Shown: in pieces, positions 1-64,000 of the stretch
Numbering within the stretch: position 1 is the stretch's first letter
Layout of the letters: each line of letters opens with the position of its first letter
Source of the DNA: a virus
Reading direction: 5' to 3' (one strand)
Virus record (IMG/VR): IMGVR_UViG_3300020057_000027
Location: 1 to 64,000 of that record
Length of the DNA stretch: 64,000 nt
Notes under the pieces: model-generated
What the model saw: the letters and a program-made list of their open reading frames with translations, nothing else
The model's database searches: none
What the model was told of the DNA's origin: nothing
Program-made: the position numbers and the translations under genes

Positions 1-2
1 AT

Positions 3-1067
3 ATTATTAAACCAGTTTCAATTAATTCACAAGAAGCTTTTGGTACTCATACAATTGTATCTACTATTCATGTTCTATCTATTGATAGCGAAGAATACAT
101 TGGCACACATCAATTAAATCTTACTATTAATCCTATCAGCATATACTCACAAGAATATGTAACACCAACTGGCCAGATCAACATGGCGATCCCAGAAGGT
201 AGTATTGGTTCTGGTGAAATCTTTGGTATACCAAGAGTTCGTAAATGGATTCACGTAACGAATTATGCTATACCTTCACAAGAAATATTTGGGCTACCAA
301 AAATAGCTTCAATTATTAAACCTGTTGGTATTGTTCCTGGAATCATTGGTTCGCATACATTACTACGTGGTGTTGTTTACATAGACCCAATAGGAATAAT
401 ATCTTCTGAAGTTATCGGTTCACATAAGATTAGACAAATAATCAAACCTATAACTATCAATACCGAAGAAGCTCTTGGAATACCAAAACTAAGTAAGACC
501 ATTAAACCTATTGGATTAGGTTCTGCTTCACTATTTGGTTTACATAAGATAAAATATGTAATCACTACAAGTGGATTCGGTGGTGAAGTATTCAGTATAC
601 CTAAAGTACACTTGAAGATTTTCATAGCTGGCTATATACCAACTACAGTTTTTGGTGATATAACTATAACACAAACTGAAGCTAAGATTGGAACTATAAG
701 TATTCCATCATCTGAAGCGTTCGGTTTACATAAGATCAACTATATAATCAAGCCAGTTGGAGTACCATCTGGTGAAGACTTTACAAGATATGACATATAC
801 GCTTCAAGTATTCCAAGTGGAGAAATATTTGGAACACCAAGAATCGGATATGTAATTCATATAAATAACATAAGTTCTGAAGAACAACATGGTAGCCATA
901 TTGTATATCATCAACTGATATCAATGGAAGCTAATAATGGTGGTATAAGTTCTGGTGAGGTATTCGGAAATCATTGGGTTGTTAATCATACAGCTAGAAG
1001 ATTTTTCCGATCAACTGCTAAACCAAGAAATTATAAATATAATATTGAAAGACGTTTTAAACCTTAA
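3..1067 (+). CDS. Repeat-rich fibre-like structural protein (5' end outside window)
   Basis: The reading frame is open from base 3, so the gene begins upstream of the window; the first in-frame Met (183) lies mid-repeat and has no ribosome site. About 354 residues are visible. They consist of some fifteen imperfect units of 20-24 residues with the pattern I-x-S-x-E-x-F-G-x-P/H-x-I followed by an I-I-K-P-like strand (for example IPSGEIFGTPRI). Units of this kind occur in virion surface or tail-associated proteins of large phages (family knowledge). The last ~25 residues break the pattern and are strongly basic (ending RRFKP). A late promoter for the next gene is embedded in its 3' end. The virion role is inferred from repeats and neighbours; the exact structure is unknown. 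Confidence 0.7.
   Translation: MIKPVSINSQEAFGTHTIVSTIHVLSIDSEEYIGTHQLNLTINPISIYSQEYVTPTGQINMAIPEGSIGSGEIFGIPRVRKWIHVTNYAIPSQEIFGLPKIASIIKPVGIVPGIIGSHTLLRGVVYIDPIGIISSEVIGSHKIRQIIKPITINTEEALGIPKLSKTIKPIGLGSASLFGLHKIKYVITTSGFGGEVFSIPKVHLKIFIAGYIPTTVFGDITITQTEAKIGTISIPSSEAFGLHKINYIIKPVGVPSGEDFTRYDIYASSIPSGEIFGTPRIGYVIHINNISSEEQHGSHIVYHQLISMEANNGGISSGEVFGNHWVVNHTARRFFRSTAKPRNYKYNIERRFKP
1032..1039 (+). promoter_or_regulatory. T4-type late promoter (TATAAATA)
   Basis: A perfect TATAAATA lies 51 bases before the ATG at 1083. The spacing matches the same motif before gp22 (53 bases) and the near match before gp23 (52 bases). T4 late promoters consist of this -10 element alone and are read by gp55, which is encoded in this window at 11737. 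Confidence 0.7.
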
Positions 1068-1082
1068 AGGAGAATAAACAAC

Positions 1083-1490
1083 ATGGCTAATGCACTTTTC
1101 GACAAGGGCCGCGAGGCTTTTCTAAATGGCGATATTGACTTTTTAAATGATGATATTCGTATCATCCTAGTTGACGCTGCTGATTACACAGTAAACTTGG
1201 CTACACATGATTTCCTAGATGACGTTGGTGTTGCTGCTCGTGTAGCGGTTTCATCTGCTTTGGCATCTAAGACTTCAACAAATGGTGTTGCTGATGCTGC
1301 CGACGTAACTTTCCCTCTAGTAACTGGCGACCAATCGGAAGCAATTGTTATCTATAAGCATACTGGTACTGAATCAACTTCAAACTTGATTGCTTATATT
1401 GACACTGCAACTGGTCTTCCTGTTACTCCAAACGGTGGTGATATCACTGTTCAGTGGGATAACGGAGCAAACAAGATCTTCAAACTCTAA
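1083..1490 (+). CDS. Small phage structural protein (tail/fibre-associated family)
   Basis: A 135-residue protein starting MANALFDKGREAFL and ending W-D-N-G-A-N-K-I-F-K-L. I recognise this start and end from a protein common in tailed phages of many hosts, usually located among tail or fibre genes; its biochemical role is not known to me. It is Ala/Thr/Val-rich and predicted to be mostly beta. The start is supported by the AAGGAG ribosome site at 1066-1071. It sits between the repeat protein and a 118-residue companion, under its own late promoter, consistent with a late virion component. Confidence 0.6.
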   Translation: MANALFDKGREAFLNGDIDFLNDDIRIILVDAADYTVNLATHDFLDDVGVAARVAVSSALASKTSTNGVADAADVTFPLVTGDQSEAIVIYKHTGTESTSNLIAYIDTATGLPVTPNGGDITVQWDNGANKIFKL

Positions 1491-1499
1491 TTAGAGTTT
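1482..1499. terminator. Palindrome at the stop codon, possible weak terminator
   Basis: AAACTCTAA directly followed by TTAGAGTTT gives an 18-base perfect palindrome ending in a short T-run. It spans the stop codon of the preceding gene. With no loop and no GC-rich stem it is weak as an intrinsic terminator; an RNA-processing or mRNA 3'-end role is equally possible. Confidence 0.3.
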
Positions 1500-1518
1500 T
1501 CTTAAAGAAGATCATGCA

Positions 1519-1875
1519 ATGGCTTTTGATCGCAGACGACAAGATAATAAGCAACCATATGAGGAATGGCCCATTGAAGTAAGCTTCGGCCACTCTGGTG
1601 GGTCATTCAACTTGCCGCCTGGATCAAAAGAAATTGTTTCCTCAACTGCAAGTGCAGTTAAATGGCAGAGAAGAGATCCTGATAACAAGAGTGATGCCAC
1701 TCTTGAGATATTACAATCTTCTATACCAGTTATTATTAATCCTGGAAAGACTAAATTGGTTGTTTTAGTTAAAGGTGGTATCCACGACTACGACTATCAA
1801 ATAACGATAAGAGTTGTTTTTGATAACGGCGCAAAGTTGGAAGAAGAACTACTAATCAGAGTTCGTGAGGACTAG
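1519..1875 (+). CDS. Conserved phage protein of unknown function, beta-rich
   Basis: A 118-residue protein with many alternating beta-type stretches (residues ~45-118) and no membrane segment, signal peptide or catalytic motif that I recognise. The start has a modest AAGAAG ribosome site. It follows the 135-residue virion-type protein by 28 bases and precedes the late promoter of gp22, so it probably belongs to the late structural set. A small virion surface or fibre accessory protein is the best guess; there is no direct functional evidence. Confidence 0.5.
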   Translation: MAFDRRRQDNKQPYEEWPIEVSFGHSGGSFNLPPGSKEIVSSTASAVKWQRRDPDNKSDATLEILQSSIPVIINPGKTKLVVLVKGGIHDYDYQITIRVVFDNGAKLEEELLIRVRED

Positions 1876-1886
1876 ATTTACTGGAT

Positions 1887-1894
1887 TATAAATA
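1887..1894 (+). promoter_or_regulatory. T4-type late promoter for gene 22
   Basis: Perfect TATAAATA located 53 bases before the gp22 start at 1940, in the gap after the 118-residue gene. It fits gp55-dependent late transcription of the head genes. Confidence 0.75.
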
Positions 1895-1939
1895 TCATTA
1901 CGCAATTAACTAACAAGCTTAGTTTAGGAGATTATTAAA

Positions 1940-3355
1940 ATGTCATTAAAAAGAAACACACTAAAAACTTTGAAGAGCATTCGCGAGAGTGCAGAATCGG
2001 ATCTTCCCACCCATGCTTCTGATGCTGGTGTAGAGATTCCTGATAGTGCTGAAAAGCGCGGAAATCGCGCAATTAAATCGGCGCTTAATGGTAAAGCAAT
2101 TGCTGATGCTTCCGGTAAAAAAGGCTCCGCTGCTGGTCGAGAGATTCCCGAAGAAGTAGAAGATGACGAGAAATTAGATGAAGGCGCAGACGAAGATCTT
2201 CCTACTCATGCTTCTGATGCCGCAGTACAAATTCCTGAGAAAAGAAAACTTCGTAAAGAAGACGATGACAAGATGGCTAAACTTAGAGCCATGAAAGAGG
2301 AAGACGAGGACAAGGAAGAACTTGACGAAGAGGAAGACGAGGACAAGAAAAAACTCGACGAAGACGAAGACAAGGAAGAACTTGACGAAGAGGAAGACGA
2401 GGACAAGATGGCTAAACTTAGAGCCATGAAAGAGTCCGATGAGTCTGACGAAGACGATCTTAAAGAGGAAGAGGACAAGGAAGAACTTGACGAAGAGGAA
2501 GACGAGGACAAGATGGCTAAACTTAGAGCCATGAAAGAGGAAGAAGAGGACAAGAAAGACGCAAAACTTTCTGAAGAAGAAGAAAAAGAACTTGAAGAAG
2601 AAGATGAAGAGGAACTTAAGAAGCACGTAGAGGCTCTTACTTCCGATGAAGATCTTCCTGAAAGTTTTAAGAAAAAGGCCGCAACAATTTTTGAGGCTGC
2701 TGTTAAAGCATCTGCAAAGAAGCGAACTGATCTTTTCCGCAAGAAACTTTCTGAAGTATACAAAAAGAAACTTAATAAAAGAAGTTCAAAAATCTCTGAG
2801 AAGTTAGTTGACAAAGTAGACGGTTATCTGGACTACGTTGTTGAAGAATGGATCAAAGAGAACGAAGTAGCGATTGAAACAGGTCTTAAAACACAGATAG
2901 TTGAAAAATTCATCGGTGGTCTAAAGAACTTGTTTGAAACTCACTACATTGAAGTGCCTGCGACTAAGACTGACGTTTTAGCTGAACAGGCCAACAAGAT
3001 TGATGGGTTAGAGAAAGAGTTAAATGAGTCTCTCAATAAAAATGTTGAGATTCGCAAAAGACTTATTTCTTTAGAAAAACAATCTGTCATTAAAAAGTTA
3101 TCTGCTGGTTTAACTGTCTCAGAGGCAGCTAAATTTTCAGAGCTTTGTGAAGGGGTATCGTTTGAAGATGCGAAAGCATTTTCTGGTAAGCTTGCTATCG
3201 TAAGAGAAACATACTTCCCAAAAACCTCTAAACGTTCAGGTGATTTAGATAGTGCGTTACTGACTGAAGGTGGACTACAAGAGCCAGAATCAAGAACATC
3301 AAAAGATGAGATTGATTTAGCTGTTGACACTATTTCGCGTATGGTGAAAAAATAA
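1940..3355 (+). CDS. 22: Prohead core scaffolding protein (gp22 family)
   Basis: A 471-residue protein whose C-terminal half (roughly residues 235-430) carries the T4 gp22 signature: KAATIFEAA, then V-D-G-Y-L-D-Y-V-V-E-E-W, then a long coiled coil. gp22 forms the internal scaffold on which the prohead shell assembles and is degraded by the gp21 protease. The N-terminal half is unusual: residues ~70-225 are almost pure Asp/Glu/Lys with repeated KMAKLRAMKE units, making the protein much longer than T4 gp22 (about 270 residues). An (I/L)xE protease site is visible at I-R-E (residues 14-16). It is followed directly by gp23, the T4 order. A late promoter (1887) and ribosome site precede it. Confidence 0.93.
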   Translation: MSLKRNTLKTLKSIRESAESDLPTHASDAGVEIPDSAEKRGNRAIKSALNGKAIADASGKKGSAAGREIPEEVEDDEKLDEGADEDLPTHASDAAVQIPEKRKLRKEDDDKMAKLRAMKEEDEDKEELDEEEDEDKKKLDEDEDKEELDEEEDEDKMAKLRAMKESDESDEDDLKEEEDKEELDEEEDEDKMAKLRAMKEEEEDKKDAKLSEEEEKELEEEDEEELKKHVEALTSDEDLPESFKKKAATIFEAAVKASAKKRTDLFRKKLSEVYKKKLNKRSSKISEKLVDKVDGYLDYVVEEWIKENEVAIETGLKTQIVEKFIGGLKNLFETHYIEVPATKTDVLAEQANKIDGLEKELNESLNKNVEIRKRLISLEKQSVIKKLSAGLTVSEAAKFSELCEGVSFEDAKAFSGKLAIVRETYFPKTSKRSGDLDSALLTEGGLQEPESRTSKDEIDLAVDTISRMVKK

Positions 3356-3359
3356 AAAA

Positions 3360-3367
3360 GATAAATA
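3360..3367 (+). promoter_or_regulatory. Late promoter for gene 23 (GATAAATA)
   Basis: GATAAATACTT differs from the T4 late consensus by one base and lies 52 bases before the gp23 start, the same spacing as the gp22 promoter. Confidence 0.6.
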
Positions 3368-3411
3368 CTTTTAGAGAAATTCACAAAGTAATTTAACAAG
3401 GAGAATTAAAC

Positions 3412-4713
3412 ATGTATCTCTCAGAAGAACTTCAAAAGAAATGGGACAAGATTCTTAATCATAAGGATCTCCCACAAATTAAGGATTCACACCGTCGAGC
3501 AGTATGTGCAGTACTGTTAGAAAACCAAGAACGCGACATGCGTGAGCAAGGAACATTCGGGCTTAATATGCTCGCAGAAGCCGCTCCTGCTAACGCCGCA
3601 CAAGGTTTTCCTAACAACAACGCAAACTTGAAGGGTTACGATCCAGTGCTAATTTCACTGATTCGTCGATCATTGCCTAATTTGATGGCATTTGACGTGT
3701 GTGGCGTACAGCCAATGAAAGCTCCAACCGGATTGATCTTCGCATTGAAGAGCAAGTACACATCGCAAGGTGGCGTAGAAGCACTTCATAATGAAGCAGA
3801 TACAGACTTTTCTGGCGACCCTGCATCGGTGCATTCAAATCCTCTTGACCCATTTGGTCCTCCAACTCGTGGCGAAGGTCTTTCGACTTCTGCTGCTGAG
3901 CGTCTTGGTGGCGGTGGAGTCGGTGATGGTGTGTTTGCTGAAATGGCATTCTCGATTGATAAAGTTTCTGTTGAAGCTAAGACTCGTGCCCTTAAAGCAG
4001 AGTACACAATGGAAATTGCTCAAGATTTGAAAGCTGTTCATGGTTTAGATGCTGAGTCTGAACTTGCTAACATTCTTTCTGCTGAAATCTTGGCTGAAAT
4101 CAATCGTGAAATCATTCGTACAATTTACATCTCTGCTGTGCCTGGTGCCCAACAAGATGTTTCTGTTGCTGGCGAATTCGATCTAGATGTAGATTCAAAT
4201 GGACGTTGGTCTGTTGAAAAGTACAAGGGTCTGATGGTTCAGATGGAACGCGATGCTAACGCAATTGCTAAAGAAACTCGTCGTGGTCGTGGTAACTTTG
4301 TTATCTGTGACTCCGATACGGCTTCTGCTCTTAGCGTTGCTGGTCTTCTTGATTGCGGTAGCGCATTGAAAGATAACCTAAACGTTGATGACACTGGCAA
4401 CACTTTTGTTGGTGTTCTTAATGGACGTTTCAAGGTATTCGTTGACCCTTATGCTCCTCTTACACAGAATTTCTATGTAATGGGATTCAAAGGAAGCAAT
4501 CAGTACGATGCTGGATTGTTCTATTGCCCATACGTTCCGCTTCAAATGTTGCGTGCCGTTGGTCAAGATTCATTCCAACCAAAAATTGGATTCAAGACCC
4601 GTTACGGTATTGTTGCTAATCCGTTCTCAAATCTTGCTGGAAATAGCAACGGTGCGATTACTGCTGGCACAAACGTATATTATCGGAAAATTCGTGTTCG
4701 GAACCTCCTCTAG
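3412..4713 (+). CDS. 23: Major capsid protein precursor (gp23)
   Basis: A 433-residue homologue of T4 gp23 (about 520 residues), the hexameric shell subunit. The conserved block L-I-R-R-S-L-P-N-L-M-A-F-D-V-C-G-V-Q-P-M (residues ~83-102) is diagnostic. A gp21 prohead-protease site fits L54-A55-E56 followed by A57, giving a mature protein of about 377 residues; this is shorter than T4's and suggests a reduced insertion domain. It starts at a strong AAGGAG site and is followed by an intrinsic terminator (4740-4769) and a GIY-YIG endonuclease gene. T4 also has a GIY-YIG gene, segD, next to 23. Confidence 0.95.
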   Translation: MYLSEELQKKWDKILNHKDLPQIKDSHRRAVCAVLLENQERDMREQGTFGLNMLAEAAPANAAQGFPNNNANLKGYDPVLISLIRRSLPNLMAFDVCGVQPMKAPTGLIFALKSKYTSQGGVEALHNEADTDFSGDPASVHSNPLDPFGPPTRGEGLSTSAAERLGGGGVGDGVFAEMAFSIDKVSVEAKTRALKAEYTMEIAQDLKAVHGLDAESELANILSAEILAEINREIIRTIYISAVPGAQQDVSVAGEFDLDVDSNGRWSVEKYKGLMVQMERDANAIAKETRRGRGNFVICDSDTASALSVAGLLDCGSALKDNLNVDDTGNTFVGVLNGRFKVFVDPYAPLTQNFYVMGFKGSNQYDAGLFYCPYVPLQMLRAVGQDSFQPKIGFKTRYGIVANPFSNLAGNSNGAITAGTNVYYRKIRVRNLL

Positions 4714-4739
4714 GACGAATTGGTTTTTGAATTGAAAAG

Positions 4740-4769
4740 AATCAGGGGGCTTTATGTCCCCTGATTTTT
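4740..4769 (+). terminator. Rho-independent terminator after gene 23
   Basis: Nine-base stem AATCAGGGG / CCCCTGATT (4740-4748 and 4758-4766) with a 9-base loop and a run of T. It ends the head-gene transcript just downstream of the gp23 stop. Confidence 0.9.
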
Positions 4770-4805
4770 ATCTTATATTACTACAATAAAGTATGGTTAC
4801 GCAAT

Positions 4806-5552
4806 ATGGACGTCATTTTTTCAATTTATCGTATTACTAATCTTTCTAATGAAAGAAAATATATTGGCCTGACACAACAAACGCCGCCACGTAAAAGGTG
4901 GGACCAACACAAATCACCTAAGGGACCACAACAAAAAGCAAAACCACTACACAGGGCTATTTTAAAACACGGTAAAGTTAATTTTAAATTTGAAATACTA
5001 TGTCAAACAAAAAATTTGGATCATGCAAAGGAATTAGAAAAGTATTTTATTAAAATATCTAATAGTTTAGCAAATGGTGGTTGGGGATATAATCTCACTG
5101 ATGGTGGTGATGGTGGTATTTGGGGCTATAAATTTTCGGATGAACAGAAAAAACAAATGTCCGAATCAGCCAAGAAAAGATGGACACCAGAAGAAAGAAA
5201 AAAATACTCTGAAATGCAAAAGGGTAAAATACAATCACCCGAATCTAATAGAAAGAGATCGGAAAAACTAAAAGGTATATCCACAAGGGGCTCAGGTTGG
5301 TCTATGTCAATAGAGCATAAACAAGCAATATCAGATGCCATGATGCACCATAAAAAATCTGACGCATTCAAAGAAAAGACTAGAGCAAGAATGTCCAAAC
5401 AATGGAGTCTTACATCGCCAGAGGGAATTATTCACAGAATAACCAATCTCACCAAGTTCTGTCGGGAACATAACCTATCTACCCAAAACCTCTGGAAAGT
5501 ATCTAAAGGTATTATTTCACAGAGCCAGGGCTGGAAATGCAAATCTCTTTAA
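4806..5552 (+). CDS. GIY-YIG homing endonuclease, Seg-like
   Basis: A 248-residue free-standing endonuclease. The N-terminal GIY-YIG domain shows IYRITN...KYIGLT (residues ~7-22) and an expected Glu in the E-L-E-K-Y-F-I helix. It is followed by two NUMOD3-type DNA-binding repeats (around residues 112-128 and 170-185) and a C-terminal helix-turn-helix tail (N-L-T-K-F-C-R-E-H-N-L). Such enzymes cut the allele lacking them and spread by gene conversion. It sits just after the gp23 terminator, so the target is probably gp23-flanking DNA. No strong ribosome site is visible, typical of poorly expressed mobile genes. Confidence 0.9.
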   Translation: MDVIFSIYRITNLSNERKYIGLTQQTPPRKRWDQHKSPKGPQQKAKPLHRAILKHGKVNFKFEILCQTKNLDHAKELEKYFIKISNSLANGGWGYNLTDGGDGGIWGYKFSDEQKKQMSESAKKRWTPEERKKYSEMQKGKIQSPESNRKRSEKLKGISTRGSGWSMSIEHKQAISDAMMHHKKSDAFKEKTRARMSKQWSLTSPEGIIHRITNLTKFCREHNLSTQNLWKVSKGIISQSQGWKCKSL

Positions 5553-5617
5553 TCTTGGCCTATTTCTCTTCCAAGCATATATATTTTTATATTGCATTTG
5601 GATAGGGTTCATGTTAA

Positions 5618-5625
5618 AATAAATA
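5618..5625 (+). promoter_or_regulatory. Late promoter-like AATAAATA inside an inverted repeat
   Basis: AATAAATACT lies 48 bases before the tail-tube-like gene at 5666 and is bracketed by a 7-base inverted repeat GGTTCAT (5606-5612) / ATGAACC (5628-5634). The first base deviates from the TATAAATA consensus. Confidence 0.5.
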
Positions 5626-5665
5626 CTATGAACCTTATAATACAATCAAAAAGAGCAAGTCTATT

Positions 5666-6226
5666 ATGACCGAACAAATTAAAAATAGGAACTTTGCTTC
5701 ACCTCTCAGATTTGATTTTAGCATAGATCGATTAAAGAACGTAGACTTTTTTGTTCAAGCTGCTAACGTCCCAGGAATAACTTTACCTGCCACTTCAAAC
5801 GCCCAAGGCACTCCGTTCAATAATATTCCTTGGCAGGGTGATAGACTTTCTTGGGGAGAACTTGTTGTTGATTTCAAAGTAGATGAAGACATTAAGAACT
5901 GGACGGATATCTTTAACTGGATGAAAGGCATTGGTTTCCCAGAAAACTTTGTTCAGTATTCTGATCTCAAGAAAGGTATTGATAAAGATATTGATGGTGG
6001 TACACGAAAATTACTTCCACCTGCTACTAAGATCGGACAGATATATGGACAAGCTTTATTAGTTGTTCGTAACAGCCAGAATAATGTTGTGCTAGAAATA
6101 GCATATCAAGATGTTTATCCAACCTCATTAAGTGAATTGAAATTTGATACTAGAGATGAAAATGTAATTGAGTTGACCTGTACTGCTATTTTCAAATATG
6201 ATCTATACCGAATTACAAGACCTTAA
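5666..6226 (+). CDS. Tail-tube-fold virion protein (gp19-like)
   Basis: A 186-residue protein. Its C-terminal stretch (Y-P-T-S-L-S-E-L-K-F-D-T then E-L-T-C-T-A-I-F-K-Y-D-L) matches the pattern of T4 gp19, where the equivalent is W-P-T-N-V-G-E-L-Q followed by a beta strand and Y-W. The N-terminal NRNFASP...FFVQAANVPGI block is one I associate with tail-tube-like proteins of T4-like marine phages. gp19 stacks into the tube through which DNA passes. The late promoter motif and head-tail context agree. It could instead be a tube-fold paralogue such as a baseplate cap protein. Confidence 0.7.
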   Translation: MTEQIKNRNFASPLRFDFSIDRLKNVDFFVQAANVPGITLPATSNAQGTPFNNIPWQGDRLSWGELVVDFKVDEDIKNWTDIFNWMKGIGFPENFVQYSDLKKGIDKDIDGGTRKLLPPATKIGQIYGQALLVVRNSQNNVVLEIAYQDVYPTSLSELKFDTRDENVIELTCTAIFKYDLYRITRP

Positions 6227-6237
6227 AGGAAAATTAT

Positions 6238-6570
6238 ATGGCACGTAGACCTAAGAAAATTAAAATCAACGAAACCGATTATAAGGTTATTAGCCGCGCT
6301 AAATCTTGGGGTGCTAGTAAAGAAGCGCTCGGCCAGATAACATATCATAAACAACTAATAGAGATCACTAAGGGACAAAACGCCAGTGATTATCTTGATA
6401 CAGTTATTCACGAAGTCATGCACGGCATCATAGAAGAGTATGAAGTGTCTATGGACAGACGTAGAGAAGAAAAGTTTGTAACACAGATATCAAATAACTT
6501 AACAGATGTTTTGAAAAAGAATCCTAAGCTACTAGAATGGATCATTGAGCAAGCACAAAAAGCTGAGTAG
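6238..6570 (+). CDS. Small zinc-metallopeptidase-like protein (HExxH)
   Basis: A 110-residue protein with an HEVMH motif (T-V-I-H-E-V-M-H-G-I, near residues 58-67) in a predicted helix, the zinc-binding signature of gluzincin/SprT-like proteins. The third ligand is probably an acidic residue in the E-E-Y-E segment that follows, but this is not certain. The N-terminus is very basic (MARRPKKIK), suggesting nucleic-acid contact. The ribosome site AAAGGAAA supports the start. It follows the tail gene by 11 bases and may be co-transcribed. The substrate is unknown. Confidence 0.6.
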   Translation: MARRPKKIKINETDYKVISRAKSWGASKEALGQITYHKQLIEITKGQNASDYLDTVIHEVMHGIIEEYEVSMDRRREEKFVTQISNNLTDVLKKNPKLLEWIIEQAQKAE

Positions 6571-6585
6571 AAATGTATTATTGTT

Positions 6586-6828
6586 ATGAAAGTTCCAGAG
6601 TGGTTAAAAAGTTTAACACTACAACAAGAATTACTTTTGTATTTCCCATATACAGGTAATAGCGTATATGCTGAGTTCGCTGGCTATCTTGAAGACTGGC
6701 AACCAGGAATACGTGTTCAATATATCTGGAAGGGAGCAATCAAAACCGATCATCTACAATACGATAATTATAAAAATGAACCTGACAGTTACGATAACTG
6801 GATAGCATATGAGATGGGAAAGAAATGA
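6586..6828 (+). CDS. Hypothetical protein
   Basis: An 80-residue soluble protein, rich in Trp and Tyr, with no recognised domain. Its stop overlaps the ATG of the next gene by four bases (ATGA), the classic arrangement for translational coupling, so it is very likely a real gene in an operon with the DUF2493 protein. No clear ribosome site precedes its own ATG. Confidence 0.5.
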   Translation: MKVPEWLKSLTLQQELLLYFPYTGNSVYAEFAGYLEDWQPGIRVQYIWKGAIKTDHLQYDNYKNEPDSYDNWIAYEMGKK

Positions 6829-7175
6829 AAGTTATAATTGCTGGTAGTAGAAACTTTACTGATTACCAACTATTTGAAGAAGAGTTTTCAAAACTAAATC
6901 TAAAACCTACAGAGATTATTTCAGGTGGTGCTAGAGGTGCCGACTGTTGTGGAGAAATATACGCTTCACATAATAAGATTCCATTAAGAGTCTTTGAGGC
7001 TGACTGGGCACTATTTGGTAAAGCTGCTGGCCCAATAAGAAACGAAAACATGGCTAAGATAGCTGATTGCTTGGTTGCTTTCTGGGATGGTCAATCAAGA
7101 GGTACACTAGATATGATAAACAAAATGGAAAAGAAACATAAGCCAGTCCACATTATACTTGTTCCAAAATCTTAA
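6825..7175 (+). CDS. DUF2493/YspA-like SLOG-fold protein
   Basis: A 116-residue protein matching the DUF2493 pattern end to end: IIAGSRNF at the N-terminus, SGGARGAD in the middle, then W-x3-G-K-A-A-G-P-I-R-N-x2-M and D-C-L-V-A-F-W-D-G-x-S-x-G-T. These are the nucleotide-binding loops of the SLOG/Rossmann-like superfamily, related to DprA and to Lonely-Guy proteins. Members are thought to bind nucleotides or nucleotide-derived signals; the ligand is not known for phage versions. It is full length and overlaps the upstream gene by four bases. Confidence 0.85.
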   Translation: MKVIIAGSRNFTDYQLFEEEFSKLNLKPTEIISGGARGADCCGEIYASHNKIPLRVFEADWALFGKAAGPIRNENMAKIADCLVAFWDGQSRGTLDMINKMEKKHKPVHIILVPKS

Positions 7176-7195
7176 TAATGTTATTATAGGTTACT

Positions 7196-7513
7196 ATGAA
7201 TTTTGAATACAGAACAGAATTTTCGGAATCAGAGAGTGAATATCTCTGGAGCGCAGGCGTGTGTCTTGATGATTGGGACTATGCTATCATCACTCATGAT
7301 CTAAATGAGTTTGAAGAAACTGATGATATGACTACCGCAGATGAATGGGATGAAAATTCAAAGTCATATAAAACTGTAGCTGTTCCTTTTAAGCTATTAG
7401 CTCCAAAAGAATATAATCTATCAAGACTTTTACAGGGTTGTTGTGATAACACTTGGTATAAAATCAAATGGCAAGGTAAAGATGCTATCATAGGACTTGC
7501 TTACCATGCTTAG
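7196..7513 (+). CDS. Hypothetical acidic protein
   Basis: A 105-residue acidic protein, rich in Trp, Tyr, Asp and Glu, with no membrane segment or recognisable motif. An extended -10 element (TG-T-TATTAT at 7182-7187) with a TTGTTC 17 bases upstream lies just before the ATG, so the gene may have its own short-leader transcript. It overlaps the start of the next small gene. Function unknown. Confidence 0.5.
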   Translation: MNFEYRTEFSESESEYLWSAGVCLDDWDYAIITHDLNEFEETDDMTTADEWDENSKSYKTVAVPFKLLAPKEYNLSRLLQGCCDNTWYKIKWQGKDAIIGLAYHA

Positions 7514-7514
7514 T

Positions 7515-7640
7515 ATGGCAGAAGATTTCTGGTATCATAAAAAAGCTATTATTGATGGCCATGAAATAACTATATCTCTATGTAAAGTTGAAGAAGAAAC
7601 TATTGAAGAAGCAAGATTAGTTCATCATAACGAAGATTAA
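7515..7640 (+). CDS. Small hypothetical protein (41 aa)
   Basis: A short reading frame from ATG 7515 (an earlier in-frame ATG at 7506 would give 44 residues) fills the space between the 105-residue gene and uvsY, ending one base before the uvsY ATG. The peptide is MAEDFWYHKKAIIDG followed by an acidic C-terminus. Tight packing and sensible amino-acid content support coding; no function can be assigned. Confidence 0.4.
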   Translation: MAEDFWYHKKAIIDGHEITISLCKVEEETIEEARLVHHNED

Positions 7641-7641
7641 T

Positions 7642-8073
7642 ATGAAGTTAGAAGAGATTGAAGCACTATGGGATGAAGATGTTAAGATCGACAGGTCTTC
7701 TCTTGACGAAGAGAGTCTAAAGATTCCATTCTTACATAACAAATATTATAAGTTATACCTAAGAGAAAAAGTCCAACTCAAGTCTGAACAGAATAACGTA
7801 GCTCAGTTCTATAAACTTAAGCATGAATACTACACTGGAAAACTTTCAGGTAATGAATGTAAAGAACTTGGATGGGAACCGTTCCAATTTGTTCTTAAAG
7901 GTGACGTTCAAATATATCTTGATGCTGATAAAGAATTAGCAGATAAATTAATCAAGGTAACAGTTCAAAAAGAAAAGGTAGCATTTCTGGAAGAGATTAT
8001 TAAAACATTGAACACTAGAAACTTTTTGATTAAGAACGCTATTGATTTTAGAAAATTTGCTAATGGGGGTTAA
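7642..8073 (+). CDS. uvsY: UvsY recombination mediator
   Basis: A 143-residue protein (T4 UvsY is 137). It shares the N-terminal K-L-E-E-I-E-A-L-W pattern, the central Y-Y-T-G-K-L segment and the C-terminal T-R-N-F-L-I-K-N-A-I-D-F-R-K-F block, matching T4's S-R-G-F-A-I-K-H-I-Q-D-M-R. UvsY is a hexameric mediator that loads UvsX recombinase onto gp32-coated single-stranded DNA. Its partner UvsX is at 34066 and UvsW follows after one small gene, reproducing the T4 uvsY-uvsW neighbourhood. Confidence 0.9.
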   Translation: MKLEEIEALWDEDVKIDRSSLDEESLKIPFLHNKYYKLYLREKVQLKSEQNNVAQFYKLKHEYYTGKLSGNECKELGWEPFQFVLKGDVQIYLDADKELADKLIKVTVQKEKVAFLEEIIKTLNTRNFLIKNAIDFRKFANGG

Positions 8074-8074
8074 T

Positions 8075-8317
8075 ATGGATTTTGATGAGTTCGCTAGACT
8101 TAAAACGCCACACTTGGTTGCTTTCAGTTTCTCAGTTTTGATCGTTGGTCTTACTGTGGCTTATGGGATATTCGCTTTTACGCACCGCCTAAATAACACT
8201 AGCGAGTGTAATTGTGGGATAAGCGAAAAGTCTAATGGAACATCTATCGATCAAAAAGATCAACCAAGTCTACGTAAGGGTAGAGACTTCTTCTGGAGTG
8301 ATCCAGGAGCTTTCTGA
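8075..8317 (+). CDS. Small single-pass membrane protein overlapping uvsW
   Basis: An 80-residue protein with one clear membrane span (A-F-S-F-S-V-L-I-V-G-L-T-V-A-Y-G-I-F-A-F, residues ~17-36). The ATG at 8075 lies two bases after the uvsY stop; an upstream start inside uvsY (8042) is less likely. Its 3' end overlaps the uvsW start by 83 bases in another frame. T4 also has small genes between uvsY and uvsW. Function unknown. Confidence 0.55.
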   Translation: MDFDEFARLKTPHLVAFSFSVLIVGLTVAYGIFAFTHRLNNTSECNCGISEKSNGTSIDQKDQPSLRKGRDFFWSDPGAF

Positions 8318-10778
8318 ATTTTTTAAATTTAGAGTCCCAGGCTATCAGTTCATGCCAGCGTACAAGATGCGTACCTGGGATGGTTATATTCGCTTATTCA
8401 ATACTATGGATTGGAGTCTATACGCAGGCTTAATTCATTACCTAAAAGTATTCTGTGATGCTAGAGATTATACTTTAGATATCGATCCAGAAATAGAAGA
8501 GATAACTCCTTTCACATTAGAAGATACAAATAGCCTAACTAAACGGCTTAAATTACCCTTTGATGCTCGTGACTATCAACTCAGTGCGATACACTACGCT
8601 GTGAAGCACAGGAGAGCTTTATTAGTGTCTCCTACAGGGTGTCACGTCGCAGGAACTAAGGTCATACAATACGACGGTTCTTGTAAAACTGTGGAAAACC
8701 TACAAGTCGGTGACTTGTTAATGGGACCCGATAATTATCCAAGAACGGTATTAAAGACTATTAAAGGATACGGAAAAATATATAAAATTGCATGTGGTGG
8801 ACGCAAAAGTAACAAATTTAAAAGTTTTGAAGTTAATGGGGAACATATTTTAAGTTTGGTTCATACGTCGAAAGAGAATATAATTAATATTTCAGTGGAA
8901 GATTACATTAAGAAAAGTAAACATTGGAGACACTGCCATAAACTGTACTGGAATGACAAATGTATTGCATTCAATAATGATAATAAAACTCTCTTAGTTG
9001 ATCCATATATTGTTGGTGCCTATCTCGGAGATGGGCATTCGCGCACCCCTGCACTTACCTCGAAAGATAATGAGCTAATTGAACACTTTGCTGATTATGT
9101 TAAGATGGAATTCCATATCACACCAACCATCAAAACAAACAGGAGTAATTGTCGAACGATACGATTTTCTGATATAAAAAACACCACCCGTAGTAGCCCA
9201 AATAAATTCACGGATGCTTTCAGAAAGATTGGAATTGATATCGGTGGCTCTTTAACCTGTGGTAATAAGTATATTCCTGACGTATACAAAACATCATCTA
9301 TTTCTAGTAGATTGCAACTCTTAGCAGGATTAATAGATACGGACGGGTATTTAAGTAAAACCAAAACTTATTATTCATATACATCTAAATCCAAACAACT
9401 GGTCGAAGACGTAGCATTTGTGGCAAGAAGTTTGGGGTTTTTTGTAAAAATCAAAAGCGGATTAAAGTGTGCCACAAATACCATCGCAAAAATTAAGAGA
9501 ATATATTGGTCGTGTTCAATTATTGGAAATATATCTATTATTCCGTGTAAGTTAGATAGAAAAAAGGCAATAGTAGATAACCCAAACAAAAAACACAACC
9601 GACACTGTTTTACAGTGGAAGATGTTGGTAACAATACGTTTTATGGTATGCAGTTAGATGGGGATCATTTATATTTTCTAGGTGATTGGTGTGTAACCCA
9701 CAACTCAGGCAAAAGCCTAATCATCTATTCCCTAGCTAGACATTACAACAAAAAGACTTTGATTATCGTTCCAACAATATCGTTGGTATCTCAGATGATA
9801 TCAGACTTTAGAGACTATGCTAAGAAAGATCCAAAGTTTGATGTTGATAAAATGTGCCACCCTATTTTCTCAGGTCAAGATAAGACAACTAAGAAACCTA
9901 TCGTGGTTTCTACGTGGCAATCGATCTATAAAATGCCAAAAGAATACTTCAAAGATTTTGATGTTGTGATTGGTGATGAGGTTCACCAATTCAAAGCAAA
10001 CTCAATGAAAGGTATAATGGAGAAACTTGTAAATACTACTTACAGGTTCGGCACTACAGGTACACTTGATGGCACACAAACACATAAGCTAGTGCTTGAA
10101 GGTTTGTTTGGCCCAGTCTTCAAAGTTACTACAACCAAAACATTGATGGATAAAAAGCAATTAGCAGAATTAAATATTAAATGTTTAATATTGAAATACT
10201 CTGAAGAGACTTGTAAAGCAAATAAAATTCTGAAGTATCAAGATGAAATCAAATATCTTATTCTAAACAAGAAGCGTAATTTGTTTATTCGCAATCTAGC
10301 AGTAAGCATGAAATCTAATACGCTTATATTATTCCAATTCATAAGTCATGGTAAAGTTTTATATGACTCAATTAAAAAGAAAGTTGAAGAGACTACTCCA
10401 AATAGAAAGGTGTTTTTTGTCTCTGGTGCTACTGAAGGTGAAGTAAGAGAACAGATCAGAAAGATTACTGATAAACAGAAAGATGCGATCATCGTTGCTT
10501 CAAGTGGTGTATTCAGTACAGGTATTAATATAAAGAATCTTGATAACATCATATTCGCTTCGCCTACAAAATCAAGAATTAAAACATTACAGAGTATTGG
10601 CAGAGCATTACGTATTGGTGATTCAGATAAAGCAACACTATATGATATCGTTGATGATATGATACACAAGCAACATAAAAACTTTGCTATCAAACACTTT
10701 CTTGAAAGAGTTAAAATATACAACGCTGAGAAGTTCAAGTACAAGCTCCATCAAATAGATTTGGAGCCCACTAAATAA
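8235..10778 (+). CDS. uvsW: UvsW recombination helicase precursor with intein
   Basis: An 847-residue precursor; without its 355-residue intein the helicase is 492 residues (T4 UvsW 502). The N-terminal domain matches T4 UvsW (G-Y-x-F-x-P-x-x-x-x-x-x-W-D-G-x-I-R-L). The SF2 helicase motifs follow: Walker A SPTG^SGKS (interrupted by the intein), a DEVH-type Walker B (G-D-E-V-H-Q), T-T-G-T motif III, and motif VI Q-S-I-G-R-A-L-R. UvsW unwinds R-loops and branched DNA, shutting off origin replication and promoting recombination-dependent replication. The start is internal to the preceding membrane-protein gene but is supported by the conserved N-terminal residues. Confidence 0.94.
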   Translation: MEHLSIKKINQVYVRVETSSGVIQELSEFFKFRVPGYQFMPAYKMRTWDGYIRLFNTMDWSLYAGLIHYLKVFCDARDYTLDIDPEIEEITPFTLEDTNSLTKRLKLPFDARDYQLSAIHYAVKHRRALLVSPTGCHVAGTKVIQYDGSCKTVENLQVGDLLMGPDNYPRTVLKTIKGYGKIYKIACGGRKSNKFKSFEVNGEHILSLVHTSKENIINISVEDYIKKSKHWRHCHKLYWNDKCIAFNNDNKTLLVDPYIVGAYLGDGHSRTPALTSKDNELIEHFADYVKMEFHITPTIKTNRSNCRTIRFSDIKNTTRSSPNKFTDAFRKIGIDIGGSLTCGNKYIPDVYKTSSISSRLQLLAGLIDTDGYLSKTKTYYSYTSKSKQLVEDVAFVARSLGFFVKIKSGLKCATNTIAKIKRIYWSCSIIGNISIIPCKLDRKKAIVDNPNKKHNRHCFTVEDVGNNTFYGMQLDGDHLYFLGDWCVTHNSGKSLIIYSLARHYNKKTLIIVPTISLVSQMISDFRDYAKKDPKFDVDKMCHPIFSGQDKTTKKPIVVSTWQSIYKMPKEYFKDFDVVIGDEVHQFKANSMKGIMEKLVNTTYRFGTTGTLDGTQTHKLVLEGLFGPVFKVTTTKTLMDKKQLAELNIKCLILKYSEETCKANKILKYQDEIKYLILNKKRNLFIRNLAVSMKSNTLILFQFISHGKVLYDSIKKKVEETTPNRKVFFVSGATEGEVREQIRKITDKQKDAIIVASSGVFSTGINIKNLDNIIFASPTKSRIKTLQSIGRALRIGDSDKATLYDIVDDMIHKQHKNFAIKHFLERVKIYNAEKFKYKLHQIDLEPTK
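8640..9704 (+). other. Intein in UvsW Walker A, with LAGLIDADG endonuclease
   Basis: Residues 136-490 of the precursor. The intein starts at Cys (CHVAGTKVIQYDG), ends in H-N, and the +1 extein residue is Ser, so excision restores SPTG-SGKS. It contains two LAGLIDADG helices (V-G-A-Y-L-G-D-G and L-A-G-L-I-D-T-D-G), the catalytic parts of a homing endonuclease, and terminal splicing blocks including W-C-V-T-H-N. It looks intact and mobile. Insertion in a P-loop is typical because the target DNA is conserved. Confidence 0.95.
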
Positions 10779-10807
10779 TTCTGTTAGTTAAACTATCAAG
10801 GTAAACT

Positions 10808-11221
10808 ATGGCAGATCTTAAAGTAATCAAATTAGTTAATGGTGATGAAGTCATCGGATACGTTGATGATGGAGCTGTGAAAGATACTAATGATGAAGGT
10901 GAAGAGTATACCGTTAGAAATTTAATCTTCATTAAAGGCCCAATGCGAGTAGTACAAGAATATGATCGCAAGAGTAGAGGTCACTCTATTTTCTTGATTG
11001 ATTGGATGCCATCTTGTAACAGCAACACTTTACCTATACCCAAAGATAAAATTATAACAATGGATACTCCAAACGAATCTGTAATAGAACATTATGCAGA
11101 GTTGATGGTTGGACGATTAGACGAAGAAGACCGAGAAGAAGAATTAAATAAAGTTGAATTAAAAAAACAAGCAACGTTAGAAATATTAAAAAATCTGAAA
11201 ACAGATGATGATATGCACTAG
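10808..11221 (+). CDS. Sm-like small beta-barrel phage protein
   Basis: A 137-residue protein beginning with a K-V-I-K-L-V-N-G-D-E-V-I-G-Y segment, a pattern also seen in the 96-residue protein at 27967 (I-I-R-L-A-S-G-E-Q-I-L-G-D). Both look like the N-terminal strands of an Sm/LSm-type barrel found in T4-like phages. The C-terminal third is a charged, Lys/Glu-rich helix. The ribosome site AAGGTAA supports the start. RNA binding is suggested only by the fold resemblance. It is followed by the largest noncoding gap of the window. Confidence 0.45.
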   Translation: MADLKVIKLVNGDEVIGYVDDGAVKDTNDEGEEYTVRNLIFIKGPMRVVQEYDRKSRGHSIFLIDWMPSCNSNTLPIPKDKIITMDTPNESVIEHYAELMVGRLDEEDREEELNKVELKKQATLEILKNLKTDDDMH

Positions 11222-11326
11222 GTGGAACTATTTTTGAGCCAAGCCGAAATAATTTTGGAAACCCTGTTTTTTTATTCTTTGGAACACTATATACTAGTGT
11301 CAACGAAAAAATAAATCCTTTAATAC

Positions 11327-11488
11327 TAAGCCTTACTATTCTTTAAAGGCCTACTAGGCCAAGAAATCTTTATTAGGCCATAAGCCTTACTATTCTTTAA
11401 AGGCCTACTAGGCCAAGAAATCTTTATTAGGCCATAAGCCTTACTATTCTTTAAAGGCCTACTAGGCCAAGAAATCTTTATTAGGCCA
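11327..11488. repeat. Three perfect 54-bp tandem repeats
   Basis: Copies at 11327-11380, 11381-11434 and 11435-11488 are identical. Each starts TAAGCCTTAC and contains the odd palindrome GGCCTA-C-TAGGCC plus two further GGCC/AGGCC elements, so every unit can form a cruciform or bind a dimeric protein. The number, identity and lack of coding suggest iterons (replication origin or partition-like site) or a multi-site operator. They precede a small gene and the late sigma factor gene. Confidence 0.9.
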
Positions 11489-11522
11489 AAAGAAATCCCT
11501 TTTATATATTAATAGTTTCTGT

Positions 11523-11528
11523 TATACT
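11523..11528 (+). promoter_or_regulatory. Extended -10 promoter, predicted leaderless
   Basis: TG-T-TATACT ends six bases before the ATG at 11535 and no ribosome site is present, so transcription should start at or next to the start codon. The -35 region (TTTTAT, 17 bases upstream) is weak, in keeping with an extended -10 promoter. Confidence 0.55.
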
Positions 11529-11534
11529 CATGAT

Positions 11535-11735
11535 ATGAATAACATTAACAGACCAATCATTCGCATCGAAGAACAAGAAGTTTCAAAACTATCTGAAACA
11601 TTATTTGAATCTCTTCTTACTCAATGTCAAATTATATTTACTAGAGAGGGAAAAGATACCGTAGTATCTGTTCCTTACGATGACTATGTAAAGATGCAAG
11701 ATACGACTGTCGCTGATATAAACAAGGATGAATAA
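11535..11735 (+). CDS. Hypothetical 66-aa protein
   Basis: A small soluble protein with a hydrophobic middle and an acidic C-terminus; no domain recognised. Its ATG sits six bases after a TATACT extended -10 box with no ribosome site, so it may be translated from a leaderless mRNA. It lies directly upstream of the late sigma factor gene, whose ribosome site (AAGGA) is inside its last codons, so the two are probably one operon controlled from the repeat region. Confidence 0.5.
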   Translation: MNNINRPIIRIEEQEVSKLSETLFESLLTQCQIIFTREGKDTVVSVPYDDYVKMQDTTVADINKDE

Positions 11736-11736
11736 T

Positions 11737-12372
11737 ATGGCTGATGAAACAAATGGAAATACGGAAGAACAGTTACCAAAAACAAAACTAAAAGGTAACA
11801 AGCCAATTAAGATCAAAGCAAAAGATAGACCACACTACGTAAACAATGCAGAGTTTCTTGCACACATGAAGCTCCACATCAAAGCTGTAAATGATGCAAA
11901 GCGAAAGAAGCTTCCAGCTCCACAAGTATCAGACTTCATAGGTGAATGTATTCTTAACATGGCAAATAAAATTGTCAACAGACCAAACTTTATGAATTAT
12001 CCTTTCAGAGAAGAAATGATATCTGATGGAATAGAAAACTGCTTAATGTATCTCAATAACTTTAACCCAAAGAAATCTAATAACCCATTCGCATATTTTA
12101 CACAGATCATTTGGTTCGCTTTTATAAGACGAATACAAAGAGAAAAGAAACATCTATATACAAAGTACCGAATGATCGAAGAGAGTTTTACTGGAGAGTA
12201 TCCAGATGAGATAGCTGCACCAACTCAATACGGTAATGAATACTCAGAACAGTATCGGCAAGAGTTTGTAGCAAACTTTGAACGTGGAAGAGAAGAAAAG
12301 AAAGCCAAGAACAAAAAGAAGAAGAAAGGTAAAGCCAATCTGGAAGATGTTCTTGAGGATAAAGATACTTGA
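11737..12372 (+). CDS. 55: Late-transcription sigma factor gp55
   Basis: A 211-residue homologue of T4 gp55 (185 residues). The recognisable core is Y-V-N-N-A-E-F-L (~30-38), E-E-M-I-S-D-G-I-E-N-C (~88-98), K-S-N-N-P-F-A-Y-F-T-Q-I (~111-122) and F-I-R-R-I-Q-R-E-K-K, the sigma region 2-like part that binds core RNA polymerase and melts TATAAATA. The C-terminal ~30 residues are a long Lys-rich tail; T4 gp55 uses its C-terminus to contact the gp45 clamp. ATG 11737 is chosen because AAGGA sits eight bases upstream; ATG 11728 is too close to it. Confidence 0.92.
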   Translation: MADETNGNTEEQLPKTKLKGNKPIKIKAKDRPHYVNNAEFLAHMKLHIKAVNDAKRKKLPAPQVSDFIGECILNMANKIVNRPNFMNYPFREEMISDGIENCLMYLNNFNPKKSNNPFAYFTQIIWFAFIRRIQREKKHLYTKYRMIEESFTGEYPDEIAAPTQYGNEYSEQYRQEFVANFERGREEKKAKNKKKKKGKANLEDVLEDKDT

Positions 12373-12398
12373 CAAAGGTATAAAGAATGTGTTATTAT
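12369..12398 (+). promoter_or_regulatory. Strong sigma70-type promoter
   Basis: TTGACA (12369-12374), 18-base spacer, and an extended -10 TG-T-TATTAT (12393-12398). The -10 box lies inside the first codons of the 87-residue gene at 12387, so the transcript would serve the gene starting at 12559 and downstream ones. Confidence 0.55.
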
Positions 12399-12650
12399 TA
12401 TCTAGGTAAAGAGATCGGATATGACGGATGTGGAACACCTACCGATGAATTTGTAGTTTATACACTGGATAATAATCCACATCAACACACGCAAAGTTTA
12501 GTTTTCTTGGCGGGATTTGTTGATATTGAAAGTGCAGTTAAATTTTTGAGAGATTGTTATGAGGGAAAAATATCAACCGAATATATTCAGAAAGCTAAAA
12601 TGGAAGCTAGAAGCCGCCCAAGATTGGGTGCGATATCGCACATACGATAA
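12387..12650 (+). CDS. Hypothetical 87-aa protein
   Basis: A small protein beginning MCYYYLGKEIGYDG, with an AAAGG ribosome site. The first ~60 residues look protein-like (alternating hydrophobic and polar residues); the last ~30 are basic and lie in the 92-base overlap with the next gene. A strong promoter sits over its 5' end, so it can only be expressed by transcription from upstream, with gp55. No recognised domain. Confidence 0.45.
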   Translation: MCYYYLGKEIGYDGCGTPTDEFVVYTLDNNPHQHTQSLVFLAGFVDIESAVKFLRDCYEGKISTEYIQKAKMEARSRPRLGAISHIR

Positions 12651-13296
12651 GTATCATATAGTTCATACAGATCTAGAGCCAGCTTACTACGATAAAGACA
12701 CACTTCTATTACACGCAAATTTTTCTATTCTAGCACAGTTCGTTGAAGTTGAATGTGCTTGGATGAATGATGTATTTGATAAGAAAAAGAGAAACTGGCG
12801 ATTTAAACTTCCTAGAATTATTCGCAACACTTTATTTCCTATATCTTCTCGTGAAGATGGACTTGCTTTTATTGATTGGCATATCACTCACGAATCTACT
12901 GATGAAGATAAACGCAACATGGGATTTGAAACTGATGAAGCTTATGAAGCATATAGAAAAGATTATTCAGCTCCGTGGAAAGAAATTCAAGATCTTTATA
13001 TTTGGTGGAAGGATATAAGACCTGCTAGACAAGACCCAATGGATCTTTCTGGTTGGTCTGCTTGGTGTGATAATAAGAGACAGAAATATGGTTCTTGGCT
13101 TGACCGTTCAAATATGAAAGAGATCGAAGTCAAGGGACAAAAGTTTTTTGAAATGATCAACAGAAATACTCCAGAAGAGCAAGCAGAAGAAAAAAGAATT
13201 CTAGATCTTAATCATAAGATTGAAGAAGAGCAAGAGAAAGAAGATGAGGACATGCTTGTTCGTTTAATTAAAATTCGTAGATGTTTGTGGACATAA
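12559..13296 (+). CDS. Conserved phage hypothetical protein (245 aa)
   Basis: A 245-residue acidic protein with the block L-E-P-A-Y-Y-D-K-D-T-L-L-L-H-A-N-F, many Trp residues, and a C-terminal coiled coil (residues ~205-235). I recognise this block from other large T4-like phages but know no function. The exact start is uncertain: ATG 12559 overlaps the previous gene by 92 bases, and the next in-frame Met is deep in the conserved region. Confidence 0.6.
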   Translation: MREKYQPNIFRKLKWKLEAAQDWVRYRTYDKYHIVHTDLEPAYYDKDTLLLHANFSILAQFVEVECAWMNDVFDKKKRNWRFKLPRIIRNTLFPISSREDGLAFIDWHITHESTDEDKRNMGFETDEAYEAYRKDYSAPWKEIQDLYIWWKDIRPARQDPMDLSGWSAWCDNKRQKYGSWLDRSNMKEIEVKGQKFFEMINRNTPEEQAEEKRILDLNHKIEEEQEKEDEDMLVRLIKIRRCLWT

Positions 13297-13303
13297 TTTA
13301 GCA

Positions 13304-13555
13304 ATGGCTCTGGACAAAGAAAAATTAATTGATAGTTTATACACTAGATGTGCTGAGAGATCGGCCACAAGTAAGCAAGTCTTTGCTGCTATAGTAAAAG
13401 ATCTAGGATTAATTGGAACCTCTGTAGTAGAAGAGAAGGCTATAGATATAATTCGTCCATACAAGCAATCAGGAAAAAACCTTGAATTAACTAGCAATTT
13501 ACTATATGATATACTTAACACTTCTAATAGTAGCGGTGGATCAACATGGGGCTAA
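13304..13555 (+). CDS. Hypothetical 83-aa protein
   Basis: A small, mostly helical protein ending in a Ser/Gly-rich tail. It sits tightly between the 245-residue protein and a ribbon-helix-helix regulator (7 and 6 base gaps), so it is probably part of the same transcript. No motif is recognised and no clear ribosome site precedes the ATG. Confidence 0.5.
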   Translation: MALDKEKLIDSLYTRCAERSATSKQVFAAIVKDLGLIGTSVVEEKAIDIIRPYKQSGKNLELTSNLLYDILNTSNSSGGSTWG

Positions 13556-13561
13556 ATTATT

Positions 13562-13819
13562 ATGAAGAAATCAAAAGTCAAACCATATTCATTAAAGGGC
13601 GTCTTTAATAAAGAAGAGAAAAAGAATCCACCTGATTACGTAGTCATTGATGGTAATCATTATGAAAGATTAGAAACTAAAACAGTATCAGTAGATCTTG
13701 ATTTAGATCCTGATGTTTTAATTACCATTAATAATACTTTTAAACAAGGTGGTTTCGTTAATAAAGCAGAAGTGATTAGATCGGCCCTTCGTTTTGCTGT
13801 ACTTAATGAAGTCAAGTAA
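13562..13819 (+). CDS. Ribbon-helix-helix DNA-binding protein
   Basis: An 85-residue protein whose C-terminal half fits the RHH/CopG fold: a beta strand V-S-V-D-L-D-L, helix A (D-P-D-V-L-I-T-I-N-N-T-F) and helix B after a turn (N-K-A-E-V-I-R-S-A-L-R-F-A-V). RHH proteins bind operators as dimers through the paired strands. The N-terminal ~40 residues are basic and probably flexible. It lies three bases before gene 47, so a regulator of the recombination genes or of its own operon is plausible but not shown. Confidence 0.75.
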   Translation: MKKSKVKPYSLKGVFNKEEKKNPPDYVVIDGNHYERLETKTVSVDLDLDPDVLITINNTFKQGGFVNKAEVIRSALRFAVLNEVK

Positions 13820-13821
13820 TA

Positions 13822-14898
13822 ATGAAAGTAGCAATCGTTACTGATACCCATTCGGGAGCGAGAAACGATAATCCCGCTTTTAATGAATTCTTCATATCGT
13901 TTTTTGAAAAACAATTTTTTCCTTATATAAAAGAACATGATATCAAACATGTTATTCATTTGGGTGACGTGTTTGACCGTCGCAAGTATATTAATTTTAA
14001 TACGCTTAGGTCTTGGCAAGAAAGAGTTTTTACGCCTCTGCATGGTCTTGTCTCGCATATGGATATTCTTATTGGTAATCATGATACTTATTTTAAGAAC
14101 ACTAATACAGTAAACAGTGTTGAAGGTTTATTATCTTCATTTCCTAAATTCAAAATCTATACTGAGCCAACAGAAGTTAAGGTTGGAGATAGAGACGTTC
14201 TTTTCTTACCGTGGATATGTGAAGATAACATAATACAATCAAGAAAGATGATTGAAGATACTAAAGCCCAAGTGTGTATGGGACATTTGGAACTTATGGG
14301 ATTTGAAATGCACTCTGGACATATTAATAAAGATAAAGGTCTAACTGCAAGCATCTTTGATAAGTTCTTTATGACTTTGACTGGACACTTTCATCATAAG
14401 TCTAGTAATAATGGTATTCATTATCTTGGTTCTCCATATCCTATTATCTGGAGCGACTGGGGAGATATTCGTGGTTTTCATATCTTTGATACTGAAACGT
14501 TAGATTTACAGTTCATTGAAAATCCAGCACAGATATTTTGTAAGATTTTTTATGATGATAGTAAAGAAACTTTTGATACGTTAGTTAATAAAGACTATTC
14601 TGGACTCACTGGAATGTTCGTTAAGATTATAGTTCAGAATAAAACTAATCCTTATCTGTTTGACCAATTCATAGAAGCATTACAGAAAGTAAATCCAACC
14701 GATATCAGTATAGTAGAAGCTGCATTTGAAAATACTTCAGAAGAAGAAGTTTTAGATGAAGCAAAAGACACACTATCAATTCTTATGGACTATGTTAAAT
14801 CTTTAAGTTTACAAACACATGAAACAGAATTAATGTCACTGTTCAATGATTTATATATTGAGGCACTAAACACTAGCGACCAAATTCAAGGAAGTTAA
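13822..14898 (+). CDS. 47: Recombination nuclease subunit gp47 (SbcD/Mre11 family)
   Basis: A 358-residue calcineurin-fold nuclease with the full metal-binding motif set: D-T-H (residues 8-10), G-D-V-F-D-R (near 50), G-N-H-D (near 90), and later G-H-L-E and T-G-H-F-H-H. With gp46 it forms the Mre11-Rad50-like complex that resects DNA ends for recombination-dependent replication and host DNA breakdown. Its stop overlaps the gp46 start by one base (TAATG), indicating coupled translation. Length matches T4 gp47 (339). Confidence 0.95.
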   Translation: MKVAIVTDTHSGARNDNPAFNEFFISFFEKQFFPYIKEHDIKHVIHLGDVFDRRKYINFNTLRSWQERVFTPLHGLVSHMDILIGNHDTYFKNTNTVNSVEGLLSSFPKFKIYTEPTEVKVGDRDVLFLPWICEDNIIQSRKMIEDTKAQVCMGHLELMGFEMHSGHINKDKGLTASIFDKFFMTLTGHFHHKSSNNGIHYLGSPYPIIWSDWGDIRGFHIFDTETLDLQFIENPAQIFCKIFYDDSKETFDTLVNKDYSGLTGMFVKIIVQNKTNPYLFDQFIEALQKVNPTDISIVEAAFENTSEEEVLDEAKDTLSILMDYVKSLSLQTHETELMSLFNDLYIEALNTSDQIQGS

Positions 14899-16604
14899 TG
14901 CTTGTATTTAAAACAGTAAGATGGAAGAATCTTCTGGCGACAGGAAATAATTTCATTGAAGTACAACTAGATAAGAATCATACCACAATTTTGCTTGGTC
15001 CTTCTGGTAGTGGTAAGAGTACAATGCTTGATGCTATCTCATTGGCGCTGTTTAATAGACCATTCAGAAACATTAATAAGAATCAAATAGTAAACTCAAT
15101 CAACGAAAAGAATTGTTTAGTTGAATTAGAATTTTCTCTAGGTAGTAAAGAGTATATAATTAAACGTGGAGTTAAACCTGCTATATTTGAAATCTATATT
15201 GATGGTAAACTTGTCAATCAAGATTCTCATATAAAAGACTATCAACAGTATCTTGAAAAACAGATCTTAAAGTTTAATTTCAAAGCGTTCTGCCAGATAG
15301 TAGTTCTCGGAGCATCAAACTTTACTCCATTCATGCAATTGAAGCCAGCAGATCGTAGATTGATTGTAGAAGGACTTCTGGATATAGAAATCTTTTCTGT
15401 GATGAATTTACTTTTGAAGCAGAGAGTGACTAATATTAAAACTTCTATAGTTGAAAATGATTATGCGATATCACTAGCCAAAGAAAAAATTGTAGTTCAT
15501 CAAAGATATCTTGAAGAAATCAGTAAAGATAAAGATGAAAAGATTAAAGACAACCTAGTTAAAATTGAAGAGAATAAACTTCAGATAGTAGATATACAAA
15601 ACAAGAACAAAGAACTATTATCACAAGTAGTAGAATTGGAAGCTAAACTTTCTTTTAAGAAAGAAGTTGAAGCTAACATATCAAAGGTTCAACGGATATC
15701 AAGTAAGCTTAATGACAATGTTAAGAAGTTTAACAAAGAAATAACTTTCTATGAACAGCATGATAGTTGTCCAACTTGTCAACAGGAAATTAAACCAGAC
15801 TTTAAGACTTTAGAAATTCAAAAGAAGAACGATAAGATTGAAGAATGTAATCAAGGTTTGTTACAAGTTCAAAGTAATCTGGAAAAATTAGATTCTAAGT
15901 TAGCAGATGCTCGTAAGATTGAATCAGAAATGGAAGTGATTCAATTACAAGTTCAAAAACATAACAGTACAGTAGATGCTATCAATCAATTCATTAAACG
16001 TATTGCCAAAGAAACTTTAGAGTTAAAAGATAGTGTTGCGTCCACACAAGATGTTGCCATTGAAGATCTAAACAATCAAATAGAAATATTAAACAAGAAG
16101 AAAGAAAATTTCTCAATAGAAAGAGCAGTTAATGATCTAGCATCTTCACTACTTAAAGATAGTGGAGTTAAAGCAAAGATTATTAAACAATATCTTCCAT
16201 TGATTAATAAGTACACCAATCAATTCTTAACTGCAATGAATTTCTTTATTACATTTTCCATTGATGAAGAATTTAATGAATGTATCAAACATCGTGGTAG
16301 AGATGATCTATCATATGCTAATTTTTCGGAAGGCGAAAAGCAGAGAATAGATCTTGCTCTATTATTCTGTTGGAGAAAGATTGCTAAGATGAAGAACAGC
16401 GTAAACACTAATCTATTAGTTCTGGATGAAGTTCTTGATAGTTATCTGGACACAAGTGCTACTGAGAATGTTCTCCAACTGGTTAATTCAGAATTGTTTA
16501 AGGATACAAACGTATTTGTTATTTCTCATAAAGAAAGCATAGCAGATAAGTTCCATGCAAATATTCGCTTTACAAAAAGCAAAAATTTCAGTATAATAGA
16601 ATAA
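14898..16604 (+). CDS. 46: Recombination ATPase gp46 (SbcC/Rad50 family)
   Basis: A 568-residue SMC-like ATPase (T4 gp46 is 560). Walker A is GPSGSGKS at residues 34-41. Long coiled coils flank a zinc hook C-P-T-C at residues 291-294. The C-terminal half has the ABC signature region (F-S-E-G-E-K-Q-R) and Walker B L-L-V-L-D-E near residue 505. It dimerises through the hook and regulates gp47 nuclease on DNA ends. Its last codons contain a strong promoter for the following ClpP-like gene. Confidence 0.95.
   Translation: MLVFKTVRWKNLLATGNNFIEVQLDKNHTTILLGPSGSGKSTMLDAISLALFNRPFRNINKNQIVNSINEKNCLVELEFSLGSKEYIIKRGVKPAIFEIYIDGKLVNQDSHIKDYQQYLEKQILKFNFKAFCQIVVLGASNFTPFMQLKPADRRLIVEGLLDIEIFSVMNLLLKQRVTNIKTSIVENDYAISLAKEKIVVHQRYLEEISKDKDEKIKDNLVKIEENKLQIVDIQNKNKELLSQVVELEAKLSFKKEVEANISKVQRISSKLNDNVKKFNKEITFYEQHDSCPTCQQEIKPDFKTLEIQKKNDKIEECNQGLLQVQSNLEKLDSKLADARKIESEMEVIQLQVQKHNSTVDAINQFIKRIAKETLELKDSVASTQDVAIEDLNNQIEILNKKKENFSIERAVNDLASSLLKDSGVKAKIIKQYLPLINKYTNQFLTAMNFFITFSIDEEFNECIKHRGRDDLSYANFSEGEKQRIDLALLFCWRKIAKMKNSVNTNLLVLDEVLDSYLDTSATENVLQLVNSELFKDTNVFVISHKESIADKFHANIRFTKSKNFSIIE
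16569..16597 (+). promoter_or_regulatory. Sigma70-type promoter inside the end of gene 46
   Basis: TTTACA (16569-16574), 17-base spacer, TATAAT (16592-16597). The -10 box ends six bases before the ATG at 16604, which has no ribosome site, so a leaderless start there is possible. A second in-frame ATG at 16628 has a TGAGGT site. Confidence 0.65.
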
Positions 16605-17269
16605 TGATTATCTTTGAGGTAAAAAACATGAGCAGTGAGCCAAAAATTAGCAATGCTATATTAGTCAACGAGTTCACAGAATTTGGAGTGAAATCATTTA
16701 AAGCAGATTTTGATTCATTGAAGAATAGTAATATTCCAATCATACCAATTCTAATTGATAGTTTTGGTGGTGAAATTTATTCATTACTTGCTATGTTAGA
16801 TATTATGGTAAGTTCTGATAGACCTATTGCTACAATCGCATTAGGTAAAGCAATGTCGTGTGGTAGTATATTACTTGCTTGTGGTTCTCCTGGACTAAGA
16901 TTTATCGGGCCACATTCTACTGTTATGATTCATGATGCTGGTTCAGTTTCATTTGGTAAGATAGAAGATCTAAAAGCAGATGTTGGAGAAGCTGAAAGAT
17001 TAAACAATAAAATCTTTGGTATACTTAATGAAAAGTGTGGTAGACCACAGGGATATTTTCAGAAGATTGTAGCAGAAAAGAAACACGCCAATTGGTATTT
17101 AACTCCAGAAGAAGCATTGAAGCATGGTGTGGTTGATAAGATTGGTATACCTATTTTAGATCATGGTTTTAATTTAGATATAGCAACTGGCAAAGAGAAA
17201 AAAGATGACAAAAAGAAAAAAGTGGTTTTACGAAAGAGCGGACGAGTTCCTAGAAAGCCCCGTAAATAA
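16604..17269 (+). CDS. ClpP-like serine protease
   Basis: A 221-residue protein of the ClpP/crotonase fold. Catalytic residues line up as Ser85 in G-K-A-M-S-C-G-S, His110 in T-V-M-I-H-D-A-G and Asp178 in G-V-V-D-K-I. Family members degrade unfolded proteins with an ATPase partner, or in phages can act as head-maturation proteases; here no Clp ATPase partner lies next to it. Two starts are plausible: ATG 16604 at the predicted transcript start, or ATG 16628 with a proper ribosome site (213 residues). The C-terminal ~30 residues are Lys/Arg-rich and overlap the next gene by 65 bases. Confidence 0.85.
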   Translation: MIIFEVKNMSSEPKISNAILVNEFTEFGVKSFKADFDSLKNSNIPIIPILIDSFGGEIYSLLAMLDIMVSSDRPIATIALGKAMSCGSILLACGSPGLRFIGPHSTVMIHDAGSVSFGKIEDLKADVGEAERLNNKIFGILNEKCGRPQGYFQKIVAEKKHANWYLTPEEALKHGVVDKIGIPILDHGFNLDIATGKEKKDDKKKKVVLRKSGRVPRKPRK

Positions 17270-18857
17270 AACTTTTGAAGAAGTTTTGTGGATGTCTGAT
17301 GAACAGTTTGCCAACTGGACGAAGGACGTGCGTGAAACAGTTATCAAGATTTGGGATGAACAGGGTCAACCTCCTCGCGTTGGTTTACTTGAGAAGGAAA
17401 TTAAAGAACAGTTTCGCCAGATGTCTCCTTTTCAAGTTGAAAAGTTTCTATGTAAAGATGAATTGACTGATGATAAAAATGTAATTCGTAATACTAGTAT
17501 CGTAGGTAATGCTTGCAATCAATGGTTTCCTACCATGATGGCAACTCGCATTAATTATACTTCAGATGTTAAAGGTGGTCTATCAATCTATGATCACTTC
17601 AAAAGACCTGAACTATTAAAGAAGATGATTACATATGGTAGAAGACATTTCAAGAGAGATTCCTTTTATCATTATTCTAATCCATTAAGGGTGTTTGATT
17701 CTTCTTGGTCTAAAGCTCAAGTAAGTGAATATCTTTCAATGTTTCTTTTTGCTGCTTCAGATGCAACCGAATGGATAACAAGATTTGAAAAAGACTTTAG
17801 AAAGACTGGTGAATGGGATTACTGGATTCAACCAGTCAAAGATGATGCTGAATATTCTGGATATGGTGGGGATTTAACAAGAGTTAAATGGCACAGATTA
17901 AGTAGAAAACAAATTGATGATATGGGTTCGCTCATACCTGATAAATGTAAAACTGTAATGAATGATGTTGAAACAGATATCTTTCAGGTTAGGCCATTCA
18001 AGTTAGGTCAAAAGATATTTCCTTTAGGTATCAAAGCTTATAGAATTTCAGTATGTCAATATGCTGTAAACTTTCCACCACTAACAGCAAAGTTTTTATA
18101 TGAAAAATATTTGAAGGGTAAAGAAGAAGCAATCGTTTGGGATCCTTCTGCTGGATGGGGTGGCCGTATTCTTGGTGCTATGGCAGTGAAGCCAGAGATA
18201 GTAAAACATTTACATTACATTGGTACAGACCCTAACACAGATCACAACACTGATAATGGAAGAACTAAGTATCATGAGGTAGCAGATTTTTATAATAATC
18301 AAAAACTTGCTGGAGTTATATTAGACGAAGATAAACTTATGAACACATATGAAATCTATCAGTGTGGTTCAGAGGTAATGAAAGATCAAGAAGGTTTTCA
18401 AAAGTATAAAGGTAAAGTTGATTTGGTGTTTACATCTCCACCATACTTTGCTAAGGAAGTATATTCAGAAGATCCAGGACAGAGCGCAATCAAGTTTGAT
18501 ACATATGATACATGGCGAGAAGGTTTTCTAAAACCTACTTTAGAAACTGCTGCCGAGTGGTTAAAGCCTGGAGGATATATACTTTGGAATATTGCTGATG
18601 CTAAATTTGGTGGCCAGATGTTGCCGCTTGAAGGTGACTCAAGAAAAATTATAGAGTCATTAGGTTTTGAGTATGTTGAAACTATGAAAATGGCATTAGC
18701 TCAGATGCCTGGCGGTAATAGAATTGATACGGATGAAGGTACACCAATGGCAAAGAATTTTTGTAAGCTTAGAGAAGCTGGAGATGGTGGTAAAGGTAAA
18801 AATGGAAGATCGGCATGGTTTAAGTATGAACCGATTTTCGTTTATAGAAAAATATGA
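17205..18857 (+). CDS. DNA amino-methyltransferase (N4/N6 type)
   Basis: A 550-residue protein with the amino-methyltransferase signature: motif I W-D-P-S-A-G-W-G-G-R (around residue 313) for AdoMet binding and catalytic motif IV T-S-P-P-Y (410-414), in the I-to-IV order. S-P-P-Y favours N4-cytosine or N6-adenine modification. The ~300-residue N-terminal extension, rich in aromatic residues, probably recognises DNA. No matching endonuclease lies next to it, so it looks like an orphan used for self-protection. It overlaps the 3' end of the ClpP-like gene by 65 bases. Confidence 0.88.
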   Translation: MTKRKKWFYERADEFLESPVNKTFEEVLWMSDEQFANWTKDVRETVIKIWDEQGQPPRVGLLEKEIKEQFRQMSPFQVEKFLCKDELTDDKNVIRNTSIVGNACNQWFPTMMATRINYTSDVKGGLSIYDHFKRPELLKKMITYGRRHFKRDSFYHYSNPLRVFDSSWSKAQVSEYLSMFLFAASDATEWITRFEKDFRKTGEWDYWIQPVKDDAEYSGYGGDLTRVKWHRLSRKQIDDMGSLIPDKCKTVMNDVETDIFQVRPFKLGQKIFPLGIKAYRISVCQYAVNFPPLTAKFLYEKYLKGKEEAIVWDPSAGWGGRILGAMAVKPEIVKHLHYIGTDPNTDHNTDNGRTKYHEVADFYNNQKLAGVILDEDKLMNTYEIYQCGSEVMKDQEGFQKYKGKVDLVFTSPPYFAKEVYSEDPGQSAIKFDTYDTWREGFLKPTLETAAEWLKPGGYILWNIADAKFGGQMLPLEGDSRKIIESLGFEYVETMKMALAQMPGGNRIDTDEGTPMAKNFCKLREAGDGGKGKNGRSAWFKYEPIFVYRKI

Positions 18858-18937
18858 TTGAACTATTAGGATATCTTGGAGCATTGCTACTTACTTTAAG
18901 TGCTGTGCCTCAATTGGAGTCTCCAGTTAGGCTTTAA
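18854..18937 (+). pseudogene. Fragment resembling a PQ-loop (SemiSWEET-like) membrane protein
   Basis: A 27-codon frame starting MIELLGYLGALLLTLSAVPQ and then ending within seven codons. The start is what I would expect of the first helix of a PQ-loop transporter (G-Y-x-G-A-x-L-L-x-L-S-x-x-P-Q), but the remaining helices are missing, so it looks like a decayed gene rather than an intact small protein. It overlaps the methyltransferase stop (TATGA). It could alternatively be a genuine membrane micropeptide. Confidence 0.35.
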
Positions 18938-18961
18938 CAACGTTTTTCACCTTTTTCCACG

Positions 18962-18989
18962 GTAAAACGTGATACCTACCACGTTTTAC
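18962..18989. promoter_or_regulatory. 10-bp perfect inverted repeat
   Basis: GTAAAACGTG (18962-18971) and CACGTTTTAC (18980-18989) with an 8-base loop. No T-run follows, so it is not a standard terminator; an operator or the hairpin of a small RNA is more likely. It lies in the 241-base gap before the CobT-like gene. Confidence 0.6.
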
Positions 18990-18998
18990 TATGATAGC

Positions 18999-19027
18999 TT
19001 GCGGTTAAACTCACGATTTTGTATAAT
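18999..19027 (+). promoter_or_regulatory. Possible sigma70 promoter in a noncoding gap
   Basis: TTGCGG (18999-19004), 17-base spacer, TATAAT (19022-19027). No reading frame follows closely, so if active it would produce a long 5' leader for the CobT-like gene or a small RNA. Confidence 0.4.
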
Positions 19028-19070
19028 TCAATAGTAAGCGCATTAATTGTAACCATGTGTATAAAATACA

Positions 19071-19086
19071 AGCGTAAGTAGCTGAT
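19071..19086 (+). repeat. 16-bp direct repeat, copy 1 (upstream of CobT-like promoter)
   Basis: AGCGTAAGTAGCTGAT, identical to 21464-21479. This copy ends 32 bases before the -35 box of the CobT-like gene promoter. Confidence 0.8.
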
Positions 19087-19118
19087 ATCACTCACTGAAA
19101 TAAAAATGGATTATAGGG

Positions 19119-19148
19119 TTGACAGGTGGTCACAATCTGTGATATACT
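19119..19148 (+). promoter_or_regulatory. Strong sigma70 promoter for the CobT-like gene
   Basis: TTGACA (19119-19124), 18-base spacer, extended -10 TG-A-TATACT (19143-19148). The leader of about 24 bases contains an AGGTGA ribosome site before ATG 19179. Confidence 0.85.
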
Positions 19149-19178
19149 TATAGTATAGACAATCAGAGGTGATTAGTT

Positions 19179-21470
19179 ATGAATGATATTAAATCAGTAC
19201 AAGATAGAAAACGAATTGCAGTTAAAGAAGCACTAGCAAAGCTCATGGCTACTGAGAATATTATAGTAGAACATGCACCAATTCCTACAGCCGCTTTTGA
19301 TCTTGTTAATCGCAAGCTTTTAATTCCTCTCTGGAAAGATATTTCTGAAGATGTCTATACACTACTAATTTCCCACGAAGTAGGTCATGCATTATACACT
19401 CCGCAAGCTGAGTGGATGAAAGCAGTTAAAGAAACTGAAAACAAAAATTATAAACAAGTAGTAAACATTGTTGAAGATGTTAGAATTGAAAAGATGATTC
19501 AATCTAAGTATCCTGGAACTGTACGTTCTTTCAAAGCTGGTTACGATGAATTGGAAAAACAAGATTTGTTTGGTACTCAAACATCTAAAAAAGAAATTAA
19601 AGATTACGGTATTCTTGATCGTATCAATCTACATTACAAGCTTGGACATTATGGTTATGTAAATGTTCCATTTGCTGAAGAGGAAAAATCTTGGTTGTCT
19701 GAAATTGATAACGCAAAAACTTTTCCACAAGTATTAGAAATTTCAAAACGTCTTTTGAAGTATGCTGAAGAAGAAGCTGAAAAGAAAGGTGAAAGTTTGG
19801 AAGAACAAGAAACTACTCAAGGTGATATTACTATCAATGCTGATAGCAAAGAACTTGCAGATGCAATTGAAAAGCAATTGAAAGAACAAAATCCTTCGGA
19901 TGGTTCTGGTCAAGGTCAAAAAGTTACTATCACACATCCAGATCCTAGTGCTCCAAAATCTGGTGATCAACAATCTGCTGATGGTAAAGAAAAATCAGAA
20001 GAAAATTCTAAGAGTGAAAAATCTGGAACTGGTAATGAACAGGGTAAACCGAATCCAATAGTTATCTCAGTTACTCAAGATAATTTTGATAAAAAATTAG
20101 CTCAATACGTAGACTTAACGAGTCAAGTTGATACTATCAATATTCCAGAATTCGATTTGAATAAAATCATAATTGATTATAAAGTAGTTCTTAAGCAATT
20201 GAGAGAATACTATAATCGTAATGATATCTATTCTGCTAAAGCTCAAGAGTATTTGAGTCAATTCAAAGCTAATAATAAACACGTTGTTAATCAACTAGTA
20301 AACCTCTTTGAAATGAAGAAGAAAGCTAGTTCAGATGCAAGGGTATTAATCTCTAAGACTGGAATCCTTGATACTAATAAGGTCCACGGTTACAGATACA
20401 ATGAAGATATTTTCCGCAAGGTCACTAATACACCTAATGGAAAAAATCACGGTTTGGTAGTATTCATTGATATGTCGGGTTCAATGGTTCCACATATGGC
20501 TGGAACTTATGCACAGATGATTAACATCGCAATGTTTTGTCGCAAAGTAAATATTCCATTTGATGTTTATGGTTTTACTGATGTTGGTGCAAGCCGTGGT
20601 CAATCATATAGCTACAACTATGATCCAATCGGCCCAATCGGCACTAAGAAAACTGGAAATGTTTTCTTAAATGGTTCTTTCAGTCTAAGAAATTATCTTT
20701 CAAGTAGAATGACATTACACGAATATAATGATATGCTTGAATGTTTAATGTGTGTTATGTCACATTATGTTAAACGTAAAGATGATTACCCTTATTTTGG
20801 TTTACCTAATTGTGAATCGCTTGGTGGTACACCATTAAATGAAGCTATCATTAGTGCAATGCAGATTGTTCCTAAGTTGAAAGCTAAACATAATTTGGAT
20901 ATCATTCATACGGTTGTCATAACTGATGGTGATGGTACTTCCGGAATCAATTATTTCAATAATGATTCTAATGGTAAACTAAGTGAAGTTTGTGCTAATC
21001 GTGCTAATCGTGATACTAAGAAAATTTATTGCAGATATAAGAATTCATCAAGAACTTGGGATTTGACTAATGTTAAGAATCGTAGCAATGGTTCCAGAGC
21101 TAGGGATTTTACTGCTAATCTTATTGAGATGTATAAAGATATCACTGGTGCTAAAATGATCGGGTTCTTTGTATGTGATAAGAATAGCGCAAAGTATCAG
21201 ATCGCATCCATGAATTATGGTGAGACACAAGAAACTATTGAACGTGCTAAAAATCAATTTGATGATAAGCAATTTGCTGAAGTTAAAAAAGATGGTTACG
21301 ATAGCTACTATATAATTCCAGCAGGTCAAGATCTTTTAACCTCTAGTGAAGATATTGAATTCAGTGATACTACTGCTAAGAGTGCTATTCATAATCAGTT
21401 TGTTAAAGCATTATCGAAGAAGAAGAATTCCAGAATCCTGCTAGGTAGGTTCATAGACCACATAGCGTAA
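19179..21470 (+). CDS. CobT-like VWA protein with N-terminal HExxH domain
   Basis: A 763-residue protein. Residues 66-70 are HEVGH, a zinc-peptidase motif, followed by N-I-V-E-D-V-R-I-E-K, which could supply further ligands. Residues ~205-300 are a charged, low-complexity linker. The C-terminal half is a von Willebrand A domain with an intact MIDAS D-M-S-G-S (431-435) and a later T-D-G-D-G. This layout resembles CobT, a partner of the CobS AAA+ ATPase, and more generally MoxR-VWA pairs that remodel or metallate target proteins. The CobS-like partner follows at 21577. Cobalt chelation is not shown; a chaperone or peptidase role is equally likely. Confidence 0.8.
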   Translation: MNDIKSVQDRKRIAVKEALAKLMATENIIVEHAPIPTAAFDLVNRKLLIPLWKDISEDVYTLLISHEVGHALYTPQAEWMKAVKETENKNYKQVVNIVEDVRIEKMIQSKYPGTVRSFKAGYDELEKQDLFGTQTSKKEIKDYGILDRINLHYKLGHYGYVNVPFAEEEKSWLSEIDNAKTFPQVLEISKRLLKYAEEEAEKKGESLEEQETTQGDITINADSKELADAIEKQLKEQNPSDGSGQGQKVTITHPDPSAPKSGDQQSADGKEKSEENSKSEKSGTGNEQGKPNPIVISVTQDNFDKKLAQYVDLTSQVDTINIPEFDLNKIIIDYKVVLKQLREYYNRNDIYSAKAQEYLSQFKANNKHVVNQLVNLFEMKKKASSDARVLISKTGILDTNKVHGYRYNEDIFRKVTNTPNGKNHGLVVFIDMSGSMVPHMAGTYAQMINIAMFCRKVNIPFDVYGFTDVGASRGQSYSYNYDPIGPIGTKKTGNVFLNGSFSLRNYLSSRMTLHEYNDMLECLMCVMSHYVKRKDDYPYFGLPNCESLGGTPLNEAIISAMQIVPKLKAKHNLDIIHTVVITDGDGTSGINYFNNDSNGKLSEVCANRANRDTKKIYCRYKNSSRTWDLTNVKNRSNGSRARDFTANLIEMYKDITGAKMIGFFVCDKNSAKYQIASMNYGETQETIERAKNQFDDKQFAEVKKDGYDSYYIIPAGQDLLTSSEDIEFSDTTAKSAIHNQFVKALSKKKNSRILLGRFIDHIA

Positions 21471-21479
21471 GTAGCTGAT
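21464..21479 (+). repeat. 16-bp direct repeat, copy 2 (upstream of CobS-like promoter)
   Basis: Identical to 19071-19086. This copy includes the stop codon of the CobT-like gene and ends 22 bases before the -35 box of the CobS-like gene promoter. Confidence 0.8.
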
Positions 21480-21501
21480 TCCATTAAGGTGGAATAAGTG
21501 C

Positions 21502-21531
21502 TTGACAGATAGGTATGGAACGTGGTATAAT
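21502..21531 (+). promoter_or_regulatory. Strong sigma70 promoter for the CobS-like gene
   Basis: TTGACA (21502-21507), 18-base spacer, extended -10 TG-G-TATAAT (21526-21531). The leader carries an AGAGGTGA ribosome site before ATG 21577. Confidence 0.88.
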
Positions 21532-21576
21532 AGTATTATAAGATAAAGTTGTTATTTTAGAGGTGAAATAATTGTT

Positions 21577-22566
21577 ATGACAAGTAAGAAAAATCCAGAT
21601 AGTTTGGTACAGAATATAACTTCTGCCGCTGAACATAAAGAAAATTTAATCCCAGATAAAGATCCACTCTTTGTGAAGTTTGGACCCTACGATGATCTTG
21701 CTACTATTATAGCATCAAAATTATTTTACCCATTATTCATTACTGGTTTATCTGGTAACGGTAAAACATTTTCCGTAGAGCAAGCATGTGCTGAACATAA
21801 ACGTGAAATGATTCGCGTAAACATTACAATTGAAACTGATGAAGATGATCTTCTTGGAGGTTTCCGACTCGTTAATGATTCCACAAAGTGGTTTGATGGT
21901 CCGATTGTTCGTGCTATGAAAACTGGTGCCGTAGTTTTACTTGATGAAGTAGATCTAGGTGGAAATAAATTGATGTGTCTTCAACCTGTACTTGAGGGTA
22001 AAGGTATTCTACTTAAGAAAATTAATCAGTTTGTTAAACCCGCTCCTGGATTTAATATCATTGCTACTGCTAATACTAAAGGTCAAGGATCTGAAACTGG
22101 AAAATTCGTAGGTACTAATATTCTGAATGAAGCTTTTCTGGAAAGATTTCCAGCTACTTTTGAACAGAGTTACCCTAACGAAAAAACTGAAACACAGATA
22201 TTGAAAAAGATCTTTGATAAGCATGATATTGAAAAAGATGATGCTAAAGATTTTGTTAATAAGCTGATTAGCTGGGCCGTTGGAACTAGAAAGTCTTTTG
22301 AAGCGGAAGCATCCGCAGATTTGATTACTACTCGCCGCTTGGTTCACATAGCTAATGCTTATGCTATTCTAAAAGACCGTAGAAAGTCTATTGAAGTTTG
22401 TATTGCTCGGTTTGATGAAACTACTAAACACTCATTCATCCAAATGTATGAGAAGTTTGATCCTACAGTAGTTCCAGAGTCGCTTCGTTCAATAGATATG
22501 GATGAACTTGAAGCTGCTGCCGCTGCCAAACAAAACGATATTACGAAAATTCTAGGTGGTTCGTAA
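21577..22566 (+). CDS. CobS/MoxR-like AAA+ ATPase
   Basis: A 329-residue AAA+ ATPase with Walker A G-L-S-G-N-G-K-T (57-64), Walker B V-V-L-L-D-E-V-D (near 120), a sensor-type A-T-A-N-T and an arginine-finger region (E-A-F-L-E-R-F). The D-E-D-D-L-L-G-G-F segment is typical of CobS/MoxR proteins. Homologues named cobS are common in T4-like marine phages. Paired with the upstream VWA protein it probably forms an ATP-driven remodelling complex; whether cobaltochelatase or another target is served is unknown. It ends at a strong terminator. Confidence 0.88.
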   Translation: MTSKKNPDSLVQNITSAAEHKENLIPDKDPLFVKFGPYDDLATIIASKLFYPLFITGLSGNGKTFSVEQACAEHKREMIRVNITIETDEDDLLGGFRLVNDSTKWFDGPIVRAMKTGAVVLLDEVDLGGNKLMCLQPVLEGKGILLKKINQFVKPAPGFNIIATANTKGQGSETGKFVGTNILNEAFLERFPATFEQSYPNEKTETQILKKIFDKHDIEKDDAKDFVNKLISWAVGTRKSFEAEASADLITTRRLVHIANAYAILKDRRKSIEVCIARFDETTKHSFIQMYEKFDPTVVPESLRSIDMDELEAAAAAKQNDITKILGGS

Positions 22567-22600
22567 GAACCATCCAGAGTTCCGTCATAACAACACCTCG

Positions 22601-22636
22601 GCCCCGATGGAATCTTTCATCGGGGCTTTTTCTTTT
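22601..22636 (+). terminator. Rho-independent terminator after the CobS-like gene
   Basis: Nine-base GC-rich stem GCCCCGATG / CATCGGGGC (22601-22609, 22618-22626), 8-base loop, then T5-C-T4. Confidence 0.95.
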
Positions 22637-22644
22637 AAAAAGTC

Positions 22645-22673
22645 TTGTATAGAATTATAAGTTATGTTATGAT
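22645..22673 (+). promoter_or_regulatory. Sigma70-type promoter for the small HTH gene and clamp region
   Basis: TTGTAT (22645-22650), 17-base spacer, extended -10 TG-T-TATGAT (22668-22673), directly after the preceding terminator. Confidence 0.7.
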
Positions 22674-22735
22674 GTATAAAGAAATGAAGAGTAGATGAAC
22701 TACTCTTTTTATTATAATAATTGATAAGGAAACAT

Positions 22736-22969
22736 ATGTCAAAGAAAACGCAAATTGAAAAGTTGAAGGCCCGCTTGAACACAGGCGATAACCTTACAGT
22801 GAGTGAAGCTCGTAGTCGTCTTGGGGTTCAGCGTCTTGCTGCCCGTATTCATGAGTTTCGTGAAGCTGGTTTCAACATCTACACTAATAAGGTTAAGGTA
22901 AAGACTGGATCGCTTCGTGGTAAGAAGGTAACAGCATACCGTCTTGATTTCCGTACACCTATTGAGTAA
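22736..22969 (+). CDS. Small helix-turn-helix protein
   Basis: A 77-residue basic protein. Residues ~20-55 (L-T-V-S-E-A-R-S-R-L-G-V-Q-R-L-A-A-R-I-H) form a helix-turn-helix, followed by a beta wing (V-K-V-K-T-G...R-G-K-K-V-T-A-Y-R-L-D). Similar small winged-helix proteins are common in phages. The start at 22736 is set by the TAAGGA site; an upstream TTG is disregarded. It has its own promoter and is followed by a hairpin, so it is a single-gene unit upstream of the replication cluster, possibly a regulator. Confidence 0.75.
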   Translation: MSKKTQIEKLKARLNTGDNLTVSEARSRLGVQRLAARIHEFREAGFNIYTNKVKVKTGSLRGKKVTAYRLDFRTPIE

Positions 22970-22980
22970 ACTAAACCGTA

Positions 22981-23020
22981 TTCCCAAGATGCTAAACCCA
23001 TCTTGGGAAACTTTCATTTT
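22981..23020 (+). terminator. Hairpin terminator or attenuator before gene 45
   Basis: Eleven-base perfect stem TTCCCAAGATG / CATCTTGGGAA (22981-22991, 22999-23009) with a 7-base loop; the tail ACTTTCATTTT is only moderately T-rich, so read-through into the clamp gene is likely. Confidence 0.7.
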
Positions 23021-23040
23021 ATTATGAGGAATATAACCAC

Positions 23041-23706
23041 ATGAAATTTTCTTCCGACACACTTACAATTCTAAAAAACTTTTCTGAGATTAATACTGGC
23101 CTTCATTTTAAGAAGGGTGAATCATTAGCAACATGGCATCCTCAGAAGTTTGTTATAGCCGAAGCTTCAATTAAAGAGACACTACCAAAGAACGTAACAG
23201 TATTTGATTTGAATAAGCTATTATCAATCACTTCTCTATTTGAGAATCCTGAGTTTGATTTTCAAGCTGATAAAATTCTTATCAGTACAAACAATCGTTC
23301 TGTTAATTATTTCTATGCTGAACCTAGTCTAGTGCTTGACCCAGGAGATAAAGCTGCAAAGTATCGCACTGAAGCAATCAGTGGTGCAATTGCTAAAGCT
23401 TCTTTTGGTAAAGAAGATCTAAAGAGTCTTAAACAAGCTGCCGCAATTCTATCTCTTCCAGATATTACTATTGTTGGAAAGAAAGATAAGATTACTTTCA
23501 CTGCTCAAGATAGTGAGAATAGTGCTTCGGATAGTTTCCGAGTGGAAATTGCAGGTGAGGTTACTCAAGACTTTGAAGTTACAATGCGGTGCAATCATTT
23601 TAAGGTTCTTGATGGTGACTACGAATTCATTTGTCATCCTAAACTTGCTTACTTCAAGCACACTACTACACCTGTTGAATACTGGATCGCTTATCAGGCT
23701 GAATAG
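23041..23706 (+). CDS. 45: Sliding clamp gp45
   Basis: A 221-residue homologue of T4 gp45 (228), the trimeric ring that tethers the polymerase and also activates late transcription with gp55. The N-terminus MKFSSDTLTILKNFSEINTG matches T4's M-K-L-S-K-D-T-x-x-L-L-K-N-F-A-x-I-N-S-G, and the V-F-D-L-N-K-L-L strand and beta-rich repeats follow. A GAGGA ribosome site precedes the start. The T4 order 45-44-62-regA-43 is retained, with small genes and other insertions. Confidence 0.95.
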   Translation: MKFSSDTLTILKNFSEINTGLHFKKGESLATWHPQKFVIAEASIKETLPKNVTVFDLNKLLSITSLFENPEFDFQADKILISTNNRSVNYFYAEPSLVLDPGDKAAKYRTEAISGAIAKASFGKEDLKSLKQAAAILSLPDITIVGKKDKITFTAQDSENSASDSFRVEIAGEVTQDFEVTMRCNHFKVLDGDYEFICHPKLAYFKHTTTPVEYWIAYQAE

Positions 23707-23709
23707 TCT

Positions 23710-23913
23710 ATGACAGAAGATGATCTTGAGAAGCACTCATTGGATTTAATAGGTAAAGCTCAAGTATTATATTCTCAAGCTATTAAATGTCACGATAAGA
23801 AAGAGAAAGCTAGACTTAGAAAAGAAGCAAGAAACTTTGAGAAGTTAGCTGAAGAAATAGATACAATGAAGAATAAAATAGGTGAAACAAATGGCAATAA
23901 AGAAAAATGTTAA
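23710..23913 (+). CDS. Hypothetical 67-aa charged protein
   Basis: A small, Lys/Glu-rich helical protein (likely coiled coil, residues ~25-55) starting three bases after the clamp stop. Its last 23 bases overlap the next gene. No domain is recognised; the operon position suggests a replication-linked accessory role, without proof. Confidence 0.5.
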   Translation: MTEDDLEKHSLDLIGKAQVLYSQAIKCHDKKEKARLRKEARNFEKLAEEIDTMKNKIGETNGNKEKC

Positions 23914-24142
23914 AGTGAATAAACCAGAAGTTCCAGAAACTCCACCACTAGATATAGTGAAAGAATCTTTAACTCTTGGACATCTTGTAAAATATAATCT
24001 CTACTTACTAACTAAGTCTATTTTGTTTTCTGCGATACTCGCCAAGAGTGATGGTGATGTTGATAAAGCTGCCGCAGAAGCAAACAGAATAATTGGTGAA
24101 CTTGATTTAGATACTAAGAAGAGATTAGAACAGCAACAATAG
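23891..24142 (+). CDS. Hypothetical 83-aa protein
   Basis: A small helical protein with a basic N-terminus and a Leu/Tyr-rich middle (G-H-L-V-K-Y-N-L-Y-L-L-T-K). ATG 23891 is preceded by AGGTG at good spacing; an in-frame GTG upstream is less likely. It lies in the clamp to clamp-loader operon; T4 has no gene here. Function unknown. Confidence 0.5.
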   Translation: MAIKKNVKVNKPEVPETPPLDIVKESLTLGHLVKYNLYLLTKSILFSAILAKSDGDVDKAAAEANRIIGELDLDTKKRLEQQQ

Positions 24143-24173
24143 TTTCTGTTTATTTTATAATGTGGGTGTGATT

Positions 24174-25121
24174 ATGGAAAGACGTGATGAACACGTTTTG
24201 TGGGTAGAGAAGTATCGCCCGCTTAAAGTAGCAGATTGTATTTTAACTAAAGCATTAAAGAATACCTTTCAGGGTATTGTAAACGATGGTAAGGTTCCTA
24301 ACCTTCTATTGGTTGGTGGTGCCGGTTCAGGTAAGACCACTATAGCAAAAGCAATATGTAATGAGCTAGACTTAGATTACCTCTTCATTAACGCTTCAAG
24401 AGAGCGTGGTATTGAAGAAGTGAGAGTACGTATAGCAGACTACGCTCCGACCTTATCGTTCGAGGGTAAGCGCAAGGTCATCATCTTAGATGAAGCCGAT
24501 AACCTAACGCCTGAAGCTCAATTAGCTTTACGTGCTTCGATGGAAGAGTTTTCAAAGAACTGTTCTTTCATTCTTACTTGTAATTTCAAAAACAAATTAA
24601 TTGATCCAATTCATTCCAGATGTTCTACAAAAGATTTTAGAATTGGTAAAGAAGAGAAGCAAGAACTTATTGCACAGATGTATAAACGCATCGTGCAGAT
24701 ACTTGAAGTTGAGGAAGTTAAATTTGAATCGAAGGTATTAGCAAGCATTGTTGTTAAGTATTATCCAGATTTCCGAAGAACATTAAATGAACTTCAGTCA
24801 TTCAGTAAAGCGAATGGAGAAATCAATGAGGGTGTACTATCTTTTGCTGCTGAACTAAACACAAACAAACTATACAAAGCTCTTAAAGATAAAAAGTTTA
24901 ATGAGGTTCGTGAATGGGTTGTTGAGAATATAGATAATGATCCTCCAAGACTGTATAGAAAGATCTACGATGGTTTGAAAGATAATCTTAAACCAACTTC
25001 AGTACCTCAAGCAATTATTTTTATAGCAGACTATCAATATAAATCCGCATTTGTTGCTGACCCTGAGATTAACTTGTTAGCTTGTCTTATTGAGATTATG
25101 GTAAACTGTGAATTTGTATGA
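24174..25121 (+). CDS. 44: Clamp loader large subunit gp44
   Basis: A 315-residue AAA+ ATPase (T4 gp44 is 319). The N-terminus has W-V-E-K-Y-R-P as in all RFC-like loaders. Walker A G-G-A-G-S-G-K-T is at 48-55, Walker B V-I-I-L-D-E-A-D near 105, and the S-R-C arginine-finger motif follows. With gp62 it opens and loads the gp45 ring on primer-template DNA. ATG 24174 is chosen over upstream in-frame GTGs because it gives the conserved N-terminus. Its stop overlaps gp62's start (ATGA). Confidence 0.95.
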   Translation: MERRDEHVLWVEKYRPLKVADCILTKALKNTFQGIVNDGKVPNLLLVGGAGSGKTTIAKAICNELDLDYLFINASRERGIEEVRVRIADYAPTLSFEGKRKVIILDEADNLTPEAQLALRASMEEFSKNCSFILTCNFKNKLIDPIHSRCSTKDFRIGKEEKQELIAQMYKRIVQILEVEEVKFESKVLASIVVKYYPDFRRTLNELQSFSKANGEINEGVLSFAAELNTNKLYKALKDKKFNEVREWVVENIDNDPPRLYRKIYDGLKDNLKPTSVPQAIIFIADYQYKSAFVADPEINLLACLIEIMVNCEFV

Positions 25122-25591
25122 GCGAAGATTTTGAAATAGTACAACCAAGAAAAGAGAAAGAGGTAGAGAAACCTAAAGCTCCAAATTTCTTTTGGGATTT
25201 TCTTTCTGATATTTCTCAGAAAAAACAAAACATCTATAATGATGAAACTAAAAAATCATATTCATCATATATGATTAATAGGTATCTATCAATGCTTCAA
25301 GGTACGGTGTTGTATGCTCAAGAAATGAACATGCGGCCGTCACTTGCTCCGGAATTACATTATCAATATCTATTAGATGCTATTCGTCCAATGTATAGAA
25401 GGTTTGAATATAAGAAAGCAGATAAAGATCATGAAGATGTTATAATGCTTTCCAATTATTATCAATGTAGTATTACTAAAGCAAGAGATTATTTTAAGTT
25501 ACATACACTAGAGGAACTATTAGAGATAGGAAAGAAACTTAATCAAGGCGGCACTGATGTTAAGACGAGAAGAAAAAAAACCAAGTCCTGA
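25118..25591 (+). CDS. 62: Clamp loader small subunit gp62
   Basis: A 157-residue protein (T4 gp62 is 187). The block F-F-W-D-F-L-S-D-I-S followed by Y-S-S-Y-M-I-N-R-Y-L-S matches the N-terminal part of gp62, where I-N-R-x-L-S is conserved. It overlaps gp44 by four bases, as in T4. gp62 completes the 4:1 clamp-loader complex. It is shorter than T4's protein at the C-terminal side. Confidence 0.9.
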   Translation: MSEDFEIVQPRKEKEVEKPKAPNFFWDFLSDISQKKQNIYNDETKKSYSSYMINRYLSMLQGTVLYAQEMNMRPSLAPELHYQYLLDAIRPMYRRFEYKKADKDHEDVIMLSNYYQCSITKARDYFKLHTLEELLEIGKKLNQGGTDVKTRRKKTKS

Positions 25592-25742
25592 ACAACTTCT
25601 GGATTTGGTTCAAGAAGTTCTTCTAGCTATCCAAGATAACAATCAAAACATGAAAGATTGTGCCACACTTCTACGAGCAATCCAAAGAAACCTCCAGCCA
25701 GAGAAAAGTAGATGGGAAAGAATTAAGAATGTCTTTCGCTAA
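25557..25742 (+). CDS. Hypothetical 61-aa protein between 62 and regA
   Basis: A small charged helical protein starting within the 3' end of gene 62 (35-base overlap). The sequence pattern (E-Q-L-L-D-L-V-Q-E-V-L-L-A-I) suggests an amphipathic helix. The position between clamp loader and regA has no T4 counterpart. No function recognised. Confidence 0.45.
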   Translation: MLRREEKKPSPEQLLDLVQEVLLAIQDNNQNMKDCATLLRAIQRNLQPEKSRWERIKNVFR

Positions 25743-25780
25743 ATATGACTAGTTGATATTTGTCATATGAAGGCATTAAA

Positions 25781-26242
25781 ATGAATACTGAATTAACTGT
25801 AGATCTGATTGAAGTTCTTTTGAAGAAGCCAGATGACTTTCTAAAAGTCAAGGAAACTCTTACTCGCATTGGCGTAGCTTCAAAGCACGATAAAATTCTA
25901 TATCAATCTTGCCACATCTTACATAAGAAAGGTAAATACTATATCGTTCATTTTAAAGAGCTATTTAAGCTTGATGGTAAACCTACTAACATAACAGAAG
26001 AAGATCTTGCAAGACGTAACACAATTGCTAATATTATAGCTGAATGGGGTTTAGTTGATTTAGTAGATAAGGTTAGAACGTCGGCCCCAGTTGCTTCTAT
26101 TGCTACAATAAAGATTCTTCCATTCAAAGAAAAGAGAGATTGGAAACTTGAAGCGAAGTATAATATAGGTTCAAGTAAGAAAACAGTAAACCAAGTTTCA
26201 TCTCCAACAGTTAAAATCAAACAGCATGAACCAAAGGAATAA
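25781..26242 (+). CDS. regA: RegA translational repressor
   Basis: A 153-residue protein (T4 RegA is 122). Two blocks are nearly identical to T4: K-K-P-D-D-F-L-K-V-K-E-T-L-T-R near the N-terminus, then L-Y-Q-S-C-H-I-L and Y-Y-I-V-H-F-K-E. RegA binds ribosome sites of early phage mRNAs, including 44, 45 and its own, and blocks translation. Here it has about five extra N-terminal residues and a Lys/Ser-rich C-terminal extension. ATG 25781 is used; an in-frame TTG upstream is unlikely. Confidence 0.95.
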   Translation: MNTELTVDLIEVLLKKPDDFLKVKETLTRIGVASKHDKILYQSCHILHKKGKYYIVHFKELFKLDGKPTNITEEDLARRNTIANIIAEWGLVDLVDKVRTSAPVASIATIKILPFKEKRDWKLEAKYNIGSSKKTVNQVSSPTVKIKQHEPKE

Positions 26243-26244
26243 TT

Positions 26245-26778
26245 ATGAGTGAATTAGTTATTGCGGGACTACCACAACTAGGAATTTTCAAACAAGATTT
26301 AGAAGCAAAACTTCCTGAGTTTGCTACAGAGTCTTCTGCTTGTTTTGATCTACGTGCTTGTATTTCTCCATCACAAGTTATTAAGAAAAGAAATGGTATA
26401 GACAATTTAGAAATTACAACTACAGTTGGGCCAGAAAGAAAGATTGATCTTCTTCCTGGAGATAGAGTTCTAGTTCCTACTGGACTTATTTTTGATATAC
26501 CTGTTGGGTATTCAGTTAGACTACATCCGCGTTCTGGTTTAGCATTAAAGAATGGTATTACACTTGCTAATGCTGAAGGCGTTATTGATGCTGATTATGT
26601 TGATCCAGTTTTCGTGTTACTAATAAACACTTCAGATAAACATTTTACAGTAAATCATGGTGATAGAGTTTGCCAAGGTGAATTGGTAAAAGTGGAACCT
26701 CTTATAATCACTGAACTAAATGACGCTCCGCTTCCAAAGACTAACCGAAATGGTGGGTTTGGATCTACAGGAATATAA
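26245..26778 (+). CDS. dut: dUTP diphosphatase (dUTPase)
   Basis: A 177-residue trimeric-type dUTPase with all five motifs: A-C-F-D-L-R-A (I), H-P-R-S-G-L-A-L-K-N-G-I (II), G-V-I-D-A-D-Y (III), G-D-R-V-C-Q-G (IV) and the C-terminal N-R-N-G-G-F-G-S-T-G (V). It hydrolyses dUTP to dUMP, keeping uracil out of DNA and feeding ThyX (54304). It is slightly longer than bacterial enzymes because of an insertion after motif I. AGGAATA ribosome site; two bases after regA. Confidence 0.96.
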   Translation: MSELVIAGLPQLGIFKQDLEAKLPEFATESSACFDLRACISPSQVIKKRNGIDNLEITTTVGPERKIDLLPGDRVLVPTGLIFDIPVGYSVRLHPRSGLALKNGITLANAEGVIDADYVDPVFVLLINTSDKHFTVNHGDRVCQGELVKVEPLIITELNDAPLPKTNRNGGFGSTGI

Positions 26779-26808
26779 TTGACAGCTTTATATCTATTGT
26801 GATATACT
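26779..26808 (+). promoter_or_regulatory. Strong promoter, predicted leaderless
   Basis: TTGACA (26779-26784), 18-base spacer, extended -10 TG-A-TATACT (26803-26808), ending six bases before ATG 26815. Its sequence from the -10 region onward (TGTGATATACTTATAGTAT) is identical to the CobT-like promoter. Confidence 0.85.
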
Positions 26809-26814
26809 TATAGT

Positions 26815-27519
26815 ATGAGAATAGTTTGTATAAGCGATACACACACGCTTCAAGATAACATGACTGCTGATATCCCAGAAGGAGATGTTCTCCTTCATGC
26901 TGGTGATGTTATGAATTCGGGTTATGATGCTAGTGATATTTTCTATTTCTTGGATTGGTTCGGTGCTTTACCCCATAAGCATAAAATTTTCATTGCTGGT
27001 AATCACGATAGACTTTTTGAAAATGATCCTAAAGCAGTAAAAGATATAATTGATAAAAAGAATGGTGTATTAAAATCTTCTAAGAAAAAGAAAATTACAT
27101 ATCTTGAGGATTCTGAAATCGTCATTGATGGTGTTAAGTTTTATGGTTCTCCATATCAGCCTGAATTTTGTAATTGGGCCTTCAATGTGAATCGCGGCCC
27201 TGATATTAAAAGAGTGTGGGATAAGATCCCATTGGACACGGATGTCCTCATCACTCACGGACCTCCATATGGTATTCTTGATTGGACAGAATACGATAGA
27301 TTAAATGTTGGTTGTGAAATGTTAATGCCAAAGATTTTAGAAGTTAAACCAAAGATACATTTGTTTGGACATATACACGAAGCATATGGAGTTAAAGTAG
27401 TAGATGATACAACTTTTGTAAATGCTTCTATTTGTACTCTGAGATATAGACCTATAAATAAACCTATAGTATTTGACTATCATCCAGAAAACAAACTTGT
27501 AGTAGAGGTTACAGAATGA
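26815..27519 (+). CDS. Calcineurin-like metallophosphoesterase
   Basis: A 234-residue metallophosphoesterase with the canonical metal sites: S-D-T-H (7-10), G-D-V (near 31), G-N-H-D (near 63), T-H-G-P-P (near 149) and G-H-I-H (near 184). The pattern is that of the small phosphodiesterase/phosphatase group; the substrate (nucleotide, cyclic nucleotide or nucleic acid) cannot be told. The ATG is six bases after a strong -10 box with no ribosome site, so the mRNA is predicted leaderless. It overlaps the lysozyme gene by four bases. Confidence 0.85.
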   Translation: MRIVCISDTHTLQDNMTADIPEGDVLLHAGDVMNSGYDASDIFYFLDWFGALPHKHKIFIAGNHDRLFENDPKAVKDIIDKKNGVLKSSKKKKITYLEDSEIVIDGVKFYGSPYQPEFCNWAFNVNRGPDIKRVWDKIPLDTDVLITHGPPYGILDWTEYDRLNVGCEMLMPKILEVKPKIHLFGHIHEAYGVKVVDDTTFVNASICTLRYRPINKPIVFDYHPENKLVVEVTE

Positions 27520-27965
27520 AAACTTTAGGCAAAGCAGGATCAGACTTAATTAAAGAGTTTGAACAATTAAAACTTGTTGGTTATCTTCCAACACCTAATG
27601 ATGTTCCTACTATTGGTTGGGGTTCTACTCATATCTTTGGCTGTAAAGTTATTCTTAAAGAAACTATTACACAAGAACAAGCACAAGCCCAGTTTGATTT
27701 AGATGTTGCTACTTTTGTTGCCGCAGTAAATAAAAAAGTTGCTGTTCCATTAACACAGAATCAGTTTGATGCATTGGTATCATTGGTGTATAATATTGGT
27801 GAAGCCAATTTTGCTTCTTCTACACTATTAAAAATGCTTAATGGTAATAGAATGAAAGAAGCTAAAGATCAATTTGTTCGGTGGAATAAACAGAAAGGAA
27901 AAGTTCTGAATGGTTTAACCAGACGAAGAGAAAGAGAACGCGATTTATTTGTGAAGGAAAATTAA
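27516..27965 (+). CDS. Endolysin, T4-type lysozyme (GH24)
   Basis: A 149-residue muramidase of the phage-lysozyme family. The catalytic region shows E14-F-E16-Q-L-K-L...T32-I-G-W-G-S-T; the Asp of the usual Glu-Asp-Thr triad appears shifted (D29). Further family features are the A-L-V-S-L-V-Y-N-I-G helix and the C-terminal G-L-x-R-R-R-x-x-E. It cuts peptidoglycan at lysis. There is no signal peptide or SAR segment, so a holin is needed. It lies in the early replication region, translationally coupled to the phosphoesterase. Confidence 0.9.
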   Translation: MKTLGKAGSDLIKEFEQLKLVGYLPTPNDVPTIGWGSTHIFGCKVILKETITQEQAQAQFDLDVATFVAAVNKKVAVPLTQNQFDALVSLVYNIGEANFASSTLLKMLNGNRMKEAKDQFVRWNKQKGKVLNGLTRRRERERDLFVKEN

Positions 27966-27966
27966 A

Positions 27967-28257
27967 ATGAGTGATATATTAATTATTAGATTAGCAAGTG
28001 GTGAACAGATTTTAGGTGATATAGATCTGAACTATTCAGATACTCATGTGTTGGTCAAACATCCAACACAGATTGCCGCAGGCCCGAATCCTAAGACGGG
28101 ACAAATTGATGTGCATATGGCACCTCTACTAACATTAGCAGAAGAAAAAGAAATTCCATTAGCTAAGACTGCCATAACTTTTCATTACACTCCTATATTA
28201 GATATCAGAAACAAGTTTTCTAAACTATTTGGATCAGGATTAGTAGCACTATCATAA
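27967..28257 (+). CDS. Sm-like small phage protein
   Basis: A 96-residue protein starting D-I-L-I-I-R-L-A-S-G-E-Q-I-L-G-D-I, resembling the N-terminal strands of the protein at 10808 and of Sm-fold proteins in T4-like phages; a second beta region and an F-H-Y-T-P strand follow. No catalytic residues. It begins one base after the lysozyme stop. An RNA-binding role is possible but inferred only from fold resemblance. Confidence 0.45.
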   Translation: MSDILIIRLASGEQILGDIDLNYSDTHVLVKHPTQIAAGPNPKTGQIDVHMAPLLTLAEEKEIPLAKTAITFHYTPILDIRNKFSKLFGSGLVALS

Positions 28258-28266
28258 AAATCTGAG

Positions 28267-28295
28267 TTGACGCTAAACTCTTTTTATGGTATGAT
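28267..28295 (+). promoter_or_regulatory. Promoter for the DNA polymerase, predicted leaderless
   Basis: TTGACG (28267-28272), 17-base spacer, extended -10 TG-G-TATGAT (28290-28295), ending six bases before ATG 28302, which lacks a ribosome site. Confidence 0.75.
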
Positions 28296-28301
28296 GTTAT
28301 T

Positions 28302-30833
28302 ATGAGTGAAAAATTCTACACAAATTGTTCCGTCATTGGAAACACTATTCTTTATCGTGGTATAGAGAACGGTGAAAGAATAAAAGAGCGAGTGCAGTTT
28401 AAACCTAAACTGTTTCTTCCAACAAATAAACCATCAAAATATAAAACGCTTGATGGTCAAGCTTGTGATAAGATTGAATTCGGTGATATCAAAGAAGCAA
28501 GAGATTTTGTAAAACAATATTCTGATGTTGATGGATTTAAGTTCTTTGGTAATACTCGTTGGGTATATGTTTATCTTTCGGATAGATTTCCTAATGTAGT
28601 TGAGTTTGATCCAACTAAGATCGTTGTCGCAAATATAGATATTGAGGTCGCTTCAGAAAACGGTTTTGCTCCTGTAGAAAATCCAACAGAAGAGATTACT
28701 GCAATCACAATCAAAGCTCACGGAAGGTTTTATGTTTTTGGTTGTGGTATCTTTGAAACAGATAGAGAAGATGTTAAGTATATCAAGTCACGCAATGAAC
28801 CTGAGATGCTCAGAAAGTTTATTGAGTTCTGGGAAACTCTTGCTCCAGATGTAGTTACTGGTTGGAATTGTCTGCCGCTCAATAGTTTTGTTTACACTAA
28901 TAACTCAATTAAAAAACTTAAAAATCTTTATAATAAAGAAATTTTAAATATTGATAATAATGTTACAAATTTATATCCAAAAAGCACCAAAAGAATTTGG
29001 GAGATAAATTTAGCCACTGGTCAAAAAATATCCTCTTCAGGTGAACATAAATTTTTTACTTGTAAACCGAAAGTTCCATATCAGAATATCACTCAAATGT
29101 TAAAAGCCGGAATTTGGACAGAATCTAAAAATATTGACAAAGAATCATTCCTGGTTATTCCAAAACATAAAAATATAAACCAAACAACAGTAGAAGATTT
29201 AGATTTGTTTTATGTTTTAGGGATGCTATTTACCGACGGCACTAAACAGGGTAAGGCCGCCGCAATTTACAACACTAAAGATGAAATTATAAATCGCGTT
29301 GCATTATTTACACAAAAACATAAAATCGCTAACCATGCAAGCAAAAGCGGAATATCACTCAGTCATAGACCGTGTAAAAGAGTTAGAATGTGGCTAAGAG
29401 ATGACCACATTCTTAGCCAGTATATTCATTTAATTTATAACGATGACAAAAAAGAATTAAATGTTGAAGAATTGTCAAAACTATCCAAAGAAGAATTTGA
29501 GTATTTTTTATCGGGTTTAATAGACGGCGACGGTTCCGTTGGTAAAAATGGTAAAATTAGTTTTTGTAATTATAATGATCAAATATCAAACTTAAATGAA
29601 TTGTTGTTATGGAATGGAATTATATCTAGTGGATTTACAGCAAATAGACTTTATATTTCTAAAAGGTGTGAAGTCAATTTAAAACTGTCACATCCAATAA
29701 AAAAATCTCGATTGCTTTCCGCCGACATGAATTTTTTTAGAGCAAAATCCGCTCCAAATAAAATTGCCAAAATATTAGAAAACGATGATTGTTATTTGGT
29801 TAAAGTTAAATCAGTTGTAGAAACTTCTGAATATACCGAAATGATGGATATAGAAACATCAACGCACGAATTTATTGTAAGTGGCGTTAAAACTCACAAT
29901 TGCACCTTTTACGATATACCTTATATTGTTAACAGAATATCCAGAGTGTTTAGTGACAAAGAAGCAAAAAGGCTTTCTCCTTGGGGATTTTTGTCCACTA
30001 GGTCATCTAACTATAAAGGTAAACAACATCAAGTTGTAGAGATAGTTGGTATCAGTACATTAGACTATATTGAATTGTATAGAAAGTTTGGTGCTAGACA
30101 AGAGAGTGAGAAATTAAATTACGTTGCATATGCCGAGCTAGGTGAGAAAAAGATTTCTTATACTGAATTTGGTAGTTTGCACGAACTATATAAGCATGAC
30201 TATCAAAAGTTTATTGAGTATAACATCAAAGACGTTGATCTAGTTGATAAGCTTGAACAGAAGCTCCAGTTGATCAACATGAGTTTTGCAATGGCATTTG
30301 ATGCTAAGGTAAACTTTTCTGATGTGTTCACACAAACAAGAATGTGGGATGCTATCATCTTTGATTACGTTAAAAAGAAAGACTTAGTATTACCACAGGT
30401 TAAAGAGACAGCAAAAGATGAACAGTACGCTGGAGGCTATGTTAAAGAGATTACTCCTGGGATGTATGATTGGGTTTTATCATTCGATCTTAACTCTCTA
30501 TATCCTAACCTAATTGCACAGTTTAATATTTCACCTGAGATGTTAATCCAAGAACAGGTAGACACAGAAACTTTTAGAAAGAAGTCTACTGAAGAGGGTA
30601 TCAAGTATGATATATCTCCACTGCTGGATAAGAAACTTGATCTATCACATTTAAAAGATAAGAACATAACAATGGCAGCAAACGGATATGCTTTTCTAAA
30701 AGAGAAGCAAGGTTTTCTTCCAGATATATTGATGCGTATGTATGAAGATAGAAAGATGTATAAGAAGAAAATGATTGAAGCTCAAAAAGATCTTGAGCTA
30801 GTTAAAGAAGAAATGCGTAGACGTGGAATATAA
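28302..30833 (+). CDS. 43A: DNA polymerase gp43, N-terminal part (gp43A), with intein
   Basis: An 843-residue precursor; without the 344-residue intein it is 499 residues and covers the N-terminal domain, the 3'-5' exonuclease (Exo I N-I-D-I-E-V-A-S; Exo II G-W-N^C-T-F-Y-D-I-P; Exo III Y-N-I-K-D-V-D) and the palm up to Pol motif II (F-D-L-N-S-L-Y-P). It ends in the fingers after Y-E-D-R-K-M-Y-K-K-K-M. The remaining motifs are in gp43B at 32955, 2.1 kb away. Together the exteins total 868 residues (T4 gp43 898). Split gp43 genes are known in some T4-like phages and the halves associate. The ATG has no ribosome site and sits at a predicted transcript start. Confidence 0.95.
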   Translation: MSEKFYTNCSVIGNTILYRGIENGERIKERVQFKPKLFLPTNKPSKYKTLDGQACDKIEFGDIKEARDFVKQYSDVDGFKFFGNTRWVYVYLSDRFPNVVEFDPTKIVVANIDIEVASENGFAPVENPTEEITAITIKAHGRFYVFGCGIFETDREDVKYIKSRNEPEMLRKFIEFWETLAPDVVTGWNCLPLNSFVYTNNSIKKLKNLYNKEILNIDNNVTNLYPKSTKRIWEINLATGQKISSSGEHKFFTCKPKVPYQNITQMLKAGIWTESKNIDKESFLVIPKHKNINQTTVEDLDLFYVLGMLFTDGTKQGKAAAIYNTKDEIINRVALFTQKHKIANHASKSGISLSHRPCKRVRMWLRDDHILSQYIHLIYNDDKKELNVEELSKLSKEEFEYFLSGLIDGDGSVGKNGKISFCNYNDQISNLNELLLWNGIISSGFTANRLYISKRCEVNLKLSHPIKKSRLLSADMNFFRAKSAPNKIAKILENDDCYLVKVKSVVETSEYTEMMDIETSTHEFIVSGVKTHNCTFYDIPYIVNRISRVFSDKEAKRLSPWGFLSTRSSNYKGKQHQVVEIVGISTLDYIELYRKFGARQESEKLNYVAYAELGEKKISYTEFGSLHELYKHDYQKFIEYNIKDVDLVDKLEQKLQLINMSFAMAFDAKVNFSDVFTQTRMWDAIIFDYVKKKDLVLPQVKETAKDEQYAGGYVKEITPGMYDWVLSFDLNSLYPNLIAQFNISPEMLIQEQVDTETFRKKSTEEGIKYDISPLLDKKLDLSHLKDKNITMAANGYAFLKEKQGFLPDILMRMYEDRKMYKKKMIEAQKDLELVKEEMRRRGI
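28869..29900 (+). other. Intein in gp43 exonuclease motif, with LAGLIDADG endonuclease
   Basis: Residues 190-533 of gp43A. It begins CLPLNSFVYTNN, ends T-H-N, with Cys as +1 residue, restoring G-W-N-C-T-F-Y-D-I-P. LAGLIDADG helices are L-G-M-L-F-T-D-G and L-S-G-L-I-D-G-D-G. The fold appears complete. The codons are more AT-rich than the flanking polymerase sequence. Confidence 0.93.
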
Positions 30834-30855
30834 TCCAAACCTATCCAATTGGGTG

Positions 30856-30885
30856 TTGACATAATACTCTAAACTGTGGTATAAT
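30856..30885 (+). promoter_or_regulatory. Strong promoter, predicted leaderless
   Basis: TTGACA (30856-30861), 18-base spacer, extended -10 TG-G-TATAAT (30880-30885), five bases before ATG 30891. It drives the genes inserted between the polymerase halves. Confidence 0.85.
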
Positions 30886-30890
30886 AAAAT

Positions 30891-31469
30891 ATGAGCAAAA
30901 CATTTTTCACTGCCGATACTCACTTTGGACACGCAAACATTATTCGTTATTGTGGTCGTCCATTTGAAACTAAAGAAGAACACGATAGAGTTTTAATTGA
31001 AAACTGGAACCACGAAGTATCTCCAAAAGATACGGTGTATCATCTTGGTGATTTTGGTTTTGGTACTCTAGAAGAACTGAGAAAGATTGCTGGCAAACTT
31101 CACGGACGTATTCACTTTCTTAAAGGTAATCACGATAAACCATCTACACTTGATGTTATTGGTGGTAGGTTTGCTTCTATTAAAGATGTGAGTATAATCT
31201 ATCCTAGATATAATGATCGTAAGGTTACAATCTTTCTATCTCACTATGCTCATAGATCTTGGTTCAAGTCTAATCATGGTTCTTGGCATCTTTGGGGACA
31301 CTCTCATGGTAATATGAGTCCACACGGATTGTCTTTTGATGTTGGAGTTGACTGCTGGGACTTCAGACCTATATCTTTGGATCAGGTAGCTAATAAGATT
31401 GCCAGTCTACAGCAAGTCTTGGATTATAATCTAGCAGACCAACATTTAGTAGAAGACAAAGAAAGTTAA
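30891..31469 (+). CDS. Calcineurin-like phosphoesterase (inserted in split gp43)
   Basis: A 192-residue single-domain phosphoesterase: A-D-T-H-F-G-H (residues 8-14), H-L-G-D-F-G (near 51), K-G-N-H-D (near 79), L-S-H-Y-A-H (near 117) and G-H-S-H-G (near 137). This is the pattern of the YfcE/MJ0936-like small phosphodiesterases seen in many phages. It is unrelated in detail to the 234-residue enzyme at 26815. It is the first gene of the three-gene insert separating gp43A and gp43B, has its own strong promoter, and starts without a ribosome site. Confidence 0.88.
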   Translation: MSKTFFTADTHFGHANIIRYCGRPFETKEEHDRVLIENWNHEVSPKDTVYHLGDFGFGTLEELRKIAGKLHGRIHFLKGNHDKPSTLDVIGGRFASIKDVSIIYPRYNDRKVTIFLSHYAHRSWFKSNHGSWHLWGHSHGNMSPHGLSFDVGVDCWDFRPISLDQVANKIASLQQVLDYNLADQHLVEDKES

Positions 31470-31475
31470 TTGTGA

Positions 31476-31481
31476 TATAAT
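31476..31481 (+). promoter_or_regulatory. Extended -10 promoter, predicted leaderless
   Basis: TG-A-TATAAT ends six bases before ATG 31488; no clear -35 box or ribosome site. It would drive the endonuclease-methyltransferase pair. Confidence 0.5.
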
Positions 31482-31487
31482 ATAATT

Positions 31488-32210
31488 ATGTCTAAAATAA
31501 CATTTAAAGAAATGCAAACTGCAATAGCCTCTCTTCAAAGTAGAGGCGGCAACATTCTTCAAGATATTTTTACTGATGTAATTAAAGTATATAATAAAAA
31601 TATAAAATATAATAGTCTAAAAAATATTCAAAGTATAAAAAAATTAATTAGAACTGATCCAGAAGAATCTAGATTTTTCACTCAAGTTATTATAGATCCA
31701 TACTCAGCAAACAAATCATCTAAAGCAGATTTAGTTATTTGGAAAAATAATGAATTGTTGTTGGTAGAATTAAAAAATGGCTCCAAATTTGATAAGGGAA
31801 AAACTCAAAATATTATTTTGGGCATAGAAACATGGAATGAATATATTAAAGAGCATTTTGTTTATGATGATTTTTTAGTTAGATCTTTAATTGTATGTTT
31901 TGATGAGAACCAATTAAAAGATATTCGGGCAAAATTAAAGGATTTTACTATATCAGGGAAAAAGTTTTGTGATATGTTAGAATTAGATTATAATTTTATA
32001 AGATTGAGTTCAGAAAATTGGATAGAATATAAATTTCAGCAGTTTCAAAACGGAGATAGTCAATGGAAAAAAAACGAAGATTACGCCCATTTTTTAAATG
32101 GTCAGGCGGCAAATCAAAAGAGTTGCCCAAGATCAGGAATTATTATCCGAAGGAATACAACATTAGAAGATATATTGAACCCTTCGTTGGAGGCGGCGCA
32201 GCCTGGTTAG
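31488..32210 (+). CDS. PD-(D/E)xK restriction-endonuclease-like protein
   Basis: A 240-residue protein with a nuclease core: S-K-A-D-L-V-I-W then E-L-L-L-V-E-L-K-N-G (residues ~83-104) gives the D...E-x-K triad of the PD-(D/E)xK fold. The domain before it is helical. Its last ~49 codons overlap the methyltransferase start (32063) by 148 bases in another frame; that tail has unusual composition and is probably not part of the nuclease core. Pairing with a downstream amino-methyltransferase suggests a type II restriction-modification unit. The specificity is unknown. It is more AT-rich than its surroundings, suggesting recent acquisition. Confidence 0.65.
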   Translation: MSKITFKEMQTAIASLQSRGGNILQDIFTDVIKVYNKNIKYNSLKNIQSIKKLIRTDPEESRFFTQVIIDPYSANKSSKADLVIWKNNELLLVELKNGSKFDKGKTQNIILGIETWNEYIKEHFVYDDFLVRSLIVCFDENQLKDIRAKLKDFTISGKKFCDMLELDYNFIRLSSENWIEYKFQQFQNGDSQWKKNEDYAHFLNGQAANQKSCPRSGIIIRRNTTLEDILNPSLEAAQPG

Positions 32211-32953
32211 CAATTAATCATGATATTAATATTATTAATGATTTTAATCCTGAAGTAGCTAATTTTTATAGAATATTAAAATCCGACACTAATAAACTTA
32301 TAACTTCTATTAATTTTTTGGTTGATGAATATAATTCTTATGATAAAAAACTTTTAACAAAAACTGAATTCCAAACTTTAGGTGATAAATTTTATTATAA
32401 TTATAGAGATATTCCAGCCAAGAATGATTTTGATGCCGCACTTGGTTTTTATTTTATACGACAATTATCCTTTTCAGGAATGATTAGATATAATAGTAAA
32501 GGACAGTTTAATGTTCCTTTTGGTTGGTATAAAAAAATGCATGGTATTAATCAAGAAGAAAAATTGATAAAAAATATATTAAACAACACAGAAATATTAT
32601 GCGGAGATTGGAAGAAATCAGTTCAAAATTCTTCTTCAGAAGATTTTATATTTTTAGATCCACCATACACAACAACATTTAAAGATTATAATTTTGGAGC
32701 TGGTTCTGCTTTTGGAAAAGAACAACATATTGAATTATATGATTGGTTTGCTAATACATCATCAAAAGTATTAATTATATTGAATTATGATGATTTTACT
32801 GGTAAACTATATGAAAATCATATTAAAGAAAAATATGGTCATAATTATAGTATAAAATATAAAGACAGAGTTAGTAAAGAGGATAGTGCTAATATACATT
32901 TTGTTGCTACTAATTATGATGTTAAAATTAAAAAAGATAGTATATTAGAATAA
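32063..32953 (+). CDS. Dam-family (D12 class) adenine methyltransferase
   Basis: A 296-residue enzyme with the D12-class motifs: F-F-K-W-S-G-G-K-S-K-E-L at the N-terminus (motif X), E-P-F-V-G-G-G-A-A-W (motif I), and D-P-P-Y-T (motif IV, catalytic). It also has the family's S-F-S-G-M-I-R-Y-N-S-K-G-Q-F-N-V-P segment. Such enzymes make N6-methyladenine, commonly in GATC or related sites. It overlaps the upstream endonuclease gene by 148 bases, implying co-expression. It is distinct from the second dam at 37984 and ends one base before gp43B. Confidence 0.88.
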   Translation: MEKKRRLRPFFKWSGGKSKELPKIRNYYPKEYNIRRYIEPFVGGGAAWLAINHDINIINDFNPEVANFYRILKSDTNKLITSINFLVDEYNSYDKKLLTKTEFQTLGDKFYYNYRDIPAKNDFDAALGFYFIRQLSFSGMIRYNSKGQFNVPFGWYKKMHGINQEEKLIKNILNNTEILCGDWKKSVQNSSSEDFIFLDPPYTTTFKDYNFGAGSAFGKEQHIELYDWFANTSSKVLIILNYDDFTGKLYENHIKEKYGHNYSIKYKDRVSKEDSANIHFVATNYDVKIKKDSILE

Positions 32954-32954
32954 T

Positions 32955-34064
32955 ATGAATGATTTAAGTAAACTTTCAGACGCCGAGTTAAAGAACGAAG
33001 CTCGGCGTCTTTCATTTGATATCTCCAAGTATAATAATTATCAGACCACAAAAAAGGTTCAATTGAATTCTGCTTATGGTGCTATGGGTAATCAATATTT
33101 TAGATTCTATGATGTTCGTTTGGCAGAAGCGGTAACTTTATCTGGACAATTAGTCATTCAGTGGCTAGCTAATGATATCAATGCGTATCTTAATACCCTG
33201 TTAAAGACATCCAAGGTTGATTATATCGTTGCTAGTGACACAGATTCGCTCTATATTCGCTTAGATGGGTTGGTTAATGCTGCTTATGGTGGTAAGCTCC
33301 CAGAAGACCGTAGCAAGGTCGTAGACCTATTAGACAAGGTAGCTGAAGACAAGCTACAGAAGGTCATAGACAAGTCGTGTGAGAGTTTAAAGACTTATCT
33401 CAATGCGTTCTCACAGAAGATGGTAATGAAGCGCGAGAGCATTGCAGACAAAGGTATTTGGACAGCAAAGAAAAATTACATCTTAAATGTTTGGGATAGT
33501 GAGGGTGTTAGATATGATAAACCAAAACTAAAAGTTATGGGTATATCAGCAATCAGATCGTCCACTCCAGAGGTATGTAGAAATCATATTAAGAAAGCAA
33601 TTGAAATAGTGATGACTCAGAGACAAGTAGATCTTCACAAGTACATCGCAGAATTTAAGAAAGACTTCAAAAACCTTCCACCTGAAGAGGTTGCGTTCCC
33701 TCGTGGCTTGAATACGTTTGATGAGAAAGAAACTTTCGGAAGTAAGACTACAATGTCCATCCACGCCAGAGGTGCTTTGCTTTATAATGAACTAATAAAG
33801 AAAAACAAACTAAACAAAAAATACCCTTGCATCCAAGAGGGAGATAAGGTAAAATTCATATATCTGAAACAACCGAATGTTGTTCACAGTCACGTTATAA
33901 CTATGGCAGAAGAAGGTCTACCAAAAGAATTAAACTTACATAAGTATGTTGATTATGATGTACAGTTTGAAAAGAGTTTTCTTGATCCGTTGAAGATCAT
34001 TCTTAATTCTATTAAATGGACGACAAAGAAGGTTTCAACTTTAGAAGATATATTTGGAGATTAA
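32955..34064 (+). CDS. 43B: DNA polymerase gp43, C-terminal part (gp43B)
   Basis: A 369-residue protein carrying the rest of the family-B polymerase: Pol motif III (K-K-V-Q-L-N-S-A-Y-G), catalytic motif I (A-S-D-T-D-S-L-Y), the K-K-N-Y-I-L-N thumb region and the C-terminal clamp-binding end (S-T-L-E-D-I-F-G-D; T4 ends S-L-F-D-M-F-D-F). It cannot work alone: Pol II and the exonuclease are in gp43A. The break falls in the variable fingertip. No good ribosome site precedes ATG 32955, and a 10-bp hairpin (32978-33010) lies in its first codons, so its translation may be coupled to the methyltransferase. Confidence 0.95.
   Translation: MNDLSKLSDAELKNEARRLSFDISKYNNYQTTKKVQLNSAYGAMGNQYFRFYDVRLAEAVTLSGQLVIQWLANDINAYLNTLLKTSKVDYIVASDTDSLYIRLDGLVNAAYGGKLPEDRSKVVDLLDKVAEDKLQKVIDKSCESLKTYLNAFSQKMVMKRESIADKGIWTAKKNYILNVWDSEGVRYDKPKLKVMGISAIRSSTPEVCRNHIKKAIEIVMTQRQVDLHKYIAEFKKDFKNLPPEEVAFPRGLNTFDEKETFGSKTTMSIHARGALLYNELIKKNKLNKKYPCIQEGDKVKFIYLKQPNVVHSHVITMAEEGLPKELNLHKYVDYDVQFEKSFLDPLKIILNSIKWTTKKVSTLEDIFGD
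32978..33010 (+). terminator. GC-rich hairpin inside the start of gp43B
   Basis: AGACGCCGAG (32978-32987) and CTCGGCGTCT (33001-33010) form a 10-bp perfect stem with a 13-base loop, followed by TTCATTT. It resembles an intrinsic terminator but lies in codons 8-19 of gp43B, so it may attenuate transcription or structure the mRNA. Confidence 0.6.
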
Positions 34065-34065
34065 T

Positions 34066-35130
34066 ATGGCGAAAGATAATTTTTTTGGAGAGCTTGATAA
34101 GCTATTAGAAAATGAATATGCTGGTATTGCCGATGACGGTACTTCTGCTGATGTTGTTGGTTTTCTTGATACCGGCAGTTACATTCTCAATGCTCTTTAT
34201 AGTGGTAGCATCTTTAGAGGTATGCCAGCGAATAAGATATCTGCATTGGCTGGCGAAGAGTCTACAGGTAAGACTTTCTTCATGCTTGCAATACTTAAAA
34301 ACTTTCTTGAAGATCCGAAAGCCGTAGCAATCATATTTGAATCAGAAGGTTCAATCACAAAAGAAATAATGTCCGAACGTGGTATTGATACCAAACGTGT
34401 TTATATTGTTCCAGTTGAAACTATTCAACAGTTTAAAACTCAGGCGGTGCGAGTAGTTGAAAAGCATTTGAAGACTCCAGAAAAGGAAAAGCGGCCCTTG
34501 TTTATGGCATTAGATTCTCTCGGAATGTTATCTACAACTAAAGAGATGGCAGATTCAGAGAGTGGCAAGGAAGTAAAAGATATGACTCGTACCCAAGAAA
34601 TAAGGGCCGCTTTTCGTGTTCTGACTTTGAAGCTAAGTAAAGCAAAGATTCCTCTGGTGGTAACTAATCACGTTTATCAATCTGTAGGTTCATTCTTTCC
34701 AACTAAAGAAATGGCTGGCGGTGGTGGTTTGAAGTATGCCGCCAATAATATTATTACACTTGGCAAAGCTAAAGAGAAAGATGCTGATGGAACTGTAACA
34801 GGTGCTATCATTAGATGTAAGGTTATGAAGTCCCGCTTAACTAGAGAGCAGATTGAAGCTAGGGTTCTTCTATCGTTTGATAGAGGTCTAGATCGCTTCT
34901 ATGGTTTGCTTGAAGTAGCATTAGAGCATAAGATCTTTGAAAAGGTAGTAAACAAAGTAAAACTGCCAGATGGCACATTAGTGTTTGAAAAAGTTATTCT
35001 TAAGAATCCAGAAAAGTATTTCACTGAAGAGATCTTAAAGAAGATTGATGTTTGTGTTGGAGGAGACTTTAAGTTTGGCACTACGATTGATACAGAGGAC
35101 GTTGTAGAGGAGATTCTTCTTAATGAATAA
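34066..35130 (+). CDS. uvsX: UvsX recombinase (RecA family)
   Basis: A 354-residue RecA-type strand-exchange protein (T4 UvsX is 391). Walker A is G-E-E-S-T-G-K-T (near residue 63); Walker B is M-A-L-D-S-L-G-M, and V-T-N-H-V-Y-Q with G-G-G-G-L-K-Y-A-A forms the L2/ATP-sensing region. It drives homologous pairing for recombination-dependent replication, working with UvsY (7642). ATG 34066 is preferred for its GGAG site; an earlier codon at 34054 overlaps gp43B. It is directly downstream of gp43B and upstream of gp41. Confidence 0.95.
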   Translation: MAKDNFFGELDKLLENEYAGIADDGTSADVVGFLDTGSYILNALYSGSIFRGMPANKISALAGEESTGKTFFMLAILKNFLEDPKAVAIIFESEGSITKEIMSERGIDTKRVYIVPVETIQQFKTQAVRVVEKHLKTPEKEKRPLFMALDSLGMLSTTKEMADSESGKEVKDMTRTQEIRAAFRVLTLKLSKAKIPLVVTNHVYQSVGSFFPTKEMAGGGGLKYAANNIITLGKAKEKDADGTVTGAIIRCKVMKSRLTREQIEARVLLSFDRGLDRFYGLLEVALEHKIFEKVVNKVKLPDGTLVFEKVILKNPEKYFTEEILKKIDVCVGGDFKFGTTIDTEDVVEEILLNE

Positions 35131-35260
35131 ACAAGCTAAAATTAAATTGGTTAAATTATTAAATAAACTTAACGAAATGCCACAACACGAATGGCACAAG
35201 AAAGAATTGATTATGGCCGAAATGCTTACTATCATAGCAGAGGAAATTTGTGACAGTTGA
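35123..35260 (+). CDS. Small hypothetical protein (45 aa)
   Basis: A 45-residue frame starting inside the uvsX stop (8-base overlap) with an AGGAG ribosome site about ten bases upstream. The peptide is basic and helical (K-L-V-K-L-L-N-K-L-N-E). Its last 11 bases overlap the following gene. Overlap at both ends and a good ribosome site support coding; function unknown. Confidence 0.5.
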   Translation: MNKQAKIKLVKLLNKLNEMPQHEWHKKELIMAEMLTIIAEEICDS

Positions 35261-35603
35261 AATAAAAGAAAAATATAAAATCAAATATGATCCTAATGAT
35301 AAGGCTAGATGGTTTGTTCAGCTAACAGATCTAGCTGGAGTCTTTGCTGGCGTGATGTATGGTTATGGAGCATTTAGAATTAAAGAGCCAGAAAGTCCAG
35401 ATGGTAATTTGATGTTTAGTTTTGAACGAGATATTCTATACGTACCAGAAGGCCTGAAAGGTAAAGAGTTATCAGATGATCAAGAAAAAGAATTTACTAT
35501 ATTGCTTGGCTCAATACTATATGATATACTACAAGACAACCTCAATAAAGTTTCAGAACGAGGCGATAAGCTAGTCTTGGAGTTAGAGTCTAATGATAAA
35601 TGA
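35250..35603 (+). CDS. Hypothetical 117-aa protein (GTG start)
   Basis: A 117-residue protein starting at GTG 35250, which has an AGGAAA ribosome site. It has a central hydrophobic but not clearly membrane-spanning stretch (L-A-G-V-F-A-G-V-M-Y-G-Y-G) and an acidic C-terminal helix. It overlaps both neighbours by about 11 bases in the uvsX-41 operon. No domain is recognised. Confidence 0.5.
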   Translation: MTVEIKEKYKIKYDPNDKARWFVQLTDLAGVFAGVMYGYGAFRIKEPESPDGNLMFSFERDILYVPEGLKGKELSDDQEKEFTILLGSILYDILQDNLNKVSERGDKLVLELESNDK

Positions 35604-36951
35604 TAGAGTTGAAATATTAATCATAAAGAATTTATTCTTTAATGAACCATATACAAGAGAAGTTCTTCCTTTTATAATGCCTGAATATTTTTCTGATGAA
35701 GCTGAAAGAACGCTTGTCACAAAAATAAAAACCTTTATAACTAATTTCAATCATCTTCCTACTCGTGAAGCTATTATCATTCAGGTATCTAATGATACAA
35801 AACTATCACAACCAACAGAAGATAAAATTAGAGAGATTGTTTCTAATTTAAATAATGATGAGAAAAGTGATCCTAAATTCTTAATAGAAGAATCACAAAA
35901 GTTTTGCCAACAAAAAGCATTGGTAAATGCTGTATACAGTACAGTTGATATATTAGAAGACCCTAAGAAAGAGAAAGGTATAATTCCTAAACTACTTAGT
36001 GATGCACTTGCTGTATCCTTTGATCCGAGTGTTGGTCATAGTTATCTTGATGATGCTGATGCAAGATTTGAAACTTATCATAAAACAGAAGAGAAGTTTC
36101 CATTTGACCTATCATATTTTAATAAGATTACTAGGGGTGGTGTTCCAAGAAAGACTTTAAATGTTATTCTTGCTGGAACTGCTGTAGGTAAATCACTTGC
36201 AATGTGCCATATGGCAGGCTCATATTTAATGTCGGGCAAAGATGTTCTATACATTACACTTGAAATGGCACAAGAAAGAATAGCAGAACGTATTGATGCT
36301 AATCTATTGAACGTATCAATGCAGGATCTAGCATCATTACCTAAAGATCTTTATGATAAAAAGATTGCTGCTATTAAAAGTAAAACAGTTGGTAGATTTT
36401 TCATCAAAGAATATCCTACTGCCACAGCATCCGCAACAAACTTTAGAGCATTGTTAAATGAACTTGCATTAAAGAAATCTTTTAGACCTGATGTAATCTT
36501 TGTTGATTATCTGAACATCGCAACAAGTAGCCGACTAGGTAATAATCAAACGGTAAACTCATACACATATGTAAAGAGTATAGCAGAAGAACTTAGAGGT
36601 ATGGCAGTAGAGTTTAATGTTCCAATTTGGACTGCTACACAAACTAATCGCTGTCTAACATTAGATAGTAGCATTATAACTAAAAAAGGTACATTACCTT
36701 TAGGTGATATTAAAGTGGGAGATAGTGTGTTATCTGATGTTGGTTGGAATAATGTTTTGCGTGTGTATCCAATAGAAAAACAGAAAACATATCTTATCAA
36801 AACAAAGTCAGGTAAAACTATAAAATGTTCTGCTAGACATTTATTTCCTTCTAGCGGTGGTTTATTGTCTATTGATAGTGGTCTTAAAATCGGGGATGGT
36901 CTGCAAAACAGAGATGATAAAAAAAGTAATGAAAAATGGAATGTTTTTTGA
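35593..36951 (+). CDS. 41: Replicative helicase gp41 N-terminal part with N-intein
   Basis: A 452-residue protein: 353 residues of DnaB-like helicase followed by a 99-residue N-terminal half-intein. The helicase part has Walker A G-T-A-V-G-K-S (195-201), Y-I-T-L-E-M, and Walker B V-I-F-V-D-Y-L-N. It stops in T-A-T-Q-T-N-R, immediately followed by the intein Cys354. The C-terminal part of the helicase is in the next frame (36936). Joined exteins total 476 residues (T4 gp41 475), so nothing of the helicase is missing. gp41 is the hexameric 5'-3' fork helicase that works with primase gp61 (53058). Confidence 0.95.
   Translation: MINDRVEILIIKNLFFNEPYTREVLPFIMPEYFSDEAERTLVTKIKTFITNFNHLPTREAIIIQVSNDTKLSQPTEDKIREIVSNLNNDEKSDPKFLIEESQKFCQQKALVNAVYSTVDILEDPKKEKGIIPKLLSDALAVSFDPSVGHSYLDDADARFETYHKTEEKFPFDLSYFNKITRGGVPRKTLNVILAGTAVGKSLAMCHMAGSYLMSGKDVLYITLEMAQERIAERIDANLLNVSMQDLASLPKDLYDKKIAAIKSKTVGRFFIKEYPTATASATNFRALLNELALKKSFRPDVIFVDYLNIATSSRLGNNQTVNSYTYVKSIAEELRGMAVEFNVPIWTATQTNRCLTLDSSIITKKGTLPLGDIKVGDSVLSDVGWNNVLRVYPIEKQKTYLIKTKSGKTIKCSARHLFPSSGGLLSIDSGLKIGDGLQNRDDKKSNEKWNVF
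36652..36948 (+). other. Split intein, N half (gp41)
   Basis: Residues 354-452: CLTLDSSIITKKG (block A), L-P-L-G-D-I-K-V-G-D, T-I-K-C-S-A-R-H-L-F-P (block B with its His). No endonuclease domain is present. It ends at a TGA after T6. Layout and insertion point (N-R before Cys, Ser at +1) resemble the gp41-8 split intein known from aquatic metagenomes. Confidence 0.9.
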
Positions 36952-37073
36952 AAAAATGGATTTATATGTTTGATGAAATAGTAGAAATTGTTGAAATTGG
37001 ATACGAAGACGTTGTGGATATTGAAGTGTCCGGTAATAATTTATTTTATGCCAATGACATCTTAACGCATAAT
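36936..37073 (+). other. Split intein, C half (gp41)
   Basis: Residues 1-46 of the downstream gene: MECFLKKWIYMFDEIVEIVE..., then V-V-D-I-E-V-S-G-N-N-L-F-Y-A-N-D-I-L-T-H-N. Blocks F and G are intact, with terminal H-N and Ser at +1. Its length equals that of the gp41-8 C-intein, and it begins with its own Met, as expected for a true split intein. Confidence 0.9.
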
Positions 37074-37445
37074 TCAGGCTTTGTATCCACTGATATTGGA
37101 TTAGAAAACACCTCCGAGAGTTTTGGTTTACCGGCCACGGCAGATTTTATGGTTGCACTTTGGACTACAGAAGAGTTAGAAAAACTTGGACAAATAGTTG
37201 TAAAACAACTCAAAAACAGGTATAATGATGTAACAACATATAAAAAGTTTGTAGTTGGAATAGATCGATCTAAGATGAGATTATTTGATCTTGATGAAAG
37301 CGCACAAAAAGGTTTACAAGATTCTGGCACAGGCGATGACAAAGACGATGATGTTCCAGCATTTGATAAATCAAAATTTGGTAATGGGATGAAAGCAGAA
37401 AATAAAGTTTATGACAAGTCTAAATTCTCCGATGTTAATTTTTAG
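36936..37445 (+). CDS. 41: Replicative helicase gp41 C-terminal part with C-intein
   Basis: A 169-residue protein: a 46-residue C-terminal half-intein (ATG 36936) and 123 residues completing gp41, starting S-G-F-V-S-T-D and including V-K-Q-L-K-N-R-Y-N-D-V-T and V-G-I-D-R-S-K-M-R-L-F as in T4 gp41's end. The C-terminal ~50 residues are an acidic, Lys-rich tail. The frame overlaps the N part by 16 bases in the -1 frame, so expression probably depends on reinitiation. A second possible start is ATG 36966, which would shorten the C-intein to 36 residues. No strong ribosome site is visible. Confidence 0.93.
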   Translation: MECFLKKWIYMFDEIVEIVEIGYEDVVDIEVSGNNLFYANDILTHNSGFVSTDIGLENTSESFGLPATADFMVALWTTEELEKLGQIVVKQLKNRYNDVTTYKKFVVGIDRSKMRLFDLDESAQKGLQDSGTGDDKDDDVPAFDKSKFGNGMKAENKVYDKSKFSDVNF

Positions 37446-37983
37446 ATAACTTCTTTGCCATATATTTGTTAATATTTAATTGTCTACACGCCTCTCTAAT
37501 ACTTACATATTCTATATTGTTTATAGTAATTGGTTTTCTATTGGGTTGTAGCATTTGATTTCCTTTACTTTTGGATGATTTTTCTTTAAAAATTGTTTTT
37601 GTTTTTTTGGTATGTTTCTTTCCATAAAAGGGATTATTAATTCCTTTTCTTTGTTTACTTAATTTATCTTTCTGTTTTTGTGTCCAGCTTCTACCACAAG
37701 TTCCATCTCCACCTTCAGTTGAATTAAATCCACATTTGAATGTGTTGTATTTTTTAATATATTCTTTTTCCTTGTTTTTTGCTTCTATTTGTGTTAAACT
37801 ATCTTCTAATATGATAAAAGAAAATGAATCCCATCCATATTTGCCTATGGCATTAGATATGTGGGTATTGATGTGTTTATATGAATGTTTGTGCCAACAT
37901 TTTCTGGCTGTAGGATCTTTACTCAATCCTATATATTTACGTCCTGAAATAATATGTTCTAAACAATAGATAGACCAATTCAT
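37435..37983 (-). CDS. GIY-YIG homing endonuclease (only minus-strand gene)
   Basis: A 182-residue free-standing endonuclease on the opposite strand: I-Y-C-L-E-H-I-I-S-G-R-K-Y-I-G-L-S at residues ~5-21 is the GIY-YIG core, with E in K-E-K-E-Y-I-K-K. It is followed by a NUMOD3 repeat (K-G-I-N-N-P-F-Y-G-K-K-H-T) and a C-terminal helix-turn-helix segment (S-I-R-E-A-C-R-Q-L-N-I). It sits exactly between gp41 and dam: its stop overlaps the gp41 stop and its start codon abuts the dam ATG (CAT-ATG). Possibly it is the mobility factor of the adjacent split intein. Confidence 0.88.
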   Translation of the reverse strand: MNWSIYCLEHIISGRKYIGLSKDPTARKCWHKHSYKHINTHISNAIGKYGWDSFSFIILEDSLTQIEAKNKEKEYIKKYNTFKCGFNSTEGGDGTCGRSWTQKQKDKLSKQRKGINNPFYGKKHTKKTKTIFKEKSSKSKGNQMLQPNRKPITINNIEYVSIREACRQLNINKYMAKKLSKN

Positions 37984-38835
37984 ATGAATAATACTTCAAC
38001 AGTAGATGATAATAAGTATTTAGTGAATCCTCCATTTAAGTGGGTTGGTGGAAAAAGAAGATTATTACCAAAAATAGTACCTTTACTTCCAGAAAAATAT
38101 AATGGTTATTATGAGCCATTCTTGGGTGGTGGTGCCCTATTCTTCCATCTTCAACCTAAAGAAGCATATATCTCAGATGTTAATGCTGAATTGATTAATG
38201 CGTATCAAACTATTAAAAATCGTTTAAGTCTTTTAATTGTAGAATTAAATAAGTATGAAAATAATGAAGATTACTTTTTATCAGTCAGAGAACTTGATAG
38301 AGATCCTAAAGTGTTTTCTAAGCTTAGTTCAGTTCAACGTGCTGCCAGGTTTATTTACTTAAACAAAACTTGTTTCAATGGTTTGTATAGAGTAAACTCA
38401 AAAGGCCAGTTCAATGTTCCATTCGGACATTATAGTTCACCAAACTTCTTAGATATAGAAAATCTTAATGCGTGTTCACTAGCATTAAAAAATACTACGA
38501 TATCATGTGAAAGTTTTACTTCTGTTTTAAGTTATGCTGAATATGGAGATTTTGTTTACTTTGACCCTCCATATATTCCAGATGGTATCAGTTCAACTTT
38601 TACCCAATATACTAAAGATGGTTTTGGTATGATTGAACAACAAGAGTTATTAGATGTTTGTCATCTATTAGATGCTCGTGGAGTTAAATGGATGCTTTCT
38701 AATTCTTCTGCTCCGATAGTCTATACTATGTACGAAAAGTTTAACATTGACACAGTAGAGGTTAATAGAAGCGTTGGTGCTAGTGCTGAGAGCCGCAGAA
38801 AGGTGAACGAAGTCATAGTCAGAAATTATAAGTAA
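37984..38835 (+). CDS. dam: Dam DNA adenine methyltransferase
   Basis: A 283-residue D12-class enzyme: P-P-F-K-W-V-G-G-K-R-R-L-L-P-K-I (motif X), Y-E-P-F-L-G-G-G-A-L-F-F (motif I), T-C-F-N-G-L-Y-R-V-N-S-K-G-Q-F-N-V-P-F-G, and D-P-P-Y-I-P (motif IV). It is close in layout to DpnM/Dam enzymes that methylate adenine in GATC. No endonuclease partner is next to it, so it is likely an orphan that protects phage DNA from host restriction. The ATG abuts the divergent endonuclease gene; no ribosome site is visible. Confidence 0.92.
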   Translation: MNNTSTVDDNKYLVNPPFKWVGGKRRLLPKIVPLLPEKYNGYYEPFLGGGALFFHLQPKEAYISDVNAELINAYQTIKNRLSLLIVELNKYENNEDYFLSVRELDRDPKVFSKLSSVQRAARFIYLNKTCFNGLYRVNSKGQFNVPFGHYSSPNFLDIENLNACSLALKNTTISCESFTSVLSYAEYGDFVYFDPPYIPDGISSTFTQYTKDGFGMIEQQELLDVCHLLDARGVKWMLSNSSAPIVYTMYEKFNIDTVEVNRSVGASAESRRKVNEVIVRNYK

Positions 38836-38866
38836 ACTAATTTGGATTCAGACGGCACCTTATTGC

Positions 38867-38874
38867 GATAAATA
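38867..38874 (+). promoter_or_regulatory. Late promoter-like GATAAATA
   Basis: GATAAATATAA lies 39 bases before ATG 38906. It is the same variant as the gp23 promoter and fits late expression of the packaged-protein candidates that follow. Confidence 0.5.
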
Positions 38875-38905
38875 TAATAAGGTTAATACAATGTTTGGAA
38901 TCTGA

Positions 38906-40126
38906 ATGATTACGTTTAAGAAATACATAACAGAAGCCGCAGAGGGTAAGAATACCCATCTTGAACACATAGAAGACGAAGTGTTCAATGGTGGTATTGC
39001 TGGCACACGTAAGGCGATTGCTTTCTTAATCAGTCTTAGAAAGATGTTAGCTGGACACGCTAAAAGCAAAGTCAACGTAACGGCCAAGTGGGATGGCTCT
39101 CCAGCCATTATCTGCGGAATCGCCCCTGAAAGCGGTAGGTTTTTTGTTGGTACTAAAAGTGTATTCAATAAAGACGGCAAGATCAATCACACAGTAGCAG
39201 ACATAGAAAGAAACCACACAGATCCGGTATTACGAGATAAACTTGCGATGTGTTTGCAGCATCTCCCTAAATTGGGTATTAAAGGTATTCTTCAGGGTGA
39301 TTTACTTTTCACTCAAGGTGACGTTAAAACAGTAGATATAGGCGGCGAATCACATCTAGCATTCAGACCTAATACTATCACATATACAGTACCGACCAAT
39401 AGTGAGCTAGCTAATACAATATCAGCAGCTAAACTTGGTATAGTGTTTCATACATCTTATACTGGACAAAGCATTCTCACATCCAAGGCATCGTTCGGTG
39501 TTGATTCATCAAAATTAAAATACACACCAGACGTTTGGGCTACTGATGCAACATTTAGAAACGTGTCAGGCACAGCAACATTAACTAAAGACGAAACAGA
39601 AGAAGTTACCGCCTTGTTGGTTGCCATCAAGCAACAATTTTCATCAATGGATTCTAAAGTGGTAAACTATATCGCATCAAATCTAAATCTAAGATCCCTA
39701 ATCAAAATGTATAGTAATAGTCAAATTAGAGTTGGTGTGGGTATCACAGGTAGCCAAGCATATGCAGCAGGTTTGGTGGATTTTATCGAGCAGCGATATA
39801 GAAAAGATGTGTCAACACTCAAGACGGAAAAAGGCAAAGCGGGAAAAGAACTAGTATTGAATGAACTTAAAGAACTGCTTCGTGAGCACTCAGATCAACT
39901 GATTTTAATGTTTAGTGTCGCACAACTAATTGCCGAAGCTAAGAGTTTATTAATAGCCAAACTTAAAACAGTTAAAAGTTTAGGCACGTTCTTAGAAACC
40001 CCCGATGGGTTTAAGGTGATATCCCCAGAAGGCTTTGTCGCTATCAATGCAAGTGGCTCGGCAGTCAAACTGGTTGACCGACTGGAGTTTTCTCGTAACA
40101 ACTTCAATCTAGCAAAAACGTGGTAA
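38906..40126 (+). CDS. Ligase-like nucleotidyltransferase with capsid-targeting peptide
   Basis: A 406-residue protein. Residues 1-10 (MITFKKYITE) followed by Ala match the T4 internal-protein targeting peptide (MKTYQEFIAE-A), which directs proteins into the prohead and is cut by gp21 after (I/L)xE. Residues 61-67, KWDGSPA, resemble motif I (K-x-D-G) of covalent nucleotidyltransferases such as DNA/RNA ligases; G-I-L-Q-G-D-L-L-F could be motif III. Homologues with the K-W-D-G-x-P-A block occur in T4-like phages without assigned function. The predicted activity is adenylylation of Lys61, with an unknown acceptor. No OB-fold domain is apparent. Confidence 0.6.
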   Translation: MITFKKYITEAAEGKNTHLEHIEDEVFNGGIAGTRKAIAFLISLRKMLAGHAKSKVNVTAKWDGSPAIICGIAPESGRFFVGTKSVFNKDGKINHTVADIERNHTDPVLRDKLAMCLQHLPKLGIKGILQGDLLFTQGDVKTVDIGGESHLAFRPNTITYTVPTNSELANTISAAKLGIVFHTSYTGQSILTSKASFGVDSSKLKYTPDVWATDATFRNVSGTATLTKDETEEVTALLVAIKQQFSSMDSKVVNYIASNLNLRSLIKMYSNSQIRVGVGITGSQAYAAGLVDFIEQRYRKDVSTLKTEKGKAGKELVLNELKELLREHSDQLILMFSVAQLIAEAKSLLIAKLKTVKSLGTFLETPDGFKVISPEGFVAINASGSAVKLVDRLEFSRNNFNLAKTW

Positions 40127-40127
40127 T

Positions 40128-40472
40128 ATGTACGAATATAAAGCAAAAGTATTAGAAGTAATAGACGGCGATACGATAGATGTTATTATTGATCTTGGTT
40201 TTGATGTTAAGTTCGTTTCAAGATTGCGTCTGTATGGTATTAATTGTCCAGAGAGTAGAACTAGAGACAAAGTAGAAAAAGTAAAAGGCCTAGCTGCCAA
40301 AGCAAGATTGAAAGCTCTTATACAAGATAAAGAAGTTGTAGTAAATACATTCAAAGATAAAGAAGAAAAGTTTGGTAGAATGTTAGCAAACATTACATTA
40401 GATGGTACACTTATTAATGATCAATTAATTGTTGAAGGTCACGCCGTAGCTTATTTTGGAGGCAAACGATAA
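40128..40472 (+). CDS. Staphylococcal-nuclease-like thermonuclease
   Basis: A 114-residue SNase-fold protein: V-I-D-G-D-T-I (residues ~10-16; metal-binding Asp), R-L-R-L-Y-G-I-N-C-P-E-S (catalytic Arg and Glu), K-F-G-R-M-L-A and the C-terminal E-G-H-A-V-A-Y-F-G-G. All key residues look intact. There is no signal peptide. It lies between two genes whose products carry the capsid-targeting peptide; its own N-terminus (MYEYKAKV) lacks it. It overlaps the next ATG by one base (TAATG). Confidence 0.88.
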   Translation: MYEYKAKVLEVIDGDTIDVIIDLGFDVKFVSRLRLYGINCPESRTRDKVEKVKGLAAKARLKALIQDKEVVVNTFKDKEEKFGRMLANITLDGTLINDQLIVEGHAVAYFGGKR

Positions 40473-40903
40473 TGAAAGCATTTACACAATATCTAAAAGA
40501 AGCTTCGGGTGATAAAGTTGGTGAGCCGCATACTCCACTTAAAGGACACACAGACGAAAAGACTGCATTTGTTGTTGATGATTATCCTTACGGATTTCAT
40601 GCAAGAACACAAATTAGATATTGGGTAGAATATAAGAAAGGTAAAGGTTGGAGATTTGTAGCTCAAACACTAGACCCAAAAAGACAAAGATGGAATAAAC
40701 CTAAAGCAGAAACCTACGTAGATTTTGGTGGGTTCATGTTTAAAGATGCTAAGGGTTTTGTTGGCTTCAAAGGACTTAGTCAATATTCAGATTTAGAAGA
40801 GCAAAAGCATTGGTTGCAACATTATAGAAACTATCTTGACAGTACGGGCATAGCAGTGATAGAATATATCATAAAGCGAAAGACTGAAATGGAAGCAAAA
40901 TGA
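40472..40903 (+). CDS. Putative packaged internal protein (143 aa)
   Basis: A 143-residue protein with the N-terminal peptide MKAFTQYLKE followed by Ala, a second match to the T4 internal-protein targeting and gp21 cleavage pattern. After cleavage, a 133-residue basic protein rich in Trp/Tyr (Y-P-Y-G-F-H-A-R-T-Q-I-R-Y-W-V-E-Y) would remain inside the capsid. I recognise this block from phage proteins of unknown role. Coupled to the nuclease gene by a one-base overlap. Confidence 0.55.
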   Translation: MKAFTQYLKEASGDKVGEPHTPLKGHTDEKTAFVVDDYPYGFHARTQIRYWVEYKKGKGWRFVAQTLDPKRQRWNKPKAETYVDFGGFMFKDAKGFVGFKGLSQYSDLEEQKHWLQHYRNYLDSTGIAVIEYIIKRKTEMEAK

Positions 40904-40945
40904 AAGCTAATCCACCCACACATACGATTAAACAATACGAATAAT

Positions 40946-41947
40946 ATGAAGACTCTTTCTGAAATACGACAAGCAAAGACTGCCGTATTTACCTTTGGTA
41001 GAATGAATCCGCCTACGGCAGGACATGAAAAACTCATTCGCAAAGTATTAGATGTTGCTCATTCTAAAGGTGCTGATCCTTTTGTGTACGTTTCTTTTAC
41101 ACAAGACCCATCAAAGAATCCATTAACAAACAAACAGAAAATTAAGTATATCAGACTTGGTGTTCCAGAAGCCGCTAAAGCAATTAAAGAAGACCCTAAA
41201 GTAAGAACACCATATCAAGCAATAACTAGATTAATTGAATTAGGTTATCAACATATTATAATGGTAGTTGGTGATGATAGAGTAAAACAATTTAGAAAAG
41301 AAATTACTCCATATGTTAATCATCCAGATAAGAAAAAATCATTTGAAATTGATAAGTTTGAAGTAGTATCAGCAGGAGAAAGAGATCCTGATGATGAGGG
41401 TGTGACAGGTATCAGTGGCACTAAGATGCGTGAAGCTGCCATTCATAACAAATATTCAAATTTTCGTCAAGGCGTTCCTTCTGGTTTAAGTGATCGTTTC
41501 TCAAGAGAAATGTTTGAGCTAGTTAAAAAAGGAATGAAGATCGCTGAATCAATACTACGAACACAAGGTAGTCTTAATATACCAAGAAATAAGATGCCTC
41601 AGATCATGCAAGATCATATTAAAGAGTTTATTAAAGAGTTAGAGAAAGAAGGTATTCCAGTTAGCATGAGAAGTGTTCCTATAAGCACGTTGAAACCTAC
41701 TCAGAAAGAAGTAAACAGCGAGAAGATTTTGAAAAAAATGGATGCATTAAGTTCAGGTGCTACTCCCAAGCCGTTCATTATATCAATAGACAATTTCGTT
41801 TTAGATGGGCATCATCAATTTTATGCTCTAAAAGAGTTAGATTCCAAGAGTAAAGTTGTAGCTTACATTGTTGGATTAAAAATGAATGAGCTATTAAAGT
41901 ATGCCCATGATTTTGATAAAGTTGGGTATAAAGAAATAGACGAATAA
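40946..41947 (+). CDS. Nucleotidyltransferase (NMNAT-like) fused to a ParB-like domain
   Basis: A 333-residue two-domain protein. The N-terminal half is a cytidylyl/adenylyltransferase: T-F-G-R-M-N-P-P-T-A-G-H (the HxGH equivalent is T-A-G-H), V-V-G-D-D-R and I-S-G-T-K-M-R near residue 155. The C-terminal ~100 residues (S-T-L-K-P-T-Q...D-N-F-V-L-D-G-H-H-Q-F-Y-A-L) fit a ParB/Srx-type fold, where D-G-H-H replaces the usual D-G-x-H/R-R. Phage NMNAT-like enzymes can rebuild NAD+; whether this one acts on NMN or another nucleotide is unknown. The fusion suggests a coupled ATPase/CTPase or nuclease-like module. Confidence 0.7.
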   Translation: MKTLSEIRQAKTAVFTFGRMNPPTAGHEKLIRKVLDVAHSKGADPFVYVSFTQDPSKNPLTNKQKIKYIRLGVPEAAKAIKEDPKVRTPYQAITRLIELGYQHIIMVVGDDRVKQFRKEITPYVNHPDKKKSFEIDKFEVVSAGERDPDDEGVTGISGTKMREAAIHNKYSNFRQGVPSGLSDRFSREMFELVKKGMKIAESILRTQGSLNIPRNKMPQIMQDHIKEFIKELEKEGIPVSMRSVPISTLKPTQKEVNSEKILKKMDALSSGATPKPFIISIDNFVLDGHHQFYALKELDSKSKVVAYIVGLKMNELLKYAHDFDKVGYKEIDE

Positions 41948-41958
41948 ATAGAGGTACT

Positions 41959-42504
41959 ATGAAGAAGTTTAAAGTTTATATAAAAGAATCCACTGGTGCT
42001 GTCAATCAGGTTGTTTGGCATGGTGCTGATAAAGGTTCTGCTATCATCATGGTTCCTAAACAAGATTTCAATAAAAATAGAGATCTTGCCACATTAAAAC
42101 TTTTAAAGGCCAAAGTTCCTAGAGCAAGAGCATTAACAAAATTCAAAGCAGATAGTAACTTGATTCGCCAAGCAGGCGGAGCAAACGAAGGTGAATATTA
42201 TTTGGTTCACGTAGACTTTACAACCAGAGAACTAAATGAAGCTGCCGATGAAGGTCCTCCATCATCTACTGAACTAGCTAAAGATAGACACGATAAAGAA
42301 AAAGACGATCTCAAAAGACGCCAAGATTTGGATAATGAAAAAGCTAGAGAGACAGATTTCAGAAAGAAAGAAGCAGACAGAAAACGTGAAACTCAAAAGA
42401 AAGACTCGGCCGCCCGATCTAAAAAAGTTAATGAGTATCTGGAAGATGGAACAGATGAGTTAGTATCCACATATAAGAAATATGTTCCAGGTCAGAATAA
42501 ATAA
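41959..42504 (+). CDS. Putative packaged internal protein (181 aa)
   Basis: A 181-residue protein starting MKKFKVYIKE-S, the third copy of the targeting-peptide pattern in this cluster, though with Ser rather than Ala after the cleavage Glu. Residues ~100-155 are an extremely charged helix (K-D-R-H-D-K-E-K-D-D-L-K-R-R-Q), a likely DNA-binding or coiled-coil segment. AGAGGT ribosome site. Probably cleaved by gp21 and ejected with DNA; no enzymatic motif seen. Confidence 0.55.
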   Translation: MKKFKVYIKESTGAVNQVVWHGADKGSAIIMVPKQDFNKNRDLATLKLLKAKVPRARALTKFKADSNLIRQAGGANEGEYYLVHVDFTTRELNEAADEGPPSSTELAKDRHDKEKDDLKRRQDLDNEKARETDFRKKEADRKRETQKKDSAARSKKVNEYLEDGTDELVSTYKKYVPGQNK

Positions 42505-42507
42505 TCC

Positions 42508-42535
42508 TTGACTTTATAGATGATACATATATAAT
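42508..42535 (+). promoter_or_regulatory. Sigma70-type promoter
   Basis: TTGACT (42508-42513), 16-base spacer, TATAAT (42530-42535), with a GGAGAA ribosome site before ATG 42579. Confidence 0.75.
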
Positions 42536-42578
42536 GGTACTGTAGTAATGTTTATTATTAAATGAATGGAGAATAATT

Positions 42579-42848
42579 ATGTCTAACAAAACTAAAGAAG
42601 CCGCAGCCCCAGCACCACAAGTTCAAGAACTTACTGCTGAACAGGAAATTCAAGTGCTACGACAAGCTCATGAATTTTTTGGTAATTTTAATGCTGTACC
42701 TGGCTTTGCCGCATCTAAATGGGGCCAAGCCCTTGATGCTATCGCGCTAGTAGCAAATTCACTGATTAAGAAAGCTGGACTTCTAACACCTGAAGTTTCA
42801 GAGCCATCGGAAGATGAATCTGATTCTGATGCTCAGCCTTCTGCTTAA
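42579..42848 (+). CDS. Hypothetical 89-aa protein
   Basis: A small acidic protein with an Ala/Pro-rich N-terminus, a helical core (Q-E-I-Q-V-L-R-Q-A-H-E-F-F-G-N-F) and a Ser/Glu/Asp-rich tail. It has its own sigma70-type promoter and a strong ribosome site, so it is probably abundantly made. No domain recognised. Confidence 0.6.
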   Translation: MSNKTKEAAAPAPQVQELTAEQEIQVLRQAHEFFGNFNAVPGFAASKWGQALDAIALVANSLIKKAGLLTPEVSEPSEDESDSDAQPSA

Positions 42849-42890
42849 TCCAAGCCAGTAAGCCACAAACACAACTAAATAAGGTTAGCT

Positions 42891-43011
42891 ATGCCAACCT
42901 ATGAATACGAGTGTAAGAGTTGTGGAATTTTATGTTGAAGACAGGAAAGAATGGTGTAAAGATAATAATCTTTATTATCCAACGATTAATAAAAATTGGA
43001 GAAAAAAATAA
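42891..43011 (+). pseudogene. Scar: FmdB zinc-ribbon head joined to an endonuclease-like tail
   Basis: From 42891 the frame reads MPTYEYECKSCG, the hallmark start of FmdB-type zinc-ribbon proteins, but it stops after 15 residues (42938). A different frame continues from inside it (V-E-D-R-K-E-W-C-K-D-N-N-L...N-K-N-W-R-K-K, stop 43011), resembling the helix-turn-helix tail of a homing endonuclease. The simplest reading is a mobile gene inserted into fmdB followed by deletion, leaving both ends. Confidence 0.5.
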
Positions 43012-43041
43012 ACCATATAAAGGATATTTCGGAGTTAAACA

Positions 43042-43929
43042 ATGTCAGTAATTTGCGCCAAATATTTTCAGGATGTTGGGTGGGTGTTGGCCAAAAATAG
43101 GGATCAGACATACAAGCCAACTGTAAGAATCCGTAAATCTTTTAGACGTGATATTGAGCGTCTTTATATCTGGGATGAATTCACAAAATATACTGAAGGA
43201 CTTAATGAGTTTGGAGTGGGAATCGTATCTGCTAAGATTGACTTAGAAGATTATGATTTTAAGGGTGCTAAAGATTCACAGATAGAAGATTTCAATCCAA
43301 GTAAAAGAACCTATTATTCTCCTGATGGACTTCGTATCCGTACTGCTCTATTTGAAGCTGATGTTTTAAAAGCTACAAAACGATTAATTGACTTTGAAAT
43401 TACTGGTAACACAATCATTGCAGATAAAGATAGATGTTTTGTGTTTGAAGGTGCATACATTACCAATGGTGATGAAGAAGAGAAATACGTTTATAAAGTG
43501 TTAGAAGTTCCACAAGATAAGTTTGTCGTAAGAACCAATCACGGCATCATGTTACCGTTTACTGGTTTTCAATCTGATATACCAAAACAGTCGGCAGATA
43601 GAGCAAGTTCAGAAGTAAGATATAAGACAGTCAATGAAGGCTTAAAGAAAGCTAATTCATTTCAAGAACTGCTTGAAGTCATATCAAATAAAGACGATCC
43701 TAATCCACAGGTAAATCCACTACGAATGGACGTAACTAAAGGTTCTCAAAGAACTACAGGTCAAATAATAGTGGTTCCTTCTGAGAATACATTGCACTAT
43801 AGAGCGATCTGGTGTGAAACTATGTTCGACTTAGAAACACTAAATAAAGAAGAAGAAAAGACCTTTTTTGAAATAGTGTCTACTCGTAAATTAATAAGTT
43901 TTAAAGAAAAGCTCAAAGGAGAAGAGTAA
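43042..43929 (+). CDS. Ntn-hydrolase-like protein (choloylglycine hydrolase/acyltransferase fold)
   Basis: A 295-residue protein whose layout fits the N-terminal-nucleophile amidohydrolase family: a Cys at position 5, then W-V-L-A-K-N-R-D, N-E-F-G-V-G-I-V-S-A, A-D-K-D-R-C-F-V and V-V-R-T-N-H-G. In this family the nucleophile is an N-terminal Cys exposed by processing; here MSVI would need removal. Substrates are linear amides (bile salts, penicillins, acyl amino acids); the phage target is unknown. GGAG ribosome site. It ends one base before the acidic core-like protein. Confidence 0.6.
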   Translation: MSVICAKYFQDVGWVLAKNRDQTYKPTVRIRKSFRRDIERLYIWDEFTKYTEGLNEFGVGIVSAKIDLEDYDFKGAKDSQIEDFNPSKRTYYSPDGLRIRTALFEADVLKATKRLIDFEITGNTIIADKDRCFVFEGAYITNGDEEEKYVYKVLEVPQDKFVVRTNHGIMLPFTGFQSDIPKQSADRASSEVRYKTVNEGLKKANSFQELLEVISNKDDPNPQVNPLRMDVTKGSQRTTGQIIVVPSENTLHYRAIWCETMFDLETLNKEEEKTFFEIVSTRKLISFKEKLKGEE

Positions 43930-43930
43930 A

Positions 43931-44995
43931 ATGTTTAAGAATCTTCCAAAAGACTTGATTGATGCCGCCTCAGGTATCATGAAAGAAAGTTCTAACAATC
44001 GTTCAAAGTCATATCGTAAGCTTGTTAAGGAAGCTCTTAAAGCTTTTAAAGTAAAATCAATCACACAGTTAAGCGAATCAGAACAACATCTTTTTGCTAC
44101 TTGGGTAGCCAATCGTTTAGATGAAGCTTGTGGTTGTGGTTACTCAGAAGAAAGTGATGACGAATTGCTACACAAGAAAGCTGCCGTAGATGCTCAGTCA
44201 GGACTTCCCGAATTAGGCGAAGAAGACGAAAAAGAATTAGACGAAGAGGAAGACGAAGAAGATAAGTTAGAAGAATCCGATGATTCTGATGAAGACGATC
44301 TTAAAGAAGAAGACGAAGAAGATAAACTTGAAGAAGAGGAAGATGATGAAAGAATTGATGGCCCTGCCTCGGCCAAGAAAAATGCTCCACTTCCTGGTGC
44401 TGCTCTTAGTTCATTAACCGCTGGCGATGATAGCGATGAATTAAAAGACAAAGATGAACTAGAGGAAGAAGAGGAAGATAAAGATCTAAACGAATCATTC
44501 AAAGTTGGTGATGTTGTTTATGTTAAAACTGGTCCACTAAAAAACTATCCGCATAAAATTATATACGACAACAAAAACGGATCATATAATGTTGTAGCTC
44601 CTGGAGCTCCGAACAGATTAAATTACCGCCAAGGCGCTGCATCTGCTAAAGCTTCTGAGTTATCAAGTAAACTAATCAAAGAAGATTATTGTTCTCCTGA
44701 ACCTCTTGCGGCCATCGGTGCAAGATCTGGATTAGAAAACCCAAAACACGTTGACATTATTAAAGATATTGATGTTGTGTCTGGTATTAATACTTATAGA
44801 CTATTAATTAATTATGTAAATGGCCGCCCAGAGATTATACCTTCTGTAGATCTTCCTGGAGCTCCTTCGGTTGAAGCATTAGCTGATCTTGTTTCTGGTT
44901 TTGAAGATGTTGATGGTGTAATTAGTCAGGCGATAGCCGACGCACTTGATGTGCCTTCTGAAAGACCAGTTTACAGAGGCAATGATAAAACTTAA
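43931..44995 (+). CDS. Acidic core-like virion protein
   Basis: A 354-residue protein. Residues ~72-185 are Asp/Glu/Lys-rich with units such as D-D-S-D-E-D-D-L-K-E-E, almost the same as a unit in gp22 (D-E-S-D-E-D-D-L-K-E-E). The N-terminal 60 residues are helical, and residues ~187-220 (V-G-D-V-V-Y-V-K-T-G-P-L-K-N-Y) look like a small KOW/SH3-type barrel. A prohead core or internal head protein is inferred from the shared acidic repeat and late-type context. Confidence 0.5.
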   Translation: MFKNLPKDLIDAASGIMKESSNNRSKSYRKLVKEALKAFKVKSITQLSESEQHLFATWVANRLDEACGCGYSEESDDELLHKKAAVDAQSGLPELGEEDEKELDEEEDEEDKLEESDDSDEDDLKEEDEEDKLEEEEDDERIDGPASAKKNAPLPGAALSSLTAGDDSDELKDKDELEEEEEDKDLNESFKVGDVVYVKTGPLKNYPHKIIYDNKNGSYNVVAPGAPNRLNYRQGAASAKASELSSKLIKEDYCSPEPLAAIGARSGLENPKHVDIIKDIDVVSGINTYRLLINYVNGRPEIIPSVDLPGAPSVEALADLVSGFEDVDGVISQAIADALDVPSERPVYRGNDKT

Positions 44996-45007
44996 ACCCT
45001 GGCTCTA

Positions 45008-45562
45008 ATGAAAAGTTTAAAAGACTTTATTGTAGGTAAAGAACTTCCTGCCATATATCTTGATATGGACGAGACAATAGTAGATTGGTATCAAGGGGCC
45101 GACGCCGCGCTAGAAAAGTTTGGTTATCCAAAATGGACACATGAATTTTGGAAACAGTATACTAATGACGGAGCAGATGCAATCAGATGGGCGGTTCTTA
45201 ATAAGATACCACATTTTTGGATTAACCTTAAATGGATGAAAGACGGTAAGAAACTCTGGGAGTTTGTTAAACCATATAAACCCAATATTTTGAGCGCATA
45301 TTCAGATTATTCTCCTACAAGCATTCCAGAGAAGCAACAATGGATAGCAAAGAATCTTGGACTAAATAACCTTAGCAATGTTCATTTTGTTGGTCGTAAA
45401 GATAAGAAGAAATATGCGGTAGCCGCAAACGGTAATCCTAATCTTTTGATTGACGATTATGATAAAAATTGTAATGAATTTAGAAGTAGTGGTGGCATAG
45501 CAATTCAAGTCACCAATGTTTCGGAAGTTATAAGTAAATTAAAAAGTCTTGGATTTAAATAG
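45008..45562 (+). CDS. HAD-family hydrolase, nucleotidase-like
   Basis: A 184-residue HAD phosphatase. Motif I is D-M-D-E-T (D19, D21), with S-A-Y-S as motif II, a Lys in the G-R-K-D-K-K-K-Y region (motif III) and L-I-D-D-Y motif IV. Overall length and the L-D-M-D-E-T-I-V-D-W start resemble 5'(3')-deoxyribonucleotidases of phages. It would dephosphorylate nucleotides, or a related phosphorylated metabolite. Its N-terminus (MKSLKDFIVGKE) only loosely resembles the capsid-targeting peptide. Confidence 0.8.
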   Translation: MKSLKDFIVGKELPAIYLDMDETIVDWYQGADAALEKFGYPKWTHEFWKQYTNDGADAIRWAVLNKIPHFWINLKWMKDGKKLWEFVKPYKPNILSAYSDYSPTSIPEKQQWIAKNLGLNNLSNVHFVGRKDKKKYAVAANGNPNLLIDDYDKNCNEFRSSGGIAIQVTNVSEVISKLKSLGFK

Positions 45563-45573
45563 GAGAAAACAAC

Positions 45574-46056
45574 ATGTCACTTTGGACTAACGATACACCC
45601 CCAACATTTCAAAACCCTAAATCTGGCCCTGCCGTTGCAACGGCCGCTGGTTGGGTTGACCCTAATACTGGAGAAGTTCTAGTAGCTATTAGCAATCTAA
45701 CAACAAAAGCCGGTGCTGCCGATGTATTAACCACACGTTTTGAAAATGGTTCATATATACAAGGACAAGCACTTAAGGTGTTTGTACACTACAACGAAAA
45801 AGTTGATGTGGTTGTCGGAGCAACAATAGAAGCTTCATGGTCGGGTCCTTTTGGTAACGTAACGCTTACTGCCCCAGCACAAATTGGAACATATGATGTT
45901 CGGTTTGATGGTGTTGTTCCTTCAGAAGCAGGAACACTTTCAGTTGCCGCACAAACTCTTTTAGGTACTGTGACTGATAATCTAGGTGGCGCTCCATCTA
46001 ACGTTAGTATTTCAAGTGTTGCCGGAGCCGCTGCAGGAACACGTCCAGTAGCGTAA
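45574..46056 (+). CDS. Putative small virion protein (Ig-like)
   Basis: A 160-residue Ala/Thr/Val/Gly-rich protein, almost entirely beta by composition, with a strong AGGAG ribosome site. The segment A-D-V-L-T-T-R-F-E-N-G...I-E-A-S-W-S-G-P-F-G-N-V-T-L and the A-G-T-L-S-V-A strand suggest an Ig-like domain as in capsid decoration or fibre proteins. No exact family is recognised. Located in the late-type block. Confidence 0.5.
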   Translation: MSLWTNDTPPTFQNPKSGPAVATAAGWVDPNTGEVLVAISNLTTKAGAADVLTTRFENGSYIQGQALKVFVHYNEKVDVVVGATIEASWSGPFGNVTLTAPAQIGTYDVRFDGVVPSEAGTLSVAAQTLLGTVTDNLGGAPSNVSISSVAGAAAGTRPVA

Positions 46057-46069
46057 CGACAGAATTATT

Positions 46070-46483
46070 ATGTTGAGTATGATGAGCAAAATCAACTACG
46101 AACGGTTGACGGATGAAAACTTCTTGATGTATGCTATGCAGAACTATGAGAATCCTCAGTGCGTAAGTATTGATGACTTTCACGATGATCTGTTAAGGAT
46201 AAAATATCTCAAGAGACTCCTCAACCGTTATAAAGAAACGGGAGAATTAAAAGATCAATTGATTCTTAATCATATGATCGTTCTTTATAATGTATTTGGT
46301 GTTGAAGCCTGTACAAGAATGTTATTCTTCAAAATTGATTCTCATCTTTGGTCTTATCTTAAGACCTTTTTAGTTTATAAACATTATATGCCAGATAGAG
46401 TCTATGGTATAAATGGTAAAACAATTTTAGACACTGATATTCCACTAGACGCAGGAATAATTAAAGCTCTGAGAGAAATCTAA
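46070..46483 (+). CDS. Conserved T4-like phage protein (137 aa)
   Basis: A 137-residue helical protein. The blocks N-Y-E-R-L-T-D-E-N-F-L-M-Y-A and K-Y-L-K-R-L-L-N-R-Y...L-I-L-N-H-M-I-V-L-Y-N-V-F-G are familiar from a protein conserved in T4-like phages of aquatic bacteria; its role is not known to me. The start could be ATG 46070, 46079 or 46082. It overlaps the next ATG by one base and the pair is usually found together. Confidence 0.6.
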   Translation: MLSMMSKINYERLTDENFLMYAMQNYENPQCVSIDDFHDDLLRIKYLKRLLNRYKETGELKDQLILNHMIVLYNVFGVEACTRMLFFKIDSHLWSYLKTFLVYKHYMPDRVYGINGKTILDTDIPLDAGIIKALREI

Positions 46484-47019
46484 TGAGTACACCAAAACGA
46501 ACATTGCTAACTGAAGGTGCCGTAGATTTTCTAGTTCTATATTCCTTTCTTAAAAAATTAACAACTCCATTTACAGAATGGGAAGCCTTCAAACTTGGCA
46601 TCATAGATGAAGATGGTAAAGTTCTCCGCAAGCGAGCAACACTAACAGAACCAAAAGAAAAAGGCGCATTTACTTTGTTTGATATTCTAGTATTGAATAT
46701 TAAAAAAATCATTGAAAGATTACCAAACGGCAAAAGCAAGCTGGCAACATTCATAGCTGGATTATTCTTAATGAAAGAAGAAAGAAACCACGAACTATGT
46801 TTGAATGAAGATATTGCATATGAATCATTCATGGACTTCTATGATATAGTTCTTTCAGATCCAGAACTTAAAAAACAAGTTGAATTGTTAATGAAGAAAG
46901 AAATAGAAGAAGACGCCGCAGCAAATTCCGTTGGTGGAGGTGGTGTAGCCGGTTTAACCGTTGCCACAGGTGGTCCAGTCATAAGAAACCGCAAGAAATT
47001 CAAGAGTTATTCTAAGTAG
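46483..47019 (+). CDS. Conserved T4-like phage protein (178 aa)
   Basis: A 178-residue protein with the block W-E-A-F-K-L-G-I-I-D-E-D-G-K-V-L-R-K-R, which I recognise from conserved proteins of T4-like aquatic phages without assigned function, and a Gly/Val-rich segment near the C-terminus. One-base overlap (TAATG) with the upstream conserved gene. Possibly a virion or assembly protein. Confidence 0.6.
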   Translation: MSTPKRTLLTEGAVDFLVLYSFLKKLTTPFTEWEAFKLGIIDEDGKVLRKRATLTEPKEKGAFTLFDILVLNIKKIIERLPNGKSKLATFIAGLFLMKEERNHELCLNEDIAYESFMDFYDIVLSDPELKKQVELLMKKEIEEDAAANSVGGGGVAGLTVATGGPVIRNRKKFKSYSK

Positions 47020-47050
47020 TTACAAGCTCCAAAATATATCAAATACCCTA

Positions 47051-47079
47051 TTGTCAAGGTGATATAGATATGTTATAAT
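47051..47079 (+). promoter_or_regulatory. Sigma70-type promoter
   Basis: TTGTCA (47051-47056), 17-base spacer, extended -10 TG-T-TATAAT (47074-47079). A late-like GATAAATA (47109-47116) lies too close to the ATG to act for the same gene. Confidence 0.75.
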
Positions 47080-47121
47080 AAGATTATAGAGTTTAATCTA
47101 TGCTTGGAGATAAATATTATT

Positions 47122-47439
47122 ATGAGTAACGAAAAAGATTTTTTTGATAAGTTTGGTTTAGAGGTTGTATCTGGCGATATTGAAGTCGGACAAACATACC
47201 CAATCTACGGAATGATTACCAAGATAATTGATGATAGGGTTGGTTCAGTTGTAGTAGAAATAAATTATAACATTCAAGCCAACTTACAGATACCAGATGA
47301 AGAAAAAATTCAACTCATTAAAGAACGTGCTTTTGAGCCGGGAATCTTTGTTAGTACGGTTACTTCAAAAGATCCGAAAGTTATTGTGGAGGTCGTAACC
47401 GTTGTCTTCGGTAGAAAACAAACAAGTCAAGTACAATAA
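47122..47439 (+). CDS. Hypothetical 105-aa protein
   Basis: A 105-residue, mostly beta protein (V-G-Q-T-Y-P-I-Y-G-M-I-T-K-I...V-G-S-V-V-V-E-I-N-Y) with a TGGAG ribosome site; an in-frame TTG upstream is rejected. It is the first gene of a two-gene transcript from the promoter at 47051. No domain recognised; the strand pattern suggests a small OB- or Sm-like barrel, unproven. Confidence 0.55.
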   Translation: MSNEKDFFDKFGLEVVSGDIEVGQTYPIYGMITKIIDDRVGSVVVEINYNIQANLQIPDEEKIQLIKERAFEPGIFVSTVTSKDPKVIVEVVTVVFGRKQTSQVQ

Positions 47440-47440
47440 T

Positions 47441-47782
47441 ATGAGTGACACTCCACAAAAAGAAATTATCATAAAACTTAAACAGAGTGTCTCAGTATTA
47501 GAGGGTGCTATCAGCATGGCTGCCGCAACCATAATTCAAAAATTTGGAAAAGATCATCCAGCTTCCGTTAGACTTGATTCTTATACTGAGGTAATTAAAA
47601 CTCAAAAAGAATATATTAATAATTTAATCAATGCGGTGGAAAACAACAATTGGTCTGATGTTTCACGAATGACACAGATCATAAATGGTTTATCATCCAT
47701 GATTAAAGATGATGCTAGAGCCATGGTGGAATGTATGTATGAAGGAAAAGATTGCGAAATAGATAAAGATGTGTTAAACTAG
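47441..47782 (+). CDS. Hypothetical 113-aa helical protein
   Basis: A 113-residue helical protein (likely helical bundle; heptad-like K-L-K-Q-S-V-S-V-L-E-G-A-I). It starts one base after the preceding stop with no clear ribosome site, so translation is probably coupled. No family recognised. Confidence 0.5.
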   Translation: MSDTPQKEIIIKLKQSVSVLEGAISMAAATIIQKFGKDHPASVRLDSYTEVIKTQKEYINNLINAVENNNWSDVSRMTQIINGLSSMIKDDARAMVECMYEGKDCEIDKDVLN

Positions 47783-47828
47783 ATAAAATAAAATTACTTT
47801 TGTAATTAATTAATTGGAGTGAATAAAA

Positions 47829-49268
47829 ATGAATAAACTAATAACCTGTTGTCTTATTTTGTGTTGCTGTTGTAGTACAGCATATGCAACAAATAAAGAC
47901 AAATGTAAAGACAAATGTAAATCCCAAGGTAAAGACGTAGCTCATATCTGTAGTAATGCAGATCTTGATCGGGGCAAAGTAAATGTATGTCACGTACCTC
48001 CAGGATGTCCTAAAAATGAACATACAATTTGTGTATCGCAAAATGCGGTAGATAATGATGGTGTTGGTCACTTTCCTGGACAACACGGTGGAGATTATTT
48101 TGGTGTTTGTGAATCAGACCAAGGAAATCCTACACCAACTCCGACTGCTACACCTACAGCGACTCCGAGTTGTACTCCAACTCCTAGACCGAGTGCGAGC
48201 CCGACTCCAAACCCAAGTGTAAGTCCAACCCCTGAAGGTAGTCCAACTCCTCAGCCGAGTTCTACTCCAACTCCTGAACCAAGTGCGAGTCCAACTCCTC
48301 AGCCGAGTTCTACTCCAACTCCTCAGCCGAGTGCGAGTCCAACTCCTTCTGAAAAGGTTAAGATTTGTCACTTGACTGGTGAATCAGATCCTCGCGCAAT
48401 TAATATTGAAGTTGCGCTAGAAGCTCTCCCAGCACACATTCAGCACGGCGATCATCAAGGCGCTTGTGTGTTTGACTGTGCCGGTGCTCCATTCGGTGAA
48501 GCTACGGTAGATGCTTGTGGTATCTGCGGCGGCGATGGTTCAGCATGTAAAGGTTGTGATGGTACTGCAAACAGTGGTAAGAAACTAGACGATTGTGGAG
48601 TGTGTGGTGGACAAAACAACACATGTCTTGATTGTGCTGGTGTACCAAACGGTGGCAAGAAAACAGATAGTTGTGGTATGTGTGGTGGCGATGGTACATC
48701 ATGTGTAGATTGTTCTGGTATACCTAATGGTCCAAATAAACCCGACTCGTGTGGTGTTTGTTCTGGTTCAAATAGTTGTCTTGATTGTTCTGGAATTCCT
48801 AATGGTGGTACACTTGTAGATAAGTGTGGTACTTGTGGTGGTTCTGGTGGTGAAGTTACTAAGATTAGGATTGATAAGAAAAAGCTTATCAAGCTTGCTC
48901 ATACTTTACTTCTCAAGAAAACTATTCCTTACTTTAATGGTGCGGTAAAATGTAATAAAGCATTTACTAAACTTGCTGGTAAGGGTACTACTTCTGCAAA
49001 AGCTACACATAAAGCAATCGTAGAAGCTATTACTAAACTTAAGACTGAAGTGTTACTATGTCCTGGAGAATGTGAACGAGATATCAACAAAGAATTGTTG
49101 AAGCTTATTAGTTCTCTTGCAAAGACACAATACAAGTATGCTGCTCAAGCTCAACACGCTGGGCGCGCTGCATGTAAGAATGATGGTCCTGGACTTGCTC
49201 TAACCAAGCCAATTGAAAACAATATTCATACTATTGTTAATAATTGTCCAACACATGTGTGTAAGTAA
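47829..49268 (+). CDS. Secreted Cys-rich protein with Pro/Thr/Ser linker
   Basis: A 479-residue secreted-type protein. Residues 1-20 are a signal peptide, very Cys-rich, with an A-Y-A cleavage site. Residues ~53-95 and ~176-212 are two copies of a C-H-x-P/T-G...H-F-P-G/H-G-D...C domain seen in bacterial surface proteins. Between them lies a ~78-residue T-P-x-P-S-A-S-P linker. Residues ~213-345 hold five or six D-C-G-x-C-G-G-x-x-x-x-C repeats; the last ~130 residues are basic and helical. GGAG ribosome site and a strong terminator after the stop. Such a protein is very unusual for a phage; it could be a virion adhesin or a secreted effector. Confidence 0.7.
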
Positions 49269-49281
49269 GTTGAAATAAACT

Positions 49282-49317
49282 AAGGGCGGGGTAGAAATAT
49301 CCCGCCCTTTCTTTTTG
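49282..49317 (+). terminator. Rho-independent terminator after the Cys-rich secreted protein gene
   Basis: Nine-base GC-rich stem AAGGGCGGG / CCCGCCCTT (49282-49290, 49301-49309), 10-base loop, then TTCTTTTT. Confidence 0.93.
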
Positions 49318-49328
49318 GGATATACATT

Positions 49329-49835
49329 ATGAAAATGACAGTGATGCTTATTGCTACTATTGGATCTTTAATTTACCCTCAAGATATTCAGATGAATCCA
49401 ATGCCAAAATATATTATACCACAACATAAAGAAACTTTAGCTGAACAGATAATTAGAATTTCATTAAAGTATCAGATAAATCCTAAACTAATTTTTTCAA
49501 TAATTCAACAAGAAAGCAAATTCAATTCACTAGCAATATCAAAAAAAGGCGCTGTAGGTTTAATGCAGTTGATGCCAAAAACTGCTAAGTGGTTAAAAGT
49601 TGACCGCCATCATCCAGAACAAAATCTTGATGGTGGTATTAGATATCTTGCCATGCAATTACGTAAATATAAATCAGTAAAGCTTGCATTGGCCGCTTAC
49701 AATGCAGGTCCAGGAAATGTTGATAAATACAATAAGACAATACCTCCGTTTAAACAAACAGAGGTTTATATAAAAAATATTTGTTCGGTGTACCAAAGAT
49801 GCGAGCATTTTTCATCTTCAATAATCTCAGGGTAG
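49329..49835 (+). CDS. Lytic transglycosylase (SLT-type)
   Basis: A 168-residue soluble-lytic-transglycosylase-like enzyme. Catalytic Glu62 lies in I-I-Q-Q-E-S-K-F-N, followed by G-A-V-G-L-M-Q-L-M-P and A-L-A-A-Y-N-A-G-P-G-N-V, all diagnostic. Residues 1-15 are a hydrophobic start that could be a signal peptide or membrane anchor. It cleaves murein with 1,6-anhydro product formation. It is placed with lysis genes, so it may help release or act on the wall during entry. Its 3' end overlaps the next gene. Confidence 0.9.
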   Translation: MKMTVMLIATIGSLIYPQDIQMNPMPKYIIPQHKETLAEQIIRISLKYQINPKLIFSIIQQESKFNSLAISKKGAVGLMQLMPKTAKWLKVDRHHPEQNLDGGIRYLAMQLRKYKSVKLALAAYNAGPGNVDKYNKTIPPFKQTEVYIKNICSVYQRCEHFSSSIISG

Positions 49836-50197
49836 ACAAGTTTAGACTTGATGATGCTCCGTTTCCTGGATTTGAGTTACTAACTTGGGAAGATCACACA
49901 AAGGTTTTTGGAACATTGTGGGATATGGGTGAAGATGCTGGATACACACAGATAGGAAATTCATACGTAGCTGGACAATTATGGATAGCACACGATCTGA
50001 ATCAGATAGATGAGTTAGAATATTTCCTTGGAGCTAAGTCAGGTTTAACAGAGCCGTGTAAAGTAAAAGCTCTTGTGGAAGATAAAGAAATAAAAGAAGA
50101 AATAGATGCTACAGTCTACAAACTTAAAAAAATTGATACTATATATAAGATAGTTGATGATGGTTACTGGTTGATTAAACGACAAATGATGAGATAA
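49799..50197 (+). CDS. Possible gamma-glutamylcyclotransferase-like (AIG2) protein
   Basis: A 132-residue protein from ATG 49799, within the 3' end of the transglycosylase gene (37-base overlap). The order F-F-I-F-N-N-L-R, G-F-E-L-L-T-W, V-F-G-T-L-W-D-M and I-D-E-L-E-Y-F-L-G resembles small GGCT/AIG2 barrels (Y-G-x-L-R, G-x-L-Y-x-I, L-D-x-x-E-G), but the catalytic Glu is not certain. A TTG start at 49781 is possible. Low confidence in function. Confidence 0.4.
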   Translation: MRAFFIFNNLRVDKFRLDDAPFPGFELLTWEDHTKVFGTLWDMGEDAGYTQIGNSYVAGQLWIAHDLNQIDELEYFLGAKSGLTEPCKVKALVEDKEIKEEIDATVYKLKKIDTIYKIVDDGYWLIKRQMMR

Positions 50198-50201
50198 TAT
50201 T

Positions 50202-50612
50202 ATGCCTCCACAAATACTTGCTTTAATATTTAATAAGTACACAGCCGCAATAGTTCTTGTTCTAAGTGTATTGGGTTATATTTACTTCCTTCGCCATTCG
50301 GTTGAAGTTCTACAGAAAGAAAAAACAGAATTACTTTTGGTTGTAGAGCAACAGAAACGTGCAGTAGAACAGATGCAAAAAGATATTGCTAATGTTGTAA
50401 AAGCAAAAGATGATCTTGTAGCCGCAAAAGAAAGTCTTGATGCTGAAAAGAAAAAGCTAGAAGAAACGTTATACAGAGAAACCAAGAAAAAGAAATCATT
50501 AGAAGAACTAGCACAAAAGAAAACTACATTAGTTCAGAAGCTAGTTAATAAAGCCACCCAGGAAGTTTTTGATTGTTTTGAAGTAATTAGTGCAGGCGGA
50601 GATTGCAAGTGA
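50202..50612 (+). CDS. Inner-membrane spanin-like protein
   Basis: A 136-residue protein with one N-terminal membrane span (A-A-I-V-L-V-L-S-V-L-G-Y-I-Y-F-L, residues ~14-30) followed by a ~90-residue coiled coil and a short C-terminal end containing two Cys. This is the architecture of Rz-type i-spanins, which bridge to an outer-membrane lipoprotein and disrupt the outer membrane at lysis. Two small lipoprotein genes follow with overlaps, as expected for Rz/Rz1. Confidence 0.65.
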   Translation: MPPQILALIFNKYTAAIVLVLSVLGYIYFLRHSVEVLQKEKTELLLVVEQQKRAVEQMQKDIANVVKAKDDLVAAKESLDAEKKKLEETLYRETKKKKSLEELAQKKTTLVQKLVNKATQEVFDCFEVISAGGDCK

Positions 50613-50737
50613 AATTTATATTATGTTTAGTTATAATGTTTTGTTTTGGTTGTGCCTGTAAAAGTAAACCAAAAAGTGATTGTAATTTAGACCCAGCCAC
50701 GGGATTAATATTATGTATTTGTAAAGGTGTAAAATGA
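50609..50737 (+). CDS. Small lipoprotein, candidate o-spanin (GTG start)
   Basis: A 42-residue peptide from GTG 50609, overlapping the i-spanin stop, with a GGAG ribosome site eight bases upstream. The sequence has a hydrophobic leader ending in a lipobox-like F-G-C-A-C and then a short Lys/Pro/Asp tail, with five to six Cys. Size and position fit Rz1-type o-spanins. Its stop overlaps the next ATG. Confidence 0.5.
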   Translation: MKFILCLVIMFCFGCACKSKPKSDCNLDPATGLILCICKGVK

Positions 50738-51063
50738 AAAATATAATTGTAAGTCTATTAATGTTGTGTATGCTAACTGGTTGTGGGTTAAATACCTTTA
50801 CAACACCAACGGAAAGAGTTCCACTTAATCTTTCTCAGCCAGCTCCACTTAAACTTAAGAAGGTTGAGTTTGTCGTTATTCATAAAGACAATGCTGCCAC
50901 AGTATTTGCTGAACTTGAAAAGCAAGGTCTTCAGCCTGTAGTGTTTGCTTTAACTGGTGCTGATTATAAAGCACTAGCGATCAATGTTGGTGATATTAAA
51001 ACACATCTTTTACTACAAAGAAAAATTATCATTCTATATAAACATTACTACGAGGGGAAATAA
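50734..51063 (+). CDS. Lipoprotein (109 aa), lysis region
   Basis: A 109-residue lipoprotein: signal peptide with L-T-G-C lipobox (Cys17), a Thr/Pro stretch, P-L-N-L-S-Q-P-A-P-L-K-L, then an alpha/beta domain (V-E-F-V-V-I-H...F-A-E-L-E-K-Q-G). Similar lipoproteins sit in the lysis region of T4-like aquatic phages. It may be the real outer-membrane spanin partner instead of the 42-residue peptide. AAGGTG ribosome site. Confidence 0.6.
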   Translation: MKNIIVSLLMLCMLTGCGLNTFTTPTERVPLNLSQPAPLKLKKVEFVVIHKDNAATVFAELEKQGLQPVVFALTGADYKALAINVGDIKTHLLLQRKIIILYKHYYEGK

Positions 51064-51303
51064 ATGGCTAAAGAAAAGAAAGAGAAGAAACCAAGAAAAG
51101 CTAAACAAGCAACACAAGAACAACTTCTTCCGTCAAAGATTATAGAAGTTGATAAAGATGCTGTAGCTGTTGGAGTCCAAGAAAAGGTTGTCGTATCTCA
51201 AGAGAAGAAGAGATTACTTCCTCACCAATTAGTTCAAACTCTTGAAGCTCTCCTTGTCCGAGTGTCCAATCTGGAAGTAGAAGTAAAAGCACTAAAAAAA
51301 TAG
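51064..51303 (+). CDS. Hypothetical basic protein (79 aa)
   Basis: A 79-residue protein with a Lys-rich N-terminus (KEKKEKKPRKAK) and a C-terminal coiled-coil heptad (L-V-Q-T-L-E-A-L-L-V-R-V-S-N-L-E-V-E-V). It starts directly after the lipoprotein stop with a GGGGAA ribosome site. Possibly DNA- or virion-binding; no family recognised. Confidence 0.5.
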   Translation: MAKEKKEKKPRKAKQATQEQLLPSKIIEVDKDAVAVGVQEKVVVSQEKKRLLPHQLVQTLEALLVRVSNLEVEVKALKK

Positions 51304-51332
51304 TTGCCTTTATTTGTCCGATTTGATATACT
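51304..51332 (+). promoter_or_regulatory. Sigma70-type promoter
   Basis: TTGCCT (51304-51309), 17-base spacer, extended -10 TG-A-TATACT (51327-51332), before the hydroxylase-primase-ThyX group. Confidence 0.7.
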
Positions 51333-51360
51333 GTATTTGTTATTTTAAGTGAGAAATATT

Positions 51361-52623
51361 ATGGGAACTCCACGCTACAATCAAACACCAGAACAAATGA
51401 AACCTTGGCAGAAAGGTTTTGATATAAAAGAAATTGAAGACTACAGATCTACTTTTGATTGTAGTTATAATAAGTTTGCCAGAGGTCCATTCTCTACGTG
51501 GAACAATCCTAAAGTTGCCGATAGTCTTTCTAAACAGCGTATAGTTGAATTATGTGAATGTTATTACGAAAATTTAGGTGGTGGTAAAAACGGCAAACTT
51601 TTATATTGCGAAAACGTTCCTTGTCCTGGATACATTGATACTCATATAGCAAAAACATCTACTGATATTGTGATGTATTTTGATGTTGTGATTGGTCGTA
51701 AGCTTAGAGGTGATAGAATTATTAATGCTATTGCTTATAGTCAAGGTGTTTCAGAAGCTCCAGATATTGCTGCCTTCATTTCACGTATTAATGAATGGCG
51801 AGAACCTATTTGGTTTTATATTTGGGAAGAAGATCCAGTTCAAAAAGAAATTGCTTTAGGTGCAGGCTTCAAAAAGATTGGTGTTAAGATTAGTTCATTC
51901 TCTGAGGTATATGGTATTTACTTCCGAGATGGTGACAATGAGACACCGACTCGGAAACATCCAGTTGTAGATCAAGCTGAACTTGCTTATATGTTACAGC
52001 TTAAAACTCTTCCTGATTTTAAAGCATTAGCTGAAGCAATGGGTGATCGTATTCGTGAACTTGATGGAGAGTTTGCTAATCACTATTCAAAATATAATAA
52101 GTCTAAAGCTTGGGGTGCGTTGTCTATTAGAGGTTATTCTTCTGAAATAACAATGATTGAAAAACCTTCTTGTATGAATGAAGCGTGGCAGAAAGAACAC
52201 GAAAACGATAATCTAGTATTACAAGATACTGAATTACGTAAAAAGTTTCCTGAACTTGAAAAGATACTCAGAGATTTTCCAAGTACAAATTTTGACCGTA
52301 TCAGATTGATGAGACTTCAACCAGGAGGCGGTGAATTATCTAGGCACGTAGATCACGTTGAAGGTGATTCTGGAATCTCTGATGGACGTATTATGAGGTT
52401 TCATATTCCTATTATAACTAATCCTAAAGTATTATTCACTATGTGGAACACAAACGGCGAGAAAGTAGAACAGACAATGAAACAGGGTGAAGCTTGGTTA
52501 TTTGATTTTCGTAAGCCGCATATGGCAGTAAATGGTGGTGATGATATTCGTATTCATCTTGTAATTGACGTTGTAATGGACGAAAAATTCCGCAAGCTGA
52601 TACGAGAAAATCTATGCAATTAA
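51361..52623 (+). CDS. GNAT-like plus aspartyl/asparaginyl beta-hydroxylase-like fusion
   Basis: A 420-residue protein. The C-terminal half fits a 2-oxoglutarate/Fe(II) aspartyl/asparaginyl hydroxylase: R-L-M-R-L-Q-P-G-G-G...H-V-D-H, R-F-H-I-P-I-I-T-N-P, and G-E-A-W-L-F-D...H-M-A-V-N-G-G-D-D-I-R-I-H-L (iron ligands His/Asp and His, Arg for 2-oxoglutarate). The N-terminal ~200 residues, with A-L-G-A-G-F-K-K-I-G, look like a GNAT-type acyltransferase domain. Another GNAT enzyme follows, overlapping by ten bases. The substrate is unknown; protein modification is plausible. ATG 51361 is chosen over GTG 51349. Confidence 0.65.
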   Translation: MGTPRYNQTPEQMKPWQKGFDIKEIEDYRSTFDCSYNKFARGPFSTWNNPKVADSLSKQRIVELCECYYENLGGGKNGKLLYCENVPCPGYIDTHIAKTSTDIVMYFDVVIGRKLRGDRIINAIAYSQGVSEAPDIAAFISRINEWREPIWFYIWEEDPVQKEIALGAGFKKIGVKISSFSEVYGIYFRDGDNETPTRKHPVVDQAELAYMLQLKTLPDFKALAEAMGDRIRELDGEFANHYSKYNKSKAWGALSIRGYSSEITMIEKPSCMNEAWQKEHENDNLVLQDTELRKKFPELEKILRDFPSTNFDRIRLMRLQPGGGELSRHVDHVEGDSGISDGRIMRFHIPIITNPKVLFTMWNTNGEKVEQTMKQGEAWLFDFRKPHMAVNGGDDIRIHLVIDVVMDEKFRKLIRENLCN

Positions 52624-53045
52624 ATCATGCAGATTTAGATGACTTGAATGAAATCTTTCAAGCTTTCTATAAAAACAAAACTTGGTTCCCTCATATCCGA
52701 AAGGACTATCTACGTAGACAGATCGAAAGAGGTAACTGTATTTTTGAGCAGGGAGTTATAATCACATATAACGAATATCAAAAAAGACAAAGAATAGGCA
52801 CTCAAGAAGCCAAACGTGGAGATATAATTCTACATCAAATATTAAATGCTCAAGAAGGTTCAGGTAAAGCTGGATTGATATTAGAGCAGTTTTTTAAACT
52901 AGTTAATAAGCCAGTATGGTTGACCGTGAGAGCAGAAAATAGTAGAGCAATCCAATTCTATGAAAAACACGGTATGAAAAACGTTGGAGAAACTTCTTGG
53001 CTTGGTGGAACGATGAAGGGTGTTGTGTTCCTTAAAGAAGTATGA
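52614..53045 (+). CDS. GNAT-family acetyltransferase
   Basis: A 143-residue GNAT enzyme: G-S-G-K-A-G in the acetyl-CoA loop, then L-T-V-R-A-E-N-S-R-A-I-Q-F-Y-E-K-H-G-M-K-N-V-G (motif B with the N-x-x-A-x-x-F-Y-x-x-x-G-F pattern). It overlaps the hydroxylase fusion by ten bases, so the two likely act in one modification pathway. The acceptor is unknown. Confidence 0.82.
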   Translation: MQLNHADLDDLNEIFQAFYKNKTWFPHIRKDYLRRQIERGNCIFEQGVIITYNEYQKRQRIGTQEAKRGDIILHQILNAQEGSGKAGLILEQFFKLVNKPVWLTVRAENSRAIQFYEKHGMKNVGETSWLGGTMKGVVFLKEV

Positions 53046-53051
53046 TATGAT
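53023..53051 (+). promoter_or_regulatory. Promoter for primase, predicted leaderless
   Basis: TTGTGT (53023-53028), 17-base spacer, extended -10 TG-A-TATGAT (53046-53051), six bases before ATG 53058, which has no ribosome site. Confidence 0.5.
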
Positions 53052-53057
53052 TAGATC

Positions 53058-54065
53058 ATGCAGTATCTTGATGTAAAATATATAAATCTGTGTGGATCTC
53101 AATTACGTAATTTCAAGCGTAAAGATAAAGACACGTATAATTGTTCGTGTCCAATCTGCGGTGACAGTGAAAAGAAGTTATCTAAAGCAAGAGGTTTTTT
53201 CTTAGCCAAAGGAACCTCAGTATATTATCACTGCCATAATTGCGGTATCAGTCTTTCATTCGCACATTTTTTGAAGAAAGTTTTCCCTCTTCAGTATAAT
53301 GAATATATTCTTGAGAAATATAAAGATAAAAAAGAAACAACTATTAGCATCCCAGCTCCTATAGTTAAAATACCATTAAAGAAAATGGTATCACAACACG
53401 CAACATCTATAGATCTTTTAGATGATGCTCATTATGCTAAAGAGTATATTAAAGCAAGAATGATTCCAGAAGATAAACTTTCTTTGTTATATTTTACTGA
53501 TGATTTTGCAAAGCTTACAGAAGATCTGTTTCCCGGCCAGTATCCATCATTACGTTCTAATGATGCTAGAATTGTAATACCATTCTTTAATAAACAGAAT
53601 GAAGTCATAGGACTTCAGGGTAGATCATTAGATGGTGATAGTCAGTTGAGATATATTACTGCAAGAGCTAATAAAGAAGTAGCATTGATTTTCGGTCAAG
53701 AGCGGCTAGACTTAACTAAAAAAGTTTTAGTTGTTGAAGGTCCGATTGATAGTTTGTTTCTTCCAAATTGTTTAGCTGTGGCAAGTTCAGATCTTGAAAG
53801 ATCTTTTCGCGTTGTTACTAACATTAATGATTATGTTTTGGTGTTTGATAATGAACCAAGAAATAAAGAAATTGTTTCTTTAGTATCAGCCGCAGTAGAA
53901 AATAATAGAACTGTTTGTATTTGGCCACAACAGTTTCAAGAAAAAGATATCAATGATATGGTTAGAGTTGGACATTCTAAAGAAGAAATATATAAAGAGA
54001 TTCTTGCTAATTCTTTCTCTGGTATTAGAGCTAAAATGAAACTGGCTGAATGGAAAAGGTGTTGA
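53058..54065 (+). CDS. 61: DNA primase gp61 (DnaG type)
   Basis: A 335-residue primase (T4 gp61 is 342). Zinc-ribbon cysteines are at 31, 34 (C-P-I-C), 59 and 62 (C-H-N-C). The Toprim core is V-V-E-G-P-I-D-S-L (around residue 222) with V-F-D-N-E later. It makes RNA primers for Okazaki fragments as part of the gp41-gp61 primosome. The start codon sits at a predicted transcript start without a ribosome site. It ends one base before a 77-residue gene. Confidence 0.93.
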   Translation: MQYLDVKYINLCGSQLRNFKRKDKDTYNCSCPICGDSEKKLSKARGFFLAKGTSVYYHCHNCGISLSFAHFLKKVFPLQYNEYILEKYKDKKETTISIPAPIVKIPLKKMVSQHATSIDLLDDAHYAKEYIKARMIPEDKLSLLYFTDDFAKLTEDLFPGQYPSLRSNDARIVIPFFNKQNEVIGLQGRSLDGDSQLRYITARANKEVALIFGQERLDLTKKVLVVEGPIDSLFLPNCLAVASSDLERSFRVVTNINDYVLVFDNEPRNKEIVSLVSAAVENNRTVCIWPQQFQEKDINDMVRVGHSKEEIYKEILANSFSGIRAKMKLAEWKRC

Positions 54066-54066
54066 G

Positions 54067-54300
54067 ATGACTTTAATTGTTTTTGAAATATTCACGCAAA
54101 GTTTAGTATTAGGAGATACTTTTTCTAAGGGTTTATATTTTCGTAGTGCTACCGTAGTTAAGAAAGCTAAAGCTATAGCAAAACAAAATAACTGGAAAAA
54201 AGTTAAAGTGGAAGGATATAAATTTGTTTGGGGTGAAGCAGATGATTATGGACTTCTTGCTGGTGTTTATATAATAGAAAGAACGATAAGTGAGGAATAA
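54067..54300 (+). CDS. Hypothetical 77-aa protein
   Basis: A small basic alpha/beta protein starting one base after the primase stop, spaced three bases from thyX, so co-transcribed with both. No recognised motif; the V-V-K-K-A-K-A-I-A-K-Q-N-N-W-K-K segment is an amphipathic helix. Confidence 0.5.
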   Translation: MTLIVFEIFTQSLVLGDTFSKGLYFRSATVVKKAKAIAKQNNWKKVKVEGYKFVWGEADDYGLLAGVYIIERTISEE

Positions 54301-54303
54301 AAT

Positions 54304-55938
54304 ATGACTGATGAAGAACAGAAGACCAAACGACACGAAGCATTAACAAAACTAACACAGATGTCCCAAGATATGGGTTTATATGATACACCTGAAGACA
54401 GAATTGTCCGAGTCCTAGATAAAGGATTTGTTCGTCTAGTTGATAGTATGGGTAATGATAGTTCTATCGTACAAGCTGCCAGAGTTTCTTATGGAGAAGG
54501 CACTAAGAAAGTTAGTGAAGATGAAGGCCTCATTAGATATCTTCTAAGACATAGACATACTACACCAATGGAGATGGTTCAATTTAAGTTCCACGTTAAG
54601 GCGCCAATATTTGTTATTCGCCAATGGCACCGCCATAGAACTTGGTGTTTATCTGGAGATACCGAATTGTGGTATGATAGTCCTAGTTCAATCAGAGAAG
54701 GCACAAAAGGTAGAAATAAAATTACTATTGCAGATTTTTATGATAAATGGCACCACGGCGCCAAGCCTATTACTACACAAGATGGTATTATTATGAGAAT
54801 GCCATTAAAAAAATATTTAGAAAAAAGATCATTCAGGTGTTTGAATGAAGAAAATAAAACCATAGAACATACCAATATTACTGACGTATGGAAATCTGGC
54901 ATTAAACATATATTTGAAATTGAGTTAGAAAACGGATATAAAATAAAAACATCTCAAGATCATTTATTTTATACTGAAAATGGTTGGAAAAAATTAAAGG
55001 AGTTTGTTGGCATAAAAAATACAGATATTGTGTATTGGGATGATATTTCTCTTTATACTAACGGACAGTCAGTAAATTCTAGTTATTTTGAAAAAGGTAG
55101 TATTCCTTGGAATAATAATATAAAAATCCCACCAGAAGAAAAGAAAGCAAAATGTCATCGGGGTCATCACTTGGTAGGTAAACTAAGCAAAATTAAAAAA
55201 GTCTCTTATGTGGGACAGGAATATACCTATGATATCTCCGTTTCTGGTTCTTTTCATAATTTTATTGCTAATGGTTTTGTAGTCCATAATTCTTATAATG
55301 AAGAATCAGGAAGATATTCTGAAATGAAAAATGAATATTATGTTCCAGATCCCAGTAAAGTCACCTTTCAAAATCCTAATAATAAACAAGGCGGCACAGA
55401 TGATATCATAACACCTTTTAATATTAAGAATCCTGATGATTGGTGGGATTGTTTAACTCCAGAACAAATTGCTTCTACTTGGAACTGGCAGAAATATTTT
55501 GAAGACGAACAAAAATTAACTAGACATAATTATGAAAGATATTTGAATAGTGGAATGAGAAAAGAGTTAGCAAGAATTAATCTTCCTTTAGCTCAATATT
55601 CTCAGATGTATGGATGTGTAGATCTACATAATCTCTTCCACTTCTTGAAGTTGCGCCAAGATCCTCATGCACAATATGAGATTAGAGTTTATGCTGATGC
55701 GTTGCTTCAGTTAATCCAACCTATTGTTCCTGTGGCAGTTAAAGCATATGAAGATTATATTCTTAATTCTGTTACATTAACAGGTAAAGATATAGAAGCA
55801 TTGAAAGATGCACTACGTTCTGTGGATGAAAGTTTATTTTTTGGTAGTGCTATCGGCTCGGCCGCCAATACTGTTTTTTCCAATAAGAGAGAAAAAGATG
55901 AATTCCTAGCAAAAATTCAACGTCTAAAACATATATAG
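54304..55938 (+). CDS. thyX: Flavin-dependent thymidylate synthase ThyX with intein
   Basis: A 544-residue precursor; the mature enzyme is 329 residues. The ThyX signature R-H-R-x-x-S-x-N-E-x-S-x-R is interrupted: R-H-R-T-W, intein, [15 protein letters not shown] (FAD/dUMP contacts) and R-x-x-L-P-L-A-Q-Y-S are present. ThyX converts dUMP to dTMP with NADPH and methylene-folate, complementing dUTPase. It is longer than bacterial ThyX, with an ~80-residue insertion after the signature. GAGGAATA ribosome site. Confidence 0.94.
54646..55290 (+). other. Mini-intein in ThyX signature motif
   Basis: Residues 115-329 (215 residues): starts [12 protein letters not shown], has block B (K-T-S-Q-D-H-L-F), and ends F-V-V-H-N with Ser at +1. 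No LAGLIDADG helices; instead a segment with G-S-I-P-W-N-N-N and H-R-G-H-H looks like remnants of an HNH-type endonuclease. Probably splices but no longer homes. Confidence 0.9.
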
Positions 55939-55983
55939 TATTAGGTCGTCTATACCTAATATAAAAAGGGTAAGTGAAACATA

Positions 55984-57402
55984 ATGAAATCAAAAATTAG
56001 TTTTGTATTTGGATTAATATTTTCTGTTATTGTGTTGGGTGGAATTCTTACACGAAACAATTTTTTTCAATTCGCAGATACGGTAACTCCAGGTCAATCG
56101 GGATTTTTTGATCCTAATCATCCAACCAGAGTCGCATATAGAGAAACACGAGAAAGAAAACTTGTAAACGTTGGCCGCGCTCCATTTGCTATTGCTGCCA
56201 ATAAATTTGATTGTAAGTCTTTTGTTTCTTCATTAAAAGATTTAGATTTTGTGCATATTTCATGGCTTTTTAATACTTTCGGAACTAAGTATTCTTGTCT
56301 GAATAAAATCTTAGATGATCCAAGATTAATAACACTTCAAACTAATTTAATTAATGAGCCAGGACACAGAAACAGACGTTTAGAAAAACATGAGTTTCTG
56401 TATAATATTTCTAGTCCACAAAAATTTGATCAACTATTAAAATCTCGTAATCCAAAGCTTAAAGCACAGTTTGATAAGTATGTTGGGCCCCTTCAAGATC
56501 TTTTAGTTTCAAGACTTCAACCACAAACAGAATGTTTAATCAATCCTGGACTTGAAAGTAATGTTAGTAGCAGAGCCGCAAAAGTTTTAAATGAATGGGC
56601 AAGAGAAGCTTTTCCTTTCTGTAAAATCATTTGGAATCCAATAGCAAAAGCTAATACACCTGTAAATAGTGGTGCTGATCTTATAGAGCAACATGGCTGG
56701 GAACCAACATTCAAAACACATTCGTGTACTTTTAACAATGACGGTTCTGATATTAATTTTCCAGAGCGTAAAGCTGGATCAGCATTAGCACATGAAAAAG
56801 ATCCACTATCACCGAAAAATTATGTCAATTCTGGTAATGCTTTACAGTATGAAATACAAGAATATGCTAATCAATGCAAAGTAATCTATTTGTGGACTGT
56901 TGAAGATAATTGTTTTGCTTATGATAATGTAACTGCGCCTTGGGCACCTCCAACTAAAAGACCGTGTAAAGTAGGTCCAGTAAATAGATTGGTAGCAAAA
57001 GAAATAAAAACTGCTCATACGCAGAGAGAAGTTGAACCAAAAAGTTTTGAGTACACCGACGAAGAAGAAGCTGCCTTTGCTGGCTGCTCTGAGATTAGAA
57101 AGCCAAATGACGGCGCGAAAAAAGGTTTCTTATTAAAACAATCAGAATTTTCTGATCGTGGTGGTGCGTTGTTGTTACCTAGTAATCTTCGTGGTGTAGA
57201 TAGCGCAACAGTAGTATATAAAAATAAAAAAGTAGACTCATATAAATTCTCAGGAATTTATGGGCACGATAGCTCAGGTAGACCATTATGGAGAAGTGAT
57301 GTGTCTCCTTTGAAATATCCCTATCGTTCAACACTTATTTTGAAAGACGGTAATAAAAAAATTTGTTACCGCTTAAGTAATCCTAAAATTCGTAACGATT
57401 AG
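55984..57402 (+). CDS. Membrane-anchored or secreted protein, possible glycosidase-like
   Basis: A 472-residue protein with an N-terminal hydrophobic segment (residues ~5-22) that is a signal peptide or anchor. The remainder is extracytoplasmic by composition, with scattered Cys. Repeated alpha/beta elements (D-F-V-H-I-S-W-L-F, I-T-L-Q-T-N-L-I-N-E-P-G, E-C-L-I-N-P-G-L-E-S, C-K-I-I-W-N-P) suggest a TIM-barrel like glycoside hydrolases, and a C-terminal beta domain follows (~370-472). The function is not established; it could act on the cell envelope or be virion-attached. It has a ribosome site and a terminator after it. Confidence 0.5.
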   Translation: MKSKISFVFGLIFSVIVLGGILTRNNFFQFADTVTPGQSGFFDPNHPTRVAYRETRERKLVNVGRAPFAIAANKFDCKSFVSSLKDLDFVHISWLFNTFGTKYSCLNKILDDPRLITLQTNLINEPGHRNRRLEKHEFLYNISSPQKFDQLLKSRNPKLKAQFDKYVGPLQDLLVSRLQPQTECLINPGLESNVSSRAAKVLNEWAREAFPFCKIIWNPIAKANTPVNSGADLIEQHGWEPTFKTHSCTFNNDGSDINFPERKAGSALAHEKDPLSPKNYVNSGNALQYEIQEYANQCKVIYLWTVEDNCFAYDNVTAPWAPPTKRPCKVGPVNRLVAKEIKTAHTQREVEPKSFEYTDEEEAAFAGCSEIRKPNDGAKKGFLLKQSEFSDRGGALLLPSNLRGVDSATVVYKNKKVDSYKFSGIYGHDSSGRPLWRSDVSPLKYPYRSTLILKDGNKKICYRLSNPKIRND

Positions 57403-57429
57403 GCCCAAAGAAAAAATAAATATTCACTC

Positions 57430-57469
57430 AAGAGGGACAGAGTTCTTTACTACTGTCCCTCTTTCTGTT
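57430..57469 (+). terminator. Rho-independent terminator before nrdJ
   Basis: Eleven-base stem AAGAGGGACAG / CTGTCCCTCTT (57430-57440, 57453-57463) with a 12-base loop and T-rich tail. It overlaps the -35 region of the next promoter. Confidence 0.9.
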
Positions 57470-57474
57470 ATACT
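57446..57474 (+). promoter_or_regulatory. Promoter for nrdJ
   Basis: TTTACT (57446-57451), 17-base spacer, extended -10 TG-T-TATACT (57469-57474). An AAGGTG ribosome site precedes ATG 57516. Confidence 0.6.
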
Positions 57475-57515
57475 CTTCAAGACAAGAAGTTTTATGTTAA
57501 TTATTAAGGTGCAAA

Positions 57516-60149
57516 ATGCAGAATCTTCCCTCCTTGTATCAGGAATTCATCCATCTTTCACGCTATTCAAGATGGGTGCCAGAAGAAAAGCGAAGAGAGA
57601 CATGGGAAGAAACAGTAAAAAGATATTTTACATTCTTTGAAGTTCATCTTAAAGAACGCACAGGTTACGAATTAAAAAAATCTGATCGTAGCGAATTAGA
57701 AAAAGCAATTTTGGAATTAAAAGTGATGCCTTCAATGCGGTGTCTAATGACAGCAGGAGAAGCATTGAAGAGAGATGAAGCTGCCGGATATAATTGTTCA
57801 TTCATAGCAATAGACAATCCAAGATCATTTGATGAAATACTTTATATTTTAAGCTGTGGAACAGGAGTAGGTTTTTCCGTTGAAAGACAGTATGTTAGCC
57901 AACTACCTGTAATTGCTGAATCGTTCTATGGGACGGATAGCACAATAGTAGTACAAGATAGCAGAATAGGGTGGGCTAAAGCTCTTAAAGAGCTTCTAGG
58001 GTTGTTATATCAGGGTCAGATACCACAGATAGACACTAGCAAGGTAAGACCGGCAGGAGCGGTCCTAAAGACCTTTGGAGGTCGTGCTAGTGGTCCCCAG
58101 CCGCTAATAGAGCTATTTAACTTCTGTATACGAGTTTTTCGTAGTGCTAGTGGTCGTAAGTTGCAGTCTATAGAATGTCACGATATTGTATGCAAGATCG
58201 CGGAGGTTATCGTGGTGGGCGGCGTGAGACGTTCTGCCCTTATCTCATTGAGTAATCTATCAGATGATAGAATGAGAAATGCTAAATCAGGACAATGGTG
58301 GGTTGAAAATGTTCAAAGAGCTTTGGCTAATAATTCTGCTTGTTATACTGAAAAGCCTGATGTTGCTGTTTTCATGGATGAGTGGAAATCTCTTTATGAA
58401 TCTCGTAGCGGTGAGAGAGGAATATTCAATCTTGTTGCTGCGAAGAAATCAGCAGAAGCAGGAGGCAGAAGAGATCCTTTAAAAGTTGCTGGAACAAATC
58501 CGTGTGTTCCGGGGGACACAAGAATATTAACTAAAGACGGCTATGTTGAAATTGCCAAAACGGTCGGTAAAGAAGTGGAAATTTGGAATGGGCTTGAGTG
58601 GTCGGTAGTAAGGCCATTTAGCACAGGCATCAACGACTTGATGGAAATAACATTTTCAGATGGTAGTAATTTAAAATGTACTCCGTATCACAAATTTGTT
58701 TTAGATGATGGGAGAACAAAAAGCAAGATAGTCAAAAGGAAGGAAAAAAGGGTCGAAGCAAAAGATCTAAAACTTAACGACCGACTATTTAAATATAATA
58801 TGCCCGCCGTCAAGTTGTCTGATGCAATAGATCCGACAATCGATGCTTACTCGCAAGGATTTTATTCTGGTGATGGGTGTAGTGATAATACATCCTCATA
58901 TCTATATGAAACAAAATATTCATGCGAACCCCGCCTAAAAGGCAATTTTGGAAAACTTGAATCTAATAGAAAACGATGGGTGCATGGGGCGATGTTGCCA
59001 AAAACGTTTGTTCCGTTAAATTCGTCTTTGGTATATTGTCTAAATTGGTTTGCTGGTTTGTGTGATTCTGATGGTACTGTGACGAGAGATATTAACAGTT
59101 CCGGTATACAGATTTGTTCGGTCGACCTTGAGTTTCTTAAAGATACAAAATTAATGCTGTCGAGATTATCAGTAAAAGCTAAAATTGTCGATGGTAGAGA
59201 AGAAGGCACTTATACTATCGCTACAGGCACGTATGTTTGCAAAAAACAATACCGCATATTAGTTGGTAACGCCGACACGGCAAAATTAATCTCGTTGGGG
59301 TTAAAAACGGAAAGATTAGTATTTGATAAAATTAAACCACAAAGAGATGCGCGACGTTTTATTACCGTGGTTGCTGTGAAAAACTTAGACAAAAAACAAG
59401 AAACTTTTTGCTTTACGGAGCCAAAAAATAATACAGGGACCTTTGAGGGTATAGTAACAGGGCAGTGTGCCGAGATACTCTTGCGTAATCGAGGCTTTTG
59501 TAACTTATCTGAAGTAGTAGTAAGAGCAGATGACACAAAAGAAAGTTTATTAAAAAAAGTTGAGTTGGCAACAATATTAGGAACGTTTCAATCAACGCTA
59601 ACTAAGTTCCGATATCTTACTAAAGATTGGGAAAAAAATGCAGAAGAAGAAAGATTACTTGGCGTTTCTTTAACTGGCATATTAGATAATGAATTTTTAT
59701 CTACTCCAAGTCCAGAATTACAAACGTTTTTAGAAGAATTAAAAGATCACGCAATTAAAGTAAATAAAAAATGGGCCACAAAATTGGGCATTCCACAATC
59801 TGTGGCAATTACTTGCGTGAAGCCTAGTGGATGTCAAAGTTTGTCGAATAAAATTAAAACCAATTTGGGTGTTCTTTCCTTCGAGGAAATTTTGGATCTA
59901 TGTAAAGTTAAAACTACATTTGCCGACACATGGCATCCCGTAAATATAGACTTATCGGTATTTGATGAAAATAACGAATCGCAGAAGGTTACAAAACTTT
60001 TCATCAACGGAGAGGCTTTGGTGCATGAAATTGAGTTTGAAGATGGCACCACGGCAAAATTCACGTCAAACCATAAACTTTTAACAAAAGATCGTGGTTA
60101 TGTCAGAGTTGACGAATTAAAACCAGAAGATGATATAGTTTCTTTTTAA
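57516..60149 (+). CDS. nrdJ: Class II ribonucleotide reductase NrdJ, N-terminal part, with inteins
   Basis: An 877-residue precursor: extein 1 (1-329), intein 1 (330-650), extein 2 (651-772) and a split-intein N half (773-877). The extein is a monomeric B12-dependent reductase: A-G-Y-N-C-S-F-I, S-C-G-T-G-V-G-F-S and, after splicing, N-P-C-A-E-I containing the thiyl-radical Cys, then C-V-K-P-S-G. The rest is at 60228. Joined exteins are 636 residues, within the range of phage NrdJ. It makes dNTPs from NTPs without oxygen, needs adenosylcobalamin, and feeds replication with ThyX and dUTPase. No nrdB-like gene is seen. Confidence 0.93.
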   Translation: MQNLPSLYQEFIHLSRYSRWVPEEKRRETWEETVKRYFTFFEVHLKERTGYELKKSDRSELEKAILELKVMPSMRCLMTAGEALKRDEAAGYNCSFIAIDNPRSFDEILYILSCGTGVGFSVERQYVSQLPVIAESFYGTDSTIVVQDSRIGWAKALKELLGLLYQGQIPQIDTSKVRPAGAVLKTFGGRASGPQPLIELFNFCIRVFRSASGRKLQSIECHDIVCKIAEVIVVGGVRRSALISLSNLSDDRMRNAKSGQWWVENVQRALANNSACYTEKPDVAVFMDEWKSLYESRSGERGIFNLVAAKKSAEAGGRRDPLKVAGTNPCVPGDTRILTKDGYVEIAKTVGKEVEIWNGLEWSVVRPFSTGINDLMEITFSDGSNLKCTPYHKFVLDDGRTKSKIVKRKEKRVEAKDLKLNDRLFKYNMPAVKLSDAIDPTIDAYSQGFYSGDGCSDNTSSYLYETKYSCEPRLKGNFGKLESNRKRWVHGAMLPKTFVPLNSSLVYCLNWFAGLCDSDGTVTRDINSSGIQICSVDLEFLKDTKLMLSRLSVKAKIVDGREEGTYTIATGTYVCKKQYRILVGNADTAKLISLGLKTERLVFDKIKPQRDARRFITVVAVKNLDKKQETFCFTEPKNNTGTFEGIVTGQCAEILLRNRGFCNLSEVVVRADDTKESLLKKVELATILGTFQSTLTKFRYLTKDWEKNAEEERLLGVSLTGILDNEFLSTPSPELQTFLEELKDHAIKVNKKWATKLGIPQSVAITCVKPSGCQSLSNKIKTNLGVLSFEEILDLCKVKTTFADTWHPVNIDLSVFDENNESQKVTKLFINGEALVHEIEFEDGTTAKFTSNHKLLTKDRGYVRVDELKPEDDIVSF
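58503..59465 (+). other. Intein 1 in NrdJ, with LAGLIDADG endonuclease
   Basis: Residues 330-650: starts CVPGDTRILTKDG, has S-Q-G-F-Y-S-G-D-G and F-A-G-L-C-D-S-D-G as endonuclease helices, and ends I-V-T-G-Q. The final residue is Gln and the penultimate is Gly, not the usual His-Asn. The +1 residue is the reductase's catalytic Cys. Confidence 0.9.
59832..60146 (+). other. Split intein, N half (NrdJ intein 2)
   Basis: Residues 773-877: starts CQSLSNKIKTNLG after K-P-S-G, has block B (T-A-K-F-T-S-N-H-K-L-L-T-K-D-R-G-Y-V-R-V-D-E-L) and ends at a stop. No endonuclease domain. It resembles N halves of NrdJ/NrdA split inteins from aquatic metagenomes. Confidence 0.9.
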
Positions 60150-60227
60150 ATACACACCAAAAATGCAGAAAATAGAAAGTTTTGAAGAATTTTTAGAAAA
60201 AAACAAACAATTCCGTAGGGGTAGAAT
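60150..60227 (+). other. Gap between NrdJ split-intein halves
   Basis: 78 bases carrying a 22-codon frame (60163-60231, MQKIESFEEFLEK...) that ends overlapping the next ATG. It may be a coupling leader or the last trace of a lost mobile endonuclease. A GGGGT ribosome site precedes ATG 60228. Confidence 0.4.
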
Positions 60228-60332
60228 ATGAAAATAAAATCAATAAAAATTGCTGGCATAGAATTAACGGGAGATGTTGAGGTGGCGAACACACATTCGT
60301 ATCAGTTAGAAAATGGATGCGTCTCTCATAAC
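60228..60332 (+). other. Split intein, C half (NrdJ intein 2)
   Basis: Residues 1-35 ending N-T-H-S-Y-Q-L-E-N-G-C-V-S-H-N, with Thr as +1 residue. Blocks F and G are intact; short size and its own Met mark a genuine C half of a split intein. Confidence 0.9.
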
Positions 60333-60890
60333 ACAGTTTCACAATTGGCGGACAGCGCATCTGGGATTCATGCAAGACATTCTCCATATTACATTCGCAC
60401 CGTTAGATCTGATATAAAAGATCCATTATGCAAACTGATGAAAGAAATGGGTTTTCCTAATGAGCCAGACGTAACAAAACCTGAACACACTGTTATATTT
60501 TCTTTTCCGGTTAAGGCACCCGATAATTCAATATTCAGATACGATTTAAACGCAATTCAACATTTAGAGTTGTGGTTATTTTATAAAAAATTCTGGGCCG
60601 AGCATACCGTATCAATTACCGTATCAGTAAAAGATAGCGAATGGTTTGACGTTGCCGCATATGTTTATAAACATTTTGATGACATATCTGGAATTTCATT
60701 TTTGCCATTTAGTGATCACGTTTATAAACAAGCGCCATATCAAGATTGCTCCAAAGAAGAATATCAGGCGCTCGTAAATAAAATGCCACAAAACGTAGAT
60801 TGGTCCAAACTTAAAGAATTTGAATCCATAGATAATACTACCAGTTCACAGGAATTGGCGTGCGTTGCCGGTAATTGCGAAATATTATAA
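60228..60890 (+). CDS. nrdJ: Class II ribonucleotide reductase NrdJ, C-terminal part with C-intein
   Basis: A 220-residue protein: a 35-residue C-intein (MKIKSIKIAGIELTG...) followed by 185 residues completing NrdJ. The extein starts T-V-S-Q-L-A-D-S-A-S-G-I-H-A-R-H-S-P-Y-Y, the normal continuation of K-P-S-G. It ends with the redox pair C-V-A-G-N-C, which re-reduces the active site. Trans-splicing with the N half is required for a complete enzyme. A GGGGT ribosome site precedes the ATG. Confidence 0.93.
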   Translation: MKIKSIKIAGIELTGDVEVANTHSYQLENGCVSHNTVSQLADSASGIHARHSPYYIRTVRSDIKDPLCKLMKEMGFPNEPDVTKPEHTVIFSFPVKAPDNSIFRYDLNAIQHLELWLFYKKFWAEHTVSITVSVKDSEWFDVAAYVYKHFDDISGISFLPFSDHVYKQAPYQDCSKEEYQALVNKMPQNVDWSKLKEFESIDNTTSSQELACVAGNCEIL

Positions 60891-60927
60891 ATGCTATATA
60901 AGAGCGTGTTATACAAACAGGATATTA

Positions 60928-61161
60928 ATGCCAAAACAAAAAAAAGTAAAAATAGAATGTGATCACTGTGAAGAAACCTGCACAATCCATTTTAATAAAA
61001 ACGCGGTGCATATTCAGTGTTGTCCTTTCTGTGGAGAGAGCGTAACAGTTCCGGACGGCGACGATAGACCACTACTAAATAGTTTTGAAGACCTTGATGA
61101 ATTTAGCGAAGCCCGTTTCTATGATGAAGACGAGGATATCAGGGATGATGAAGATGAGTAA
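60928..61161 (+). CDS. Small zinc-ribbon protein
   Basis: A 77-residue protein with C-D-H-C (residues ~11-14) and C-C-P-F-C (near 31-35), enough for a single zinc ribbon, and a very acidic C-terminal half (D-E-D-E-D-I-R-D-D-E-D-E). ATG 60928 follows an AGGA site; longer starts upstream are unlikely. It ends two bases before the resolvase gene. The function may be DNA, RNA or polymerase binding. Confidence 0.65.
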   Translation: MPKQKKVKIECDHCEETCTIHFNKNAVHIQCCPFCGESVTVPDGDDRPLLNSFEDLDEFSEARFYDEDEDIRDDEDE

Positions 61162-61163
61162 TA

Positions 61164-61781
61164 ATGAAAATAATTGTTGGCATAGATTACAGTATGACAA
61201 GTCCAGCTATCTGTGTTCACAGAGCTGGATGGGGAGAACCATTCTCCTTTTCTAATTGTCGTTTCTATTTTGTCACAGATAGAAAACGATGCATAGTTTC
61301 AGATAAATTCTTTTTTGGTTTTTCTCACGAAGATTATCTTTGTCAAGAACAGAGGTTTGATAACCTTGCAGCCTGGGCAGTTCACAAAATAGATCCAGAA
61401 GCAGAAGTCTATATTGAAGGGTATGCCTTTGGTGCCAAAGGACAAGTGTTTAACATTGGCGAAAACACTGGAGCACTTAAGAAGAAAATTTGGGAACGCA
61501 AAGGTTATTCTCCACAATCATATACAGCATTTACTCCAGGCACTATTAAAAAGTTCGCCGCAGGAAAAGGTAATGCTGATAAAGTTATGATGCATGAAGC
61601 TTTCGTAAAAGAGACTGCTATAAAATTAGATGTTCATTTTGGAGTTAATCCAGGAGATAGTCCTATATCAGATATCGTAGATGCATACTACATTTGTAAA
61701 TTTGGATATAATCACTTCTATAAAATAGATCAAAAGGATGAACCAAAAGTGAAGCAGACTATAGCTAAGAAGAAAAAGTAG
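61164..61781 (+). CDS. RuvC-like Holliday-junction resolvase
   Basis: A 205-residue RNase-H-fold nuclease: G-I-D-Y-S-M-T-S-P-A (Asp8), a second acidic site I-E-G-Y-A-F-G-A-K-G-Q (near residue 90) and S-D-I-V-D-A-Y-Y-I (near 177). This is the RuvC arrangement found in several T4-like phages, where it replaces endonuclease VII (gp49) in cutting four-way junctions before packaging. The C-terminal tail is Lys-rich. Confidence 0.82.
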   Translation: MKIIVGIDYSMTSPAICVHRAGWGEPFSFSNCRFYFVTDRKRCIVSDKFFFGFSHEDYLCQEQRFDNLAAWAVHKIDPEAEVYIEGYAFGAKGQVFNIGENTGALKKKIWERKGYSPQSYTAFTPGTIKKFAAGKGNADKVMMHEAFVKETAIKLDVHFGVNPGDSPISDIVDAYYICKFGYNHFYKIDQKDEPKVKQTIAKKKK

Positions 61782-61846
61782 CATCCTATTGATTTGTGTG
61801 TCTTTAACCTACTGATATCACACAACTATAAAACATAAATTTTTGC

Positions 61847-61875
61847 TTTACATCCGCTTGTTATAGTGTTATTAT
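61847..61875 (+). promoter_or_regulatory. Possible sigma70-type promoter
   Basis: TTTACA (61847-61852), 17-base spacer, extended -10 TG-T-TATTAT (61870-61875). It would give a ~25-base leader before ATG 61909. Confidence 0.5.
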
Positions 61876-61908
61876 ACTATTATAATGAACTTTAATAATG
61901 AGTAATGT

Positions 61909-62169
61909 ATGGAATTAAAAGAAATTCAAGAAAAGCTTTTGGAGAATGTTTGTAAGGTTGTGTTTACCAAAGTTGATGGAACAGAACGCACTATGAATTG
62001 TACGTTGAAGGTTGATTTGCTTCCAGAACAAAAAGAGTTTCATTCAAAATCAGAACAGAGACGAGTTGAAGCTACTTTACCTCCAACTTCAGTTAGAGTG
62101 TTTGATCTTGATAAGAAAGACTGGCGAGCATTTAGAATTGATTCGGTTAAATCATTTGAGATCGTATAA
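61909..62169 (+). CDS. Small beta-barrel protein (DUF2693/WYL-like)
   Basis: An 86-residue protein: V-C-K-V-V-F-T-K-V-D-G-T-E-R-T-M-N-C-T-L then V-R-V-F-D-L-D-K-K-D-W-R-A-F-R-I-D-S-V, the pattern of small WYL/DUF2693 domains common in large phages. WYL domains bind nucleic acids or nucleotides in regulators; the role of the stand-alone form is unknown. It overlaps the next gene by one base. Confidence 0.65.
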   Translation: MELKEIQEKLLENVCKVVFTKVDGTERTMNCTLKVDLLPEQKEFHSKSEQRRVEATLPPTSVRVFDLDKKDWRAFRIDSVKSFEIV

Positions 62170-63293
62170 TGTCTGGCGTAACCTCTGTTGAACGTAAAGC
62201 AAGACGCAATCACGCGATCTTAGAAGCTATGGGCGGAGAACCAGTTTGGGACCTGAAGAAGGATATTTCCCAAATAGGTTCTCTGCTTAATTGGTACAGT
62301 CAAAATAAAGATTCTACCGATGGTCAAAAATATTTTGTTCAATATTTCAAAAGAGAAAACAAGCCCGCATTAGAGATTAAGCATTTAGAAAAACTTAAAC
62401 CGTGGGAGATTGGCACACACGGATGGTTAGCTAGAATTGTAGCATTAACTGAGCCTAGACCTGAAGAGCTAGTTAAAAAGCTAGATGAAAAATATGCAAC
62501 ATTAATAGCTGGAATTGTACCAGAAGTTCCAGAGGTTGTAGAAGTTAAAAAAGAATTACCAAACATTCAAGATAGATTACAAGAACAACTATCAGAATAT
62601 ATGTCCGAAGTTGAAGGTTGGATAGATGATTTTTTTGAAAATAAATTTGAATCAAAAATAGTTCCATTTGAATGGTTCAAAGAGAAACAGATCAAACCAT
62701 TACAGATTAAAAATCTCAGTGAGCATTATAAAAATCATAATTTAGCTGAACTTAAACTGGCACAATCAGGTAAAGATGACCAGTTAGTTGAAGCTTATGA
62801 ATTTTTAGGTAAATCTGGCTTAAAGAAAATAATTGGTTTTATTGAAACTATTATAGAAGGTGCCGACAAGTGGTACGATATTTCTAAACAGCTATCTTCT
62901 CTTGGAAGAAAACCTAGAATTAAAAAGACGAAACCAGCAATCAAACAGATTGCAAAATTAAAATACTTAAAAGAGAGTGGTGAGTTTAAGAGTATAGATC
63001 CAATCAAAGTTATTGGTGCCGAACAGTTATGGGTATATAACGTAAAGTATAGAACACTTGGAGTTTATGTGTGTTCTAATCCACACGGCTTTCAAATTAA
63101 AGGTTGTACAATCTTGAACTTTGATGAAAAAGAATCTTCAGCTAAGAAGTTGCGAAAACCTGAAGAGGTTATTCCGAAAGTCCTAGAAGCAGGTAAAGTA
63201 GCTTTACGTAAGATACTTCCAACAGTGCGAGCAAAGGAAAAGAAGTTGACTGGAAGAATCAATAAAGATACAATACTAATTAAAGTCATATGA
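62169..63293 (+). CDS. Conserved large-phage protein (374 aa)
   Basis: A 374-residue protein with a helical N-terminal half, a coiled-coil-prone middle and a C-terminal beta-rich domain (G-A-E-Q-L-W-V-Y-N-V-K-Y-R-T-L-G-V-Y). I recognise the C-terminal block from other T4-like phages but know no function. It overlaps neighbours at both ends (TAATG with the small barrel protein; ATGA with the exonuclease), so it belongs to a tight operon. Confidence 0.6.
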   Translation: MSGVTSVERKARRNHAILEAMGGEPVWDLKKDISQIGSLLNWYSQNKDSTDGQKYFVQYFKRENKPALEIKHLEKLKPWEIGTHGWLARIVALTEPRPEELVKKLDEKYATLIAGIVPEVPEVVEVKKELPNIQDRLQEQLSEYMSEVEGWIDDFFENKFESKIVPFEWFKEKQIKPLQIKNLSEHYKNHNLAELKLAQSGKDDQLVEAYEFLGKSGLKKIIGFIETIIEGADKWYDISKQLSSLGRKPRIKKTKPAIKQIAKLKYLKESGEFKSIDPIKVIGAEQLWVYNVKYRTLGVYVCSNPHGFQIKGCTILNFDEKESSAKKLRKPEEVIPKVLEAGKVALRKILPTVRAKEKKLTGRINKDTILIKVI

Positions 63294-64000
63294 AAACAAT
63301 ATTTTTTGATTTAGAAACTACAGACCTCAATTTTGTTGGGCAGATATTAAACTACGCTTTTGTTGCTGTAGATAGTAGCTGGAAGATCACAGATACTCTT
63401 CACGGTACGATTAAAGTATCTCCGCTTCAGTTACCATCTCCGTATGCTATTCTTGCTAATCGGGTTGATTTGATTAAACACCAAGAGACAGCAGAAGATA
63501 CAGAGCCTAATGCGATGTTAAAAATTCGTCATTGGTTGGATGATGTTATTGAGAAAGAAAAAGATCCAGTTAAGCTGATTGGTTTTAACTCTGTTAGATT
63601 TGACGTTCCTTTTCTTAGAACTTCTATGATAAGAAACGGAATCAATCCGTATCATCCTCAGTTAAGATATGGAGATGTACTTCACGTTGCACAGAAGTTA
63701 GCAGCAGTAAATCCTTCTTTTGATGCTATGCTTGGAGTAAATAAGTCCTTGAAGCTTGAAAGACTTTGCCAATTAGAAAATATAATGCAAGGTAAGCAGA
63801 CACACGAAAGTTTAGATGACGTGTTAATCACTATTGAACTAGCAAAACACTTTTCTAATAACTATGGTATTGATGTTAGGTCGTGGTCAGAATATGAAGC
63901 GAAGAAATTTGAAGACGGAAAGAAAGTTGTTATAAAAGTCTTTCCAGAGAAAGATGCTAAGTATCATCAAGATGAATATGCTAACAATAAAACTTCAGCA
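63290..64000 (+). CDS. DEDD exonuclease, ExoI-like (3' end outside window)
   Basis: A frame from ATG 63290 that runs through the window end (237 codons visible). It has the three DEDD exonuclease motifs: F-F-D-L-E-T-T-D (I), G-F-N-S-V-R-F-D-V-P-F-L (II) and H-E-S-L-D-D-V-L (III), in the spacing of exodeoxyribonuclease I/DnaQ proteins. It would degrade single-stranded DNA 3' to 5', in repair, recombination or host DNA breakdown. The ATG overlaps the preceding stop by three bases. Confidence 0.8.
   Translation, partial: MKTIFFDLETTDLNFVGQILNYAFVAVDSSWKITDTLHGTIKVSPLQLPSPYAILANRVDLIKHQETAEDTEPNAMLKIRHWLDDVIEKEKDPVKLIGFNSVRFDVPFLRTSMIRNGINPYHPQLRYGDVLHVAQKLAAVNPSFDAMLGVNKSLKLERLCQLENIMQGKQTHESLDDVLITIELAKHFSNNYGIDVRSWSEYEAKKFEDGKKVVIKVFPEKDAKYHQDEYANNKTSA

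Follow-up and report, generated by a model that had tools for sequence, protein, structure and literature searches.

A restriction-modification-like gene pair among the occupants of a long-standing cargo site in the split DNA polymerase gene of a T4-like virus

Introduction

Split genes for the DNA polymerase gp43 have been described in the Aeromonas phages 25 and 44RR (Petrov, Ratnayaka and Karam 2010, reviewed in PMC2988022). The two products of Aeromonas phage 25, gp43A and gp43B, co-purify and are active (PMC2988022). Restriction-modification (R-M) systems are also carried by viruses of eukaryotes: those of chloroviruses attack host DNA, and that of marseilleviruses spares host DNA and has been proposed to act against competitors (PMC7253447). 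Our literature search, the coverage of which was incomplete, returned no paper describing the nuclease-methyltransferase pair studied here in T4-like phages.

This study concerns a window of 64,000 nucleotides (bases 1-64000 of the 164,106-bp T4-like virus record G000) in which the gp43 gene is divided into two open reading frames (ORFs). Between the halves lie, in order, a phosphoesterase, a nuclease-like gene, and a methyltransferase of the Dam superfamily. The locus is probably a split gp43 with an old cargo gap, which holds the phosphoesterase and a type II R-M-like pair inserted at a tolerated site.

Results

The coordinates and order of the five ORFs given by a first-pass annotation of the window are correct; all are on the plus strand. 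The first, gp43A (28302..30833), encodes the exonuclease, the start of the palm, and the first half of the fingers of a T4-like family B DNA polymerase (Pfam DNA_pol_B_exo1 1.4e-16, DNA_pol_B 2.7e-19; RB69 gp43 1.5e-68). The last, gp43B (32955..34064), encodes the second half of the fingers, motif B, the remaining palm, and the thumb (Pfam DNA_pol_B 3.3e-11; RB69 gp43 1.4e-57). With RB69 gp43 as a ruler, the annotated split in the fingers, from the gp43A stop at 30833 to the resumption at 32955, was confirmed. Residue 839 of the 843 in gp43A aligns to RB69 residue 504, so that gp43A ends at about residue 508; residue 29 of gp43B aligns to residue 555, which places its start at about residue 527. 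The alignment of both halves thus locates the break within the fingers-tip loop. Two ORFs cover gp43 and both halves are conserved, as in the split gp43 of T4-like phages. Because synonymous sites are saturated against the nearest relative (L002), selection was measured in the pair L005-L007, in which dN/dS was 0.056 for gp43A and 0.094 for gp43B, indicating purifying selection on both.

Searches with Pfam and NCBIfam models found no intein halves at the end of gp43A or the start of gp43B, and no Rfam family, and hence no known RNA intron in gp43, was found anywhere in the window. Nothing at the break thus points to a fractured gene joined through a split intein, and the halves presumably assemble non-covalently. 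In the neighboring gp41 gene the break falls within an intein that matches PDB 6qaz (N half 1.9e-16, C half 1.9e-9); gp43, with no intein halves at its break, is fractured in a different way. Two contigs from other metagenomes match the window without gaps, one (L001) with 98.7% identity over 32768-37934 and one (L246) with 97.9% identity over 25869-30473. Together they leave 30474-32767 uncovered; a single-contig assembly error is excluded for the junction of the methyltransferase with gp43B and for the intein-bearing gp43A.

This intein within the exonuclease domain of gp43A (28869..29900, plus strand; Pfam Intein_splicing 3.2e-9, LAGLIDADG_3 2.9e-4) had been overlooked. It comprises 344 aa (residues 190-533 of gp43A), leaving an extein of 499 aa. 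Its insertion context is ...TGWN/C...HN/C..., and it has the features of a LAGLIDADG intein: a splicing domain, Cys at the first position, the HN/C end, and endonuclease motifs. L002 has the same intein, with about 97% DNA identity up to its last base; the first mismatch lies 12 nt beyond, after which identity is about 73%, as in the exteins. The synonymous difference between the two is 0.07 in the compared part of the intein, and the flanking gp43A is saturated. The contrast between intein and flank indicates a recent transfer between lineages, and the intein would have moved by LAGLIDADG homing.

Among 77 loci with both gp43 halves, 61 are continuous and 16, including the window, are split. 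In the gp43 tree the split members of the window's clade form one group of 13. The other 12 (L002-L011, L013, L016) are broken at the same point and carry other genes in the gap. Their gaps are 0.6-2.8 kb long and contain a dCMP deaminase, HNH endonuclease, endonuclease-like genes, IMPDH/GMP reductase, or phosphoesterase; for example, the gap of L004 contains an HNH gene (phrog HNH 5.4e-36) and that of L006 an endonuclease-like gene (2.1e-6). The lone unsplit member of the split clade, L014, is nested beside L007. Identity between the two is 97.8% as far as the final 25 nt of gp43A and 85% beyond, so that L014 either was re-fused or acquired an unsplit downstream half by recombination. Further splits were found in L034 and L036 (gap of 65 nt) and in L044 (280 nt); on present evidence, these and the split of Aeromonas phage 25 are separate events. 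As read from these sequences, the break predates the diversification of the window's clade, and lineages elsewhere have been broken at the same loop.

The same split without the nuclease and methyltransferase genes, named beforehand as evidence against a mobile unit, therefore occurs in 12 relatives. A complete lack of traces of mobility, named with it, does not apply, because the window has the pair and L002 does not. In L002 the phosphoesterase is followed directly by gp43B, so the two genes (approximately 1.48 kb) are either an addition in the window or a loss in L002, which may once have had them. No clear repeats were found on the flanks of the pair.

The metallophosphoesterase (30891..31469, plus strand; phrog_547 7.4e-52; Pfam Metallophos_2 7e-5, below the cut-off) also lies between the gp43 halves in L002 and L004 and is the older occupant of the gap. 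Its dN/dS against L002 is about 0.10. The first-pass annotation described all three gap genes as AT-rich with their own promoters. The former does not hold for the phosphoesterase (37% GC); only the nuclease (25%) and methyltransferase (26%) are low in GC, and their GC3 of 0.15-0.17 also lies below that of their neighbors. As for promoters, a perfect sigma-70-type TTGACA-18-TATAAT site (12/12; consensus match only) was found 5' of the phosphoesterase at 30856..30885 on the plus strand, and a 10/12 match 5' of the nuclease at 31453-31481; however, such matches in the region are near the shuffle level (36 versus 29.4 +/- 5.0).

The assignment of the gene at 32063..32953 (plus strand) to the Dam family was well supported (Pfam D12 1.2e-36, NCBIfam dam 4.9e-56). 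Its product, MT1, is an N6-adenine methyltransferase of the Dam superfamily that matches the DpnII methyltransferase structure 2dpm (2.3e-33) and contains the DPPY catalytic motif. A scan with the methyltransferase alignment yielded 143 further neighborhoods, or 148 together with those of named phages. In the tree of these enzymes, MT1 falls in a clade with the motif FSGM (the SGM clade), whose members are linked to a nuclease at 39 of 51 loci, two of the 39 being assigned through motif and position; seven of the 12 loci without a nuclease sit on contig pieces shorter than 4.6 kb, where the neighbor may have been cut off. In the canonical NGL Dam clade, to which the second Dam enzyme of the same phage (MT2) belongs, a nuclease was found at none of 97 loci. 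The closest methyltransferases in named phages are those of STML-198, KP179, S-WAM2, and S-CAM8, each of which is preceded by a gene annotated as hypothetical that encodes a D...(D/E)xK motif. GATC is mildly under-represented (0.82), and palindrome counts were uninformative on specificity. In the recognition loop of MT1, N is replaced by S and L by M; judged by Dam structures, these replacements may point away from the canonical recognition of GATC.

The nuclease-like gene (31488..32210, plus strand) encodes a protein of 240 aa, P0003, with a conserved part from residue 1 to about 195. Its description as PD-(D/E)XK nuclease-like was weak for P0003 alone (NERD 0.0027, VRR_NUC 0.005) and gained backing from its family. 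Neither tblastn against phages and plasmids nor pattern scans of viral and genome contigs with the single sequence found any relatives, and PDB sequence searches with P0003 and with the nuclease alignments gave no firm match; relatives were found only via methyltransferase neighborhoods. A profile grown from P0003 recovered 37 relatives among 1887 ORFs near methyltransferases. All 37 adjoin a matching methyltransferase, 32 directly upstream and five directly downstream. With 146 of the 1887 ORFs adjacent to a methyltransferase, random placement would produce this linkage with a probability of about 1e-43, a figure that takes the loci as independent, although many are related. G21, E94, K96, D102, and K105 are invariant in the family alignment and D81 is nearly so, giving the signature G..D..ExK. 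P0003 has Q in the E25 column, which is E in at least 90% of relatives. Several relatives match PADLOC REase_II models (best 5.5e-21, L091), and one matches Pfam RE_TdeIII (2e-5).

An AlphaFold2 model built from 29 sequences reached a pLDDT of 70 and a pTM of 0.66; one from the P0003 sequence alone was discarded (pLDDT 32). A Foldseek search of the PDB with the former returned mostly PD-(D/E)XK nucleases with marginal E-values (best 1.8e-3), including McrBC, BspD6I, BstEII, and the R2 endonuclease; the top viral matches, M1HMA1 and A0A0P0YNF5, came without names. P0003 owes its assignment to a restriction endonuclease fold and active site mainly to its family, its own profile hits being marginal. 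The reported 148-base overlap with the methyltransferase gene is exact; it appears to be the run-on tail of the nuclease, since relatives overlap their own methyltransferases by at most about 30 nt, and within the 48-aa C-terminal tail of P0003 the model is poor over residues 210-240 (pLDDT below 50).

Discussion

The gap in gp43 is a long-standing cargo site, and the phosphoesterase and a type II R-M-like pair are its occupants here. Reading the nuclease and methyltransferase as an R-M-like pair, as the first-pass annotation did, is supported by family, linkage, and fold: adjacency without exception and confinement of the nuclease to one methyltransferase clade are the linkage expected of type II R-M genes. 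As judged from gene neighborhoods, the two form a conserved adjacent pair found repeatedly in T4-like viruses, usually at sites other than gp43. The proposed role of the methyltransferase is to mark a short site in phage DNA, and that of the nuclease to cut unmarked copies, namely the host chromosome (freeing nucleotides), co-infecting phage DNA, or both. Exclusion of co-infecting phages by the putative R-M pair, suggested at the outset, is plausible.

The first-pass annotation went further, proposing that the unit may be a selfish or defensive mobile element with an essential gene securing its persistence. In this account, a selfish R-M unit would have broken gp43 and been retained since its loss would harm that gene. 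The presence of the unit in one relative and absence from another, together with its low GC and GC3, agree with such an element. However, the split is older than the unit, occurs at 12 loci with other cargo and elsewhere with almost none (the 65 nt of L034/L036), and persists in L002, which lacks the unit. The pair also lies away from gp43 in STML-198, KP179, S-WAM2, S-CAM8, and the other contigs whose neighborhoods were read. Thus, neither breakage of gp43 by the unit nor dependence of the unit on it is supported; loci L002-L016 largely refute this account, and we consider it very improbable. The pair of one carrier, L091, sits about 0.6 kb ahead of an intact gp43 ORF, which makes the replication region a possible favored neighborhood. 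The R-M-like pair inside gp43 is best read as an insertion at a tolerated site rather than as the cause of the break.

The nuclease could instead be a free-standing homing endonuclease directed against gp43, with the methyltransferase as a passenger or immunity gene and the cassette homing into unsplit gp43 alleles. The HNH and endonuclease-like genes in the gaps of L004 and L006 are in keeping with this, as is the GIY-YIG-like homing endonuclease in the corresponding gap of phage 25; PD-(D/E)XK homing enzymes are also known, as cited in PMC10448857. A homing endonuclease should, however, have its own insertion site across genomes, and no such site was found: the nuclease family tracks the methyltransferase instead of gp43, its members with known surroundings lie mostly away from gp43, and some match type II restriction endonuclease models. 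Homing of the cassette is thus quite improbable. Slightly less so, but still unlikely, is that only the methyltransferase works, shielding phage DNA from host restriction while the nuclease decays. The substitution of Q for the conserved E25 and the run-on tail could be signs of decay, and Dam-type enzymes are common in phages, MT2 being a second one here; on the other side, the nuclease ORF is open throughout its conserved part and retains D81, E94, and K96. An insertion of a type II R-M-like pair into an old cargo gap is the reading we prefer.

These loci provide a natural comparison series for an essential polymerase broken at one loop, with many cargoes, near-empty gaps, and an unsplit relative. 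They also suggest that an R-M-like gene pair, for the most part unannotated, is widespread among T4-like viruses, and self/non-self discrimination and restriction-based exclusion of rivals by phages would be directly testable in cultured S-CAM8 or S-WAM2. A bolder proposal, which we rate as a long shot, is that T4-like viruses commonly carry an unrecognized type II R-M family (a phrog_26553-like nuclease with an SGM-clade methyltransferase) that discriminates their own DNA from that of hosts or rivals. Inside gp43 such a pair might be drive-like: rival genomes would be cut, repaired from the carrier, and would inherit the pair together with gp43 markers.

Among known systems, the split polymerase of phage 25 is broken at the same fingers-tip loop within a few residues when the halves are aligned, and also has cargo between them. 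Its 43A ends in ...SRGIKTDH and its 43B has ...LSNDELQ, where the window has ...RRGI and ...LSDAELK; by analogy with the phage 25 halves, gp43A and gp43B would assemble without a peptide bond. The homing endonuclease in its gap and the intron in its 43B set phage 25 apart; the window belongs to a distant phage lineage, has the R-M-like pair and no such homing gene between the halves, and carries its intein in 43A. A split intein of the gp41-1 type resembles the break in the neighboring gp41, unlike that in gp43. As in the window, STML-198, KP179, S-WAM2, and S-CAM8 have a nuclease directly 5' of an SGM-clade methyltransferase, mostly overlapping it, but their pairs are outside gp43 and their nucleases are very divergent and annotated as hypothetical. 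The STML-198 and KP179 nucleases resemble P0003 at the motif level only, and kinship is hinted at by the motif, the position of the genes, and a weak match in fold. The nearest functional model is the marseillevirus and chlorovirus R-M systems, which likewise pair a virus-borne restriction endonuclease with an N6-adenine methyltransferase; they differ in their eukaryotic hosts, and in marseilleviruses the enzyme is a relative of CviAI with GATC as its site (PMC7253447).

Inteins and split genes

Seven inteins were found in this single T4-like virus, located in gp43A (the N-terminal part of the split DNA polymerase), gp41, a ribonucleotide reductase (two), UvsW, and the ThyX-like and portal-like genes. 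The reductase, assigned by eye as NrdJ-like, is encoded by two ORFs (57516-60149 and 60228-60890) separated by 78 nt. It carries a LAGLIDADG-like cis intein (58503-59465) and a second, split intein with its N half at 59832-60149 and its C half at 60228-60332. The gp41 helicase is likewise encoded by two ORFs (35593-36951 and 36936-37445), which use different reading frames and have 16 nt in common, and the break lies inside a gp41-1-like intein. This two-ORF arrangement is borne out by L001, a contig from another metagenome; the gp41 of the nearest relative, L002, has no intein. The UvsW intein (8640-9704) is inserted at Walker A, and the others lie at 54646-55290 in the ThyX-like gene and at 154607-155116 of the full record (G000) in the portal-like gene, also assigned by eye.

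Neighboring genes and comparison with relatives

Only two GIY-YIG endonuclease genes were found in the whole record, at 37435-37983 (minus strand) and 4806-5552 (plus strand). The second Dam-family methyltransferase, MT2 (37984-38835), has the canonical NGL motif and is a resident 3' of gp41 in several relatives (L003, L006, L008, and L010-L012). At the gp43 locus, two near-identical phages differ: L014 has an unsplit gene (L014:2704-5250) and L007 a split gene with cargo (L007:5412-9104), and their identity falls from 97.8% upstream to 85% at the split site. In another relative, an IMPDH/GMP reductase gene (L016:6877-7884; match, 2.2e-82) lies between the gp43 halves.

Follow-up and report, generated by a model that had tools for sequence, protein, structure and literature searches.

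Proteins with T4-type capsid-targeting N-termini in a marine T4-like phage and in the gp41-gp61 island of its relatives

Background

The internal proteins IPI, IPII and IPIII and the Alt protein of bacteriophage T4 bear an N-terminal capsid-targeting sequence (CTS), are processed by gp21 and are ejected. IPII and IPIII both begin MKTYQEFIAE/A (here and below, a slash marks the position of the cut or its equivalent). Mutagenesis of IPIII has assigned positions 4 and 7 of the CTS to targeting and positions 8 and 10 to processing (PMC9026906). Injected conflict proteins of another kind, the polyvalent proteins of phages, are giant multidomain polypeptides (PMC5512222). In cyanophages, a cytidylyltransferase/NMNAT (T4-GC190) has been found by published mass spectrometry in virions of S-SM1, S-SCSM1, S-CREM2 and S-SZBM1. 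The authors of cyanophage proteomes propose that NMNAT tunes nucleotide/NAD pools early in infection; the authors of two of the papers allow for carry-over in CsCl preparations, and cargo and contamination are described as not distinguishable for the virion NMNAT/cytidylyltransferase.

The phage considered here is a marine T4-like virus of bacteria, represented by a 164-kb IMG/VR record (IMGVR_UViG_3300020057_000027) whose first 64,000 nucleotides constitute the window. It probably presents a variant of the T4 internal-protein system with an island of CTS-tagged enzymes. A nucleotide search with the region found no close relative among phage records.

Results

CTS-type N-termini

As the preliminary description had noted, three genes of the window, 38906, 40472 and 41959 (named by their start positions; Table 1), open with the pattern M-x-x-F-x-x-Y-[IL]-x-E-[AS], and the residues fit the positions mapped in T4. 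All three have F4 and Y7 at the aromatic/hydrophobic positions of the CTS, and all three carry the gp21 processing signature of I/L8, E10 and a small residue 11 (ITE/A, LKE/A and IKE/S). A scan of the whole record added two N-termini from outside the window, those of 71484 (MKSFYQYITE/S) and 73301 (MKTLKTYITE/V). Five CTS starts were thus seen against 0.10 expected from the motif rate elsewhere in the same proteins, and none of 680 internal Met positions matched the rule.

Table 1. Features of the window, numbered from its first nucleotide
Feature	Position	Strand	N-terminus	Remarks
gp22-type head scaffold	1940..3355	+		Expected CTS receptor; several [LIVM]-x-E-[AGS] sites
gp23 major capsid protein	3412..4713	+		N-terminal MLAE/AAP aligns with T4 gp23 FLTE/AE
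Late promoter motif GATAAATA (T4/cyanophage type, NATAAATA)	38867..38874	+		39 bases before the ATG of 38906
CTS codons	38906..38935	+	MITFKKYITE	Cut expected before Ala11
DUF6267 protein (PF19782), 406 aa	38906..40126	+	MITFKKYITE/A	Probable ligase-fold nucleotidyltransferase
Thermonuclease-like protein (SNase, PF00565)	40128..40472	+		No CTS
CTS protein, 143 aa, orphan	40472..40903	+	MKAFTQYLKE/A	No relative in phages, plasmids or IMG/VR but an identical contig
Cytidylyltransferase/NMNAT-like protein	40946..41947	+	MKTLSEIRQAK	ParB-like C-terminal domain
CTS protein, 181 aa	41959..42504	+	MKKFKVYIKE/S	Charged C-terminal half; homologue in G001
HAD 5'-deoxyribonucleotidase-like protein	45008..45562	+	MKSLKDFIVG/K	CTS-like, without Glu10

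Beyond the tag, the five CTS proteins show no significant similarity to one another, and each has one family match or none. No match was found in phage records for 40472, 41959, 71484 or 73301, and few or none in IMG/VR; for 40472 the search of phages, plasmids and IMG/VR returned nothing apart from a contig that is identical to this virus. In a relative, G001, the homologue of 41959 shares with it the CTS (MVKSFKNYISE/E) and the C-terminal half; its middle is not conserved.

The preliminary description had the tagged genes interleaved with a thermonuclease and a nucleotidyltransferase. Both genes are indeed there, but the thermonuclease-like protein lacks a CTS and the N-terminus of 40946, which has neither I/L8 nor E10, would at most be a degenerate one. 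Therefore neither is counted as packaged on present evidence, and the thermonuclease was rejected as cargo. Many homologues of 40946 have a full CTS; the cytidylyltransferase of this phage appears from its N-terminus to have lost or degraded the motif, and its homologues are proven virion proteins. The start of 45008 resembles a CTS in which Gly has replaced Glu10, and its homologue in G001 begins MTKTFKQFIVE/E. The leader of 42579, in the same island, is without the motif.

The DUF6267 protein and 71484

DUF6267 is present in 467 phage records. In an AF2 model of the protein encoded by 38906, residues 1-17, which include the tag, are disordered. K61-x-D63-G64, E375-G376 and K388 are invariant in 48 relatives, corresponding to motif I (K-x-D-G), motif IV (E-G) and motif V (K) of the RNA/DNA ligase superfamily in the ligase order. 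VIA-align of the model gave a best Z of 8.6, to the Naegleria RNA ligase (rmsd 3.8, 184 aligned), and all 50 among the matches listed were ligases. DUF6267 differs from the superfamily in a large helical insertion and in the absence of profile similarity: hhalign against 15 T4 Rnl2-type sequences gave a probability of 0.1%, with no detectable similarity, and the families listed in a Pfam scan of 48 members included no ligase model. Foldseek of the model against PDB found nothing significant; when PDB sequences were searched with a profile, the only matches were weak ones of coiled-coil type. Because these searches gave no support, the assignment of DUF6267 as a probable ligase-fold covalent nucleotidyltransferase is based on the modelled fold alignment and the invariant motifs. 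A 591-aa protein of S-PM2 in BFVD is an apparent fusion of DUF6267 with a cytidylyltransferase; phrog_455, not proof by itself, suggests the same and is supported by the S-PM2 protein. The corresponding genes of ACG-2014i overlap and are not fused.

The protein 71484 is predicted to be an MNT-like minimal nucleotidyltransferase from its G-S...D-x-D motif (GS at 63-64, D75-x-D77), conserved with G001, and from a homologue that matches PF01909 (NTP_transf_2) above the cut-off. Its structural model is poor (pLDDT 52.7); the Z of 9.1 that VIA-align gave against MNT-type nucleotidyltransferases is used only jointly with the Pfam match of the homologue. ORF156 of S-CREM2, a distant relative without a strict CTS, is a virion protein in the published proteome.

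Head partners and possible late expression

The gp21, gp22, gp23 and portal genes are all present, and the L-x-E site of gp23 can be aligned across T4 and marine phages. Upstream of 38906 lies a match to NATAAATA, the published cyanomyovirus late promoter (PMC2984593), and the same element precedes the gp22, gp23, sheath, tube and baseplate genes. ATAAATA has 17 of its 33 copies 20-90 bases upstream of plus-strand genes, more than each of 21 letter permutations. It is the NATAAATA form that carries the positional signal; TATAAATA, with T first, has fewer matches in the window than expected by chance. A copy of NATAAATA 16 bases before 41959 was not counted, being too near the ATG for a likely promoter.

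The gp41-gp61 island in relatives

Of 14 CTS genes in eight genomes, 9 fall in the interval from gp41 to gp61, which accounts for 135 of the 1785 genes (hypergeometric P 9e-8). Around DUF6267 in IMG/VR loci, about 76 of 628 distinct genes have a possible start that fits the strict CTS rule. The tagged proteins of relatives include DUF6267, NMNAT-like cytidylyltransferases, kinases, phosphatases and ParB-like proteins, and the set differs between phages. In the cultured phage Melnitz-3, both DUF6267 and the product of the preceding gene bear the CTS. The CTS is a portable module, found across marine T4-likes on different, mostly unrelated proteins encoded chiefly in this one island. Gene 61.1 of T4 (MKTFKEFIKE/D) occupies the equivalent place.

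CTS-type leaders on cyanophage virion proteins

The virion cytidylyltransferases identified in the published proteomes belong to the family of 40946 and are usually encoded in the same island. They begin MKKFSAFLNE/A in S-SM1, MKSFLQFLKE/A in S-SCSM1, MKNFSSFLTE/A in S-CREM2 and, one residue short, MRFRQFIIE/A in S-SZBM1. In this phage, by contrast, the tag is on DUF6267 and its neighbours and is missing from 40946. For the five CTS proteins themselves no close homologue was found among proteins proven in virions; the proven ones belong to the family of the neighbouring gene. The DUF6267 protein of S-SZBM1 has no CTS and is absent from the 30 virion proteins of that phage. No mention of a CTS was found in the available portions of the cyanophage virion proteome papers.

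Discussion

Several unrelated proteins of this phage carry the head-loading label of T4, which makes it probable that they travel in the particle and are injected together with the DNA. As in T4 IPI, IPII, IPIII and Alt, the label is an N-terminal CTS of ten residues whose key positions are the same; the gp21, gp22 and gp23 partners are here also, and both phages have small variable proteins of this kind. Unlike in T4, the tag is also found on large conserved proteins, one of them ligase-like, and it is concentrated in the gp41-gp61 island, whereas the IPII and IPIII genes lie outside the corresponding place. The idea of injected conflict proteins is shared with the polyvalent proteins, as is the ParB-like domain, seen in 40946 and in one CTS-tagged homologue; however, the proteins here are small and separate with one CTS each, rather than assemblies of several effector domains.

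The proposal first made for this cluster, packaging by way of a T4-type CTS that gp21 cuts, is well supported by the specific motif, the presence of its partners and the late promoter motif, and also by the published virion mass spectrometry of four cyanophages, in which homologues of the neighbouring gene have CTS-type leaders. The preliminary description went further and inferred ejected effectors that would act on host nucleic acids or defences at entry. We consider it probable that the CTS proteins are internal head proteins that dock on gp22, are cut by gp21 and are ejected at infection. The products of 38906, 40472, 41959, 71484 and 73301 would be made late and would use the ten-residue CTS to attach to the scaffold core of gp22; packaging into the heads of this phage is likely. 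A gp21-type protease would cut after Glu10, leaving the proteins in the head with the DNA. Ejection into the host, and early action there on nucleic acids or nucleotides, would follow by analogy with T4. At least two of the tagged proteins are apparently nucleic-acid enzymes: the DUF6267 protein, with its putative ligase fold for covalent nucleotidyl transfer, and, outside the window, the MNT-like nucleotidyltransferase lend plausibility to a role in nucleic-acid or nucleotide chemistry.

That the N-terminal similarity is convergent, or an effect of the translation start or a lysine-rich leader with no targeting signal, is disfavoured as highly improbable. MK starts are common in AT-rich phages and some island leaders (40946, 42579) are without the motif, yet column-preserving shuffles, which retain the MK bias, gave at most three matches in any of 5000 trials, and none reached four. 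The positions shared, 4, 7, 8 and 10, are exactly those mapped in T4; the same rule applied to T4 selects IPII, IPIII and gene 61.1 only; and between 41959 and its G001 homologue the CTS has been retained while the adjoining sequence diverged. It is quite unlikely that the CTS marks morphogenetic proteins of the prohead core, like gp67, gp68 and partly IPIII, that would serve head assembly and do nothing in the new host. In favour of this reading, the CTS directs proteins to the scaffold core, T4 IPIII mutants show effects on head assembly (PMC9026906) and the short, highly charged 41959 is core-protein-like, whereas the conserved enzyme motifs or folds of the DUF6267, NMNAT-like, MNT-like, P-loop kinase and HAD proteins would be needless for scaffolding, and the tagged set, unlike core morphogenesis genes, varies among phages.

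Packaging for metabolism, with nucleotide or NAD pools tuned early in place of nucleic-acid or anti-defence roles, is unlikely. The recurrence of cytidylyltransferase/NMNAT as a virion enzyme in the published proteomes speaks for it, as do the apparent S-PM2 fusion and phrog_455; against this, DUF6267 resembles nucleic-acid ligases rather than NAD enzymes, the NMNAT-like protein of this phage is without a full CTS, and a small number of injected copies would fit a targeted strike more readily than metabolism in bulk. A more specific form of the internal-protein reading, which we put forward tentatively as possible but doubtful, is that marine T4-likes carry in the head a pre-loaded, exchangeable kit for nucleic-acid repair or nucleotidyl transfer, which would enter along with the genome and mend cleaved tRNA or DNA, or reverse nucleotide-based immunity, before phage expression. 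Its proposed members, all taken as CTS-tagged, would be the ligase-fold DUF6267, a P-loop (zeta/PNK-like) kinase, a HAD phosphatase, and the NMNAT-like and MNT-like nucleotidyltransferases. The HAD phosphatase is weakly like that of PNKP.

DUF6267, so far without an assigned function, is pointed by these results to a testable ligase-type activity. CTS loading, if true, would give a cause for the recurring puzzle of NMNAT/cytidylyltransferase in cyanophage virions, and it would provide a sequence rule for predicting the proteins that ocean phages of a widespread group bring into their hosts.

Genome and relatives

The window covers positions up to 64 kb of a virus record of 164,106 bases, which carries T4-type head genes (gp22-like scaffold, gp23, portal and gp21-type protease) and replication genes (UvsX, gp41 helicase and gp61 primase). 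No close relative was found in the annotated phage collection searched. The nearest relatives found are the uncultivated virus G001 (167.8 kb; homologues for 119 of the 231 called genes) and two phages assigned to Kyanoviridae, the cultured methylophage Melnitz-3 and pelagiphage HTVC008M.

Capsid targeting sequences

T4 internal proteins begin with a ten-residue capsid targeting sequence (CTS), cut after Glu10 by gp21 (cut position written as a slash below). In IPIII, positions 4 and 7 control targeting and positions 8 and 10 processing (PMC9026906). These are the key positions of our rule, M-x-x-[FYL]-x-x-[FYW]-[ILVM]-x-E, applied at the first methionine of each called gene in eight genomes; this genome played no part in choosing them. 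The CTS N-termini that the preliminary description had noted at 38906, 40472 and 41959 (genes are named by start position) are all present, and the full record holds two more, at 71484 and 73301. The rule matches 14 of 1785 genes over the eight genomes: five in this phage, three in T4 (IPII, IPIII and 61.1) and zero to two in each of the others. Five matches compare with 0.10 expected from the motif rate elsewhere in proteins, and with 0.18 expected (maximum 3) in 5000 column-preserving shuffles. Beyond the tag, the five proteins show no likeness to each other.

The gp41-gp61 interval contains 135 of the 1785 genes and nine of the 14 tagged ones (P = 9e-8). T4 61.1 (MKTFKEFIKE/D) also falls here and could be a T4 internal protein that has so far been missed, occupying the position that the island has in the marine phages.

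A GATAAATA element, the published late-promoter form of cyanomyoviruses (PMC2984593), lies 39 bases upstream of 38906. The heptamer ATAAATA occurs 33 times in this genome, 17 copies being 20-90 bases upstream of a gene; these genes include gp22, gp23, sheath, tube and baseplate. The gp21-type protease, gp22-like scaffold and gp23, the partners that a T4-type head address calls for, are all encoded. The gp23 N-terminus reads MLAE/AAP at the place of T4 FLTE/AE, and other marine phages have L-x-E. The 43931-44995 product is possibly a second prohead core protein.

Features of the record and its relatives
Feature	Position	Observation
gp41-type helicase	window 35593-37445	two ORFs, intein-like ends (...CLTLDSSIITKKGTLPLGDIKVGDSV... 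and ...DIEVSGNNLFYANDILTHNS...); layout of known gp41 split inteins
GIY-YIG-like ORF	37435-37983, minus strand	follows split helicase
Very acidic protein	window 43931-44995	gp22-scaffold-like repeats; several [LIVM]-x-E-[AGS] sites
Ribonucleotide reductase	window 57516-60149	intein-like insertion; towards the end, a possible start of a second intein
MNT-like nucleotidyltransferase	record 71484-72353 (L002 7484-8353)	CTS MKSFYQYITE/S; outside gp41-gp61 island
Orphan	record 73301-73951 (L002 9301-9951)	CTS MKTLKTYITE/V; outside gp41-gp61 island
Portal protein	record 153587-155695	intein-like insertion
T4 61.1	NC_000866 18966-19130	54 aa, uncharacterised, between gp61 and gp41
Relative of 73301 orphan	L166 2900-3253	59% identical, aligned only from residue 10; no obvious CTS leader just upstream
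Leaders MTRYxKTM[SA]EA, MNxxDLPDMSDA	L008 10591, L007 16851, L009 7056, L171 1262	recurring on relatives' island proteins

The tagged proteins

The DUF6267 protein (38906) has residues invariant over 48 sequences (K61-x-D63-G64, G131-D132, E375-G376 and K388), which by our assignment correspond in order and type to motifs I, III, IV and V of ligases. AF2 models the protein well (pLDDT 82.6; residues 1-17 disordered), and all 50 VIA-align matches listed are RNA or DNA ligases, the best of those listed having Z 8.6 over 184 residues (rmsd 3.8). By conserved residues and predicted fold it looks like a ligase-superfamily member; we keep it as a candidate only, because Foldseek gave no significant match for the model and no similarity was found between the DUF6267 and T4 Rnl2 profiles. 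In S-PM2, DUF6267 and a cytidylyltransferase appear to be fused. The products of 40472, 41959 and 73301 are orphan or near-orphan proteins. Thermonuclease-like 40128 lacks a CTS, and that of cytidylyltransferase 40946 is degenerate at most.

A portable tag

In G001, the homologues of 38906 (MRNFKQHLAE), 41959 (MVKSFKNYISE) and 71484 (MIRSFKQFLRE, at an internal start) retain the tag. The HAD protein of G001 has a complete one (MTKTFKQFIVE); its counterpart in this phage, 45008, carries Gly where the cut would fall. Since 41959 and its homologue have only the tag and the C-terminal half in common, the tag has outlived its neighbourhood. Around DUF6267 in IMG/VR, the tag is found on DUF6267 (at 28 of 61 loci when the rule is slightly loosened), cytidylyltransferases, a ParB-like protein, several unknowns, P-loop kinases matching zeta-toxin/AAA_33 and a HAD protein weakly matching the PHROGs polynucleotide kinase family, with at most four tagged genes per contig. 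Some DUF6267 proteins, of cyanophage type (MSKNTHLEH...), are untagged, and several cyanophages with this type carry the tag on the cytidylyltransferase instead. This distribution argues that the tag behaves as a module; the relative of 73301 with no obvious CTS leader is as expected if the tag is gained and lost as such. The other recurring leaders are possibly variants of a head-targeting signal; in S-SCSM1, annotation places one related family among the virion proteins.

Cytidylyltransferase/NMNAT has been found in virions of S-SM1 (PMC3037559), S-SCSM1 (PMC9602691), S-CREM2 (PMC10665884) and S-SZBM1 (PMC9146016). The respective N-termini are MKKFSAFLNE/A, MKSFLQFLKE/A, MKNFSSFLTE/A and MRFRQFIIE/A, the last being one residue short of a CTS. 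Most island genes of S-SCSM1 are annotated as virion proteins. S-CREM2 ORF156, a Pol-beta-type nucleotidyltransferase and a distant relative of 71484, is a virion protein too, and the untagged DUF6267 of S-SZBM1 is absent from its 30 virion proteins. These published data fit such a module. Among 5.4 million open papers, capsid targeting coupled with cyanophage led only to a T4 review, so within that coverage the link appears unreported.

Proposed role

CTS proteins would be made late in infection, dock on the scaffold through the CTS, be cut after Glu10 by gp21, stay in the head with the DNA and be ejected into the host, where they would act early. For everything up to docking, support comes from the sequences and from homologues found in virions; for cleavage, it comes from the predicted cut site and from analogy with T4; ejection and early action we infer. 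An entry-phase role is most likely, because IPI of T4 inhibits a restriction enzyme and infection of one host depends on IPIII, and the enzyme types suggest that the cargo would act through nucleic-acid or nucleotide chemistry.

What the first reader, a model, noticed from the sequence alone, without database searches (positions are those of the whole stretch)
57516..60890. Ribonucleotide reductase interrupted by one mobile intein and one split intein
Intein 1 sits directly before the thiyl-radical Cys, which doubles as the +1 splicing nucleophile. Intein 2 is split at K-P-S-G^T, so the enzyme exists only after cis-splicing plus trans-splicing. dNTP synthesis is therefore conditional on two splicing events, which could act as a maturation switch.
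Basis: partly seen in the sequence, partly recalled or inferred. Interest (0 to 1): 0.78.

Follow-up and report, generated by a model that had tools for sequence, protein, structure and literature searches.

The report
Split-intein phage reductase with endonuclease fossil
A phage's DNA-building-block enzyme is encoded in two separate genes with one self-removing insert inside the first and a second insert cut in half between them, and the short gap between the halves still holds the worn-down tail of the selfish cutting enzyme that once sat there, so this is most likely a record of parasitic gene invasion rather than a built-in on/off switch.

Summary
At 57516-60890 a tailed phage (164-kb record) encodes a class II, B12-type ribonucleotide reductase in three exteins (329+122+185 = 636 aa). 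A contiguous LAGLIDADG intein lies directly before the thiyl Cys (C408 of 1L1L), and a split intein lies at KPSG|T. No second reductase was found in the record.

The proposed "maturation switch" is not supported; both inserts look like mobile passengers. A phage identical over the next 4.5 kb (L017) lacks intein 1; the only six differences downstream lie within 30 bp of the site, and upstream identity is 80%, a co-conversion signature. Two other phage contigs (L085/L082, >99.8% identical) differ by a precise 516-bp copy of the split intein.

About 25 further phage RNR lineages carry this split intein at this site. Most have an HNH, GIY-YIG or Vsr-like endonuclease gene between the halves: the "fractured gene" arrangement. 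The window's 78-bp gap is a fossil of one: its frame matches the C-terminal tail of all 15 HNH/GIY-YIG enzymes (z 7-15) and none of the four Vsr types. It carries the Shine-Dalgarno-like site of the second half. Splicing itself is inferred. A new member of a known kind, within an unusually complete decay series.

The parts
57516..58502 (+). N-extein of class II RNR (329 aa; holds the C119-equivalent in GYNC)
58503..59465 (+). intein 1, contiguous, 321 aa, LAGLIDADG motifs QGFYSGDG and WFAGLCDSDG, last residue Gln, +1 Cys
   Evidence: intein_Nterm 38 bits, LAGLIDADG_3, motifs, relatives L088-L098 all in RNRs at the same site
59466..59831 (+). middle extein, 122 aa, starts with thiyl Cys (C408 equivalent), contains C419 equivalent, ends KPSG
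59474..59495 (+). the only six differences to L017 in 4,535 bp (all third codon positions): likely 3' co-conversion tract of intein 1
59832..60149 (+). IntN half of intein 2 (105 aa, C1, block B T-x-N-H) and stop
   Evidence: PF14890; alignments A1/A3; AF2 model pLDDT 84.6, best fold match NrdJ-1
60145..60231 (+). fossil of the C-terminal tail of a homing endonuclease (FKYTPKMQKIESFEEFLEKNKQFRRGRI, TGA overlapping the IntC ATG); overlaps the IntN end in another frame
   Evidence: score 47-86, z 7-15 against all 15 HNH/GIY-YIG endonucleases in the same gap of relatives; control maximum 38 in 576 ORFs
60217..60221 (+). AGGGG, Shine-Dalgarno-like site of the IntC gene, 6 nt before its ATG, inside the fossil
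   Evidence: anti-SD duplex -6.5 kcal/mol (best ~5% of background); the fossil's own ATG has none
60228..60332 (+). IntC half of intein 2 (35 aa, ...EVANTHSYQLENGCVSHN)
   Evidence: TIGR01443 over cut-off; alignment A4
60333..60890 (+). C-extein, 185 aa, +1 Thr, C-terminal CX4C pair (ACVAGNCEIL), and stop
   Evidence: omega 0.07 against uninterrupted L018

Best explanation
A phage adenosylcobalamin-type (class II) reductase gene invaded at two active-site motifs by mobile inteins. Intein 1 (LAGLIDADG) sits before the thiyl Cys and splices in cis. Intein 2 is a split intein at the substrate-phosphate loop KPSG|T; its halves are translated from neighbouring genes and should splice in trans, giving one 636-aa enzyme. 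Shown from sequence: boundaries, conserved splicing residues, purifying selection on both intein halves in relatives and on the last extein of the window, exact presence/absence of intein 1 in a near-identical phage and of the intein-2 family in another near-identical pair, and an endonuclease relic in the gap. Inferred: an HNH or GIY-YIG homing-endonuclease gene once lay between the halves (a 'fractured gene', as relatives still show); it was deleted down to its last ~28 codons; that stretch may have stayed because it carries the ribosome-binding site and stop/start overlap for the second half; splicing occurs and is efficient.
For: Architecture. Same split at the same site in about 25 phage RNR lineages, with HNH, GIY-YIG or Vsr-like ORFs between the halves in most, and short gaps in the window, L110/111, L112, L123, L134. 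Fossil. Independent parallel: L134 has a 69-nt gap with the same tail while sister intein L131 keeps the full GIY-YIG gene (intein 92% identical). Precise empty site: L085 vs L082, 516-bp cassette, with differences clustered next to it. L017 lacks intein 1 with co-converted flanks. Selection: omega 0.07 for IntN+IntC in L131/L134 and L111/L112; 0.067 for the window's last extein vs L018. Conflicting starred forks in intein and extein trees.
Against: No splicing experiment. All comparisons rest on metagenome contigs; L017 and L082/L085 could in principle be strain mixtures, though an 80%-to-100% identity switch at the site is hard to make by misassembly. The window's own intein 2 is a long branch (identity up to 55%), so selection on it is measured only against distant relatives (omega ~0.29, near saturation). 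The spliced protein scores 303.6 bits against TIGR02505, under its 340-bit cut-off.
Confidence: 0.87

Rival explanations
1. Maturation switch: the two splicing events gate dNTP synthesis, for example by redox state.
For: Both inteins use Cys at step 1 and intein 1 also uses the thiyl Cys as +1 residue; conditional splicing under oxidative stress is known for a mycobacterial DnaB intein (PMC6195587).
Against: Intein 1, and the intein-2 family in another phage, are absent in near-identical phages; most RNR relatives are uninterrupted; intein 2 uses Thr at +1; inteins move between RNRs independently of the exteins. A conserved switch should not be optional.
Confidence: 0.05
2. Gene in pieces without ligation: the two chains fold together and work as a complex, as in phage Aeh1 NrdA, and intein 2 no longer splices.
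For: A split NrdA of phage Aeh1 is active without joining (PMC2988022, PMC10448857).
Against: All splicing residues are kept (C1, block B T/H, H-N, +1 Thr), intein halves of HEG-less relatives evolve at omega 0.07, and the split lies in the substrate-phosphate loop, where a free 105-aa IntN tail would be hard to tolerate.
Confidence: 0.06
3. Dead gene: the reductase is a decaying pseudogene.
For: Two interruptions and internal stops between the halves.
Against: Both ORFs open; active-site Cys set intact; last extein at omega 0.067 against L018; gap, IntN and IntC identical in L017; ribosome-binding site for the second half.
Confidence: 0.02

Closest known systems
'Fractured genes' with split inteins (Dassa et al. 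2009, NAR 37:2560; paper not held here, known from memory and from citations in PMC3653736 and PMC10448857)
   Same: Phage DNA-metabolism gene, including nrdA and nrdJ, broken by a split intein, usually with a free-standing endonuclease between the halves; half of theirs Vsr-like (from memory). Relatives L087, L100, L106, L114-L119 and others show this arrangement at the same site.
   Different: In the window the endonuclease is gone except for its C-terminal tail; I could not check whether the KPSG|T site is among the 2009 loci.
NrdJ-1 split intein (PDB 8ubs)
   Same: Split intein of a class II RNR, similar split point; best fold match to the IntN model, sequence match E 6e-6.
   Different: NrdJ-1 (from memory) sits at TNPC|S, after the thiyl Cys; L113 and L138 carry NrdJ-1-like split inteins at that place in addition to one at KPSG.
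gp41-1 split intein (PDB 6qaz)
   Same: Natural split intein of a phage helicase; the split DnaB intein of this same record belongs to it (E 4e-27).
   Different: Other host gene; not detected by intein 2 in the PDB sequence search.
RNR inteins at NP|C (e.g. phage and bacterial RIR1 / NrdA / NrdE inteins)
   Same: Intein 1 shares the site, LAGLIDADG core and in several cases the C-terminal Gln (L088-L098).
   Different: Nothing essential.

Membership tests
class II (AdoCbl-dependent) monomeric RTPR | catalytic Cys set: C119, C408, C419 equivalents and C-terminal Cys pair | tested here: met
   GTNPC aligned to 404-408 and FC to 418-419 of 1L1L, GYNC in the C119 region, CX4C at the C-terminus by eye
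class II (AdoCbl-dependent) monomeric RTPR | score over the curated cut-off of TIGR02505 after joining exteins | tested here: inconclusive
   303.6 bits, E 2.5e-90, best family by far, but cut-off 340; ~60% identity to phage RNRs annotated as RTPR
class 1 intein (intein 1) | C1, block A/B, C-terminal Asn/Gln and Cys/Ser/Thr +1 | tested here: met
   TIGR01445 over cut-off; Gln end shared with relatives
mobile (homing) intein (intein 1) | LAGLIDADG core and occupied/empty site with co-conversion | tested here: met
   PF14528; L017 comparison; endonuclease activity not tested
split intein (intein 2) | N and C halves on separate genes with all splicing motifs | tested here: met
split intein (intein 2) | trans-splicing activity | not testable with these tools
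   needs co-expression
fractured gene (split intein + free-standing endonuclease in the gap) | intact endonuclease gene between the halves | tested here: not met
   78-nt gap; only a ~28-codon relic of an endonuclease C-terminus. It appears to descend from this arrangement but is not an intact example

The most novel reading that the evidence does not exclude
Fractured genes carry a ratchet: the last codons of the endonuclease double as the translation-initiation region of the second gene half, so when the endonuclease is lost its tail must stay. This would explain why two independent losses (window, L134) kept the same ~20-28 codons and why the gene stays split, with only one re-fused case seen (L120).
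Probability: 0.35. Interest if true: 0.6.

Novelty: new member of a known kind. Interest (0 to 1): 0.5.

Why it matters
One insertion site in one enzyme family shows the stages expected for a gene broken by a selfish element: empty site (L082), halves with an intact endonuclease of three kinds (HNH, GIY-YIG, Vsr-like), a broken endonuclease (L101-L105), loss down to a fossil tail (this window, L134), tiny gaps (L112, L123) and re-fusion (L120). This makes the question of how split inteins arise and persist directly testable, and it supplies about 25 natural split-intein pairs with Thr or Ser at +1, apparently uncharacterised. The phage also shows how much interruption an essential pathway tolerates: seven inteins, two of them split, in 164 kb.

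Tried and rejected
Stop-codon reassignment or read-through across the gap: rejected, the frame holds several stops including TAA, TGA and TAG, and relatives carry whole genes there. Hidden endonuclease in the gap: only a relic. Contiguous bacterial ancestor of intein 2: a scan of 84,980 species genomes found none with this query (pattern-limited). Annotated phages: 29 records match IntN, none above about 31% identity over its full length. Vsr-type origin of the fossil: rejected (z below 2). The two free GIY-YIG genes of the record as source of the fossil: neither shows the tail. Dassa et al. 2009 could not be read. Fold search of the IntN half alone gives only weak E-values and low TM-scores (best 5e-3), although the top hits are all inteins.

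Full report
WHAT IS THERE. The window is bases 1-64000 of a 164,106-bp virus record with tailed-phage genes (scaffold, major head, UvsW, SbcC-like, B-family polymerase, DnaB). ORF 57516-60149 and ORF 60228-60890 together encode a B12-type class II ribonucleotide reductase (TIGR02505). Joining the three exteins gives 636 aa, which aligns to the L. leichmannii enzyme 1L1L with GTNPC at 404-408, FC at 418-419 and KPSGT at 548-552. Intein 1 (58503-59465) lies directly before the Cys equivalent to C408. Intein 2 is split: IntN 59832-60146, a 78-nt gap after its stop with further in-frame stops, IntC 60228-60332. From general knowledge of RNRs, KPSGT is the substrate-phosphate loop, so both inserts sit in active-site motifs. 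No other reductase was found in the record.

INTEIN 1 IS A MOBILE RNR INTEIN, AND A RECENT ARRIVAL OR LOSS IS VISIBLE. Its relatives in IMG/VR lie in RNR genes at the same site, several also ending in Gln (the weakest hit, L099, lies in another gene). It has both LAGLIDADG motifs. Contig L017 (IMGVR_UViG_3300015360_002498) is identical to the window over the whole 4.5 kb downstream except six synonymous differences at 59474-59495, within 30 bp of the insertion site. It lacks the intein, and upstream of the site it is only 80% identical over the 227 bp available. An insert with a short co-converted flank on one side and a longer one on the other is what double-strand-break repair during homing leaves (co-conversion reviewed in PMC2988022). 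Loss by recombination with an empty allele would look similar.

INTEIN 2 BELONGS TO A FAMILY OF SPLIT INTEINS AT ONE SITE. Scans with IntN profiles and an HMM classification found the same split intein at KP[SAE]G|T in about 20 distinct phage RNR lineages, and at a site two residues further on (KPSGN[AS]|S) in four more. The halves are split in all but one. C1, T-x-N-H of block B and the TH.YQL.NG..SHN end are conserved with few exceptions. Between the halves lie HNH genes (L100, L114, L121, L124-L127, L139), GIY-YIG genes (L115-L119, L131, L132; broken in L101-L105), Vsr/EDxHD-like genes (L087, L106, L122, L135) or almost nothing (window, L110/L111, L112, L123, L134). L120 has the halves fused in frame with an internal Met kept. 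In the pair L085/L082, >99.8% identical over 11 kb, the complete 516-bp cassette is present in one and absent in the other, with four of the differences within about 10 bp of the site. Intein and extein trees conflict at well-supported forks (L122 with L139 by intein but with L115 by extein; L119 likewise), so the element moves between phages.

THE GAP IS A FOSSIL. The frame 60145-60231 reads FKYTPKMQKIESFEEFLEKNKQFRRGRI and ends in a TGA that overlaps the ATG of IntC. It matches the C-terminal region of all 15 HNH and GIY-YIG endonucleases found in the same gap of relatives (local scores 47-86, z 7-15 over shuffles), none of four Vsr-type ones, and exceeds the best of 576 ORFs of the record (38). 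L114, L124, L127, L131 and L139 have the same stop/start overlap. L134 shows the same kind of loss independently: its 69-nt gap reads QEEISIEQFLIENKQFKKGRLK in the same place, while the sister intein L131 (92% identical) still has the whole GIY-YIG gene. Because both nuclease classes share this tail, the type of the lost enzyme cannot be told. The tail carries the AGGGG six bases before the IntC start (duplex energy -6.5 kcal/mol, about the best 5% of background), a possible reason for its retention. That reason is inference.

FUNCTION. Both intein halves evolve under strong purifying selection where measurable (omega 0.07 for L131/L134 and L111/L112, including HEG-less members). For the window's own intein only distant comparison is possible (0.29, near saturation). 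The window's last extein evolves at omega 0.067 against uninterrupted L018. I conclude that the two gene products most likely splice in trans, with intein 1 splicing in cis. Splicing was not tested.

THE SWITCH IDEA. Intein 1 is optional in a near-identical phage, the intein-2 family is optional in another near-identical pair, and the gap is a relic of a selfish gene. A switch is not needed to explain anything here. Conditional splicing is known elsewhere (PMC6195587) and remains possible.

KNOWN OR NEW. Split RNR genes, phage RNR inteins and fractured genes with split inteins are known (PMC3653736 cites two nrdJ and seven nrdA cases in ocean data; Dassa et al. 2009, not readable here, is known to me from memory). 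NrdJ-1 (8ubs) is the closest solved relative by fold search and among the closest by sequence. New here, as far as I could check: this HEG-less member with an endonuclease fossil, and the series of states at one site.

Noticed in passing
35593-37445: DnaB-type helicase is split by a gp41-1-family split intein (IntN from about 36652 to 36951; IntC gene starting at 36936 or 36969...DILTHN|S); second natural split intein of the phage. PDB 6qaz E 4e-27.
   Followed up: partly
37435-37983, minus strand: Free-standing GIY-YIG gene abutting the split helicase gene end to end, a candidate for homing in cooperation with the DnaB split intein.
   Followed up: partly
54646-55290: ThyX (54304-55938) carries a contiguous intein in its RHRxxS motif ([10 protein letters not shown]...VVHN|S), so two dNTP-synthesis enzymes of the phage need protein splicing.
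   Followed up: partly
8235-10778 and 28302-30833: UvsW-like helicase (intein of about 350 aa before its SGKS Walker motif, Hom_end domains) and B-family DNA polymerase (intein before THN|C at about 29892) are also interrupted.
   Followed up: partly
L012:9587-11695 (record 153587-155695): Putative portal protein with a contiguous mini-intein (REG|CLSLN...FVMN|SQG), an unusual structural-gene host for an intein; seventh intein of the record.
   Followed up: no
L113:1445-5203 and L138:818-4770: Phage class II RNRs with three inteins each, two of them split (NrdJ-1-like at TNPC| and this family at KPSG|) plus a contiguous one at the C419 site (L113) or C119 site (L138): the enzyme would need three polypeptides, two trans- and one cis-splice.
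   Followed up: partly
L087:1-930: RecA/UvsX C-terminal half begins with an apparent IntC (...NNHN|TTSGG), a further split-intein gene in the same phage contig.
   Followed up: no
55984-57402: 472-aa ORF with signal-peptide-like start between ThyX and RNR, no family match in Pfam or NCBIfam.
   Followed up: no
4806-5552: Free-standing GIY-YIG endonuclease gene directly after the major head gene.
   Followed up: no
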